DNA from: Rhizopus arrhizus
Taxonomy: Eukaryota; Mucoromycota; Mucoromycetes; Mucorales; Rhizopodaceae
DNA length: 64,000 nt
Assembly: GCA_024220505.1 (NCBI GenBank)
Contig: JAKZZE010000034.1
Coordinates: forward strand, 62,001 to 126,000
Direction of reading: 5' to 3'
The notes beneath the pieces are model-generated. The model was given only the letters and a program-made list of their open reading frames with translations, was not told where the DNA came from and did no database searches. The position numbers and the translations under genes are program-made. Positions 1 through 64,000 of this stretch are shown here, piece after piece. Position 1 is the stretch's first letter. Each line of letters opens with the position of its first letter.

Positions 1-586
1 AGCAAGTTTAGTTTTTCTTTCAATGGATTCATTGAGAAGTGTAGGATCACGAATGATGGAGGGGCTCAGAGGGTCAAAGTCGCCACGAATAGTGATTTTG
101 TGTTTGTATAGCTGAGAACGGAGCTCAGGTTCGAAACCGGTATGGATAAGGAAGCTGACCACATTTCGATCTGAATATTGAATATCCAGAATGCGGCGTG
201 TGTTAATGTGCAACTCACGAAGGTTAGCACGGAGTTGATGGATGGGGAGGCGACGGTGAATGGGAACGTGAATAAACGTGAAGCTGGAAGGAGCAGTAGG
301 AGAGGAAAATTGTCGAGCAATGGCAGCTAAACTGTGTTTGGGTTTGGGATTCGGAAGCTTAGATACCTTGGTTGTGGGAGGAGCAGCATCATTGCTGGGG
401 GGAGCGTGGACGTTTGGAGGAGGGGGGAGTAGATTCAGAAGGAGGACTGGAGTTTGCAGTTGGTGTGGGTTCAGAGGATACTTGCTTCCGCAAAGAAGCG
501 TTTTCCTGTTGCAACTGGTGTATCTTGGCATTAGTGATTGCGAGTTCATTTTGTAATCGTTGAATGGTTTGAAGGTGGGTGGACAT
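1..586 (-). pseudogene. LINE ORF1-like (gag-like) gene, broken copy running off the window
   Basis: The start codon is at 586 on the minus strand. The first ~60 residues form a leucine/glutamine-rich coiled coil (LQTIQRLQNELAITNAKIHQ), then a Ser/Pro/Thr-rich linker ending at a TGA near 389. After a shift of frame in the C-rich stretch around 400-415 the homology resumes and continues to base 1, with the block RRLPIHQLRANLRELHINTR. The same block occurs in the intact relative at 864-1643, which identifies the family. Such proteins (coiled coil, then a basic domain) are typical ORF1 products of fungal non-LTR retrotransposons and would bind the element RNA. This copy is frameshifted and its 3' part lies outside the window. 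It is not annotated as functional. Confidence 0.6.
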
Positions 587-661
587 GATGGGTTATTTCC
601 TTAAAAGGAAAAAATTATCAAAAGTGTTGGGGAAGCGAAAGAGATCATTAAATTGATATAC

Positions 662-1712
662 GATTAAATAAGTTTTATTTATTTATTAAACCCAAGTGGG
701 CACGCAGTATTTTTATACTAATTTTGCCCGGGTCAGTTCAAAGAGTGAAAGAAGTATCTAAAAACCCCTCTGGGATTGAGGGTAAAAAAGTTATAGTTTG
801 AAGAAAGGGGACAGAGAAATGTATCTCAGAAAGAGAGGCTACTGAGAAAACAGTAAGTAGAGCTCATGTGTTTTTGACGGGAAAGAGCTCAGGAAAGTCG
901 CCACGATCCAAATATCCTTTGTTAGCGAAGAAACTGGCTACAGCCCGCTTGATAGGGCCTCTAAGGTGATCGAGAGCACGAAGGATACGACACAGAAACA
1001 GGCCACGTGCGGCGCACGTCCTGTCCGCTTCGTCATAGTCGTCGTATTTAGGATCACGAAGGTTCGAGGGGTCTAAAGGATCATAATCATCTTGAACGGG
1101 GATCTCAAATTTCTTTAATAGCGAACGGAGCTCAGTTTCGTAATCATTATGAATTAGGAGGGCAACAAGGTCGCGGTCGGGGTAATGAATGTTGAGGATA
1201 CGCCTGGTGTTAATATTCAGTTGTCGCAGACGAGAGCGTATTTGACCTATAGGAAGGCGGCGGCGTATAGGCAGGTATAGGAACTTGTAGCCATGGTTGG
1301 TCGAGCGAACACTGAAGGTGCCAGCAGCAGCCATTTGACTAGGAAGGGGCGTGGAAGCTTTAAGCTTGGCAGCTTTCTGAGGAGGAGAAGAACCTAAATT
1401 GGAAGGCGGAGGACGTTTCTGAGGAGACTTGGGTTGCGATGAGGTTTCGGATGCTAATGAGGGAGACGTAAGTGGAGGAGATACCGGTGGAGAGGAGACC
1501 AAAGTGGGAGCGGGTTTCTTAGAAGCAAAAGCGTTGGATGCATGAGCTAATCGCTCAAGGAGAGAAGCGTTTTGTTGCTTGAGTCGGGTGATTTCAGCCT
1601 TAGCTGCAGCGAGTTCTGCTTGTAGCTGCTTTACAGTTGGCATGGATCAAGTCTGTTGTTGTGGATAGCTTTTCAAATAAGGCAAGAATCTATGGAAAGT
1701 TATGGAAAGCGG
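662..1712 (-). mobile_element. Non-LTR retroelement carrying only an ORF1-like gene (half-LINE/HAL1-like)
   Basis: The unit is bounded by a perfect 14-bp direct repeat, TTAAATTGATATAC, at 648-661 and 1713-1726, which looks like a target-site duplication. On the minus strand it has a ~70-base leader, one open reading frame (864-1643) and a ~200-base 3' region ending in an AATAAATAAATAAAA-type A-rich tail next to the left repeat. No reverse transcriptase lies inside. The layout matches an element that moves with a LINE's enzyme supplied in trans. Intactness of the frame and of both repeats suggests recent insertion. The element boundaries follow from the direct repeats; the class assignment is inferred. 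Confidence 0.7.
864..1643 (-). CDS. LINE ORF1-like RNA-binding protein, intact
   Basis: This is an uninterrupted 259-residue frame starting at ATG 1643. Residues 1-35 form a coiled coil with leucine and alanine heptads. Residues ~40-105 are a Ser/Pro/Lys-rich disordered linker. Residues ~115-200 are the conserved basic block (RRRLPIGQIRSRLRQLNINT followed by RRILNIHYPDRDLV), shared with the broken copy at 1-586. Family knowledge suggests a nucleic-acid-binding chaperone of a non-LTR element that multimerises through the coiled coil. It sits inside a unit with target-site duplications, so it is a transposon gene and not a host gene. I do not see a CCHC knuckle or an RRM I could name, so the molecular function is inferred from architecture only. 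Confidence 0.6.
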   Translation of the reverse strand: MPTVKQLQAELAAAKAEITRLKQQNASLLERLAHASNAFASKKPAPTLVSSPPVSPPLTSPSLASETSSQPKSPQKRPPPSNLGSSPPQKAAKLKASTPLPSQMAAAGTFSVRSTNHGYKFLYLPIRRRLPIGQIRSRLRQLNINTRRILNIHYPDRDLVALLIHNDYETELRSLLKKFEIPVQDDYDPLDPSNLRDPKYDDYDEADRTCAARGLFLCRILRALDHLRGPIKRAVASFFANKGYLDRGDFPELFPVKNT

Positions 1713-1788
1713 TTAAATTGATATACACTATTTTCACAAATTATTCATACATCTTCAGAAAAAAATTCGTATCGTTCAAACATAAAAA

Positions 1789-2145
1789 TTGATTCAATGT
1801 GTGATTTGTACCACTGATGTCGATTCTTTTAAACATTTCCTATTTGACTGTCCTCCTAAAGCAGCTGTCTGGCAAACTATTATTCGAGAATTCTTGTGGC
1901 CAATGGTGGATATCAAAGACATATACTTCGCTTTCAAAACATTAGACTTCTACTCAGTTTCTTACTGCCAAAATACAGCAATCTCATCACAGCTGGTCTT
2001 AACTTTTACATTTGCTAGCATATGGAAATTCCATTGGATCAGCATCTTCCAACAGACTATCTTCCAAATTAATCAGGTACTACATAGTATTCGAGGTAAT
2101 ATTCAAGAACACATTGAGGAATCCTACCTTCTGAAGTCCTTCTAA
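1789..2145 (+). pseudogene. C-terminal remnant of a LINE reverse transcriptase (zf-RVT)
   Basis: The translated frame opens with a C-x2-C-x8-H-x4-C cluster (CVICTTDVDSFKHFLFDC) followed by a proline and an aromatic-rich tail containing ASIWKFHWISIF. This is the usual zinc-binding end of non-LTR ORF2 proteins, where the RT domain is followed by a CCHC-like knuckle and an IW-containing tail. No RT catalytic motif is present upstream, where the ORF1 element and its target sequence lie instead, so this is a 5'-truncated fragment. The following 150 bases are T-rich and may include the old 3' end. Confidence 0.6.
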
Positions 2146-2363
2146 CTATCAAAAGTATTTTATACCTATGTTTTACTCTATTCTTTTCTTTCTTTTTCTT
2201 TTTGTTTTGTCCAATACTTTAATTACTTAAACTTGCAACTGCCTCTTGACACATACATTTGGAGCAACACATAAAAACTTTTTTTAAAAAAAATCATTTA
2301 GATTATTTTTTAAAATTCATAAATTTATTACTGCATGAATTGCACGAGAAAAAAAAAAGAATA

Positions 2364-2855
2364 CTATATTGGCTTACGGTTCAAACAGTCTTCGAATCTA
2401 GCAGCTGAATATCTACAAAATCCTTTAATATCGCTCAAAAAGATTCTGCTGTATGTATCTTCACTTCTAGACGATCATGCCTTTTCCTGCGAAAGCTCTT
2501 TTCTTTTAAGCTTACTTTTACATACTGGCCAAAGCTGTTCAATCGGGTTGAGCTCAGGGGAGTAATCCGGAAGATAAACACAGTCGTAGCAGCGTTGCTC
2601 GATGCATTTTATAATATCAGTATTCTTGTGAATAGGAACATTATCCATAACAATGTAGCTGTTCTTCAATCATCCTTGCTTATACAAAATATCAACAGCA
2701 TTTGCAATGGAATTATAATATTCAGTAACTGTTCCCCTTTTGGAATTTTCAAAAGTCTGTGCACTTCTTGCTGTCTTTCTCTTCTTCAAAGGGACAGGTG
2801 CTCTTGGTCTCTTTACCTTGACTTTTACTATACCGTAAGGAGAAATAGCATACAA
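2364..2855 (-). pseudogene. Tc1/mariner (IS630-type) DDE transposase, C-terminal fragment, copy A
   Basis: Minus-strand translation gives a lysine/arginine-rich linker, then YIVMDNVPIHK with the second catalytic Asp and YLPDYSPELNPIEQLW with the third acidic residue, the signature of the DDE_3 superfamily. The helix-turn-helix and the first Asp region are absent. An in-frame TGA at 2670-2672 splits the frame just before the VMDN motif and another TGA follows at 2472-2474. Copy B has both stops too. The fragment is back-to-back with the Fanzor gene, ~430 bases apart. It cannot encode an active transposase. Confidence 0.75.
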
Positions 2856-3290
2856 ATAGTTGTTGTTTTGGTCCTTGTCTTAGGTACATATGCAAAAGCA
2901 CAGCTTTTTTATTTATTTTTTATCATGTTACAGAGTGTCTTATGTTCATTTAGCTTTATTCACTTATTGGTGCATTCATAATTATGTTTAATCATTAGTT
3001 TTGTTATAATATATTCCATAACAAAGAACAAGCAATGCTATTAATCAAAGTTATATTATTGCCGAAAAATACTATATAAAACCCCGTCTATTTCCTTCTT
3101 TCTCTTACTTTTATCAATCCTACATTCATACCTTGTTAATTTGTGACAGTGTTAATTATATACATATTCAAACAGGTAAATCATACTTGATATAAAATAA
3201 TAATTGATCTCTCACAACTTTTTTATTCCATTAGTAATACTAGCTTTTATCATGAATTAAGATTCTCAACCGAGTACTCCAGCTGGCACC

Positions 3291-5422
3291 ATGAGTACTA
3301 CTGGGACTCTTGTTTCTGATGATAGTATTTTATCTGTGAAATCATCTATCGATGGCATTGGCTGGAACGAGCAGTATCGAGAGCGATTGGAGAAGTTCGT
3401 AAACATCATCCATGCTACTACAACACATGCGTACTCCTTATCCAAATTCATATTTCTCTGCACACTTCAAGATGATGCCAGTTTTGATATCGCTTCTTAC
3501 ATTAACAAAGGGTTCTTTTCTAAAGTATGATTATCCTTAGTGAATTATTGTCAAGGCTGTGTGGGTGAGGCAACAGCTCGCAGACGTGCATTCATTGGTC
3601 AATACATTCAAAAATATCTCGATTTTACTTCATATATATGGCCCGGGCTTAAATATGCTCAACAACATCTTCAGTAGAAGGACTGAAAATGTACACTGCT
3701 TATATTAATAATATTGGAGCTCATTTTGGCAATCATTTTCGTCGTGCAATCAACACTTTATTGCAAATTCATCAAAGAAAAGCTGACTTGATTAGGCAAA
3801 GACAAGAAGAAGGTATAAACACTGAAGCAATCTCCAACGAGATATATGAACAAGCCACACTTCCAGCAAGGCAATTTAAAGAACTTTTATTTTCTAGAAT
3901 TGTTGATCCATCTTCTATCGAACTTCTTTTTCAAGACCCGATTTACAACCAAGCTTTGCAAAGACTAACACCCATCTTGACTTCGTATCCAGTCCGATAC
4001 ACATTTGAACAGAACAATATTTACTACGATGCCAAAGCTAACCCACATGGGCTCATGATGGCCTTTTATCATCTTGTTCGCTTATTTGAAACTCTCACAT
4101 TACCTATTTTCAATTGTTTTCCTCTTTGCAGAACCTGGATACATGGCTATGCAACAATTGATAGTAAAATTCTCTGTCAAAATATTCTTGAACGTCAGTG
4201 GAATAATGGAATCAATAAAATGAATCTCTGGGTCGAGATACTTGGTATGAATTCTGCAGCTTTGAAACCTCAAGAACTTCATGTGCTTCGATTTCGTGAA
4301 ACAATCCAAATAGATAGTGTGGGTGTCGCAGTCCTTAAAAAAAGACAAGTTAGAAAGCATCAATGTATTGGTCTTCAAAATATGTTCGTAGAACCTGAGC
4401 CTTACATAACAGACCTCAATGCTCAACAACATGGAGAAATTACTGGGCGCTGTGTCACCATTGACTCTGGAAGACGAGACCTTTTGTACTGTGTACATGG
4501 AAATTCTACTATTAATGTACCACGCACATATAGATATACCAAGTCTTGCCAAAATAAAATGGAAAAAACAAAGAAGTATCATCGTATCTATGAAGCCGTT
4601 AAACCACAAGAAGTACAAAATGCTGAAGGTACTCTTGTAAATTCTCGATCTTTGGATCTACAAACTTTTGAAGAATATCTTAGAAACCGTGCAATGACCA
4701 CTGAATTTTTGTAAAGGCATTATACTGAAACTACAACTAATCATTTGACTACTCATCCCTTGCATCGAAAATTGAAACTGTCCAAGTACATTAGAAGGCA
4801 GAAAGCTAGCGAGGATATGGTCGCTAAATTGAAAAGCAAGTTTGGAAACGATGCTATTTTTGTTGTGGGTAACCATTCTGCTCCAAATACCCGATATCAA
4901 TAACCTGCGAGAGGCGTCGGATTCAGAAGGCTGCTGAAAAACCATGGATTCTTGGTGTATTTGATTGATGAGTTTCAAACAAGTCAGTGCTACCCTCCTT
5001 GTGAGAATCGTAGTCCGATAGCCTTCAAGAGAATACCGAATCCATGGCCGTATCAAAGACAAAACAATCCTGAAGCCATTTGTCATGGTTTACTTAGGTA
5101 ATCAAATACTCTGATCAATGATTATCAAAATTGTTCGCTGACTTGTTCTTTTTTTTTTTTGTCTCTTAGATGTACAAATCAAAATTGCAAAGTGACTGTG
5201 CAAAACATTTCAGGTGCTGAAGAACTCTGTGAGCTTTTATGGAATCGAGATTTGGCAGCATGCCTAAATCTGATTCATATTGTTCGTAACCTTCGCTTGA
5301 ATGGTGAAATATCAGAGAAGTTTCAACGTGCTGGAGATGAAAGAAGTGGCCCGACTAGAAGAAGAAGAAGAAGAAGATCTGAAGAGAATGCAGAACGACA
5401 AGTTTTACCTAGAACCTTGTAA
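3291..5422 (+). pseudogene. Fanzor1-type RNA-guided endonuclease (TnpB-like), copy A, inactivated
   Basis: The start is ATG 3291 (an earlier ATG at 3252 ends after two codons). The RuvC-like core is readable in order: Asp of TIDSGRRDLLYC (codon 4463), the RYTKSCQNK block typical of Fanzors, Glu of YLIDEFQTS (codon 4970), a C-x3-C plus C-x4-C zinc ribbon, and Asp of WNRDLAACLN (codon 5249). A 72-nt GT-AG intron at 5098-5169 joins LLR to CTNQNC and restores the ribbon. The C-terminus is arginine-rich. The frame is interrupted by TGA 3528-3530, TAA 4712-4714 and TAA 4901-4903, all shared with copy B, and by a private one-base deletion near 3666. Fanzors are eukaryotic relatives of IS605 TnpB that use a guide RNA encoded at the 3' end of the element. 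This copy should be non-functional unless read through. Confidence 0.85.
5098..5169 (+). other. Intron in Fanzor copy A
   Basis: GTAATC donor, a long T-run and a TCTCTTAG acceptor. Removing it fuses the two halves of the zinc ribbon in frame (CHGLLR to CTNQNC). Its correct splicing phase shows the gene was a real eukaryotic gene before it decayed. The equivalent intron in copy B is 27849-27920. Confidence 0.8.
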
Positions 5423-5477
5423 TTTCCAACAGTTATCGCTGTGTTACCCTAGATGCAATTTGGTAAGCTTGAACTTC

Positions 5478-6637
5478 TTTAAAGCCTTCCATAAGACCCC
5501 AGTCACACCAGATCCGTTTTCTTCCAACCCGACATTATCTTTATTACCGCACCAAAGACAATTAGTGAGATTTTTGCTATATCTACCTCGAATTTGGAGG
5601 ATTTCCATTTTTCATGCCTATTAAAATAAAGGTCAGAACATATCAAACAAAGATGAATGGCATTTAATACATGTTTACTTTTTGGCTTTTTGCCTTGAAT
5701 CGTCTCATCCTTCTCATTCCCTTTCTTATATAATTTCTTTCTGTCTTTACTCTACTCTTTCTTTTTGCTTTTATCCCTCTTGGTTGAATTTCTGCTGCTT
5801 TTGTTTTTTTGTATTCTATCGTATTTATAGATACCATTTATTAGCATATTGACCATTATCTCTGGTGTCTACTGCCTTCTTTAATACAGGTAAAAGCTAT
5901 CTTTTGCATGAGAAAATTTGTAAATGCTGCAAAGAATGCAGAAATGCATCAAGAAATGTTATCAATCACACATTGCTCATACACTCATATTCTCCAAGTT
6001 GTGGCATTTTCTGCATATTACAAAACTTCCAAAAAGCTTTTATAACAAAGTGGTTTTTATTGTGCATCAATTAATGACTCATAACTTGTTTCCTAGTAAT
6101 GATTGAACAAATTTGGAACAACCGAAAAACAAAGTTAAAGTTTCATTACTGAATGTAAGGTCCAGCAAAAAGTTTTCCAGTCTCAATATATCGATTCGTT
6201 CTTGTTAAATTGCCATCAACAGATAACGGACTTCTTGTACAAGATGCTGATATTTACTTTGTAAACTTCATTTGCTGTTCCTTCACATATTATTACAATG
6301 ATATTCAAGCATTCCAGATCCTATAGTAACACGAAAGGTTTCCATCCACTGATTCGCGTGTTTAGTGCCTTAGACTCCTGCCCCCGTTCACCTGCCGAAA
6401 GCGATCCAACAATATTACATAGACTAGTCTACTCATTCCCCCCAAAGATATATGATCAGACACAAAAGAAAAATTCAAATTTAACAAGCCCTTTGAAGCA
6501 CAAAAAGCACAACATTTCTTTAAACAAGGCTTTTCTTCCAATGGTATACAATTCAAAAACAGGCGATATTATGGCTCACCAAATACTCTGCAAAAAATCA
6601 AGAATGCTGTTCTTGACGGAAATCTTATCTTCAATCT

Positions 6638-6675
<38 letters not shown>
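5478..6675. other. Repeat-derived filler between the Fanzor element and the duplicated block
   Basis: No intact gene is seen. A short cysteine-rich frame near 5890-6000 (KICKCCKECRN) followed by IEQIWNNRK near 6110 resembles a decayed LINE RT tail but is too short to be sure. Around 6475-6640 a frame containing QFKNRRYYGSPN suggests another transposon protein remnant. The interval ends in a pure T-run at about 6642-6675, exactly at the left breakpoint of the segmental duplication. Confidence 0.4.
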
Positions 6676-6677
<2 letters not shown>

Positions 6678-6679
6678 AT

Positions 6680-7740
6680 TTTTACTGTCATCTGAACCAA
6701 AGGACCTTGATTCTGACAGTGAAGACCGTCCAGTTGAATCAAACATCAGCTTTGACCCATTCATTAAACAGATGAGCTACGATAATATCAATATGACAGC
6801 AATATACAATCGTCAATTAATGATAATATTCAGCTTCAACACAAATTCACAAATATAAGTAATAACAACCGAAAAAGCTTTTATTGGTAGTCCTTTGCAC
6901 CATAGTCTCAGAAATATATGGTACAGATGTCTTCATAAAAAATTATTTACTCGACCCAATTTGCATAAAATCATTTCAACAAATGTAGACGATGAATATT
7001 ATCAATTGTGCAAATTACCAAAACAAAACAACATATGCCTTTTACTTGCATTCAAAAACAAGGCTTGCGGAAGGCAGCTTTCAAGAAATACTTGTGAAAT
7101 CTTATTGGTTCTAACTGCAGCTCAATATTCCTGGATTTATCTACACTTAGACTTTTCAAGTATTACATCTTACATTATCACGACAAGTTTACAATATATA
7201 TTTTTTTTGCCACAGTCATCCAATTCATATGAAAAACTCCCTGGCAACAGTTCTTTGAATAGACTCCTGTTTTGAACCAAATTATCATCCATCAAATCCA
7301 GAAAGAACTATCAAGCCTACTTGCTCACAACTCTTTATGTTAATGTTTTTTGTATTTTTGTGACAAGTCACTGTTTAGTATGTTTAGAGAATTTTATTTA
7401 AAATAATCCTCATTTAAGCGGATAATATTTAGCGTATATATCGCCTTTCCGTCCGAGACAGATAAAAAAAGAAAAAGGAGACTAAAATCTTTTTGGGTCA
7501 CTGTTTAATACGGTTAAACAATATTTTTATTTAAAATTAAACGTAAAAGAAGCTAAAAGATCACCCTTATGGGAACAGGGGCAAAAAAAAAAGTAAAAAT
7601 AAAATAAATAAATAAAAAAGAACAGAGGGGAGAATAAGAAGGAACTTGTGAAGAAATCATTGTTTAATATGCTTTTATTATGTTTAATCCTTTTACTTTT
7701 TGATGAGTTTTAATAAACTTTTTTTTTAAAAAGGTTATCA
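6680..7740 (+). pseudogene. Decayed coding remnant of an unidentified transposon family, copy A
   Basis: Frames broken by stops and shifts read DSDSEDRPVESN near 6710, then CHSHPIH near 7220, and end with QQFFE...NQIIIHQIQKELSSL and HNSLC before a TAA near 7340. The same C-terminal motif (QFFEK, INQIQKELLKL, YNSLC) occurs reversed at 14.69-14.93 kb and 63.15-63.37 kb, and in the duplicated block at 30.69-31.7 kb. A common downstream stretch AAGTTTATTAAAACTCATCA (minus strand) also recurs. I do not recognise the protein. The histidine/cysteine pairs hint at a zinc-binding C-terminus. Confidence 0.45.
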
Positions 7741-8131
7741 ATGCTTACTTTTAATATATGGGGACTGAATGCATATAGACCAATGCTTCATTGTGTAGCC
7801 ATAGGGACCAACCATGGAAACTAATTTTGATAACAAAGGTCATTTAGCATTGATAAAATGCTCATTTTTTAATCGACAGTTTTATAACTTAAAAATCAAT
7901 CTACTAGAAATTTTATAAAGGCGAATATGATAGATCCAAGCCAATTTGAGAACTTTTGTACTTGCATTTAACAAAGTTTTAAAGCTTGGATTTATCAAGT
8001 TAATCCAAAGTTTGATCAATAAAATACAGTTATTTTAACATACTTTCGCTATGAATGATGTATATTCACATCATTGCTTTCATACTAGCTTTTTTATCAC
8101 AGAAATTATGATTTGTAAACAAGCTCTTTTT
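7741..8131. other. Non-coding AT-rich DNA upstream of P450 copy A
   Basis: No reading frame or structured element is recognised. It is part of the segmental duplication and closely matches 31.69-32.1 kb. Confidence 0.4.
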
Positions 8132-8142
8132 AGGTATTCTCT

Positions 8143-8511
8143 CTTTTTTTTGTAGTAAATAAAGATAAATAAGTTTATTTAAAGGAGAAGCCACACGTCA
8201 AAAGAGAGGTGCGCCTCGAGCTGACACGGGAAAGAACGTGATGTAGCAGAAATGAATAGAATAAATGAGAGGAGAATTGGTGATATCTAAAAGGCGATGT
8301 AAACATATGGTTTCGTTTTCTGTTCTGTTGTTGCAGTGAGCAATTGATTGAGCTTAAATGTCTATTGTCTTTTTCATAGAGTAATATGTTGAAAGAATGT
8401 TTGAGGAAACTGTAGTGGGTATGAAGGGAACAAGGTCAATCGTTGAGCGCCAATGAAAACGCCAGATCAGCTGGATAGCGCAACTTGCGAGAAGCCGCAG
8501 ATCATCCGCAG
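8143..8511 (-). mobile_element. SINE-like insertion with 11-bp target-site duplication
   Basis: A perfect 11-bp repeat AGGTATTCTCT flanks the insert at 8132-8142 and 8512-8522. Copy B of the duplication has a single AGGTATTCTT at the matching place (~32107) and lacks the insert, giving an almost ideal empty site. Read on the minus strand the insert starts GCGGATGATCTGCGGCTTCT and ends in TTTACTACAAAAAAAAG, so it has a 3' A-tail as expected of LINE-mobilised non-autonomous retroelements. No coding capacity is seen. A tRNA-derived head is possible but I could not identify clear A and B boxes. Confidence 0.7.
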
Positions 8512-8970
8512 AGGTATTCTCTAGCTAATATATGTTTCAACATCGTCATCTGAAACAACAAAAGTTTATAAATCCGAGTTATTTGACCAATAGAATTACG
8601 GATTAAAGCATAATAGAGGCTTACGTTAACCTAGTTTAACCAAAAATAGTTTACTAGTAAAAAAATGCTTTTCACGTTTTTAATTTATTTACTATTTAAA
8701 TAACAAAAAGAGATGTAAGAAACTACAATAAACCAAATAATATATATATACATATATATATTTTTCAGGCAAGTATAAATGTATGTCATTAACCAAATCT
8801 AATAATACGCTTTTTTAAAACTGATCAATTTTGTGCTCAGATCCCATTTTAATTTTACTGCACATTAAAAAAAAATATCCAAAAAAGGTTAAAATTTGAT
8901 TATAATAATACTTTTTGTCGGTTAAACATCTTTCACGTTCTTCCGAAAACTTGTTTACTTCTTTGATCTA

Positions 8971-8979
8971 TATAAAAAG
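8971..8979 (+). promoter_or_regulatory. TATA-like box of P450 copy A
   Basis: TATAAAAAG lies about 70 bases upstream of the ATG at 9040, followed by a T-run and a pyrimidine-rich stretch with CCCCTCAAC. The same box is present upstream of copy B near 32659 although the surrounding promoter has diverged. Confidence 0.45.
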
Positions 8980-9039
8980 CCATTTTTTTTACAACAATTC
9001 CAGTCTTTTCCCCTCAACTTTTAAAAAAGAACTTGCAAT

Positions 9040-12000
9040 ATGTCAACAGATAATACAACGTCACTGATTGTTGTACTTCGTAACACGTCAGATGTAGAAA
9101 AAGATGGGCGCATCATTCGCTTTGGTAATGGTGCCAACCTTGATACCATTCGTTCCCTTGCTGCAGAAAAATTAGCTATTACGGGTGGCTATGCCAACAT
9201 TCAGCTTTTTAATCCAAATGGTGAATTATTGGGTGGAATTGACGATTTAAGACAGCAGCAGGTAGTCTATATTGATACAAAAGAACTTATTCGTGAAACT
9301 GTTCCTGGTCCAACCAAACTTCCATTCGTGGGTAGTTTATATGAAATGCTTCCAAACCTGTAAGCTTCTATCTAATAAAAAAAAATATAATGTATTAACA
9401 TTCATGACATAGCGATGAAGGTTGGATGCGTCAATTTGATCGTTTTGGTCCTTTGGTTGAGATCTCTCTTTTGGGAAAAATAATCGTTGGCACAAACGAT
9501 CCTAATATTGCCGAAATATTTGCTAAAGAATCAGAATACTTTACAAAAAAGATTACAAAGTCAGGTTTAGGTGAAGTCAAAGAGTTTGCTGGACAAGGCT
9601 TGTTTACTACTGATACAGATGAAATGGATTGGCAGCTTGCTCATAAACTGTTGATGCCTGCATTTAGTCCTCGTGCTATTAAGGTGAGATTAGGATACTA
9701 AAGACAGACTTTGGTAGCTAACAATGAAAATATTAGGCTTATCAAGGTGAGATGGGTATCATCGCTCAACAAACAATGAGGATCTTTGAACAATACCGTC
9801 CTGATGAGCCTGTTGAAATCCTCGAGTGGACAACCAACTTGACATTTGAGACCATTGGCCGTATTGGTTTTGGATATGAATTCAACTTATTGGTTGATCG
9901 TGATCAAGAACAAAATGCTTTTATCGAAGCTATGGGATACTGTTTGAGTCAAGCTGTTCAACGAATGCAACAAGCTGCATTTGTTAAGCAATTACCTATC
10001 GAAGCCAATCGTCGTTTTGATCGTTCAGTACGTTTGATGCATGAAGTAGTCGAGAATGTGATCCGTGAACGTAAGGCCAGTCCTGATGCTAAAAACAAAG
10101 AAAAGGATCTTTTGGGTTTCATGTTGAATGCCTGTGATGAGCACAACCTTGGCTTGTCCGATGAAAACATTAGAGATCAAGTAGTTACTTTCTTAATTGC
10201 TGGTCACGATACTACAGCCAACACTCTTGCTTGGACATTGTATGAATTGTCTAGACATCCTGACATTCAAGCAAAGGTGCTTCAAGAAATTGCTGATAAT
10301 CACATCAGACACGATGAATTACCGAATACTGAACAAATCAACAACCTCAAATATATGCATCAGGTTTTGAAGGAAGTACTTCGTAAATACCCACCTGTTC
10401 GTGTTCTTTCAAAATATTGTAAAAATGATTGTATCCTTCCCGGTGGCTACAAGATAAAAGGAAATACTCCCTGTTCCATTCACGTCTACGCTATGCATCG
10501 TAACAAGGATGTCTACCCTGATCCAGAACGCTTTGATCCTGATCGTTGGACTCCTGAAGAAGAACAAAAACGTTCTCGCTTTGCTTGGTTACCTTTCAGC
10601 ACTGGCCCTCGTGGATGTATTGGTATGGCATTTGCTTTACAAGAAGCCAAGACTGTATTGGCTATGTTCTTGAACCGCTTCGATTTCAAGTACAATGGCC
10701 CAGATGTTCAATGGGACTTTAAGACGGCCACTACTAAACCTGTTGATTTATTCATGACAATTCATCCACGTGAAAATTTCCCTAAACCCAACGGCGATTC
10801 TGTTCCTCCTCAAAAGTCCGATGCTAGTTCAAACCAAGCTGAAAGCAAAACAGCTACTGCAATGCCCGTCATCTCTGCTCAAAAGAATACTGATGTCGAA
10901 TTGCCTCCTATAACCTTCTTGTATGGTACTCAAACTGGTACGGCTCAGGATTATGCTACTGTTTTAGCCAGTCAAGCCAAAGGCTTTGGTTTTAAAAACA
11001 CAACCTTGTGCGAAATGGACAAGTGGAAGGTTCTTGCTGATGGCAAATTTATTTCTGACAACAAGGACAAGAAAAAGCTGGATAAGGAATTGGTTGTTAT
11101 CTGTACTGCTACCTATAACGGCCAACCTCCTGATTCTGCAGAGAAATTTGACGCCTTCTTGGATAGCAAAATGAGAGAAGACGATCACGAAAACATCTTG
11201 ACGGGTCTTTCTTATGCAGTCTTTGGTCTCGGTAACAAGAACTGGAGAACTTATCAACACTTTCCTATCAAGGTCAGCCAATGTCTCAGTGAACTCGGTG
11301 CCGAGCGCTTGTTTGCTAGTGGTGAAGGCGACAATGATAAGGATATGGATGCTGCCTTCAATGATTGGTGTGCTCGTTTCTGGTCTCACCTTTTGGAGAT
11401 TCATGGTATCACTGCTTGTGAATCTAGACCTGTAGTCCCCTCTGCTGCAACCAAGGAGAGCTCTGTTGATGTCAAATTTATTCAACCTAGTGATAAAGAA
11501 GCATGGAACAGTGCTATAAATAATCATTATGGCAATCCAAACGCTATTATCGTCGCCAACAGTGAATTGCAAAAGGATCAATCTCCTCGTAGCACGCGCC
11601 ATATTGAAGTTGATATCTCCAAGTTGTCTGGTGTCGGTGAACAAGGCCAATTGTATAGTGCAGGTGACCATTTAGAAGTCATGCCTGAGAACAGTAAAGC
11701 ATCTGTGGAATCAATTGCTTTGAGCTTTGGCTGGATTCTCGATTCAGTTTTTGAAATCAACCAAGAAACACTTTCTGATGTCTCTCCTCGTTCACTTGCA
11801 GCCAATATTAAGGGTCCATGCACCATTCGAAACATGCTCACTTACTATGCCGACGTGACCTCTCCACCCTCTCGCGCTGTCCTTGGCTGCTTTGCTGCTC
11901 AATTGAAGTTGGTTGCTCCCGAAACTGCAAGCGAGTTTGAAAAACTGATTATGCCCGATGCTAACAATCAAGATCAATATCCTGACTTTATCAAGCAATA

Positions 12001-12781
12001 CCGTACTCTTTTGGACTTGATTCATGCCTATCCACAAGTCAACCGCCTTGACCTCCGTCAGTTCCTTGCTGCTGTTCCTGTCATTCAACCTCGCCGTTAC
12101 TCTATTGCATCTTCACCCTTGAGCTACCCTAAGCATGCTCACTTGGCTGTGGGTGTTGTAGATGATGTGGTCAACAATCGCCACTACCCTGGTCTCTCCT
12201 CTTCTTTCTTAAAGGGTGCTCACGAATTGCCTATTCGCGCTATCCTCAAATCTTCCAAGAGCACTTTCAGTTTACCTCAAGATTTAGCTACTCCTTTGAT
12301 CATGATCTCTGCTGGTACCGGTTTCGCTCCCTTCCGTGGTTTCCTTCAAGAGCGCAAGGCTCAAATTGATAACTTGGGCGCAGACAAGGTGGCTTCCAGT
12401 GTTCTTTTCTTTGGCTGTCGTCGTGCAGACCAAGATTATATCTATCAAGAAGAACTTGAAACTTATGCAAAGAATGGCGTCTTGTCTGATCTACACGTTG
12501 CCTTCTCAAGAAGTGATGAAAAATCCTCCATCAGATACGTTCAACACCAAATCCTTGCGAATGCAGCCAAAATTTGGAACTTGCTTTACCCTGCTGCTGA
12601 TGATAATAGCAAACCAGCTGCTGTCTATATCTGTGGTAGTGGTGCTATGAGTCGAGATGTTCGTCGTACATTCTATAGTATGGCAATTTCATTTGGCGCT
12701 GCCACAAATGATAAAGAAGCAGAAGCTTTGATAATCAAGTTAATGGATGAAAAGAGATATAACGAAGACGTTTGGGGTTAA
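9040..12781 (+). CDS. Self-sufficient cytochrome P450-NADPH reductase fusion (CYP505-like), copy A
   Basis: The product is a fused monooxygenase in which a heme P450 receives electrons from its own diflavin reductase. Exons 9040-9359, 9413-9683 and 9737-12781 join in phase to give 1211 residues. The order is: a ~75-residue N-terminal beta-grasp-like extension; the PGP hinge; I-helix AGHDTTANT at ~352; K-helix EVLRKYPP; heme loop FSTGPRGCIG with the ligand Cys at ~491; a linker; FMN site YGTQTGTAQDY at ~593; FAD motif RRYSIASSP at ~983; NADPH motif GTGFAPFRGF at ~1057; and a C-terminal Trp-Gly. CYP505 enzymes commonly hydroxylate fatty acids near the omega end, but substrate cannot be read from sequence. 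No N-terminal membrane anchor is visible, so it is probably soluble. It differs from copy B at seven residues, all in the first 570. Confidence 0.93.
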
Positions 12782-12897
12782 ACTTTCATTTTGTATTTAT
12801 TATTTTATAGATTTTTTGTAAAAATAAATTCGGGTTGCATTCATATTTATTCAGTAAAATAGAACGTAGTTTAATTTAATTGTCTTTTTATAAGATG

Positions 12898-13965
12898 CTA
12901 CAAGTTGTATTCCTCATCAGAGTCAATTTCATTCAAATTGTCTACTACAACCTCATCCTCACTATCACTCAATAAGGCTGTTAATTTTTCAGAAAACAAT
13001 GGCTTTTCTACCAGGACATAAGGTGTGATATTGAATGAGAACGCTAAATCATGTAAGTTGATAGATGATGAATCGTCTATTTGCATTGCATTGTCGTCTT
13101 GACTTATTGCTTTTTTGATGCCAATACATCGATTCGTTCTTCGTTTTGTGATTGCACTTGTAATTGATGATTTTATGTAACTCTAATCTAGATTTCAGAA
13201 AATGTGTATAATGGAGAGCAAAAGGAATCTTACCTCTGCTGCAAACAGCATAATATTAACCACATCCTCTCCTATTCCTCCTAAAAGACCGTTTTCAAGT
13301 GCAATTCCTGTCATTCTGGTATGTAATACTTCTGGTGTTGGTAATTCCTTCATATCAATGCACAATGGTGCCACTAGACTCTTTGAATATTCTTGGCTGT
13401 AATCTATATTATCTCAATTTAATTCTTTTGAAGTCATCTTATTATACTAGTATATATACTTTGAGGTAATTGATTGAATTGAATTGGTAGTGATATTGGT
13501 CGGCTAACTCTTGGACTCATCAATCGATTCACATATGGCTTCAGCCTATTTCTATCTCCAGACTTTCTTTTATTAATATCCTTCATTACATCTTGGTATT
13601 TCCGCAGGTACTTACTTTCACAAGTGCTTTTAATCTTTCTCTTTCTGCTTTACTCAGTGCCATGACATCCATCTTTAGTCTCTTCTTCTTTGGGTCCGTA
13701 TCTTGACTTCCTTCACCTATTAAATTTCCATCTTTTCCTCTTTTGCGTTTAGCCCAACCCACCAGGCCATGCTTAGAAGGCGGCAGTGTATTTGTTTGTG
13801 CGTTACGTACAGTACTTAAAATAAAAGCATTATGAAGATGAGCTTACAAAAAAAAAAGTGATTTCAGTATTATTTGTTGGTTTTTGAATAGTTGTGCGCA
13901 CCATTTTGTCTGCTCAAGTAAATATTAGCGTAAAAATCAAATTCTTGTCGATTTAGCTTTCCCAT
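12898..13965 (-). pseudogene. SAGA subunit HFI1/TADA1, 5'-truncated duplicate
   Basis: The sequence matches the 3' exons of the complete gene at 36586-37875, including HNAFILSTVRNAQTN, MTGIALENGLLGG and an acidic C-terminus ending DSDEEYNL. The duplication breakpoint at 13965 removes the first ~75 codons together with the start and promoter. The remaining exons keep open frames and splice sites, which fits a recent event. A truncated protein from a cryptic promoter is conceivable but unsupported. Confidence 0.85.
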
Positions 13966-14690
13966 AATGTATATTATTTATACTATCAGTAAGACGAACT
14001 ATTGATCATCTATTTCTTTAGCTCCATTATATTTAAAGTGATAGTAACAAGGGCTTGTGGATTAGAACCAGTCATACCGTAGACATCTCCGTTTCTTTTA
14101 TTCTTTTTCTTTATTTTATTCCTTTTGCAAAAAGACAGCTCCAAACACAAAGCATGATGATTATCTGGATATTAGGTTAATTTTACAAGTAGATGCTTTA
14201 TTAACATACAAGTATATATAAAATAAATAATAGAACATTAATTTTAATCTTATTTTTAATACATTTGAAAGATACTCAATACATTCGAAAAGAATATAAC
14301 GTTTTTACTTTAGAGTTTCTATTAGATTGTCATTTACTAGGATATTAGTAGTAGAAGACGCGTTAATCCACAGGCATATGCACAATATATGAGTCGCCAA
14401 AGTATTGTAAATAGGCTGATATGCTTACCTTGTGATTACTGTCAACTGTGAAGTTGAACTCATTTAGGCAAAGTGGTTCAAGTGGAATAAAGAATAGTAG
14501 AAAAAACGGTTATATCAACATATTACTTTATACTCGAGATTATAATATTATAGAGCAGAGAATGATATCTACTATGTTGACCACTTTTTAATAAACGATG
14601 ACGGACTTAACCCAACCATTGACTTGTAAACAAATCAAATAAAAAAAGATAACCTAATGAACCAATCTCTATACATTTTTCACACTATTT
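13966..14690. other. AT-rich intergenic DNA
   Basis: I see no gene, RNA or repeat that I can name here. It begins exactly at the right edge of the segmental duplication. Confidence 0.4.
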
Positions 14691-14935
14691 TTTTTATGAA
14701 TGAATATTTTAAGCTTATTAAAGCTCATCAAAGAGTTTAAGAATTAAGAGTGATGCAAGTGTATGAAACGGTAACTTATAAAAATATAAAATGTATTAGC
14801 ATAGAGAATTGTAAGCGGATAGCTTTAATAGCTCTTTCTGGATTTGATTGATAACAGCCTCATCCAAGTTAGAAGTCTTTTCAAAGAATTGTTGTCGGTG
14901 AGAACAGTTTTCACACTATAAATCCAGATAGATAA
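14690..14935 (-). pseudogene. Unidentified transposon family, C-terminal remnant
   Basis: Minus-strand translation after a possible ATAG splice acceptor gives CENCSHRQQFFEKTSNLDEA, then VINQIQKELLKLSAYNSLC and a stop. It matches the ends of the remnants at 7.2-7.35, 31.1-31.3 and 63.15-63.37 kb, and shares the downstream AAGCTTATTAAAGCTCATCA stretch. The frame here is the cleanest of the four. The protein family is not recognised. Confidence 0.5.
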
Positions 14936-15239
14936 AAGAAAAAGATTAGACAAAATGAACATTATCCGTAGACGATTTAACGTAAACGTTCAGACAGCTT
15001 ATCTATAAAAATTTAAATCCTTCAAAACCGGAAAGTGTGTTCAATAGGGCGATTACAGCTCCATGTTGTTCATGTAAACCCTTGAGATCTACTTTTTCCT
15101 TTCCAAATCTACATGGATATACTCATCATGATCTTAGTAACATTCATATCAGGTTGCCACAGTGTGGTGCAAGTCTTGCAAACCAGTGCACTGCTACCCT
15201 TCACGATAGAAACACAGCAAAGAGTTTTTTTTCTATACT

Positions 15240-15335
15240 TGTTGCATATCTTGAAGGCGCTATACACTATTTTCACGAATTATCCTTCAGAAAAAAAATC
15301 GTATAGTTTAAAGATATTGGTGCATGAATTGCACG

Positions 15336-15380
<45 letters not shown>

Positions 15381-15940
15381 AAAAAACAAAAAACAAAAAA
15401 CAAAAAACAAAAAACAAAAAACAAAAAACAAAAATAAAAACAAAAAAAAAGAAAGCTTGCTGGAGGCAAAGAGCAAAGAGCAGGCGACATTATTATTGAA
15501 GGGCCTACTATAGAGCACGTTGATATGAAGAAGAGTACTGCCGTCGAGAACAACAAGCCAGTAGCAAAAGGTACAACTACTGCCCACTTTGTAAGATTTA
15601 TAAACGAGCTTCTTGATATCATGGACATGGACGAAAGTCTTATGGGTAGTTATCTTGTAATGGATTACTGTACTATTAATAAATCTCATCCAATCATAAG
15701 AAAAATTGAGAGTAGAGGTTATAGAGTAATATACCTACCCTCTTGTTCGCCAGAGCTCAACCCAATTGAGCAGTTTTAGGCTATAGTTACAGGAAAGCTC
15801 AAATATCGTCGAATTAAAACTTATCGAGTCCAAGTGCTGATGCTTGCAATCAAGTTCTTCATGGCTTCTCTAGTCAAATCATCCACTGTTGTAATAAAAC
15901 ACCTATGTGAACATGCTTTTAAAATCATACTATGATATTT
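15240..15940 (+). pseudogene. Tc1/mariner DDE transposase remnant with poly-A and (CAAAAAA)n tract
   Basis: From ~15440 the plus strand reads KGTTTAHFVRFINELLDI, then GSYLVMDYCTINKSHP and YLPSCSPELNPIEQF before a TAG at 15777-15779, with homology continuing beyond (GKLKYRRI). These are the second and third catalytic regions of the IS630/Tc1 DDE_3 family. The usual Asn-x-x-x-His after the Asp is altered to Tyr-x-x-x-Asn, and the N-terminal half is missing. It is a different subfamily from the 2.4 kb fragment. Upstream lies a ~40-base A-run followed by repeated CAAAAAA units (15339-15450). Confidence 0.7.
15260..15337 (+). repeat. Short dispersed repeat shared with 1.72-1.78 and 2.33 kb
   Basis: TATACACTATTTTCAC, followed by CTTCAGAAAAAAA and TCGTAT, occurs here and at 1721-1772. 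TGCATGAATTGCACGA occurs here at ~15322 and at 2333-2348. The two pieces adjoin here but are separated by the LINE fragment at the other site, suggesting one repeat that was interrupted there. It probably belongs to the terminal part of the Tc1/mariner-type elements next to both copies. Confidence 0.45.
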
Positions 15941-16423
15941 TCATAACACCATTTTTTTAGAATGTAATCCTTGCGAGAATTGGTATGATTAGAACAGCTT
16001 TATTGGGCTCAGCAAAGGATCTTTAATGGAGATTTTGATCAGTGAATGTATCATCATTATGCAGTGACATTACAAAATGACGATTCAATATTTTATACTC
16101 ATCAAGTTTGTTCTTACATATTTATCATTGAGATTTGATGAAAAAACATAAAGAACTTGACACATTCAGACGCTAATAACTTCTCGAGTCCTACCTACTA
16201 TGTGTAACTACCATTCTATGTGAATCTAGAAAACAAGTATCTTCTATTGCAAGTTACTACATAGTGTAAATTCATTGTAGACACATTGTTATTATTCAGT
16301 TGTAGCTGTGTACGAATAAATATACATAAATGGGATGGGAGTATTTCCTTTTAACATTTAAATCAATTTCTGAAGACATTTTTTCTTTTTGTTCGTACAT
16401 TTCACTCGTGAAAACACATTAGA

Positions 16424-17203
16424 AAATGAAAGGAAAGCAAAAGGATACTTTATTCTCTTCAAACCAAAAGAAGCCATCTAAGAGCGAAAACGGTAGGCTC
16501 CATATCTAATAATGGATCGAAATGTCACTGACCACAAAATTGATACTGTTATAGACTCGTTTGAACTATATGTAGAGGACAATTCAGACGCCGACTTCTA
16601 ACCCGTTGTAACAGCTAGAAAAAGAAAAAGTAAGTTGCATTGTCAAACTTGATATAGGCAAACAGCAAGTCTAACGTATGAAACCCCATCATAGGTATGA
16701 AAAATACTCCACAGAGTGGATCACAAAAGAGGCTCAAAGGCAAAGGAAAAGTTACAGATTCTGAAGCTACTACTACAAATAGTACTGGTATCTCTACAAC
16801 AGATGAAACTATCATGTTCAATAAGATCACTCTGGATGACTATGATCTTGAATATAGCAGTGACGATTTTGATGCACCTGCTTTTCGTATGACCAAATTA
16901 ACTTCTGCTGCTGTGGAGTCAAGCACAACTGCTTCTAAAACAAGTCTAAGTTCCCTCAAGCCTAGTAAACCTATTCCAACTGCTTTCAATTCAGCTGCAA
17001 CTTCTGTCAAGTCAAGTTTTTGTCCTGTGCCTGTTGACAAGGCAAGTAACATTAAAGAAGGTCCTAAGAAGATAAGCAAGTGTGTGATGACAATTAAAAC
17101 GACTGTAAAGAATATTTGGAAACCAGCATATTTACAGGTATTGTATGTTTTGGTTCACACTACCAACTTATTAGTTACACATACCGTTGCCTTCACAAAG
17201 TAG
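16424..17203 (+). pseudogene. Ser/Thr-rich hypothetical protein with one in-frame stop
   Basis: A plausible three-exon model starts at ATG 16424, with introns near 16487-16552 and 16629-16693. The product would be rich in Lys, Ser and Thr with acidic patches (DDYDLEYSSDDFDAP). The second exon contains a TAA directly after NSDADF, so the full model is broken; the last exon alone (16697-17203) is open for 168 residues. I do not recognise the family. The lysine-rich start and low-complexity linker resemble N-terminal parts of fungal DNA-transposon proteins, but that is a guess. Confidence 0.3.
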
Positions 17204-19300
17204 GTTAGTGACATTTATTTTCTGGAAACGACATTTGTTTTTTGCTAAACGAAGTTTGTTTTCTTTAAATCGACAAAATTTACCAGCCCCACTGTATATG
17301 AATCCAAAAATGAGTTAGTTTAATAGGAATTCTTTTTATAAAAGCAAATAGTCTTAGTCATCCCACAACCCAAATCCATGACTGTATACTTAAAGGATCA
17401 AGCTCCCTAAATAGCATTTCAATAAGAGCTCTTTGCCTTTTTTTTTTTTTTTTTATAGAAAAGATGATGGTAATCTCATATTGAGCAAATCTTGTCTCTC
17501 TTTAAACGTAACTAAATCAAGAGAAATGCGTTTATCTGACTCTCCTTTTTTTTTTTTCTTATAATCTGCAGACTTTAGTTGTATACTCAACCAGAGTATT
17601 TAAATCCATTTACAACATGTATTTACATGCATATGATCCTTATTACAGTATCAGAAACTCAATATTTATTTCCCCTCTCCCTCTTTTTTTTTTTTATAAG
17701 GAATCTAGGTTTCAATTTTGTTTTTAATTGGTTACAGCTGACAAGGGAACGATAATCATTTGATAAAAACTACAGCCAAGTATCAAAGGAAAAGGAAAAG
17801 GAAAGAGAAAAGGAACATCAAACAAAGTCAGAAAATGGAAATACGAAAAGAGTCCATTCGACCCTTTCTTCACTCCTTGTCTTTAGAAACAACTACTTGT
17901 ACTCCTTTTTTTAAAAAAAGGGGAAAAAGAGAGATTAGATGAATAAATGCTCTATTCAACTCAGTCTCAAGTTTTCTTCAAGTTATCATAAATAATAAAG
18001 AAGCTTTCTTTTTAATAGAACCATTATTTAAAGGAGATAAAAGGACCGAGACTATGGTGCTTTTAACTACTTTTAGAAAAATCATAGAAAAGGATGATTC
18101 TCTATTACTCGATTCTTATGTCATTTTATGATGTCCAATCATATTGCAAGTATTCAAAGTCCACGGATACCACATAAAACTTGCTTTAAGAACATTAAAA
18201 AGTTTCTTGCCTTCTTTTATTCTGTTAAAATTATACTTATTGATTTATATTTTCTCTGTTTCCATTGTAACTTTATCAGTCAAAAACAGGGGATTTTTGT
18301 ATGCTAACCACATTAAGGAGGATTATCGAGTGCTGCCTTGCCACTAAAATGACCATGCGTTCATTGTGTGTGGCGCGTTCCCAAGTGATTGGGTTAATCG
18401 TGTCACGCGAAAAAAAAAGAAACTGATGCATTCAATAAGTATTTCCCCTGTATTCAACCTTGTGGAATGTATGTATTTGTTTCTTCATATGAAGCTTCTT
18501 GGAGAGAATGAAAAGGAAATAAGAAGTGTGTATTTTCCGCATTTTTCCAAAATTGGCATTTTAAAAAAGTAGAAAATAAGTTAATATCAAACCGTATTTT
18601 TGTCTCGACTTTTTTTTTTATTCATTTACATATGTAATTGCTAATATGCTACTCTTTTTTTTAAATAAAAAAGAAAAAGGAGAAGGCTCTAACAGTAAAA
18701 TACATTTCATCATTTGGGAACCATTTTTGTGATAAAGAACAAATGTTTTATTTAAGGATAGATTAATTAAGGTTTTCCTTTTTTTTTAAAAAAAAAAGTT
18801 CGATTTTTATATAAATGGTTAATCTCATGACTAATCTGGAAAATTACCTGACTTTTTTCTATCCTTTCTTCATTTTATAAGCCATTTTGAGAAATAAACG
18901 ATGAGCGTTTCATAATATGATTTATTTCTATTTTACTTTTCTTTATTACTTATGGCTTCTTTTTATTTTCTCATGGGTTGTTATAGAAATTTATCACATT
19001 GTGAAACGCCCACATAGTTCCAAGTAAAGTCTAGCGTATAATTTAATTGGAAAATTTTTTTTTACAATTTTTTCTTTTTGGGAATAGAGGGAGACTAAAA
19101 AAAAAGAACCACATCCCCTTTAAAAAATCGGTAATTCTTTATTTGTTCCCTGTTTTCTTTTTCGCTTTTCTTATTTTCGGTTTTCTTTCTTTTTCTTTTT
19201 TTCACCATCTTGGAAATACCACAAAAAGTTTTGCAGTACTTTTAGTAAAAAAAAAAAAAAAAAAAAAAAACCCTTATTTATCCTTTTTTATATAAACAGG
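17204..19300. other. Long AT-rich intergenic region upstream of the HSF gene
   Basis: No supported gene. It has many T-runs and A-runs of 8-22 bases, and a long A-tract (about 19247-19270) just before the HSF start. The final few hundred bases presumably hold the HSF promoter; no canonical nGAAn array was identified with confidence. Confidence 0.4.
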
Positions 19301-21228
19301 ATGAGTAATAAACCTCAACCTCAACCAATACAAAAATTACAAAGGCGTCAAGATGAATCATTATTGACAGGAAGAAAGCGTTCCCATTCAGCTTCCTCTA
19401 ATGATTCACCTTCAGTTTTATTTTCTAATAATTTTTCTGATTCTGGGTCATCATCCATGGCCTCTACGTCTAGTAACAATAATCAAATAAAAAGAAAACG
19501 ATCCATCAATCATACAGATTCATCTTCTTCTGGAGATAACAGTGTAAATATCAGTTCCTCTTCTTCTACTTCTAGTTCTACGCCTCAAAGATTAACAGCT
19601 CAAAGAAGTGTACCTGCCTTTTTAAATAAATTATACAAGTAACCATTTATTTGTATGATGTGGACAAAAACTAATATATTATGATAGTATGGTAGATGAT
19701 GAGTCTACAAATGATTTAATTCGATGGTCAAAAGATGGAACATCTTTCTTGGGTAAATTAATAATGTTCATTAAAGCAAGTTGTTAACTCAACTTTAGTG
19801 GAAAGACATGAAGACTTTGCCAGGACAGTTTTACCAAGGTTCTATAAGCATAATACATTTGCTTCATTTGTTCGCCAACTCAACATGTATGATTTTCACA
19901 AGATACCACACATTCAACAAGGTGTAATGATATCAGAAAGTGATCATGAAATATGGGAATTCAGCAATCCACATTTCCAAAGAGGAAGATCTGACCTCTT
20001 GATACTCGTCACTCGCAAGAAGAATAAGGACAGAGATACAACAGACGGTGATGCACCCAATATCAATACGCTAGCAGAAGACCTTACTCTAGTCAAAAAG
20101 CATCAGGCAACTATTGGAAGTCAATTGATGGATCTTCACCGGGATAATGAGATACTCTGGCAAGAAACGTTGACCTCTAGAGAAAAATATCACAGGCATC
20201 AAGAAGCGATTGAAAAAATTTTGCTATTTTTAACCGCTGTCTTTTCTACAAATGATCAACTCGCCCTTGTCTCTGGTAATTTTACGAGTAAACATTTATC
20301 CATATCTCTTACATTAGTTATAGGCAGCTCAGAGATATTGCCAAAAGCCTTGATTGAAGAGGCTGCATCTTTGATGGGTATCACGATTAGTCAAGATGAA
20401 GTCAACAAGATTAAATCTTCAAATGCTGCTATTGGTCCCAACGCGTTATCCAACATATTGTCTTCTGTTTTGAAGCTTTATTCTGTCAACCATCCAGAAC
20501 AAGCCACTGATAATGATGATATCTCACAATTACAGCCAACTGCTTCACTCGCTGCACCCCCTACGACTGTCCCTGGAAGTACTATTGAAGAATTAAAGAC
20601 ACCCTCACTTGCTGATTTCTCTCAGACTTTGAACACAGCCACTCGTTCAGCACAATCGATCACTCAAGACATTGACCTGCTTCAGATGAACATTGAATCC
20701 TTGGCCAATAACTTGGGTATCGATGCCTCACAACTAGATGATGATCTGGACATTCAAGATAATGCCATGTGGATTAATAACAAGATGGATCCATTTATTA
20801 CTGATCATAAGCAGCAAAATATAGCAGCCATCATCAACTCATCTCAATCAAAGTTCTCGCTTCAAAATCCGCCTTTAGGACGTCCACAGAGACAACAACA
20901 GCCACAAATTCCAAGACTCAACAATAATAAACCTCGTATGAAAGCACAAGAAAGATATCGACCTTATCAACAAGTCAAAGTAGATAATACCACTGATATC
21001 TATCGTCAATTTATTTCTTCAATGAACCATAACGATTCCTTTGGGCCTAATTATCCTAATGAATATAATACTGCCAACCGTAGACCAAGTGCAACTAATT
21101 ATTTTGTAAACGCAGATATGATGCAACCACAACCACAACAAGATGATTATAACCTTATGGATTTACAAAATAATTACAACACTACTGATAACAATATGCC
21201 TGAACCACCCTTTTATAATAAAAGGTAA
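19301..21228 (+). CDS. Heat shock factor-type transcription factor
   Basis: It binds DNA as a trimer through a winged-helix HSF domain and is expected to act in the nucleus. Exons 19301-19638, 19688-19752 and 19799-21228 join in phase to give 610 residues. Residues 1-105 are Ser-rich and disordered. The HSF domain follows at about 105-220: FLNKLYNMVDDESTNDLIRW, the recognition helix FASFVRQLNMYDFHKI, and IWEFSNPHFQRGR. Next come a hydrophobic heptad region (~225-330), then a long Gln/Asn/Pro-rich tail that could be an activation domain. Both introns fall inside the DNA-binding domain, as is common for fungal HSF genes. It could be an HSF1 orthologue or a paralogue; the sequence alone does not decide. 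Confidence 0.92.
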
Positions 21229-21609
21229 CATTCTTACCCGTTCATTCTTTATACTTTTCTTTTTATTAAGCCCTTTCTCCCTTAAGTATGATTTTGTTCA
21301 CGAACAGAAATGAATGTAAATATTTATAATAAAAATATTTCTGTATACCTTTTTTATTGAATGCAACTCATTGGGCTCGTATGACTTTTTGCTCCATTTG
21401 GTATCCAATCCAATCCTACATAACCAAAAAGTACATTGCAGTAATAATAATAAATAAGAAAAAAAAATTAAAAGCTCTCTACCAGTTCATATCATTTTAA
21501 TAAATTCAAAAACAATCGCAGTCGATGATACAAAATAAGGCGATCATGCTTGTGATTATAAATAGAAAGAGGACAGGGGGAGGGATTTAACTAAATGAAA
21601 TAAGGGTAA

Positions 21610-23411
21610 TCAAAAATCTTCATTGGCTTCCTTGATTTCATTCAATAAAGCGTTATCAGGGTTTAAGCTTTGAAACAGTTGATAATCAAAATTCCCATTG
21701 GCCATTAATCTTGAAGCCATACGATCAATAGCGATCACGGCTAATACAGTTTGTATATAAGCGTCTATCAAATCATCTATACCAAGGCCAAGTTGATTGA
21801 AATCTTTACGGTCCATCAAGATTAACCTGGCCGTGTCCGTCGTCCATCCTCCGCTTGGTAACTTGATGGATAGATTTGTACCGAGCATATCCCAAGTATT
21901 AGCTATGACAAGTAAGTGATCATCCTCATTAACTTGTTTCTTACCATCTTCTTTTAATTCCCCTTGCAATGGGAGCCTTGCCTTACGTCCATAGATACAA
22001 ATAGGCTTAAATCCTTCTTTACTTCCTATTTATTTATAAAGATGATTATTGTCTTCTTCTCTTTTTCATTCTTTGTTTACCTGCTACCATCATACGAAGA
22101 TCACTTACGAACGTGTTGCTCTTTTTATTTGGAATTGTTCCTACATGAAAAAACTTTCCTGCCCTTGTCACACTTGACCAAGAAGCATTTCCAACGAGTG
22201 ATTGAACGATAAACTAGGATGAAATCAATAAAGCCCTATGAAAACTCTGATTTACCTTGTCATAGTGATGATCTTGACTCAAAAAGTTATCAAGCTCATT
22301 CTTATTTGTGATCGTATAGACTCCTTGACCGGCATTACTGTAAGGGACCTTGAGAACCGCATGTCCTCCCATCGAACGGATCCACAGGGGAACTTCACCC
22401 CGAGTGACATTGTTAATTGTCTCTGGAGTCCTAATCGCCAAACCTGTGTCGACAATCTCTGAATTATAAAAATCGTAAGCTCTTGCAGCCATCATTTTGT
22501 TTCTACCACCAGCAAGACAACTGATGATTTGATTCATGACGATCGTCTTTGTCTTTAGAGGAAATCGATTCCAAGGCTTTTGAGTCACATAACGAAAACA
22601 AGCACGGATTGGATGCCAATCTGATGAAAAAGAGATTAGAAAGATAAAAAAAAAGACGAATTCACCTACTCTTTTCTTTATCACGAATGTAAAGTATTTT
22701 GTCTACCCACTTGGCGTCAGGATCAGGATCATCCACATGCCATTCTACATGCCAAACATGTTCTTTTGCTACATCAGCCAAGACAGCAGCATAGCCTGTG
22801 GATTCCATCATGTTCTTGTCACATACCACAGCCAGTCCACCCAGTTGAGGATCTGCTTTTGAAAGTTGATGCTGAAAGGCAGATTCAATCACCAAACGAT
22901 AACCACCGTGTTCGTTATGTTCATCTGTTTCGGACAAAAGTGGCATTGATTTTTGACCAGAAGGACAAGAGTTTGTTTCGATCACGATCATTTGACGATG
23001 ACCAGAAGCGGTAGTTACATTAAATAGATCAGAGCCTAATCGAATTGAATGAATTATTCTACTACTTAGTGGTTATTTACCTGCCCATTGAAAATGATTT
23101 GGTGTATAGGACAATATTTTTTTCAACAACTCTGGTTTCACTTGAGGGTTCAGATGAGTATAACGAGCAATGATACGTTCATTTCCCAAAGCGAAAAATG
23201 ATTGAACAAGTGGATGAATTTGAGCATTCAGCACTCTTGGATAAAAATGCTGCTCTGATTCAAATTCACCTTGACCAAACTGACGTACTTCACCTTTAAA
23301 AGAAATTTTTTCTTCTTCAGGAGGTGTCTTTGGTGGAGAAGTAGATGTGATATCATCTACCTTAATATCTAATAATGAAGATAAAGAGCCAGAGAGAGTT
23401 TTATTTGACAT
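21610..23411 (-). CDS. ATP-grasp-like protein of unknown substrate
   Basis: Five exons (23081-23411, 22670-23035, 22256-22620, 22081-22213, 21610-22025) splice in phase to 536 residues. The middle carries [20 protein letters not shown], which resembles the nucleotide-binding strand and glycine loop of ATP-grasp enzymes, preceded by [15 protein letters not shown] and followed by [19 protein letters not shown]. The N-terminus is Ser/Thr/Pro-rich without a signal peptide. ATP-grasp enzymes ligate a carboxylate to an amine or thiol through an acyl phosphate; I cannot name this one's substrate. Its stop faces the HSF stop 380 bases away, and its start lies 86 bases from the stop of the MFS gene on the same strand. 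Confidence 0.65.
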
Positions 23412-23497
23412 GAGAAAATAAAGAAAAAAGAAGAAAGAAAAAGCTTTATAAAATAAGATAAAAAAGGGGGTGCTGCATGAATTTAGGCCAATTTTTT

Positions 23498-25126
23498 TTA
23501 TAGTTTGTAAATAATATTTCGATCTTGTTTATCCGTCAAATCCAAATAAACATCTGTTTCGAATTCTGGCGGATGATTCAAACGATGTCTGTTTTCCTTA
23601 TTCATAATAAAATAAACACAAAGCAAACAAACAATCAAGACAATATTAGCAATTATGTAGCCAATAATTGCACCTGTATAATAAGGTGCCTGATTCTCTG
23701 TCATCATGAGTGGTCCAATAAAATTACCCACTGTCACTGCCATCATATTAACGCCATTATAAAATACTTTTTTAGTATAGCCGGATACATTATTGGATAC
23801 TAATGTCTGAATCAGTGCACTCACACCTGTCATGGCCCAAGCAAGATAATATCCAATCAGTTTAGGTTTACCTGGTATCACTATCATTAAAATACAACCT
23901 AAAAGAGAAATGATTGACATCAAAATAGCTGTCAACGTGTTTTGTTGAAACCTCTTGGCGATTAAAATAGCAGACATTACAAATAGCGCTGCAGAGACAC
24001 CATTCGGTATTTGAAGAATGACGGATGTAAAGTTCTAAAATGAATTAAACACTTGTATTATTTGATGATCAACTTACTGAAAAACCAAGACCTTGGACAA
24101 ATAATGTGCTGAATGTGACCAGACCACCATTTTCTATTGAATTCAATAAATTGGCAAAGGAAATAAGGTACAATCGAGGTTCTTGAATTGCTTCCAATAT
24201 TTGCTTTGATCTAATCGTCCTATTCCTTACCACACAATTATCTTGAACTCTTTCTTTCACAATTTCTAATTCGATCTCTGTCAGCCTCAAGCGTTGATGA
24301 TGTGTGTCATCCACTAGAAAGAAGAAGGTCAAGGCACCTATCAAGATAGTAGCAATACCAAATACGATGTAGCCCCTATTATCATTTAGATAAGCATAGC
24401 AATTGAATTCATTCATACCATCTCCATGCACGCATATCAGCTACACCATCCATGTGTGCCAAACCATAAGCAACAACAACACCTAGCACTGTTCCTATAC
24501 TAGTACTGAGACCAACAAATCCCCAACACATGGACTGTTCTGATCGGCGATAAAGTGTATTCAACAAGATATAAATACAAGGATAAGTCACCCCTTCAAA
24601 GAAACCCAGCAGTAATCGACAACCGGCCAATTGAGCAAAATTTTGACACAGGGAAGTCAAGGTCATCACAATTCCCCAAAGTAATAAAACTGATCCAAGG
24701 TAACGAGCGATGGGTAACCTTTGAAGCAAATAATTATTGGGAATCTAAACCAATAAGATGAGCTTATTCACTGAACGCGTAAATCATGTACCTGACAAAT
24801 CAAATAACCCAAATAAAATATTGAACCTAACCAACTAAATTGTGTTCCAGATAAGTTGGCGTCTTCCATAATACCTAATACAGCAGCAACACTTAATGCC
24901 GATTTATCACAAAACTATGCTTATTCTAAATCAGTCGGTGAAAACAAGGATGCCTTCTTACTTGAATAAAAATAATTAAAAAGATGGTTGGGAGCACTTT
25001 CCAATTCAACTTTCGAACAAAATCTCTCTCTTCTTTTGTGTTTATATACTTTTGATCGCCGTCTGTCTCTTTAGCAAAGTCATCATCTTTTGTCATAAGG
25101 TCCATTTCTTGACTTTTATAACTCAT
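23498..25126 (-). CDS. MFS transporter, anion:cation symporter type (Dal5/allantoate permease-like)
   Basis: The product is a plasma-membrane permease of the major facilitator superfamily. It starts at ATG 25126 with an acidic cytosolic N-terminus and EERDFVRKLNWKVLPTIF, the usual entry to helix 1 in this subfamily. Characteristic blocks follow: GSIFYLGYLICQIP, then CRLLLGFFEGVTYPCIYIL, the central loop with LTEIELEIVKERV, and WAMTGVSALIQTLVSNNVSG in helix 8-9. About five exons with short introns are needed (for example near 24731-24791, 24916-24961 and 24035-24078). Twelve hydrophobic segments can be counted. Relatives carry allantoate, nicotinate, biotin or other organic anions; the substrate here is not determined. 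Confidence 0.85.
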
Positions 25127-26416
25127 TTTTAAAGGAATAGAAAGAAAGAAAGAAAAAAGGCAGAAAAATAGGGATTTTATTTGCACTATCATCACATGTA
25201 GCAGACTTGTATCAAATCATCTCCTTTAATTACAAAGCCAGAAAAAAAAGGCGCTTACTTTATTATTTGAATCAGTTATAATAAACTTGTATGAATACTT
25301 TCTTTTATTAAGAAACTACAACGGAGAATAAAATAATTCCCGAAAATAGGATTTTGGTTTATGCAATATTTAATCTATCATACAAGCCAAGACTATAGGT
25401 ATACGTATCAAGTATAGCTCTTAGATGAGAATAGGTATATTTTTACATTAAAATAGAGGCCAATGTCATCATTTAATAACATAAACTGATGTTATTCCCA
25501 ATGTATTTTGATGAATGCTATAGATAGTAAATTTACTAATAAGTGATTCGCACTGTCGATGATTGCTTCAAAAAAATGAAAGCTAAAGAAACAGCCTCTC
25601 TATTTCAAATTAATGTATTTTTATTGTTGTTTAGCTTTAGATATCAATATTTTTGCTTATATAATAGCTTCATTAAACGTGCTTTCTCTCTTTTACATCT
25701 AAAATGCACACTTGATTTCATATTTCATTATTTTTCTTTTATAGATTGAATAGTAATTAAATAAAATTAGCAAAGTTTATTTATTAAGTTTTTATTGAGA
25801 AAAAAAAATGCTTCAACTGAATAATAACCGTACATTCTTAAAGGGTCGTATGTCTATGGCAGACTGTTTACATGAATAATCTATGAATACTGCAGCTCTT
25901 ATCAATTTTATATGTTTATGTCAGCATTGTATACATATTATATGCAGTGGTCACGAAAAAATCAAGGCTCTTATACAAGGCGTTACGTTGTTAAACTGAC
26001 AGAATATGACTGTATCTACTTTGGAGACAGGTGTAAATACTACTTAAAAATGGCGAGATATTGATAGTGCTTGCATTGGAAGAAATTATGATAAACAGTT
26101 TTGTGAAAACTACAAATCACAGCAGCAAGTTTCAATTAAACTAAATCGTGAAAAGCTCTGCAACTGGACATGAATTGTACAAAAATGGAAAGTGTTGAAT
26201 AATGAGAAATTAAGCACTTGTTTTTTTTTGATGCGGCTTTCTGAATTTAGTTACTTGTGAAAGACTGGAATGACTAAGCAGAAAGGATATACATTTCTTC
26301 ACTTCAAAATAGATGAAGCCCAAGTCAATTATATTGCTCTTTAAAAAGATGGAAATGAAAGAATCATTGAATGTTTTTCTTTTCTTTTCTATCTACAAAA
26401 CATCTCTATTTTCAAT
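25127..26416. other. Intergenic region with a decayed coding stretch
   Basis: Mostly AT-rich. Between about 25975 and 26200 a plus-strand frame broken by stops reads RDIDSACIGRNYDKQF and QQQVSIKLNREKLCNW, which looks like old protein-coding, probably transposon-derived, sequence. The family is not recognised. The last 50 bases before 26417 are pyrimidine-rich and likely the GST leader. Confidence 0.35.
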
Positions 26417-27202
26417 ATGACCTTAAACCTCACTCTTTACACATTCAAAGCCTCTCTTTGGGGAGCCGCTCCACGCTTAACCATCAATGAACTCAATATA
26501 AGCAATGTTAAACAGATTGAAATAGACATATCAAATGCCAGAAACTTCAGTCCTAGCTATCTGCACATCAACCCTAAACATACTGTTCCCGCACTGGAAA
26601 TTGATGAAGATGGTAGTAAAAAGTATTCGAATGATACAACATCTGTCATTCATTATTTAAATGAGATCACAGGTAGCAAACTATCCATTCCCGAGAAAAA
26701 AGCCGAAATTGACAAATTCATAAGAGAGATGCACGAAGAAGCTGATATAGGAAACATTCTTTTTTTGACATCTGGAAGCAAACAGGAATCAGAAGTTAAA
26801 AAAATTGGATAGACTGGTTTCCTCGAGAATCGTATCCAATACCTGCAAGCTTATTTGAAAGAGGTTTCAAAATATGTTGATGTCTATCACAAGTCGATTC
26901 AAGAGTCCCAAAGTGTGTTAAATGTCCATCAAGGGATTTCAGATACCAAGACTATGTTTGCTCGAAATATGCAACTTTGGGAAGTAGGAAAAAAAATTCT
27001 AGACAAAGCTGAATCTCTCTTGAATTCAAATGGTGATTATCTTTTTGGTAGGCATTCTGTTGCCGATCTTCATTTTGCGCCTTACCTCTTCCGTATCATA
27101 ATTGTCCGCAAGCCTGAACAAGTATTTGAAAATCGTCTTGGTCTCAAGGCTTACTATGAGTGTGCTCAAGTTCGTCCTAGCTTCTCTAAAACTTTCAAAT
27201 AA
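26417..27202 (+). pseudogene. Glutathione S-transferase-like gene with one in-frame TAG
   Basis: The frame from ATG 26417 shows a GST N-terminal thioredoxin-like fold: LTLYTFKASLWGAAPRLTI (candidate Ser/Cys-position region), then HINPKHTVPALEIDEDGSK with the conserved cis-proline, and NDTTSVIHYLNE. After a TAG at 26810-26812 the same frame continues as FLENRIQYLQAYL through the all-alpha C-terminal domain to FGRHSVADLHFAPYLF and a TAA at 27202. Apart from that one stop all 262 codons are open and there is no intron signal to remove it. It may be a fresh pseudogene, an allele, a sequencing error or a read-through gene. Confidence 0.75.
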
Positions 27203-27595
27203 CTTGATAATAAATTATTTTGTTACATCATATACCTTGTAATTAGTTGCATTACACTTTATTCCGAAATTATTAGTATACTTTCGAGTAAAAAATTCGT
27301 GCAAATAAAATAAAATAAAAAAATGGCGCAAAAGAACAAATTTAGCGTAGAAGCAGGAAAAAATTTTGAGAATAAGAATAATAGCAATAATGAGTACATA
27401 TAACAAAAGAAGAAAAAAAAAAAACTAGTAGGTAGAAAATAGATAATATATCAATATGAAACTTACCAATAACAAGAAAAGTACATTAAATGATAAAATG
27501 TGCAACAACCGAAGGTTAATAAACAAAGTACCAAATTATTTAAGTTCAAGCTTACCAAATTGCATCTAGGGTAACACTGCGATAACTGTTGGAAA

Positions 27596-29728
27596 TTACA
27601 AGGTTCTAGGTAAAACTTGTCGTTCTGCATTCTCTTCAGATCGTCTTCTTCTTCTTCTTCTAGTCGGGCCACTTCTTTCATCTCCAGCACGTTGAAACTT
27701 CTCTGATATTTCACCATTCAAGCGAAGGTTACGAACAATATGAATCAGATTTAGGCATGCTGCCAAATCTCGATTCCATAAAAGCTCACAGAGTTCTTCA
27801 GCACCTGAAATGTTTTGCACAGTCACTTTGCAATTTTGATTTGTACATCTAAGAGACAAAAAAAAAAAAGAACAAGTCAGCGAACAATTTTGATAATCAT
27901 TGATCAGAGTATTTGATTACCTAAGTAAACCATGACAAATGGCTTCAGGATTGTTTTGTCTTTGATACGGCCATGGATTCGGTATTCTCTTGAAGGCTAT
28001 CGGACTACGATTCTCACAAGGAGGGTAGCACTGACTTGTTTGAAACTCATCAATCAAATACACCAAGAATCCATGGTTTTTCAGCAGCCTTCTGAATCCG
28101 ACGCCTCTCGCAGGTTATTGATATCGGGTATTTGGAGCAGAATGGTTACCCACAACAAAAATAGCATCGTTTCCAAACTTGCTTTTCAATTTAGCGACCA
28201 TATCCTCGCTAGCTTTCTGCCTTCTAATGTACTTGGACAGTTTCAATTTTCGATGCAAGGGATGAGTAGTCAAATGATTAGTTGTAGTTTCAGTATAATG
28301 CCTTTACAAAAATTCAGTGGTCATTGCACGGTTTCTAAGATATTCTTCAAAAGTTTGTAGATCCAAAGATCGAGAATTTACAAGAGTACCTTCAGCATTT
28401 TGTACTTCTTGTGGTTTAACGGCTTCATAGATACGATGATACTTCTTTGTTTTTTCCATTTTATTTTGGCAAGACTTGGTATATCTATATGTGCGTGGTA
28501 CATTAATAGTAGAATTTCCATGTACACAGTACAAAAGGTCTCGTCTTCCAGAGTCAATGGTGACACAGCGCCCAGTAATTTCTCCATGTTGTTGAGCATT
28601 GAGGTCTGTTATGTAAGGCTCAGGTTCTACGAACATATTTTGAAGACCAATACATTGATGCTTTCTAACTTGTCTTTTTTTAAGGACTGCGACACCCACA
28701 CTATCTATTTGGATTGTTTCACGAAATCGAAGCACATGAAGTTCTTGAGGTTTCAAAGCTGCAGAATTCATACCAAGTATCTCGACCCAGAGATTCATTT
28801 TATTGATTCCATTATTCCACTGACGTTCAAGAATATTTTGACAGAGAATTTTACTATCAATTGTTGCATAGCCATGTATCCAGGTTCTGCAAAGAGGAAA
28901 ACAATTGAAAATAGGTAATGTGAGAGTTTCAAATAAGCGAACAAGATGATAAAAGGCCATCATGAGCCCATGTGGGTTAGCTTTGGCATCGTAGTAAATA
29001 TTGTTCTGTTCAAATGTGTATCGGACTGGATACGAAGTCAAGATGGGTGTTAGTCTTTGCAAAGCTTGGTTGTAAATCGGGTCTTGAAAAAGAAGTTCGA
29101 TAGAAGATGGATCAACAATTCTAGAAAATAAAAGTTCTTTAAATTGTCTTGCTGGAAGTGCGGCTTGTTCATATATCTCGTTGGAGATTGCTTCAGTGTT
29201 TATACCTTCTTCTTGTCTTTTCCTAATCAAGTCAGCTTTTCTTTGATGAATTTGCAATAAAGTGTTGATTGCACGACGAAAATGATTGCCAAAATGAGCT
29301 CCAATATTATTGATATAAGCAGTGTACATTTTCAGTCCTTCCACTGAAGATGATTGTTGAGCATATTTAAGCCCGGGCCTTATATATGAAGTAAAATTGA
29401 GATATTTTTGAATATATTGACCAATGAATGCACGTCTGCGAGCTGTTGCCTCACCCACACAGCCTTGACAATAATTCACTAAGGATAATCATACTTTAGA
29501 AAAGAACCCTTTGTTAATGTAAGAAGCGATATCAAAACTGGCATCATCTTGAAGTGTGCAGAGAAATATGAATTTGGATAAGGAGTACGCATGTGTTGTA
29601 GTAGCATGGATGATGTTTACGAACTTCTCCAATCGCTCTCGATACTGCTCGTTCCAGCCAATGCCATCGATAGATGATTTCACAGATAAAATACTATCAT
29701 CAGAAACAAGAGTCCCAGTAGTACTCAT
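27596..29728 (-). pseudogene. Fanzor1-type RNA-guided endonuclease (TnpB-like), copy B, inactivated
   Basis: Same gene as copy A, starting at ATG 29728, with the 72-nt intron at 27849-27920. It lacks copy A's one-base deletion, so 391 consecutive codons (28304-29479) are open and cover the N-terminal helical region and the RuvC-I Asp motif. It keeps the three shared stops: TGA 29489-29491, TAA 28304-28306 and TAA 28115-28117. RuvC-II Glu, the zinc ribbon and RuvC-III Asp all remain readable. A few amino-acid changes separate it from copy A. It is the better template for recognising the family, but it is still interrupted. Confidence 0.85.
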
Positions 29729-30163
29729 GGTGCCAGCTGGAGTACTCGGTTGAGAATCTTAATTCATGATAAAAGCTAGTATTACTAATGGAATAAAAAA
29801 GTTGTGAGAGATCAATTATTATTTTATATCAAGCATGATTTACCTGTTTGAATATGTATATAATTAACACTGTCACAAATTAACAAGGTATGAATGTAGG
29901 ATTGATAAAAGTAAGAGAAAGAAGGAAATAGACGGGGTTTTATATAGTATTTTTCGGCAATAATATAACTTTGATTAATAGCATTGCTTGTTCTTTGTTA
30001 TGGAATATATTATAACAAAACTAATGATTAAACATAATTATGAATGCACCAATAAGTGAATAAAGCTAAATGAACATAAGACACTCTGTAACATGATAAA
30101 AAATAAATAAAAAAGCTGTGCTTTTGCATATGTACCTAAGACAAGGACCAAAACAACAACTAT

Positions 30164-30655
30164 TTGTATGCTATTTCTCCTTATGGTATAGTAAAAGTCA
30201 AAGTAAAGAGACCAAGAGCACCTGTCCCTTTGAAGAAGAGAAAGACAGCAAGAAGTGCACAGACTTTTGAAAATTCCAAAAGGGGAACAGTTACTGAATA
30301 TTATAATTCCATTGCAAATGCTGTTGATATTTTGTATAAGCAAGGATGATTGAAGAACAGCTACATTGTTATGGATAATGTTCCTATTCACAAGAATACT
30401 GATATTATAAAATGCATCGAGCAACGCTGCTACGACTGTGTTTATCTTCCGGATTACTCCCCTGAGCTCAACCTGATTGAACAGCTTTGGTCAGTATGTA
30501 AAAGTAAGCTTAAAAGAAAAGAGCTTTCGCAGGAAAAGGCATGATCGTCTAGAAGTGAAGATACATACAGCAGAATCTTTTTGAGCGATATTAAAGGATT
30601 TTGTAGATATTCAGCTGCTAGATTCGAAGACTGTTTGAACCATAAGCCAATATAG
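30164..30655 (+). pseudogene. Tc1/mariner DDE transposase, C-terminal fragment, copy B
   Basis: Counterpart of 2364-2855, with VMDNVPIHK and LPDYSPELNLIEQLW (Pro to Leu and Pro to Ser changes against copy A). The same TGA codons interrupt it. The first catalytic Asp and the DNA-binding domain are missing. Confidence 0.75.
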
Positions 30656-30679
30656 TATTCTTTTTTTTTGCATTTTTGC

Positions 30680-31720
30680 ATTTTTACTGTCATTTGAACC
30701 AAAGGACCTTGATTCTGACAGTGAAGACCGTCCAGTTGAATCAAACATCAGCTTTGACCCATTCATTAAACAGATGAGCTACGATAATATCAATATGACA
30801 GCATTATACAATCGTCAATTAATGATAATATTCAGCTTCAACACAAATTCACAAATATAAGTAATAACAACCGAAAAAGCTTTTATTGGTAGTCCTTTGC
30901 ACCACAGTCTCAGAAATATATGGTACAGATGTCTTCATAAAAAATTATTTACTCGACCCAATTTGCATAAAATCATTTCAACAAATGTAGACGATGAATA
31001 TTATCAATTGTGCAAATTACCAAAACAAAACAACATATGCCTTTTACTTGCATTCAAAAAATACTTGTGAAATCTTATTGGTTCTAACTGCAGCTCAATA
31101 TTCCTGGATTTATCTACACTTAGACTTTTCAAGTATTACATCTTACATTATCACGACAAGTTTACAATATATATTTTTTTTGCCACAGTCATCCGATTCA
31201 TATGAAAAACTCCCTGGCAACAGTTCTTTGAATAGACTCCTGTTTTGAACCAAATTATCATCCATCAAATCCAGAAAGAACTATCAAGCCTACTTGCTCA
31301 CAACTCTTTATGTTAATGTTTTTTGTATTTTTGTGACAAGTCACTGTTTAGTATGTTTAGAGAATTTTATTTAAAATAATCCTCATTTAAGCGGATAATA
31401 TTTAGCGTATATATCGCCTTTCCGTCCGAGACAGATAAAAAAAGAAAAAGGAGACTAAAATCTTTTTGGGTCACTGTTTAATACGGTTAAACAATATTTT
31501 TATTTAAAATTAAACGTAAAAGAAGCTAAAAGATCACCCTTATGGGAACAGGGGCAAAAAAAAAAAGTAAAAATAAAATAAATAAAAAAAGAACAGAGAG
31601 GAGAATAAGAAGGAACTTGTGAAGAAATCATTGTTTAATATGTTTTTATTATGTTTAATCCTTTTACTTTTTGATGAGTTTTAATAAACTTTTTTTTTAA
31701 AAAGTTTATCAATGCTTACT
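30680..31720 (+). pseudogene. Decayed remnant of the unidentified transposon family, copy B
   Basis: Duplicate of 6680-7740 with the same broken frames (DSDSEDRPVESN, CHSHPIH, QIQKELSSL). It has an internal deletion of about 29 bases relative to copy A and one GCATTTTT unit more at its left edge. Confidence 0.45.
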
Positions 31721-32415
31721 TTTAATATATGGGGACTGAATGCATGTAGACCAATGCTTCATTGTGTAGCCATAGGGACCAACCATGGAAACTAATTTTG
31801 ATAACAAAGGTCATTTAGCATCGATAAAATGCTCATTTTTTAATCGACAGTTTTATAACTTAAAAATCAATCTACTAGAAATTTTATAAAGGCGAATATG
31901 ATAGATCCAAGCCAATTTGAGAACTTTTGTACTTGCATTTAACAAAATTTTAAAGCTTGGATTTATCAAGTTAATCCAAAGTTTGATCAATAAAATACAG
32001 TAATTTTAACATACTTTCGCTATGAATGATGTATATTCACATCATTGCTTTCATACTAGCTTTTTTATCACAGAAATTATGATTTGTAAACAAGCTCTTT
32101 TTAGGTATTCTTTCTTTAGGTAATATATGTTTCTGTAAGCGAATTTTAATATAAAACGTTTTCGTTAACTATCCTAAATGTATTATGACTCCGAGAGTAT
32201 TGTATGAATTTCATCTTTGTCATTTGAAATTACAAAACTTTATAAGTCCGAATTATTTGACCAATAGAATTACGGATTGAAGCATAATAGAAGCTTGCGT
32301 TGATCTAGTTTAACTAAAAATAGTTTACTAGTAAAAAAAATGCTTTTCACGTTTTTAATTTATTTACTATTTAAATAACAAAAAGAGATGTAAGAAACTA
32401 CAATAAACCAAATAA

Positions 32416-32446
<31 letters not shown>

Positions 32447-32726
32447 TTTTCAGGCAAGTATAAATGTATGCCATTAATCAAATCTAATAATACACTTTTT
32501 TAAAACTGATCAATTTTGTGCTCAGATCTCATTTTAATTTTACTGCACGTTAAAAAAAAAATTCCAAAAAAGGTTAAAAGTTGATTATAATAATACTTTT
32601 TGTCGGTTGAACATTTTTCACGTTTTTCCGGAAAGTTGTTTATTTTTTTGATTTATATAAAAAGCCATTTTTTTTTTTACAACAATTCAGTCTTTTCCCC
32701 TCAACTTTTAAAAAAGAACTTGCAAT

Positions 32727-35700
32727 ATGTCAACAGATAATACAACGTCACTGATTGTTGTACTTCGTAACACGTCAGATGTAGAAAAAGATGGGCGCAT
32801 CATTCGCTTTGGTAATGGTGCCAACCTTGATACCATTCGTTCCCTTGCTGCAGAAAAATTAGCTATTACGGGTGGCTATGCCAACATTCAGCTTTTTAAT
32901 TCAAATGGTGAATTATTGGGTGGAATTGACGATTTAAGACAGCAGCAGGTAGTCTATATTGATACAAAAGAACTTATTCGTGAAACTGTTCCTGGTCCAA
33001 CCAAACTTCCATTCGTGGGTAGTTTGTATGAAATGCTTCCAAACCTGTAAGCTTCTATCTAATAAAAAAAAAATATAAGGTATTAACATTCATGACATAG
33101 CGCTGAAGGTTGGATGCGTCAATTTGATCGTTTTGGTCCTTTGGTTGAGATCTCTCTTTTGGGAAAAATAATCGTTGGCACAAACGATCCTAATATTGCC
33201 GAAATATTTGCTAAAGAATCAGAATACTTTACAAAAAAGATTACAAAGTCAGGTTTAGGTGAAGTCAAAGAGTTTGCTGGACAAGGCTTGTTTACTACTG
33301 ATACAGATGAAATGGATTGGCAGCTTGCTCATAAACTGTTGATGCCTGCATTTAGTCCTCGTGCTATTAAGGTGAGATTAGGATACTAAAGACAGACTTT
33401 GGTAGCTAACAATGAAAATATTAGGCTTATCAAGGTGAGATGGGTATCATCGCTCAACAAACAATGAGGATCTTTGAACAATACCGTCCTGATGAGCCTG
33501 TTGAAATCCTCGAGTGGACAACCAACTTGACATTTGAGACCATTGGCCGTATTGGTTTTGGATATGAATTCAACTTATTGGTTGATCGTGATCAAGAACA
33601 AAATGCTTTTATCGAAGCTATGGGATACTGTTTGAGACAAGCTGTTCAACGAATGCAACAAGCTGCATTTGTTAAGCAATTACCTATCGAAGCCAATCGT
33701 CGTTTTGATCGTTCAGTACGTTTGATGCATGAAGTAGTCGAGAATGTGATCCGTGAACGTAAGGCCAGTCCTGATGCTAAAAACAAAGAAAAGGATCTTT
33801 TGGGTTTCATGTTGAATGCCTGTGATGAGCACAACCTTGGCTTGTCCGATGAAAACATTAGAGATCAAGTAGTTACTTTCTTAATTGCTGGTCACGACAC
33901 TACAGCCAACACTCTTGCTTGGACATTGTATGAATTGTCTAGACATCCTGACATTCAAGCAAAGGTGCTTCAAGAAATTGCTGATAATCACATCAGACAC
34001 GATGAATTACCGAATACTGAACAAATCAACAACCTCAAATATATGCATCAGGTTTTGAAGGAAGTACTTCGTAAATACCCACCTGTTCGTGTTCTTTCAA
34101 AATATTGTAAAAATGATTGTATCCTTCCCGGTGGCTACAAGATAAAAGGAAATACTCCCTGTTCCATTCAAGTCTACGCTATGCATCACAACAAGGATGT
34201 CTACCCTGATCCAGAACGCTTTGATCCTGATCGTTGGACTCCTGAAGAAGAACAAAAACGTTCTCGCTTTGCTTGGTTACCTTTCAGCACTGGCCCTCGT
34301 GGATGTATTGGTATGGCATTTGCTTTACAAGAAGCCAAGACTGTATTGGCTATGTTCTTGAACCGCTTCGATTTCAAGTACGATGGCCCAGATGTTCAAT
34401 GGGACTTTAAGACGGCCACTACTAAACCTGTTGATTTATTCATGACAATTCATCCACGTGAAAATTTCCCTAAACCCAACGGCGATTCTGTTCCTCCTCA
34501 AAAGTCCGATGCTAGTTCAAACCAAGCTGAAAGCAAAACAACTACTGCAATGCCCGTCATCTCTGCTCAAAAGAATACTGATGTCGAATTGCCTCCTATA
34601 ACCTTCTTGTATGGTACTCAAACTGGTACGGCTCAGGATTATGCTACTGTTTTAGCCAGTCAAGCCAAAGGCTTTGGTTTTAAAAACACAACCTTGTGCG
34701 AAATGGACAAGTGGAAGGTTCTTGCTGATGGCAAATTTATTTCTGACAACAAGGACAAGAAAAAGCTGGATAAGGAATTGGTTGTTATCTGTACTGCTAC
34801 CTATAACGGCCAACCTCCTGATTCTGCAGAGAAATTTGACGCCTTCTTGGATAGCAAAATGAGAGAAGACGATCACGAAAACATCTTGACGGGTCTTTCT
34901 TATGCAGTCTTTGGTCTCGGTAACAAGAACTGGAGAACTTATCAACACTTCCCTATCAAGGTCAGCCAATGTCTCAGTGAACTCGGTGCCGAGCGCTTGT
35001 TTGCTAGTGGTGAAGGCGACAATGATAAGGATATGGATGCTGCCTTCAATGATTGGTGTGCTCGTTTCTGGTCTCACCTTTTGGAGATTCATGGTATCAC
35101 TGCTTGTGAATCTAGACCTGTAGTCCCCTCTGCTGCAACTAAGGAGAGCTCTGTTGATGTCAAATTTATTCAACCTAGTGATAAAGAAGCATGGAACAGT
35201 GCTATAAATAATCATTATGGCAATCCAAACGCTATTATCGTCGCCAATAGTGAATTGCAAAAGGATCAATCTCCTCGTAGCACGCGCCATATTGAAGTTG
35301 ATATCTCCAAGTTGTCTGGTGTCGGTGAACAAGGCCAATTGTATAGTGCAGGTGACCATTTAGAAGTCATGCCTGAGAACAGTAAAGCATCTGTGGAATC
35401 AATTGCTTTGAGCTTTGGCTGGATTCTCGATTCAGTTTTTGAAATCAACCAAGAAACACTTTCTGATGTCTCTCCTCGTTCACTTGCAGCCAATATTAAG
35501 GGTCCATGCACCATTCGAAACATGCTCACTTACTATGCCGACGTGACCTCTCCACCCTCTCGCGCTGTCCTTGGCTGCTTTGCTGCTCAATTGAAGTTGG
35601 TTGCTCCCGAAACTGCAAGCGAGTTTGAAAAACTGATTATGCCCGATGCTAACAATCAAGATCAATATCCTGACTTTATCAAGCAATACCGTACTCTTTT

Positions 35701-36469
35701 GGACTTGATTCATGCCTATCCACAAGTCAACCGCCTTGACCTCCGTCAGTTCCTTGCTGCTGTTCCTGTCATTCAACCTCGCCGTTACTCTATTGCATCT
35801 TCACCCTTGAGCTACCCTAAGCATGCTCACTTGGCTGTGGGTGTTGTAGATGATGTGGTCAACAATCGCCACTACCCTGGTCTCTCCTCTTCTTTCTTAA
35901 AGGGTGCTCACGAATTGCCTATTCGCGCTATCCTCAAATCTTCCAAGAGCACTTTCAGTTTACCTCAAGATTTAGCTACTCCTTTGATCATGATCTCTGC
36001 TGGTACCGGTTTCGCTCCCTTCCGTGGTTTCCTTCAAGAGCGCAAGGCTCAAATTGATAACTTGGGCGCAGACAAGGTGGCTTCCAGTGTTCTTTTCTTT
36101 GGCTGTCGTCGTGCAGACCAAGATTATATCTATCAAGAAGAACTTGAAACTTATGCAAAGAATGGCGTCTTGTCTGATCTACACGTTGCCTTCTCAAGAA
36201 GTGATGAAAAATCCTCCATCAGATACGTTCAACACCAAATCCTTGCGAATGCAGCCAAAATTTGGAACTTGCTTTACCCTGCTGCTGATGATAATAGCAA
36301 ACCAGCTGCTGTCTATATCTGTGGTAGTGGTGCTATGAGTCGAGATGTTCGTCGTACATTCTATAGTATGGCAATTTCATTTGGCGCTGCCACAAATGAT
36401 AAAGAAGCAGAAGCTTTGATAATCAAGTTAATGGATGAAAAGAGATATAACGAAGACGTTTGGGGTTAA
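32727..36469 (+). CDS. Self-sufficient cytochrome P450-NADPH reductase fusion (CYP505-like), copy B
   Basis: Exons 32727-33046, 33101-33371 and 33425-36469 give 1211 residues with the same domain order as copy A: beta-grasp-like extension, P450 with Cys-ligand loop PRGCIG, FMN, FAD and NADPH domains. Against copy A I count seven substitutions (Pro/Ser in the extension, Asp/Ala at the first splice junction, then Ser/Arg, His/Gln, Arg/His, Asn/Asp and Ala/Thr), all before residue ~571. The reductase half is identical in protein sequence. The ATG context and TATA-like box are kept while the upstream 500 bases have drifted, so expression of the copies could differ. Both copies look functional. 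Confidence 0.93.
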
Positions 36470-36585
36470 ACTTTCATTTTGTATTTATTATTTTATAGAT
36501 TTTTTGTAAAAATAAATTCGGGTTGCATTCATATTTATTCAGTAAAATAGAACGTAGTTTAATTTAATTGTCTTTTTATAAGATG

Positions 36586-37875
36586 CTACAAGTTGTATTC
36601 CTCATCAGAGTCAATTTCATTCAAATTGTCTACTACAACCTCATCCTCACTATCACTCAATAAGGCTGTTAATTTTTCAGAAAACAATGGCTTTTCTACT
36701 AGGACATAAGGTGTGATGTTGAATGAGAATGCTAAATCATGTAAGTTGATAGATGATGAATCGTCTATTTGCATTGCATTGTCGTCTTGACTTATTGCTT
36801 TTTTGATGCCAATACATCGATTTGTTCTTCGTTTTGTGATTGCACTTGTAATTGATGATTTTATGTAACTCTAATCTAGATTTCAGAAAATGTGTATAAT
36901 GGAGAGCAAAAGGAATCTTACCTCTGCTGCAAACAGCATAATATTAACCACATCCTCTCCTATTCCTCCCAAAAGACCGTTTTCAAGTGCAATTCCTGTC
37001 ATTCTGGTATGTAATACTTCTGGTGTTGGTAATTCCTTCATATCAATGCACAATGGTGCCACTAGACTCTTTGAATATTCTTGGCTGTAATCTATATTAT
37101 CTCAATTTAATTCTTTTGAAGTCATCTTATTATACTAGTGTATATACTTTGAGGTAATTGATTGAATTGAATTGGTAGTGATATTGGTCGGCTAACTCTT
37201 GGACTCATCAATCGATTCACATATGGCTTCAGCCTATTTCTATCTCCAGACTTTCTTTTATTAATATCCTTCATTACATCTTGGTATTTCCGCAGGTACT
37301 TACTTTCACAAGTGCTTTTAATCTTTCTCTTTCTGCTTTACTCAGTGCCATGACATCCATCTTTAGTCTCTTCTTCTTTGGGTCCGTATCTTGACTTCCT
37401 TCACCTATTAAATTTCCATCTTTTCCTCTTTTGCGTTTAGCCCAACCCACCAGGCCATGCTTAGAAGGCGGCAGTGTATTTGTTTGTGCGTTACGTACAG
37501 TACTTAAAATAAAAGCATTATGAAGATGAGCTTACAAAAAAAAAAGTGATTTCAGTATTATTTGTTGGTTTTTGAATATTTGTGCGTACCATTTTGTCTG
37601 CTCAAGTAAAGATTAGCGTAAAAATCAAATTCTTGTCGATTTAGCTTTCCCATGACAAATTCTCTTAATGCATCCCAATAGAGTGGTCCATTTTCACCCA
37701 ATGCGTCTGCTAATTGTTGTTTAATGGCTAGTACGTCTTGTCGACCATTAGGAGTTGGATGAGAAAAATGTCCTTTCAGATGCGGCTTTTTTGTTATATT
37801 TATTGTTTCATTTAATATGGTATCTGCTTCTGCTGATTCTGTTTTTGTTGGAGTCAAAGCGGACGCTGCAGACAT
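36586..37875 (-). CDS. HFI1: SAGA complex subunit HFI1/TADA1 (Ada1), complete
   Basis: This is a core structural subunit of the SAGA histone-acetyltransferase coactivator, whose histone-fold-like C-terminus pairs within the complex. Exon 1 (from ATG 37875) carries QQLADALGENGPLYWDALRE and KLNRQEFDFYANLYLSRQN, the SAGA-Tad1 signature. Splicing at ~37590 to ~37536 continues with AHLHNAFILSTVRNAQTN, and later exons give KELPTPEVLHTRMTGIALEN and SYIKSSITSAITKRR, the conserved C-terminal block. The tail is acidic. Four introns are needed. It diverges from V-ATPase subunit E about 1 kb away. The truncated duplicate lies at 12898-13965. Confidence 0.85.
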
Positions 37876-38887
37876 TTCGTCTATTTTTAATTGAAAAAAT
37901 AAAATGTGAAAAGCTAGTTTTTTTCGGATGATTTACAATAAAAATAGCGGCACTTAAAAGCTATCTACCTTTGACAATAAATCGTTACAAAGATGTTTTA
38001 TTTAAGATAAAAGTAACAATAAACAAAATGGCTTTTAAGAATATGGGCTTTATATATGTACTGCTTTCAGCGACTTACAGTATGCTATTTAAGCATCATC
38101 ACTTGGTTGTACCTTGCTTTAATATGGCTTTTTCTCGAGATTTTAACTTTATTTGCTTATACTTAACTAAAAGGTTTATAAAAATTCCTGCATTAATAGA
38201 CAAGTGCGATATTTCTTGATTTTTATGTAGGCATAACTTATAATGAATTAAAAATCTGAAGACAATATCCTCTTTGAAAGAATAAAGTTGATCTATATTT
38301 TGTTTGCTATACTCAAACTTCCTTTTCCCTTTCTCTCTTCTCTTTGATTGCACATCTAAAAAGCAGGTCTTTCACTTTGTGATAACATCAAGTATTAAGC
38401 TTTTTGAACTTTTGAAATTTAGTATAGTCTACTGCTTTAATAAAGAATATGTCAATAGCTATTTTAGTACACCATTTGCATTCATGTCAAATGCTGGTGC
38501 TTGTAATATAAATCTTCTTACTGGCACTTACACAAAAAAAGCGACATAACACTTTTGGTGTTTTTGGATTTATAACTCTTCTTTCAAACAGAAAAAGCGT
38601 CTAAACTACAGAATTTAGATACAAATCATTTTGTAAGAGCATAAAACAAAGTGAAACGGCGATTCAAAGAAGCAGCAGACACTGCGTCATCTGAAAGTTC
38701 GGCATCCGAACTCTTCTTTGCTTTCACTGCTTTTCTGCGATTTGAAACTGTTTCCCTAATAAATTTTCCCCTCTTTTTCGTTTTCTTTCTTGTTATTTTC
38801 TTTATTTTATTTAAGAAGCTAGATATCCCGTAAGTAAACAAAAATTATCTTTTATTTAGTAGTAATAAGTACTTTGTATAGTTTAAC
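37876..38887. other. Intergenic region between HFI1 and V-ATPase subunit E
   Basis: No supported gene. Around 38650-38830 both strands are open for ~60 codons, with a basic frame on the minus strand (KKTKKRGKFIRE), and a GTAAGT donor-like site lies at ~38830 on the plus strand. It could be a leader exon of the V-ATPase gene or a small unknown gene; I cannot decide. Confidence 0.3.
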
Positions 38888-39915
38888 ATGTCCACAACCA
38901 GACCTCTTAACGATGACGAAGTTTTCACTGAGATGAAGAAAATGGTAAATAAAGTGTTTCATGTCAAATAAACGAAAAAACACAACTAAAAAAGCCACAC
39001 GCTAGGTTGCCTTCATTAAACAAGAAGCTTTAGAAAAGGCACGAGAAATAAAAGTCAAGGTATGTAGGCTTAAAGTGACACCAAACACGGAAGCTAACTT
39101 GTATTTATAGGCTGACGAAGAATTTAACATCGAAAAGGTATACTTTGAGATACGCTTATCGTCTTGGCTTTTCTGCTTACATGAAGCTTATTTTTGACAA
39201 AAAAAAAAAAATAGGCAAAAATTGTTCGTCAAGAGTCTTTGAATATTGAAGCTGTTTTTGAACGAAAGATTAAACAAGCTGAGGTTCAGAAAAGAATGTA
39301 AGTTTTTTTTTTATTTGGACTCTACTTGTTATTGACTCTAGAAAAGCGCTCAATCAAATCACATCAATAAAGCTCGTCTTAGAATTCTTCAAGAGCGTCA
39401 ACAAGTCCTTGACGACTTATTCGAAGAAGCAAACAAGGGTATTCATGATGTATCAAATGATGAAGAAAAGTATAGTACTTTGATTGAAAACCTTATTCTT
39501 CAAGGTGCTTACTCTCTTATGGAACCTGAAATTGTTATTCGTTGTCGTGAACAAGATGTTGATAAGGTAAATTCTGCTATTGATGTTGTTTCTGATAAAT
39601 ACGAAGAAGCTTTGAAGTCCAGACCAAACTTCATTGTTAGTGAAGAATATCTTCCTGAATCAAGGTAAATTATTTTGCAAAAAAAAAAAAAAGGCAAAGC
39701 TAAAATGATCTCTAGTGCCGGTGGTGTTATTTTGAGTGGTCACAACGGAAGAATCACAGTCGATAACACCCTTGATGCCCGTTTGGAAATTGCTAAAGAA
39801 GAGGTAAAAATAAGAAAAGCTCGTTATTGTATATTAATGCTTGTATGTATAGATGCTGCCTCAAATCCGTGTAGCTTTATTCGATCATTCCCCTAACAGA
39901 ACTTTCTTTAACTAA
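38888..39915 (+). CDS. VMA4: V-type proton ATPase subunit E
   Basis: This is a peripheral-stalk subunit of the vacuolar H+-ATPase V1 sector; with subunit G it forms the stator that links V1 to Vo. Seven exons (38888-38944, 39006-39059, 39111-39137, 39215-39297, 39347-39664, 39716-39803, 39853-39915) join in phase to 229 residues, the normal family length. It opens with PLNDDEVFTEMKKMVAFIKQ, has a long coiled coil through EKAREIKVKADEEFNIEKAK and QKRIAQSNHINKARLRILQE, then the C-terminal globular domain with PEIVIRCREQD and AGGVILSGHNGRITVDNTLD. The many small exons are typical of this gene in early-diverging fungi. Confidence 0.95.
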
Positions 39916-40390
39916 TAAAGTACGTTTCAATATCTAAGATGATATACATTTACAATAGTGGCCCTTGCCTATCTCTAAATTGAATAAACTTTAAATAAAA
40001 CTTTGTTGAATCTCATCAATGTATCGTTCAGTTGTAGAAATTGGACAGCTTTCGAAATAAAAGTGCTTTTGCAGAAAAATCTTGCAGCGTCTTGTTCATC
40101 ATAATAAGTATAAATTTAATGTTTTCATAATTACTTTGTTTATTCAATTAAAAGCAGAGATTTTGGCCTAGCTGTACTTCACTCCATTGTTATGAATCCT
40201 ATTCAATCAAGAATGTAATGCAATCTGTTAAACAATATTATAATACGTCATGCCAATTCGATTTTTAAAAATACATGCTCATGAATATATGAAGTAGAAA
40301 GTGATTGAGGCAGTTGCTGCGGAGTTTTGAACATAAAAAATCTGTTTTTCATTGACAATTTTAATTTTTCAGTTTTTTCAGCATAATCTC

Positions 40391-43300
40391 ATGTATAACA
40401 GTGAGCCAAAAGGATCAACAGAGAATTTTGTTATATTTGGTACAGCTTTTCCTGAAACAACAGATAAAGACCGAAGAGCTGGGCGCTCTGATGCAGGGCA
40501 ATTTGTTCCACTTTGGAAACAAGAAGCTAGAGATGAAAAAGGAAGAAGACGTTTTCACGGTGCATTCACAGGTGGTTTTTCTGCTGGTTATTTTAATACA
40601 GTAGGCTCAAAAGAAGGTAATTTTGCTGTTCTTTTTCCTGTGAAGATTTTATTCATGCACAACTAAAAGAAATTTTGTATTAAAAGGTTGGGAGCCCTCA
40701 AACTATGTTTCCTCACGTAATGCTCGTAATGAAAGAAAGGAGGCTAGACCAGAGGACTTCATGGACGAAGAAGATCTACAGGCATGTGCACTCTCTCTTT
40801 TTATATTTGAATACATGTAAGTTAATCATTTTCTTTTAATTGCAGGATTTGGCAGGTTCTCGTAAACTTGTTGCTACTGAGGAATTCGACATATTAGGAG
40901 GAACTGAAAGAGAATTAGCTAATCGCAGAAAGCAGCAGCAACAGGAAGATGAAAAAAGAGGAACTGAATTGAGCTTTATTGGAAGTAGTTTGGCCGACAT
41001 GCTAGGTCCTCCTAGAGATTCAGTTGGTGTGCGATTATTGCGAAAAATGGGGTGGCGTCCAGGTCAAGGCGTTGGTCCAAGGATGATTAAACGTCCAAGA
41101 GAAGAAAGTGAAGATGAAGATGAAGACGATGCATTTACAAAAGATATTACATTTGCTCCTCGTGACACTCCTATTGAGAATTTTCAGATTAAAAAAGACA
41201 CATATGGATTGGGCTATGATATATCAACTTCCGTACCTGAAATTGCTGAAATGAAGAGATTACGTGAATTGGCAAAGAAAAAAGAGGCAGAAGATGATAA
41301 GAAGCGTTCATCGTTTGGTGTTTTTAATAGTAGCCGTAGTAGCGATGCCTTTGGACTTGGTGCTTTTGAAGACGAGGGCGATGATGAAGATGTTTATGGA
41401 GATAGAGGAATGAAAGGTTACAATCGAGTGCTTTATGAAGATGAAGGTGGTATGACAAGAGATGAGCTTAAAGCACAAGAGAGAAAGCGAAAAAGAGAAA
41501 AGGAAGAAGACTATCGTCGAGAGGCTAGCAAGTCAAAGTGCTCTGATGGAAGACTGCCTCTGAAAGGCTTTAGCGTATCCAACCAAAAACAGCAAATCGG
41601 AAAATGGTAAGCAGGAATAGATAAATTATATCTTTGCTAATGCTTCCTTTTTTTTTGGTTAGGTATCCACCGCCTGTTGTTCCTGCTGATTTTACAGGTC
41701 ATCATGCATCCAAAGAAGATGATATAAAGCCTTCAAATATTACAAAAGAAAGCATATTCTCATTTGAAGAAAGAGGCATGGCATTAGGAGAAAAGCCAAT
41801 AGAACAGCGTTCTGTTTTTGATTACATGCCAAAACGCTCAAAGGATAAACTTGACGAAACTCTTCGCTTTTTTGTTGATAGTGGCAAAGATAAAACACAA
41901 CTTGCCGACTTTCCTTCTGTACCCAAAGATGTTGCTCTTTTAGCTTTAAAGGGATTCATGCCATTTGGTGACAATCCCAAGAAACAAAGTCGATATCGAA
42001 GTTATTTGGAAAACCATGCAGGAATGTTGACGGAGGATGGTGTTCCCAAAAAAGTGTTACCAATTCCTGAAGGTTTAGTTTATGAAGCTGCAATGAAAGA
42101 AATGGACGAATTTGCAAAAGCTGCTAGGATATTTAGACCAATTAGTGCGATGATGAGCAGTCGATTTACTTCTGCTTCAGAGGCTTCCAAGAATATTGAA
42201 GTTACTTCTTTTGAAGGTGGACTAAAAACAGAAGAGCAATATCGTAAAGAGAAAGAGGAAAAAGCAAAAACTGTACCTGAACCCGAGAAGAAGCAGGTAA
42301 CATAATATACCCTTAAAAATTTGACTGTTAATTGATCTATTTTTTAGCCAACGCAAGAAGCTGAAGCAGCGGCTATGAAAATGTTTGGCGCGCTTACGCG
42401 TACAATAAAGCCTTTTTACCCAAGTCGTTTGGTGTGTAAGCGGTTTAATATCCCCAATCCACATCCTAACTCTGGTACAACTACTGATGTAAATGCTGGC
42501 AGATCTCTAGCAGGATCTAAAGAAGCACTCAGTAAAGAAGCAATGGAATCAATATTAAACGAGAGAATGCCATTAAAATTTACCTCTTCCTCTTCTGTGG
42601 AAGCATCTTCTGATGACCCTTTGTTAAAATCAGTAATACCAAAACCTTCAGAAAGAGCACCTTCCGATGACAGCAAAGCGCCAACAACAGGAATTGAGGA
42701 GAAGCAGAATGTCGATCAACAAGAAAATGACGAGCAGTATGATGGCAAAGAATTGGATTATGAAAGACCGTCTATGGATATTTTTAAGGCCATCTTTGAC
42801 GACTCAGAAGAAGAAGAGGAAGGGGAAGAGGAAGAGGAAGAGAAGGAAGAGGAGAAAGATATTAAGCTTAGAAAAACATCAGCGGCTGCAGACGATAGTG
42901 ACGACAGTTTTATTGGGCCTGTACCTCCTCCTAAAGCACCTACTGCCGATATACCCATTGAAGCCAATAAATCTCTCGAGACGACAGAAGTATTTCGACC
43001 AATGTTCAAGCGTCCTTTAGAAAGACAAGAGCAAAATGCGGCACTCACAAACATTGTATCTGAGGAAGTAGTTGTTCAGCCATTCAAACCTAGATCTACA
43101 GCTAGTAAACGACGTCGAGTGTCAGTATCAGATGAAGAAGACGAAAGGAACAAAGACAGAAAGCCACTTTCCGAAGACAAATACCGCCACAAATCACACT
43201 ATAGTTCATCGAGGAAAAGGAGTAGAAGTCCAGATAGTAGACATAGTAGTAGCCGCAAACGAAGTAGAAGCCGAGAGAGAAAGCATAAAAGCAGCCGTAA

Positions 43301-43505
43301 GAGAAGTAAAAGTCGAGAAGGAAAGAGCAAAAAGAGCAAAAGTGAAAAGCATAGATCACATAAGCATAAACGTAAAGACCATACGGAGGATGAGTTTGAA
43401 GGAATGTGGGTTGAAAAAGAGCTTGTACTCAATTACAATAGTACTGATAATTACGATAATCGAAAAAGAGAAGGCCGCTTGCGTGCAGCAGATCTGTGGT
43501 CATAA
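40391..43505 (+). CDS. GPATCH1: G-patch domain protein 1 (GPATCH1-like), RNA processing
   Basis: A nuclear protein of the GPATCH1/TOUGH family, associated with late spliceosomes and able to partner a DEAH helicase through its G-patch. Five exons (40391-40616, 40687-40781, 40846-41606, 41663-42296, 42348-43505) give 957 residues, near the human length. The N-terminus has the family block [10 protein letters not shown] and [20 protein letters not shown]. The G-patch is at about residues 165-190 ([20 protein letters not shown]). The middle has [15 protein letters not shown] and the C-terminal third is acidic, then Arg/Ser- and Lys-rich. The second intron appears to use a GC donor (CAG then GCATGT at 40782), the only one in the window I needed. 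Its stop faces RPL8 410 bases away. Confidence 0.9.
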
Positions 43506-43914
43506 AGTATATTAATTTAAAGCTTTCCTATTTGCCTATTACTTTGAGCAATGAAAGCTATGTCATTCTCAATAAAAAAAAAAAAAAGGTGCATTGCTTG
43601 TACTGTAAATATTTATGAAAACATTTATTTAAATTTGTCCGTTATATACACCTTCTGTATTTTACAATTCAATATCTTTTGGTTATGTAATAAAAAACTC
43701 TGGTTAATGGTGTAAATTCTATACAAACTGCCTTAAAAAGATATTTGAAATCATGGTTTCATTAGTTATACGATCTGCTGCTTTTAACTGTGTCGAACAA
43801 AAGGTAGAGTGGAAAAATGAAATCATGAAACTCATTTCTTGTTAACTGCTGATATATAAAATAGAAATGAAGATACACAATATACTACATTTATTACTAG
43901 TAAAATCAAGAAAT

Positions 43915-44732
43915 TTAAGCGTCCTTGACCTTCTTAGTACCACGGAGGAGACCAGTACGACGAGCAGCAATCAAACCGACCTTTTGACCAGCAGGAGAGT
44001 CACGGGCCATGGTAGAAGCCTTACCAATATGTTGATGGTTACCACCACCGTGAGGGTGATCAACGGGGTTCATGGCAACACCACGAGTCTTAGGCCAGCT
44101 GTTACGCTTGACTCTGTATTTGTGGTAAGCACGACCAGCCTTCAAGAGGGGCTTGTCAATACGACCACCACCAGCAACAATACCGACAACGGCACGAGAG
44201 GTAGAGGGAATGACCTTCTTGGAACCAGAGGGAAGACGAATACGAGTCTTGCCATCATCACCGTGACCAATGATGGTAGCGTAGTTACCAGAGGTACGAG
44301 CAATAGCACCACGGTCACCAACCTTTTCTTCAACATTACAGATAACGGTACCTTCAGGCATGGAAGCCAAGGGCATAACGTTACCAATGTTCAAAGAGGC
44401 CTTCTTACCAGCATAGATGAATTGACCAGTGTACATACCTTCGGTGGCAATGAAGGTTTCAGTACGAAGCTTGTACCTTTAAAAAGTCATCAATATATCG
44501 ATTCATTCCAAATTATCAATCAAACTTACTTGTAAGGGTCACGGAAGACAACCTTGGCAAGAGGAGCACCTCTTCCGGGGTCGTGAACGATCTCCTTAAC
44601 AATACCACGAACATAGCCGTGACGTTCAGCGAAATCGAAGACTCTAAGCTTGGCAGCACCTTTACGGCCGACAGTGTGAGATTTGAAGATACTTCCAGCA
44701 CCTTTTCTTTGAGCACGAATTACGCGACCCAT
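43915..44732 (-). CDS. RPL8: 60S ribosomal protein L8 (uL2)
   Basis: A universal large-subunit protein near the peptidyl-transferase centre. Exons 44530-44732 and 43915-44476 give 254 residues, the standard eukaryotic length. It begins [19 protein letters not shown] and ends with the invariant loop [20 protein letters not shown], whose histidine is the conserved uL2 residue. Codons are strongly biased to C-ending and AAG/ACC types compared with its AT-rich neighbours, as expected of a highly expressed gene. The region 44733-45085 up to the divergent CINP-like gene is pyrimidine-rich on the minus strand and may hold a leader intron. Confidence 0.97.
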
Positions 44733-45085
44733 CTTTTAATCAAATCTATAATTAAAAAAATGCATTAATAACCATTGGCTTTGACATTTCCCCGCAAAAT
44801 CTCCAGCTTTTCTAAAAAATGAGTGTATCACACGCATATGTAATTCATCCATATAATCCATCATCCATCCTTTTTCATAAAATAAAATATGTTTAGATAC
44901 TAACCCTTAATTAGGTGTAGGGAGGAGAAGAGGAAGATTCGACTACTTGCCTGAAGCAATGAGGTTGAACTGACGAAGCAGCGGCGGTGGTCAAAATTCA
45001 TCTGTACACACCCAGTCGTTTTTTAATCCAGCTTAGGCTGTAAGTATAAGTGGTGGCTTGAAAGTAACCTTCTTGTATCTTTGAC

Positions 45086-45718
45086 ATGCAGCAACTCATA
45101 CAGCAACGAAATGTTACGCTATCCTTGCTGAATCGTGCAAAAATACTTTGTAATACCTGGGCAGAGGTGCAGTTGAAATCAATATCGATAATACATGCCA
45201 TTTGCAACATAGTTTCACAACAGAGAAGTACTCTTGATTTACCAAAAATTGTAGAAACTCATGGTGTAAATCAACAGAGTCTTGTTTTCAAGCAAGCAGA
45301 TTCTATAGGAAATCTCATAGAAAGGCTACAATCAATTGTTGATCTTTTGAAAGATGTGCAAGTTAGCTGGAACAACTTAAAAAATGAAGTAGATGGATTC
45401 ATGGTGAAGGTACTCCAAAGACCTGAGCCGACATTACAGCCTCTTTCAACCGAATCCATGCTGCAAGTAGTTACTGTAGATCCTTTTGATCTATATGACA
45501 TGGTGGGCCGCTTAGCTCATTCATATAAGCAAGAATGCAACTATAAATTAAACCTTTTCAATAACCTTTCTTCTCATTTAAAAAGTTCCAAGGAGGCATA
45601 CGGTCTGCTAGAACTATGGCAAGCAGATTCCCATATTGATAAAAGGACAATAGAACAATTATCAGAGCGTATCAAGCTATTCAATACTGTAAAGAAAGTA
45701 CTTGAAAGTGTTGATTAA
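45086..45718 (+). CDS. CINP-like coiled-coil protein (tentative)
   Basis: An intronless frame of 210 residues, largely helical, with leucine-rich heptads. The pattern (a helical N-terminal domain with a Trp, then IERLQSIVDLLKDVQ, then DLYDMVGRLAHSYKQECNYKLN and a short GLLELWQADSHID segment) recalls CDK2-interacting protein, which in animals binds replication and checkpoint factors. The similarity I can see is spacing and scattered residues, so the name is provisional; it could be another small coiled-coil nuclear protein. The gene diverges from RPL8 and converges on ELP2 with only 41 bases between stop codons. Confidence 0.4.
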   Translation: MQQLIQQRNVTLSLLNRAKILCNTWAEVQLKSISIIHAICNIVSQQRSTLDLPKIVETHGVNQQSLVFKQADSIGNLIERLQSIVDLLKDVQVSWNNLKNEVDGFMVKVLQRPEPTLQPLSTESMLQVVTVDPFDLYDMVGRLAHSYKQECNYKLNLFNNLSSHLKSSKEAYGLLELWQADSHIDKRTIEQLSERIKLFNTVKKVLESVD

Positions 45719-45759
45719 AAGGTAAAAAAAAAAGTTTATTATACAAAAAGAAAAAGCTT

Positions 45760-48700
45760 CTAATATTCAACATTGAACAATCTTACAGAATGATCCTCAC
45801 CTCCGGAAGCCAATTGAAGCTGTCCATCAAGAGTAATTTTACGCCATGTCAAAGAACGTACGACACCGAAATGGCAAAGTCTAAATGTGGATTAATAGAT
45901 ACCTTATTTTTTAATATTATTTTACCTTTCATCGAATTGATGCCATAATTCCCATTTGTCAAGTTGTTGCGTACTTTCAGATGAATATAGTAAAATCCTC
46001 CCGTTTTCCAATCCTATAGCAATTACATATCTAAAATTTAAATAGTGTCAGTATTTAGAGCGCTAGATATTTCTTTGTATAGTATTTACTTTTCATCTAT
46101 TAAAGTAGAAGCAAAATCAACAGCAGTAACAGCTTCTTCGCATTTGATTGTATAAACACAGGTCCAGTTTGGAACAGTCTCATTAGATTGAATCCAAATT
46201 TTAACAGTTTTATCACGGGAACCTGTAGCAAACAATTTATCATCGTGACTCCATGAACAATCCCAAATGATGCGAGCATGTGCCTTATTCTTTGCGACCA
46301 GTTTATACGGCATTTCTTCATCTCCTACATTACGTTCGGAAATTGCCCACAAACGGTCTCTGGAAACGGTAAGCAACCATCGGTCATTATGAGAAAATTT
46401 GGTTCTTGTTACGGTCAAAGAATGGGCATCAATTGGATTTTTGGCTTCTTTCCATGTGGATGCATCAAATAAACGGACAATAGCATGCTCTGCTGTAGCT
46501 GCTTTACAAGAAGAGGCGATATATTTGCCATCATGACTAACATCAACAGAAATGAGTTCGTAAAGATGACCATATAACTTTTCTACTTCTGGCCATAATG
46601 TATGCTGCAATAAATGCTCTTCATAAGGAGGATGTTGCATGACTTCTGCTAAATTTTCTGGAGTAGCTGAGGTATATGCGTGGCTTCCTAGACCGTTAGA
46701 AATATCAGTTTCTTCTTCGCCTACATCTCCTTCAAAAACAGCTTTGTTAGATAGACCTAATGCTGGCAAATTAGCACCTATAGGACGGCTTGTAATGCTC
46801 TCCCTGAAACTATCGTCCCCAGTCAAAGTCGCCAAGCTTTCAACAGATGATTTGGGTGCATCAAAGACTCGAAGAACTTTTTCGTCTGCGCCGCTTACAA
46901 ATTGGTAGTCGTGAACAAAGGCGATACACTTTATGTCATAACCATGCACTTGAGGTCGACCCATCTCATGCCATGTAGATATAGTTGTTCCGTTTTCTTT
47001 GCGATTCCATGGTGCAAACAATCTTGTTGTTTGGTCTAAACTGTAGGTGAAATTTAGTCACTACCATCCTAAATATAATATAATATTGCTTTTCTTTACC
47101 TTGCTGAAAGGAGATATCTAGATTTAGGATCCCATGCAAGGCTCTCTACAGATTTGAAATGACCACTAATAGCAACTTTAGGTGACCAATTATTCTCTCC
47201 TTTGACTTCAGAATTGTCTTTCCACAGATGGAAGGACCCATTGGCACCGTGAGAGACTATATGCTTTCCATCAGGACTGAATAAGGCTCCACAAAAACCT
47301 AAGTAGGTGCTGCCGCCAATGTCACCCATACGGACTTCATTGACCCAAACACCTGTAGTAGCTTCTGGACTCCAGATCATCATAGATTTATCAATAGAAG
47401 CAGAAATTAAACGCATAGGTTGAATGAATGCCTTGCTACCATCTGTATCTAAATTAGAATTTAATATCTGTAAACAATTGTTGAAATATCCCTATTTTAC
47501 CTGCTTGCACAAAAGGCTTTTGCCACTGAACACTGAATACCCAATCATCATGACCCATTAATAGTGCTTCAAACATGAGCGAGTACTGCAAAGAATCGAT
47601 AGTTATTATGTGTGCTTTGGTGCTTAATTGTTCTCCAGTCCTATAGTGTCTATAAATTAATATGCTATTATTTGAATCATTTTCTATACGATACTTGCAA
47701 TGAGCTTTCTTTCAGAGCGTTCAGTAGCTCACTATTTAAACCACTGTCTTCTGTCCTTTCTTCAACTTGCTTTTTGGGAGAAGGTGTATAAGATGATATT
47801 TTCCAAAGACGAATGTATTTGTCTTGACTTGCACTGGCCAACATGAGATCGCCCTTTTCAAAAGAATTGTTTGCGTTTACTTCATACTGTCCTGTGTAAG
47901 TTGCGAAAGACAAGTCTCGAACCCAATTATCATGTCCTTGCAGTGTATGCATCTTTTTGAACTCGTTCGTGTTGACTTGATAAATATAGATTGAAATTAA
48001 TTTGTCTGTGTGTCCGCTGGCCATTATTGGAACTATTATAGAATATAGTAAATATATCAAACTTTCGATATGCTGGTTGATTGCTTCATTATACCTTCAC
48101 TGTTGGGGAGATAGGATAGGGCTAATGACATAGGATATTTGTTTCCATTGTTTATAATTTGCTTACAAGTAACCTCATCTACGTATGATACTTTTGTTAA
48201 AATATTATGCACATATTTTTCTTTTATCTTCTAACCTGAATTATCATCAATAACACGACGTTCCCAAACTCGAATAGTACCGTCGGACGATCCAGTAATA
48301 ATCATATCTGTTTCTGTTTTGATAGAATGGGCACGCATACAAGCGATGGTTTCAACTGATCCCGTATGACCACTCATTGTTGCTGAATTGATCCACTATA
48401 CAAAGATACATTAATCCGTATTATTAACTACTGACAGATTAGTTTACCTGTCCTTCCTTGTTTTTTTTCCACACTTTAGCTGTGCAGTCGGCAGAACCTG
48501 ATACTAAGGCAACGTCTTGAAGCTTGTCTCCATGGCCTAAGTATAAATGTATTAATGAAAAATCTCTCTTACTGTTTTGTTGAAATGTTCATACCTCTTT
48601 CAACAAATGTCAAACAGTTGACCCTTCCAGTATGTCCAGGTAATGTTTCTTTTACACCTTTGCTACGTTCGTCCTAAAACACGTACGGTTAATGACAGGT

Positions 48701-48853
48701 TGATTATTTTGAAACAATGCTACAGACTAAAGGTAAATAAAGCGCAATCAACTTGTCAGCGCCAAAAGCCACGAGGCCACTGTAACCCCAGCAGGCAGCA
48801 TGCGCTGTTCTGTTACAGCCGATGGATATGAATTCTGAAGTGACTTTAACCAT
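45760..48853 (-). CDS. ELP2: Elongator complex protein 2 (WD40)
   Basis: A double-beta-propeller scaffold of Elongator, the complex that modifies wobble uridines of tRNAs. The start at ATG 48853 gives VKVTSEFISIGCNRTAHAAC and WGYSGLVAFGADKLIALYLP, the canonical ELP2 N-terminus. WD repeats follow across about ten exons, including HTGRVNCLTFVERG, LPGHTGRV, GHDNWVRDLSF, LMLASASQDKYIRLWKI, RLISASIDKSMMIW, WDPKSRYLLSAS, GADEKVLRVFDAP and SWSHDDKLFATGSRDKTVKIW, and it ends in SGGEDHSVRLFNVEY. The family insert with HPPYEEHLLQHTLWPEVEKL between propellers is clear. No frame breaks were noticed. Confidence 0.93.
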
Positions 48854-49773
48854 AGGTGAAGACTAGTCAAATAAAGTGAGTGAGTTCAGTCCACTAAATT
48901 ATTTTAGTTGATGTGGCTTGGCTGAGAGCAGCAACATATACTGTTTTTTAAAAAATATTGCTTCTGTTTAATAATGATTGTCGCACTTTCCAAATATAAG
49001 TCATTATTTCAAACATTATTTTAGCGCGCATCACAATGTTTTCAAAATCCTGAATAGGTACAGAGCATTGATATTGCTTTTTCACATAAAGATGTCGCAA
49101 AAAATCTTAGTGCCTACAGGTATATAAATCAGATGTCACTACTTTTTCCAGCTTTCCCCCAAACACACTAGTACATACTCAGGGTTAGTACAAGAATCAC
49201 ATTTTGTGTAGCAAATTGGCCAAGCAAATGAAGGAAATTCTATTTTGGTCATGTGAAAGCAAACAGTATTGTATTGCGAATATAATGATAGTATACTGAT
49301 TAGCGTTCAAGTTGTAAAAGCTAAGTATGAAAACACCCTATACTAGTACTGTTTTTACTCTCTTAAGGAAACATTTCATGCATTCCCTCCTTTTTAAAAA
49401 AAAAAAAAAGGTGTAGAAAATTCGAGATATAGATCATAGAATGGAACAAATTTTTCATTGCTTTGTTGTGAAAACTTAAATGACAGTATAATGAAAAACG
49501 ACGCATATAATATAAATGCTCTTTTTTAAGAAACAGATAAAAGTACACTTAGACTACGTCAATTCGAGAAATTCTCTCTTAAAATTTCTTTTAGTTTGAT
49601 ACAAAAATATAATTTCTGACATGAGCTTATAGATCTAATCATAGAAACAAGTGAAGCTAAGCACATGAAATAAATTAACTAAAAATACAGAAAAAACATA
49701 AAAAATGAAAGAGTTTTGTTTCATAACATATATGTTCATATAATGCAGACTTATTTAACAGGTATAAAGGAAC
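48854..49773. other. AT-rich intergenic DNA beyond the broken INTS7 N-half
   Basis: No gene or RNA recognised. If INTS7 was split by an inversion, one breakpoint should lie here, close to 49770. I searched by eye for the missing central INTS7 segment on both strands and did not find it. Confidence 0.4.
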
Positions 49774-50510
49774 TCATAGAGTTTTTTGAAGTATTGATAA
49801 ATCATGTAACGCGCTATACCTGACATCGTCTCTAGTGTCGTTCAGAGCATATTCAAGTAATCTATCAATCTTTATCTGTTTATTAGCAAATTTTTGTCCC
49901 TATAATTATTGAATTTTACCTGCTCCTTCTGATCGATTACTGCTTTACTAATCAACAATGTCAAAGTCCTCAGAGTTACTATTACTAATTCACTACCTGT
50001 TGCTGGATCATTTAGTAAACTTAAGCATGTTTTTTGAGCCTAATAAGGAATTTTTTTAATATATCATTCGAATACTATTATATTTGTTACCTCTCTTGTC
50101 ATTCCAATATCCTCATGCATGTGTCTAAATATTTTAACAACTTGTAACTTTATATCAAGAGAGGTAGATGGATCTAGATTACAAACTTTAATAATTGAGA
50201 CTTGCTTTCTAAGCTTTTACAATAATTACCTCTCAACTTTTTATCAATTTTTGAAAATATGACAGCAGGAAATCTATTTGATCTTGCGCATATTTGATCG
50301 CTCGCCCAAATAGCTGCTTGCAACTCTAATCTGTCTGTTGCCAGTTCAAACCTTTGTACAATGCTATATATAAAAACAATATATATCTTAGGAGGGTCGT
50401 ATTGAGTATTAAAACTTTCATGTTTACCCAAATTGAACGTCTAGTTTCTCTGCTATGATGATAGACATACAACCAAGGACTCTAAAGTGTGGCGCGTCAA
50501 AACATGGATA

Positions 50511-50549
<39 letters not shown>

Positions 50550-51004
50550 GAAATGCCTAAAGGTAAATCGGTTTACCTCAAAGTAATTGATCGAGCAGTT
50601 GTATCGTTACTACCAAGAATGGGTAATATACGCCTAATGGTTTCTTCAACATTAATAATTTTTTCCAAGTGCTGATGAGATGCTTCTTTAAAGACTTTGT
50701 AAACGTAAAACTTTACAACATTGTTGCTAGGATCAGTAAGTACTTTTTTAATAAAATAACCTCAAGAAATAGCTTACTGGGTACGAAACCAATCGGCGAG
50801 TTTTAGAATGGCAGCATTGATAACAACTGGATAAGGATATTGCTCAAATATACGATTAAAACCTGTGAGGGCTTGTATTTGTGAGCCCTGAATACCTAGA
50901 GCGCCCGTTCGAGGTTTTTTGTTAAATTTAATTTCTAATTCTAAAAGTGCTTTATGAGCTTTTTCCTGATCAGAGATAGTTGATGCGTTATAACTATGAT
51001 TCAT
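49774..51004 (-). CDS. INTS7: Integrator complex subunit 7, N-terminal half (split gene)
   Basis: The Integrator processes snRNA 3' ends and attenuates transcription; INTS7 is an alpha-solenoid subunit. From ATG 51004 seven exons splice cleanly to about 293 residues matching the INTS7 start: QALTGFNRIFEQYPYPVVIN, AILKLADWFRT, QHLEKIINVEETIRRILPIL, TTARSITLRVLGCMSIIIAE, and finally DVRYSALHDLSILQKTL followed by TGA. In full-length homologues this helix leads straight into further repeats; here it stops. One intron holds a ~35-base A/T-run at ~50512-50547. The C-terminal half lies on the opposite strand from 51192. Confidence 0.75.
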
Positions 51005-51191
51005 TTTGTAATAGTTTTTTTTTTTTTTTTTCTTTTCTACATTGAATAAAAACACAAACTTCCTCTTTCAGGTAAACCAGTCTATGGCGCCCGTTAAAAT
51101 GACTGAGGCCAATCATTTGAAGTTAGACAAGCAGAGGATTTTCATCCTAAAAATAAGCCAATAGTTAAATTAAATCTTTTTATTGGGAACC
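51005..51191. promoter_or_regulatory. Shared 187-bp region between the divergent INTS7 halves
   Basis: The two start codons are head to head. The interval contains a T-run near 51009-51031 and a GC-richer patch around 51084-51112, but no TATA box I trust. If both halves are expressed, this must supply transcription in both directions, probably the original INTS7 promoter carried by the inverted segment. Confidence 0.4.
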
Positions 51192-53183
51192 ATGTTTGAC
51201 GAAACACACATTTTGAGATTGCTATTGATAATTAGATCGACAAAGAATAACGCAAAGCTACAGCAAAAAGCTTTTCAGTGCACGCGAAATTTAATCTACA
51301 CACACCAAAATTTGATTACTCGTATCATCGATGCTGATTCATCTATTTTAACTGAATTTATGCAATCAATCTCTGAATGTGAACAAATATTGACAGAAAC
51401 ACTGGATAAAGCGCATTACAAAGTTTCTGTGTCTTGTGGAAGATTACTTTATACAATTGCGCGTATAGCACTTTCAAGACAAACCCACAACCCCAATGCT
51501 ATGGATGTTGACACGCCAGTCGTGCTTCAAATACGACAAATGGTTACTATGGTCATTGAAATCATTTCAAAAGTAGAGATAGGGTTAGAACATTCAAAAA
51601 AGAACACAGATCAGGTTTATTTGGGACGCGTAAGTAAAAGGACATGGTGAGCAAGCTTAAATCAGCGTCCTAATAACTACCTTTAAAAAATAGATACAGG
51701 AGCTTCTAAAAATTAAAGCCCAATGCTGTACTTTGCTTAGCGACTGGGATTTTGATTCTTCTTTCCAAGTAGCCTATAACTTGTTAACAAGGGGCAACGG
51801 TAAGGAAACTTTTCTTATGTTATTCCCTGTGCATTAACCCACATTTAAATATTAGATGAAACTGCTGCAGTTCTTTTACCTTATTTGTCTTTTCTTTTGC
51901 AAAAATGCCGCGAATTACCGCGGTGGTTCCCAGAAAATGCTATTCAGGAACTCAAAAAAAGGATGAATAGGTCTTTTGTATTTGTAAGTTTTATTATGTT
52001 GCATAAAAGATGGTATTCACTCAATTTACAAAAAAGATCAACTTAATGAAACTATTACTTCGTACAACACCTAGCTCTAATGAGCTTACATCAAAGATTG
52101 TCTCTTTGTTACGTGAATACGGATCTTGGAATAATATCAACGAGACATTTACTAGCAACTGTTGGAATCTTTATGTGATAGGTTTAGAAGCAGGATGTAG
52201 TGGATGGTACGAGTTGATGTACACAATAATGAAAGATTTACAAAAGAAGGTAGGTTTATTTTAAGATGTAAAACATATCGGAAATGATTAAAGGTTAGAA
52301 AAAGGTGGAATCTGAAACGTGCTTATTTTGGTTACAGACACTGTCATCCATAGCACTAGCCGAATGGAATTTGTCTAGCACAACATATACATCTAAAAAA
52401 GAATACCTTTTATTGGTAATCAATCATTTTTCTAAATCAATCCATAGAATGAGAGTAAATAAAATTAAAACGTATACAAAAGAATCCGCTAATCGCTATT
52501 CAACTATAGACTTTACAGGCATTTGGTCAGCCAGTACCAATGCAACTTTACTTTGCTCTAATGAGAATGGAAATGTTACTTGTTACAGAGCAAGCAATAG
52601 CAATCTTAAGCATGGATTTGCATGGCACCACAACTTTAACAAAGCAATGTAAATTAATGTTAGTATGTGCAGATCGCTTTCGTAAGCTAGCCTCTCGATT
52701 GAATTCTAGTCATCAATACTCATTCAGCGTTGACAAAGAAACACAACACGTGCTTAGAACATATAATACATGTTTTTTAGCATGTGAGTATGCTGCACGT
52801 TCCATTGCTGCTTCAGATAAGCAGTTTTTCTCCATTGATCCAATGCTTATTCCAATTATTCTGGAAATCAAACCAATGGATGATTTTTACAGCATTAAGG
52901 GATCACATCTTATAAACATATGTAAGCAGCTTGTGAAAACTGCTACGAGTTGGGAAGAGCTGAATCATTTGGAAGACACCGATCGATACATGGTAGGGAC
53001 TAAATGTGTTTTAAGCAAGGTAACATACCTTTAATTTTTTTTTTTTTTTTTGTAAAACAGACATGTGCGAAGGATATGAAACCAGCATTGGAAGCCATCC
53101 TCTCCATTCCGCTTATTCTATCAAAAACATTTTTCAGATGTCGTGAAAAGATACCAGTTCAATCATTCAATGATACCTTCTAA
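51192..53183 (+). CDS. INTS7: Integrator complex subunit 7, C-terminal half (split gene)
   Basis: From ATG 51192 about seven exons join in frame to ~550 residues. Landmarks follow INTS7 order: HILRLLLIIRSTKNNAKLQQ, then CSGWYELMYTIMKDLQKKVE with SETCLFWLQTLSSIALAEW (the conserved FWL...AE segment), MRAFGQPVPMQLYFALMRME, CADRFRKLASRLNSSHQ, and the end LILSKTFFRCREKIPVQSF. Intron phases agree throughout, including 52457-52518ish (GTAAAT...ACAG). No upstream in-frame coding exists; a TAA precedes the start region at 51171. The segment linking it to the N-half, some 60-120 residues in homologues, is not present. Confidence 0.7.
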
Positions 53184-53517
53184 TAACAATCAAGAAAGAA
53201 CAAAATCTCGATTTTTCAAGAAAAAAAAAAAAAAAAAACAATGAGCACTGTTTGGTTCTATGAAGTAAAATGGTTAAAAGTCGAAGTTCATGGGTACTAA
53301 TTAGGAAACAATAAAAGAAATAACTATGCATCTTAAACTGATTTGAGCATGTAAGAAATGCTCTCTCTTTCCTACTCCCTCTTTTTTTTTAATGGTTAAA
53401 ACAAAAGGTATTTATTAAAATATACATTATTTTTAAGGTAGAAGAAACCGCTTCTTAGAAAAAGAAAAGAAAAGGTTAAATAGAATTATGAAAATGCTAT
53501 TTTATGAATCACAATGT

Positions 53518-54473
53518 TAAGAAATAATACATTTTCCGTTCTTTTCTCCTTGTAATGATATCAATTTAGCTAACTGTACTTGTTCTCCTTCAGTAATTTT
53601 CTATGATAAGTGTTTAATGGGACGTTATTTTTTATAAAAAGCGAAAACTTACTCCTTGTTTTGCTTTCAATTGTAGTCTACTGATTTCCTGGTTTCTTTG
53701 CCTTATTCTTTCTTTTCTTTGTCTGTATCAAGAAGGATTAGAAATGATGTGAGATACTTTATTTTAATCTATTTACCTCTCCATCTCTGCCCTAGAAACA
53801 GAATTATTTGATGAATCCCCTCCAGACGCTTGTTTTCCTTTGCAAACATGATCAACTGGCAGCCTATGTTTCACACAAAAGGAGCACCCACAATCAGGGC
53901 ACTGCATAGGCACAAGCATTTTCGTAGTACAGCCCTTCCTGCGACATGTATTGTTAGTTTTAGGTTGCAAGTCCGCACAATTGTTTTGAATATGCTCATT
54001 CATCTATTTAATAATTAGTTCCTTGCCGTTATTAATCTTCTCTCCTTTTTGCATACTCTAATGTTTGGATCCTGTCCTCTTGGTACGGTTACTGGTTTTT
54101 CACATAGTGGACATACTGGCACACTACAAACAAGTAATTAATAAAGAAAAAACGTGTGCACCCATTGCTTTTTGTTTTACCGAACATCCATATTAGGATC
54201 GTTTAGACTCGAACATTTATGATCTTGTAATTTAAAATGATCCTGACTAAATGTTTCAAACAATCGTTAAAAGAAGTAGCTCTATTTACTATATACTTAC
54301 CAGAATATATTTTTACAGTATATACAAGAGTAAGGTAAAAAGTCTATTTTTTTTAGAAAATAAAGTAAGTTTATAAGCTTAATACAGGAAAACAGTATAT
54401 ATGTGTCTAGTATTTTACCATAAATATTGCAAGCTGGTGCTGTACATCTTTTTCCGAGATCAGGGAATTCCAT
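53518..54473 (-). CDS. AN1-type zinc finger protein (ZFAND2/AIRAP-like)
   Basis: A stress-associated proteasome or p97 adaptor family. From ATG 54473: MEFPDLGKRCTAPACNIYDF opens the first AN1 finger (C...C, YCKNIF, DHFKLQDHKC), then VPVCPLCEKPVTVPRGQDPN between fingers, then the second AN1 finger with CRRKGCTTKM, CPDCGCSFCVKHRLPVDHVC. The C-terminus is basic and ends KCIIS. Roughly six exons with short introns. Animal ZFAND2B has ubiquitin-interacting motifs and a CaaX box; the last four residues CIIS fit a CaaX prenylation signal. It diverges from prefoldin 1 with 156 bases between starts. Confidence 0.9.
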
Positions 54474-54629
54474 TACAAAATGTTAAAAAAGGCAACCAAA
54501 TTACGAAGTCAGGAACATGAATTTAAATACTACGGAATTCAAGCTCAGAATAAATTTCTAAGCAGAAGCTGCTGGAAGACACTACAAGTTGCTTTTTTTT
54601 TTTTTCTTAAAAAAGAAACACTAATTAAA

Positions 54630-55104
54630 ATGGCCACTCTTTCAGATGAAGCAATTCGTAAGGTATAATATCAGATTCTTTCTTAATCTTCTTGCCTGAC
54701 GGATTACATTTAGGTTTTTGTTGAATTACAAGCCAAGTTTATCCACAGTCAGCAACAAGTTAATACTGTCAAAACTCAAATTCAATCAAAACAGCGTGAG
54801 CGTAAGATGGCTGAATTAACTAGACGCGAATTAGACACCTTAAATTCCGAAACAAGAACTTACAAACCAGTCGGAAAAATGTACATTTTCAAAACATGTT
54901 CAATCGAAATATAGTAACTTTTTTTTTTTCTTTAGGTTCATCCAAAGTCCTTTAAGTGAGATGAAGCAGCAGTACGTTGATTCAGTTACCAAATCTGATG
55001 AAGATATAAAACAACTGGAAAAAACACAAAAATACTGGGAGCGAGCAGCTTCAGATGCACAAGGGAACCTCAAGGATATCCTTCAAGGGCCGAGAACGAT
55101 GTAA
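54630..55104 (+). CDS. PFDN1: Prefoldin subunit 1
   Basis: A beta-type subunit of the jellyfish-shaped prefoldin hexamer that hands actin and tubulin to the CCT chaperonin in the cytosol. Exons 54630-54662, 54714-54880 and 54936-55104 give 122 residues, exactly the usual size. It is two long coiled-coil helices around a beta hairpin: VFVELQAKFIHSQQQVNTVK, then TYKPVGKMFIQSP at the hairpin and YWERAASDAQGNLKDIL at the end. Only 7 bases separate its stop from the stop of the convergent ankyrin gene, so the 3' ends of the two messages must overlap. Confidence 0.93.
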
Positions 55105-55111
55105 ATAAAAT

Positions 55112-56789
55112 TTATTTTCCTTTCATAATTCGTGAAGTTTTCATCTGCAAATAATGTTTAATGGATCGGGTTGAAATGGACACATCACTACCGCCACTAC
55201 TATCACCACTGAATGTGCTACTGCTGCTGCTAGTCACTGTTGAGATCTTCCTTCCAATATCCTTAGAGGTTTTGGCACCAAATTGCTTTAGATATTCAGC
55301 AATAGCCACAAGCCCCCCGGCTTTGGCTATATCAAGTGGAGTAGGTACCAATTTTGGAACATAGCTATTTGGATAAGCACCTAATTCGATCAGCTTAGTG
55401 ACAGCTTTCAATTTTCGGTTACGAACTGCATAATGAAGTGGTGTTTCGCCTTTGTTGTCTTTGATATCCAATTTGGCAGGGCAGTGTTTGTTAATTAATG
55501 TAATCAGCCGTGCCCTACCTGTCATTGCTGCATAATGCAAAGGAGTAGCGCCTGTATAAAATGCAAGAAAGGTTTTATTTAAAAAGAAGCTTTATTATTT
55601 GCGCTTACCAACAGAATCTGTTTTGTAAAGTAATGCGTTTTGCGATTTTTTCAGTAAATAATCAATAATTTCTTCAGAATTACTTTCAATAGCTGCATGA
55701 AGGGCATTTTCACCCAATGGCCCTTTTGAGTGAAGTAAATCAACGCCAGCTTGCTCAATCAACAATCTGACACCGTTCATGTATCCAAGCTTAGCAGCCA
55801 GAACGAGTGGCATAATCATATCTCCTACTTTTTCTGTAAGTGGAAAAACGTTCGGGTTTGCACCAGCTTGCAGAACACGTTGTAATGAAGCCGTGTTTTT
55901 AATAGCGATCAATGCATGAACTAGACTATAGCCCTCTTTGACATTATTGACGGTCTCAGAAATTTTGGCTACATTTGGATTCCCCCCACGCCGTAAATAG
56001 TTACTATATGCAAAAAAATAAAAAAAAAGGATTAGAAAAGGTGATGAAAGTGTTTCACTCACTACAAACCTAACCAAAGCATCGACTTCAACCTTGTTTG
56101 ACTTTCCTTCCGCAATCGCTTTCCAAAACCCATCTCCACAAGCAAATTTTAGAATGTTGACATCAAGCTTTGCTTCTTCTTTATATACATTTTCGATGGT
56201 ACTCTCTTGAGGCGAGGTTGGTGATAAAGATATGGTATCAGGAATTATTACTGGGTCAGACAAAAGCGAAGACAAGTCAAATTCGTGTTCTTCATCAATA
56301 AGAAGGGTTTGATGATATAATGCCGGGTCAATCCTTTCATCTGTAAATAGTATAGGAGATGAAAGTGAAGATTGCTCGGATAACATACTAGAGTTGTTGA
56401 GCCCTCTTTCAGAATAATAGCTCGCATTGGAGCTTGTTTGAGAAAATCTTCGTTGAAGCGCATTGTTATATCGAGTTCTGTAAAGTTGAACCTCTCGTAA
56501 TGCCTTTTCGTAACGCTGCGATTGAGCATGATATTGATGCTCGATTTTGTGTTTTGAACTTTCTAGCTTGTCCAGTGCGTCAACTAGGTGATCATGTCTC
56601 TCGGCCCAGTCTAATACGATCTTATCCATAGCCATTTTTAATCTATTCTGAAGATTAATACATTCTACCTCAGTAATAGCATCATAAATTTCTTTATGCG
56701 AAGCTGTTTTTTGATATTTTTGATATCTGTGTTTAGGCCTAGGAATAAGTGGAAGAGATAAATGTTCAAAACTTTCAGAGGAAATCATT
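55112..56789 (-). CDS. Ankyrin-repeat protein with N-terminal coiled coil
   Basis: The first ~150 residues from ATG 56789 are helical and coiled-coil (SKHKIEHQYHAQSQRYEKAL), then a Ser-rich linker, then about six ankyrin repeats. Clear repeat units include GYSLVHALIAIKNTASLQRV, LGENALHAAIESNSEEIIDY, ATPLHYAAMTGRARLITLIN and GETPLHYAVRNRKLKAVTKL. The C-terminus is Ser/Gly-rich and basic. Three exons, with introns near 55551-55606 and 56002-56075. No enzymatic or membrane domain is visible, so it is probably a cytosolic or membrane-associated scaffold. I do not recognise a characterised orthologue. Confidence 0.85.
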
Positions 56790-57188
56790 AAGAAAAGAAA
56801 ATAAAATAAAAAAGACAAGACAATCAAATAATAAGAAAGCACAAAGAACAAAGCAACCTTTTTTGTATAAGAATATGCTTAAATGAATTTATACAAATTA
56901 AGAAACAATTGTCTTCTTTTCCTGTTTCCTTGCTCTCTTTGTCTGAAAAGTGATCTTCCAAAGTTTTTTATTGGACAAAATGGCATATTTGTTTACTATA
57001 TAATGGGTATCGTGTAACCATTAAGCTTGCTTTACAAAGTAATCTATTGAGAACCGCTTTTTTTTTTTTTTCTAATCGATAGTTTCTGCCATGTCTACAC
57101 CCTGATAGCCAGTGTTTTTACTAAACAGAGATTTTATACCTAAAGGTACGGTTTAATTTTTAATCTCTCTCTGTTTTTTCTCCTTTTT

Positions 57189-59128
57189 TTAATGCTTATG
57201 TGCATTTTCTCCCTTTCTTTGTGAAGTGTAACACTTACTGTTCCATCCTTTCAAAATTTTATTCTTACAGCTGACATGGATTATCCACAAAGGAATAGCC
57301 AATAAAATGAAGCTTAAAGCCACTAAGCTTTCTACTGGGGCTTCTATAAACGGTGTTGTGCATAAAAACAGCGCAACCATACAAAAAAGAATAGGCGTTG
57401 ATAACCACACACGATAAGGTCTGTTCAAATCCGGCTCTGTGTACCTAAATACTAATAAGGAGAGCACAGCTAAAAAATAAAATCTATATGGTTGTTAGTA
57501 AATTAGAATTCAGTTGTCCTAAACGTTACTTTACATCCATGAACTCATTGAATAAAAATTGATAAGCACTCTAAAGGAACCGATCATAATCATCACTACT
57601 GTAAGTACTGCTTGCAAAATGAGTGCTAATATAGGTGTTTGTCTAGATTGACTAAGCTTTCCAAAGAAACCAGGAATGTGACCTTGTTTAGCTGATACAT
57701 ATATAATACGAGCACCCGTGAAGACATCTGCATTAGCAGACTTCAATAGATGATTAGCATAAATACATATTTAAGGTTAATTTTTCATTCACTTACCCCA
57801 AAACAGCTGAGAGCTACACAAATAGCAAATAAAATACCACCTGCTGGACCAAACATCTTTTTACCAAAGTCCATGGAAACAGTGTTTGTATGTATAATAA
57901 CCTCCGGTTTCAAAACAGCTAAATAGGCAACATTCGCTAACATATAACAAAGTATAACCACCGGAATACCAAAAATGATTACACGAGGTAAATCTCTATG
58001 GGGATTCTTCATTTCTCCTGATACATAGTTTAAATTATTCCAGCCATCATACGCCCAAAGGCCTTTAGGGGAAAAAAAGTTAATTTGACTTGTTCATCCT
58101 CTTCTTTTCAATACCTGAATAGAAAGCTAAAGCAAACTGACCAAAACTGATTGAATTTAGTCCTTTGAATGGATCTCCTTCAATACTATTTCCACCTGCA
58201 ATTATTCCTTTATTGGATAATACAACGACACCCATGACAGATATCACGACGGCCGTCAGTACTTTAAAAATAGTTAATATGTCTTGTAATCGGATGCCAG
58301 CAGGAATTGAAATGGCGTTAATTAAAGTTAAGATCAATAAACAAGCTACAGCAAGCAATTTTGGTAAAAACTTGGGTATAATAGCATCTGCCAATTCTAC
58401 AGAAGCATCTGAATCATGAGGAACATTAAAATAGTAAGTGTGATATGCAATACGAGACACATATTCTCCAAAAACAATACAAATAATTGCAAGTCTTCCA
58501 GGCTAACAAAAAAGGAAATTTATATTGGCTTTCATCGCTTTGGTATGCACTAACCTTTTGCACAGCTATTGTCACAAATTCAAACATAAAGAAACTAGGC
58601 TGCCGAATGCCCTGCCTAAATAAACTGTTTCTCCACCATTCATAGGAAGCATTGTACCTAACTCAGCATAGCACAGGGCACCACATAAAGCCAATAGACC
58701 TGATATAAACCATACAACAAGGGCTGTACCATAGGATCCAGCAAATTCCAAAACAGGCCCTTTTTTTTGTCAATATGAATTGTTAGTATATTTCCTCTTT
58801 TTCTTTTCTTTCTCATTTTATTACCTGGAGAACTAAATAAACCACTACCAATCATTAAACCTACCACAAGCCCTAATCCGTTTATAAAAGAGACCTTTTT
58901 TTGTAACTCTGGTCCTCTAGCTTGTGTTTGTGATAGAGGAATCATGGGAATGGTTTCAAAAGAAAATACAGATGTCGAAGATGTGTTAGCATGTTGTGTT
59001 AAAGGAAGTAAAATTTGATCATCTCGATCATCAGTAAAATGGTGGGAGCCTGTACTAAATAGAGAATCTTCTGAATCTGATCCATCTAAGTTAGCGTTGT
59101 GGTCACTTATATGGTTAACAGATGGCAT
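57189..59128 (-). CDS. LAT-type amino acid permease (APC superfamily), frame interrupted once
   Basis: The start at ATG 59128 gives an ~85-residue acidic/Ser-rich cytosolic N-terminus, then helix 1 with GLVVGLMIGSGLFSSPG, the substrate-binding GSG motif of LAT-type transporters, helix 2-3 with CGALCYAELGTMLPMNGGET, and further on WAYDGWNNLNYVSGEMKNP in helix 6-7. About seven exons; the end is lysine-rich. Between GRAFGSLVS and MFEFVTIAVQKPG, at ~58588-58594, the frame needs one extra base in a T-run (A-run on the plus strand), so as written the gene is frameshifted. Relatives import large neutral amino acids or methionine. The defect may be real or an assembly error. Confidence 0.8.
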
Positions 59129-59980
59129 TCTTTATTGATCATTGAAAGCAAAAAAAGAAAAGACCCAAAATTCAAATAATTACCGGAGATCAAAACAAGC
59201 AAAATCTATTTTTCTTTGTCTTTTTCATGGGAAGCTAACAGCTAGAATAGGGAAGAGAGAAAGAAAAAAAGGCCAAAGACATCTTTAAAAGTTATATATT
59301 CAATCACTAAAAAGTTTAAAGAAACCAATGCCTTCTTTGCTCATGTTTTTGTTTTCTTTAATTGGTATATGCTTGTCAATCTTCAAACTTGGAAATAATC
59401 AGCATGAAAATGAGGGGGTTCATTTATCTAAACAAAACTATAAGATTCCCCTGTAAACATAGAAACATGTATCCACAGAGTGTGTTTCCCATTGTACGTT
59501 TCTTTGTTTTGGCTGTTTTTATGTTAATCCGGGTAACTTAACCATCTGTACAACCTTAATCCATTTCATCCTATCAAAAAAAGTATTCCACAACCTACAA
59601 TTTTGTTAACATATCAAATTATTTGCAAAACATTTGATGTAAAATAAAAATCATCTTAATCCCTCTGTTAGATAATACTTTTGCACAAAAAATTATACTT
59701 TAAAGTAGCTAGCTAACGATAATACTGATCTAAGACTTATCTAATTTATTCTAAACGAACGTTTAATGGCCATTTGTAGTTTTTTACTTATTTATTCAAA
59801 AGCAAAGGCACTGAATGGACACCAATTTATTCAAATATTATACTTAAAGGAAAGGAATGGAACAAACGACAGTGTGCTATCTGATATTTGTAATTTATAT
59901 CGCAGAAAAAAAGGATGATTTCAACTGCCGGAACACAAAACTTTTTTTATTTTTCCTTTTTACTACTTTTGCTTTTTTTT
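59129..59980. other. Intergenic, divergent promoters of permease and PQ-loop gene
   Basis: No gene recognised. It is AT-rich with pyrimidine tracts close to both start codons. Confidence 0.4.
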
Positions 59981-60956
59981 ATGGATACATCATTGCCTTC
60001 AGCAGTAACAGGCTGCATTTCTATTCTACTTTGGATAATTGTTTTTATACCGTAAAGAAAAGAAGAGAAATTTTTTGGCAATATGCTCATTCTCAATATT
60101 AGACAGTTATACGAAAACTATCGCAGAAAAAGTGGGGACGGGCTTTCCCTTGTCTTTTTAATTATTTGGCTAATAGGAGATATATTCAGCATGATTGGTG
60201 TTGTCATGGAAAAATTGATGTTTACTATGGTAACCCAAACGATAATCATGTACTTTCTTTCATATTGACGTCGTGAGAAAAAAATGGTAGTTTCTATTGG
60301 CGTTATGGTACACAGTGGCAGATATTTGTCTGATATGGCAAGTGATCTACTATAGAAAGGTTACACTATATGTTAAATTAAAACAAGACCAAGATGATGA
60401 TGTTGATAATCCTATAACAAAATCAATGCTATGGATAAACATAATTGGATCTATGGCTGTAGTCGTCTTGATAACAGTCTCTTGCTATACATATTATTTC
60501 AAGCCATTTTACAATGATCACTCTATAGCATACGGTGGCTTATCTCAATGGATGGGTTGGACAAGTGCGATTCTTTATACAGGAAGCAGGCTCCCTCAGA
60601 TCATAAAGAATTGGAAGCAGCAAAGTACAGAAGGACTGAGTTCTGGCATGTTTATCTGCACTCTATTGGGAAACTTATTTTTTACTCTGGTAATTTCTAA
60701 CGGGAATAAGGCGTACATATAGTCCATAATCTTACATGTACCTTTTTTTAGTCAATATTCTTAAATTCAACAGAACAGCCTTACATTTTGAAGAATTTAC
60801 CGTGGATTATAGGCAGCCTGGGGACAATTATTTTTGATGTTATGGTAAAGTCAACAAGATATAACTTGAGCCATATTCATATTTAAATTTCTACAATAGA
60901 TATTCCTTCAATTTTGCGTTTTCAACCGTAGAAACTTAAAACATAGAACTGATTAA
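59981..60956 (+). CDS. PQ-loop repeat membrane protein (Ypq/PQLC2-like)
   Basis: A seven-helix transporter of the PQ-loop family; relatives in vacuoles and lysosomes export cationic amino acids. The start ATG 59981 is preferred because exon 1 (to 60051) reads CISILLWIIVFIP and splices (intron 60052-60102) into QLYENYRRKSGDGLSLVFLI, which is the first PQ loop with the Pro-Gln pair formed across the junction. The second PQ loop is SRLPQIIKNWKQQSTEGLSS, followed by FICTLLGNLFFTL. Five exons give about 250 residues. The last helix is followed by a short basic tail ending at TAA 60954-60956. Confidence 0.88.
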
Positions 60957-61181
60957 AATCTGTATATAAATTCAAGTGTACTTTGAATAAAATGAGAAGA
61001 ATGGAATGTGAGGATGAAATGATGACAAAATGCTACTAAATATAAAGATAATAATAATATATAAAAAATTTCCAACGAAAGCAAATGAGATATGATTTTA
61101 CAAAATTTATGATTAGTTGTTTATTGTGAAGCATGATAACAAGGTCAAATTAAGAAAGAGGAAATGTTTATAAAAATGCAT

Positions 61182-61853
61182 TTAAGGCTTGGTACATCTG
61201 CCTCTGACACAGGCCTCTTGACAGTCGTCATTCTCGGAACAGCATGCATTGAAGGGACCCTTACCATTGCCTTTGTCCTTGTAACCAGCAATACATTTAC
61301 CAGGATTAGGATTAGGATTAACTTCGCCATTACAGACACCGTTTACACAGCTGTTAACACAATCATCGCTGGTATCACAACAATCACCCTTGTAGCCATC
61401 GCCATTCTTGAGACCTTGAGATCCAGGAGAACACTTGCCTGGGGTAGCAGTAGCGGTGGCTGTAGTAGTCTTCGTAGTAGTAGTCTTGGTTGCTGTGTTG
61501 GTAGGACCATTGCAGACTCCGCTTACACAGCTGTTGATACAATCATCACTATCATCACAGCAGTATCCTTTGTAGCCATCACCATTACCAAGTCCCTTAG
61601 ATCCGGGAGTGCACTTGCCTCCAGGAGTAGGAGTAGGAGTAGGATCAGGCTTGGAAGATCCATTGCAGACACCCTTAACGCAGGTATTAAAGCAATCATC
61701 ACTGTCCTTGCAGCAGTAACCCTTGTAACCATCACCATTGCCCTTTCCAGAGGAGCCAGAAATGCACTTGGAAGCAGCAGCAGATTTAGGGTTGACGGCA
61801 GCTTGAATTTGAACAGCAGCAACTAAGAGCAAGATAGAGAATGATAACTTCAT
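61182..61853 (-). CDS. Secreted protein with four six-cysteine repeats
   Basis: An intronless frame of 223 residues from ATG 61853. Residues 1-18 form a signal peptide (KLSFSILLLVAAVQIQA). Four repeats of ~38 residues follow, each with the pattern C-x16/17-CC-x5-C-x3-C-x4-C, as in GKGNGDGYKGYCCKDSDDCF and NTCVKGVCNG. They are joined by linkers rich in Pro/Thr (DPTPTPTPGG and a Thr/Lys/Ala run) that look O-glycosylated. The repeats hold 24 cysteines, enough for three disulfides each. Codon use is GC-richer than flanking DNA, suggesting strong expression. Function is unknown; an extracellular or wall-associated cystine-knot-like domain is inferred from the pattern only. Confidence 0.8.
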   Translation of the reverse strand: MKLSFSILLLVAAVQIQAAVNPKSAAASKCISGSSGKGNGDGYKGYCCKDSDDCFNTCVKGVCNGSSKPDPTPTPTPGGKCTPGSKGLGNGDGYKGYCCDDSDDCINSCVSGVCNGPTNTATKTTTTKTTTATATATPGKCSPGSQGLKNGDGYKGDCCDTSDDCVNSCVNGVCNGEVNPNPNPGKCIAGYKDKGNGKGPFNACCSENDDCQEACVRGRCTKP

Positions 61854-63140
61854 GTTTAAATAGAAAGAAGATAAGGTTAAGATATAATTGCAGCGATATA
61901 CACGTTTCTTATATATTGTTTCGAATGTAGTACACAATACAAAAACAGTTGACGAAAAATGACACAATGAAATTGCATTATAAGATGTGATATTTTTAAC
62001 ATGAAAAAAAACCAGAATGGCAATTCTAAGCTTTTTTTTAATCTGAACACCATTTTGATCTACATCAGCCTCATTTAATGATATAACTGGTAATTGCTTA
62101 TTTCGTACACTCTAGATTGTTGTATCGCAATAGAATACACGTTGACTTTATATTTTTCAAAATTCTATATTGATTACTGTCTTTGCTCACTGTAAGCAGT
62201 AACACAGATGTCTACGCTCAATTAATAAAAGGTACATGCCACATAATATCTCTCTCGTACAACAGTGAACCAAAAGTACAATCATCTTTCAGTTGGTTTA
62301 CACAATTACAGAATAAATTGCTGTACTCCGATTTTTCATGATAGTTTATTACTGAGAATAGTATGTGAAGTAGTAAAATATTTAATACTGCCTGAGATAA
62401 CAAAACAGTTGTAGTTTTGCTTTGTTTTCTAAACGTCATTCACCAATGTTTATGCAGAATTTTGGTTGTATGCATTATGTGTTCCGTATTGAGATTACAA
62501 CTATTTTTATTTATTTTTCTTTATAAAGAAATTATCTGTTCTCGATGAAGAGATCTTAAAATATGTTTAAAAGTATACTAAAGTAGAAGGTTTAGAAAAG
62601 TCATAAGATATATTCAAATATCCAATTAAGTATTGATACTAAAAATACATAGCATTCTTTAAATGTTTATGTAGCTCTCTGCTATGTGACACTAAGTTAA
62701 TAGTATTGGAAACGAATCATTACTCTAGAACTAAATGATCGCCCCGCTTTATTTCTTTATCAGGCGGAGTAAAAATGGAAAAGATACACAAACCCCAATT
62801 GAATAAGGGTGGATTCCTGAAGTCGTTCGCAAGAATATAAAAGTGATATTAGCCAAAACGTCTTTGAGCATACCGACCTTGAATAGCTTAATCTCTCTTT
62901 TTCTCTCTCTTTTACTTTAGCGTGTTATAGTATCCTTTAATTCAACATTATGCATTTATACTCTCATCATATCACTTACAACTGCCACTTTGCGAAAATA
63001 ATTGAGTTAACGCGGCGCAACAAATAAAAATCCCAAGTATTTTGTAAAGCATTTAAATCACAATTCATATGATATAAACTACTATATTAACTTTCTTTTT
63101 CATCCTCTTTTTTATAGCTTTCTTTGTAGTATTCATGCAA
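61854..63140. other. Intergenic AT-rich DNA
   Basis: No coding, RNA or repeat feature I can support. The first ~100 bases are the likely promoter and leader of the secreted protein. Confidence 0.4.
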
Positions 63141-63372
63141 TTTTTTTTATGAATGAAATTAGAGTGAATATTAAAACTCATTAAAGAGTACATGAGTATA
63201 AGGGTATTACAGATGTGTTAGTGACTTGCAAAAAAAAAATCTAGAAGTTTAACATGAGGGATTGTAAGCGGATAATTTTAAAACAACTTTTTAAATTTGA
63301 TTGATTGCAATCTTCTCCAAGGCAAGAGACTTTTCAAAGAATTGATGTCAGCGAAGTTTACGAATTGGGTGG
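63141..63372 (-). pseudogene. Unidentified transposon family, C-terminal remnant
   Basis: Minus-strand translation reads CHNHPIRKL, then HQFFEKSLALEKIAINQI, a stop, and VVLKLSAYN. It aligns with the remnants at 7.2, 14.9 and 31.1 kb, and shares the AATATTAAAACTCATTAAAG flank and a TTTTTTTATGAATGAA segment with the 14.7 kb copy. It is decayed. Confidence 0.45.
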
Positions 63373-64000
63373 TTGTGGCAAAAAAAAAAAAAAAAAAAAA
63401 AGTAAATCTGTTGTGGATTGCAGTATGAGATATAGAACAAGTGAAGATAAACCAAGTTTTATCTTGGAAATTTCACATCTTTGAGCGAGATAATAAAAGA
63501 TGAAAATTCGTTTGTTGTATCCTGTGTTTGGTTTCAGGTATAGCTCAAACATTAGCGCAATGAACCTTTACAGTATGTACATTTAAGATATTCATCAGCT
63601 AGTAAGAATTAAGACAAATGGGCAATATAATTCTATAATGACCATCTTCTTGTTTGATAATAGAGATAAAAGAAAATCTCACTGTGCCTCTTTATTTCTA
63701 CCCTTTACAACATACAATTGCCGATCAATCCCTACCACTTTGACCATCAAAAGGAGCAGCAACTTGCGACTTTTACACATGATAAGTTTCTATGAAAAGC
63801 GGTTCCCAGAAAATAATAATGGGGACCAATGTCTTACTGGTAGCCCAATTAAATTATTCGATTTAAACAAAGTTGGGGATCTTATTTTAAAAGCTTTTTG
63901 TAGCTACCATATTAAAGATTAAAGGAAGCTAATTTTAGCCTTTTGTTCATGACTAAACAGACTACAAAAAATTACTTTATATTATGAAAATCAGATCAAA
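63373..64000. other. Intergenic DNA at window end
   Basis: An A-run lies at ~63380-63401. A plus-strand frame at 63638-63922 is open for 94 codons but has no recognisable domain and ordinary AT-rich composition; I do not call it a gene. Confidence 0.35.

Follow-up and report, generated by a model that had tools for sequence, protein, structure and literature searches.

Results

A broken Fanzor1 gene inside a Tc1/mariner-type element

The window, i.e., the whole 64-kb stretch of Rhizopus arrhizus DNA that was analysed, carries near its start a two-exon gene that is, by homology, a Fanzor1. It is housed in a transposable element (copy A), an inverted twin of which (copy B) lies further downstream (Table 1). 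The motifs from which an initial annotation had recognized a Fanzor gene were all recovered on the forward strand, namely TIDSGRRDLLYC and YLIDEFQTS, an intron with cysteines to either side of it and, further on, WNRDLAACLN.

Table 1. Features of the Fanzor-bearing elements in the window. Fanzor1 assignments are by homology; 9cf0 and 8gkh are PDB entries.
Feature	Position	Strand	Remarks
Left end, copy A	1722..1797	+	TATA (last TA = target-site TA), then left terminal inverted repeat CACTATTTTCACAAATTATT...
LINE-like 3' fragment inside copy A, near left end	about 1798..2288	+	Boundaries by homology
Copy A body	2289..5478	+	Homology to copy B and other copies stops near 5478; right terminal repeat missing
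Tc1/mariner-type DDE transposase remnant	2475..2879	-	Fanzor gene is on the other strand
Fanzor1 exon 1, N-terminal piece	3261..3530	+	ATG at 3291; stop-terminated; 9cf0 residues 504-580, E 1.4e-6
Fanzor1 exon 1, main piece	3653..4714	+	353 aa; RuvC-I TIDSGRRDLLYC; stop-terminated; 9cf0 E 4.9e-45, 8gkh E 9.9e-10
Fanzor1 exon 1, remainder	4715..5097	+	Two pieces, stop 4901-4903 between; YLIDEFQTS and first zinc-ribbon half
Intron	5098..5169	+	GT..AG, 72 nt, within zinc ribbon; read from sequence
Fanzor1 exon 2	5170..5422	+	Second zinc-ribbon knuckle and RuvC-III WNRDLAACLN; L031 exon 2, 41% over 69 aa, E 6e-14
Scrap of another window-family left end	15261..15345	+	Two matches to L056; just before remnant 15436-17297
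PpFz1-like element remnant, internally deleted	15436..17297	+	Transposase remnant, Fanzor exon start, right end
Element copy B	27253..30669	-	Inverted twin of 2350-5478; right end kept, left end missing

Three of the stop-to-stop pieces of 3261-5422 (3261-3530, 3653-4714 and 4904-5101) match the Fanzor1 of Parasitella (PDB 9cf0), the last of them at residues 1143-1206 with an E value of 9.7e-16, and because these matches are collinear the homology goes beyond chance, which bears out the identity first claimed. The second solved structure matched by the main piece is the Fanzor1 of Spizellomyces (8gkh), to which 4904-5101 is similar as well (E 0.0069). Piece 4715-4903 had no Pfam match and was placed by its frame and by similarity to other copies. 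The last piece, 5102-5422, has a weak direct PDB match (E 5.2), and homology of exon 2 to Fanzor1 comes through L031, a relative with an open exon 1. Profile searches of the Fanzor pieces, by which the initial annotation was to be checked, returned only a sub-threshold TNB match in Pfam (E 0.11) and a weak CutA match in NCBIfam; it was the solved Fanzor1 structures that matched. Weak Pfam matches to PF01630 and CutA1 in the Fanzor region were taken as noise.

The predicted RuvC triad is kept, with D, E and D in order: TIDSGRRD and LIDEFQTS align with 9cf0, and WNRDLAA with exon 2 of L031. We take these residues to be the catalytic ones, following the literature. The zinc ribbon (TNB), described at the outset as readable, is not intact in the window copy: the true C-x2-C has lost its first cysteine (QCYPPC), which most aligned relatives retain (QCCPxC), and the C-x3-C proposed earlier is not the real knuckle. 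This loss is the damage of one copy, so membership of the lineage rests on homology instead. The intron does join the zinc ribbon, as had been supposed. Its splicing links HGLL-R to CTNQNC, L050, L039 and L043 have a GT at the corresponding position, and the exon break of L031 falls at the same residue; a splice-site pattern search missed both L031 and L033.

The window gene is a relic. In-frame stops occur at 3528-3530, 4712-4714 and 4901-4903, all three shared by copy B, and in copy A the frame also shifts on passing from the first piece to the second, which leaves 3261-3530 in a different frame from the rest. Copy B is without this frame change, and a continuous reading frame is absent from both copies.

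The surrounding element is of the Tc1/mariner type, with a DDE transposase remnant, terminal inverted repeats and a TA target site. A match to DDE_3 (PF13358) on 2475-2669 is above the curated cut-off (E 1.3e-16), while 2670-2879 has no Pfam match above cut-off and resembles the same region of L039 and L049. At the left end of copy A, CACTATTTTC at 1726 aligns with the left ends of other copies. At the right end of copy B, a TA at 27253-27254 adjoins the terminal repeat CACTTTATTCCGAAATTATT..., which is common to other copies and, read by eye, mirrors the left one. Neither window copy has both ends, and terminal inverted repeats with TA flanks were established across copies; TA alone is a weak target-site signature. 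Copy A is interrupted between 1797 and 2289, where L056 is continuous; we read the intervening fragment as LINE, with a sub-threshold zf-RVT match (E 0.0033) on the ORF 1786-2145.

Copies A and B are 99.5% identical over 3128 bp (16 substitutions, one 1-bp indel), and a P450 block adjoining them is likewise duplicated, at 8535-13965 and 32209-37653, with 98.7% identity. Two separate transpositions were accordingly rejected as the origin of the two copies in favour of one segmental duplication. The Fanzor blocks of the two duplicate halves lie in opposite orientation to each other, and the junction falls at A/T runs. It follows that the stops common to both copies are older than the duplication or travelled with it. 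The duplicated block holds a P450-reductase fusion gene that resembles CYP505/P450foxy, and a 1014-aa frame is open at 9737-12781.

The PpFz1-like remnant at 15436-17297 is 89-97% identical to L039/L040/L043, with the middle of the Fanzor missing at 17201. The start of the window (1-649) is a repeat 97% identical to L043:6445-7095, which there lies directly beside an element of the 838-aa family described below. An Rfam scan of positions 1-33000 and a tRNA scan of the whole window found nothing.

Three Fanzor1 lineages in one genome

Among protein matches, the best ones bearing a species name came from Rhizopus arrhizus and R. delemar (87 and 96% in one search, 97% over 84% of the query in another, in which a 93% hit without a species name ranked first), which points to a Rhizopus or a close relative. 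We searched the genome (50.26 Mb, 41 contigs) in six frames, so that the counts are lower bounds. At least 25 loci scattered through the genome belong to the window lineage, their identity to the main piece ranging over 54-100%; two of these are the copies in the window. Of the about 23 lying outside, about half were aligned, and all 11 of them are broken by in-frame stops when read in the frame of the window copy. The pooled pN/pS of this lineage was 0.48 (pS 0.24), with one locus counted twice (rows L003 and L049), a value that points to past purifying selection. The lineage was thus once functional and, among the loci examined, is dead.

In a tree of 47 proteins three Fanzor1 lineages were well separated: that of the window, a PpFz1-like one with an 838-aa reading frame, and one of 617 aa borne by Fanzor-only elements. 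Some of the deepest branches of this tree were poorly supported (80/52, 84/61, 90/77), and the window row filled 42% of the columns. The expectation that intact paralogues would be found elsewhere in the genome thus held in part: the genome does contain Fanzor1 genes whose exon 1 is complete and open, but they are not close relatives and belong to the other two lineages, being about 33-35% identical to the window piece.

The 838-aa family (L039-L045) matches PpFz1, the Fanzor1 of Parasitella parasitica, with a bit score of 1074 and has its FRI insertion. Its element measures about 5.1 kb, has TACAGTG...CACTGTA ends and carries the transposase on the same strand as the Fanzor; a pattern search that allowed up to 3 mismatches found 150 end-like sites, and the reversed control pattern found 2. 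Five of the 7 fetched copies have a complete, uninterrupted exon 1, a count biased by the choice of these copies for long Fanzor frames, and the transposase is uninterrupted from the helix-turn-helix to NPIEQF in one of the seven. Open frames of about 443 aa in several copies (C12:1992871, C20:605291, C27:475977, C39:1246195 and others) are 36% identical to the transposase of this family, for which they possibly represent a helper in trans.

The 617-aa family, which is without the FRI, resides in an element that spans about 2.87 kb and is bounded by terminal repeats of ~135 bp. Nine copies are 98-100% identical at one end, and the 617-codon exon is open in 7 of 10 fetched copies. The carriers of open Fanzor genes in this genome look recently mobile. 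Six Fanzor-only loci (L031, L033, L034, L035, L036, L038) have one LINE-like 3' tail in common on the left and differ in their right flanks, and L034 and L036 also share, further left, what we read from the ORFs as a DIRS-like element. A Mucor family with variable 5' regions is described in the available text of Bao and Jurka (PMC3627910), and the shared left tail of the 617-aa family may be akin to it.

Selection on Fanzor and flanks of the insertions

In seven copies of the 838-aa family, selected because their Fanzor frames are long, the pooled pN/pS of the Fanzor was 0.41 (95% bootstrap 0.32-0.54), and that of the transposase in the same seven copies was 0.82 (0.59-1.22); the order was reversed in none of 2000 bootstraps. 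Judged by these substitutions, the Fanzor of this family is under purifying selection and its transposase hardly so. Among the seven open copies of the 617-aa family pooled pN/pS was 0.54, from few differences.

We then compared the base preceding the TA at either end of the elements. In the 838-aa family it was A at 23 of 26 unambiguous left ends and, read outward, at 17 of 32 right ends (p 0.005). The 26 left ends come from 42 listed rows and comprise six of the seven first copies (L041 is rearranged), 18 of 20 fetched copies (L076 and L083 are damaged) and two from pattern matches; the right ends are all 32 exact pattern matches, unfiltered. A looser left count gave 25 of 28 (p 0.004). When exact pattern matches alone were used, treating both ends alike, the ratio was 23/29 against 17/32 (p 0.058). 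Fifteen of these 29 left matches, 12 of them with A, lie outside the 42 rows and were excluded from the 26, and at least 3 of the 29, judging by position, seem to be the other end of an element that has a left-type repeat at either end. In the window family A preceded TA at 12 of 12 left ends and 3 of 6 right ends (p 0.025). Here 12 of 21 left ends were readable, 3 being damaged and 6 without an end; these had been located by way of the transposase, and some of the copies may lack a Fanzor, which would weaken a reading of the bias in terms of a TAM.

The background frequency of A before TA in the window is 0.35. As the right flanks are also A-rich (17/32), simple AT-rich targeting explains some of the left bias, and an impression from seven copies that right flanks are free of A/T bias was overturned by the pattern counts. 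Given the p value of 0.058 in the count by exact patterns alone, the left A-TA excess is suggestive; it is as expected if the TAM of the Fanzor decides which insertions persist. We regard the left flank bias as probably the trace of a TAM on top of AT-rich targeting.

The Fanzor might instead be a mere passenger that confers no benefit, the elements being moved by a Tc1-type transposase in trans. This would agree with the spread of the Fanzor-only family without a transposase of its own, as no such frame was found when looked for in the 617-aa element. It is unlikely, since the flank bias is one-sided and the copies that show purifying selection on the Fanzor show hardly any on the transposase. 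Assignment of the window gene to Fanzor2 or to a TnpB of prokaryotic type is far less probable. TnpB has the same RuvC and zinc-ribbon motifs, and the sub-threshold profile match was to TNB; yet the only solved structures matched better than E 0.5 are the Fanzor1 proteins of Parasitella and Spizellomyces, an intron is present, and the gene groups with Mucoromycota proteins in a tree that held no named TnpB or Fanzor2 reference. That it is a domesticated, immobile host gene is barely credible, for although past purifying selection would fit, the lineage is dispersed over its many loci, these have element ends in common, and each of the other loci checked is broken by stops.

Folding of the right ends was examined for traces of a guide RNA. 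In five copies the last 75-150 nt showed no more stable folding than shuffled sequence did (z -0.9 to +1.4). Over the last 200 nt, the 838-aa and 617-aa families had fold energies below those of shuffles (z -3.1 to -1.1), and the window family had the opposite sign (z +1.9). The passages available from PMC10711439 predict the repeat and the target-site bases to be part of the Fanzor1 RNA.

Discussion

It is highly probable that both window copies are dead remains of a Tc1/mariner-type transposon that had a DDE transposase and a divergent Fanzor1, and we include in this reading a putative RNA-guided role of the Fanzor1 in retention of the element. What was found at the loci consists of Fanzor1 homology, terminal inverted repeats, TA ends, a transposase remnant, stops and the marks of past purifying selection.

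The closest known counterpart among solved proteins is PpFz1 (PDB 9cf0-9cf3), with which the RuvC-I, RuvC-II and first zinc-ribbon regions of the window gene align collinearly. Its near relative in this genome is the 838-aa lineage, which includes the ~100-aa insertion and its P-Q-P stretch; this insertion is the one named FRI in the available text of PMC11423790. By comparison with PpFz1, the window lineage, like the 617-aa lineage, has no room for the FRI, and the window copy is broken. As to the host elements, the available parts of Bao and Jurka 2013 (PMC3627910) describe mariner-associated Fanzor1 elements like those found here, with or without a mariner transposase and with terminal inverted repeats and TA sites. 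For Mucor, Rhizopus and Phycomyces the main text, as far as available, gives MuDR-type and unclassified elements, and the supplements may hold the present families.

With regard to the target motif, the accessible passages give the TAM of PpFz1 as ATN (PMC11423790) and that of SpuFz1, from Spizellomyces punctatus, as CATA (Saito 2023, PMC10432273). In S. punctatus the CA of this TAM is conserved just upstream of the left repeat, so that there, as here, a short motif lies outside that repeat; in comparison, the motif here is looser, TA being preceded mostly by (T/C)A. A further likeness is seen in the "ghost" copies described in the same passages, which consist of repeats without a Fanzor. The available portions of PMC3627910, PMC11423790, PMC10432273 and PMC10711439 give no TAM for Rhizopus Fanzors.

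By analogy, the retention role would proceed as follows. The Fanzor1 would have bound an RNA read from the right end of the element, with the DNA just beyond that end serving as guide. Upon excision by the transposase, the Fanzor1 would cut the empty site, and repair from the sister copy would restore the element. The cut would need a short TAM beside the guide, here probably (T/C)A-TA, formed by the left flank and the TA target site. The window copies would no longer be capable of such re-cutting, and the two other Fanzor1 lineages of the genome keep open genes.

Retention by re-cutting of the empty site is an idea that comes from work on bacterial TnpB. To our knowledge, the role of Fanzors for eukaryotic transposons is still deduced from bacteria.

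More tentatively, the three Fanzor1 lineages may have been captured separately by three Tc1/mariner-like carriers, each with repeats of its own, and survival of an insertion may be decided by the Fanzor, through a left-flank TAM, and not by the transposase. If this were true, only insertions whose left flank provides a TAM would be re-cut and restored after excision, and the flank bias together with the contrast in selection would be a genomic trace of retention. The finding is ordinary as to its kind, and its value lies in its detail. With three Fanzor1 lineages that differ in age, many copies and readable ends, such a genome would make retention testable from sequence alone, and the open 617- and 838-codon exons, along with a predicted target motif, are available for assay.
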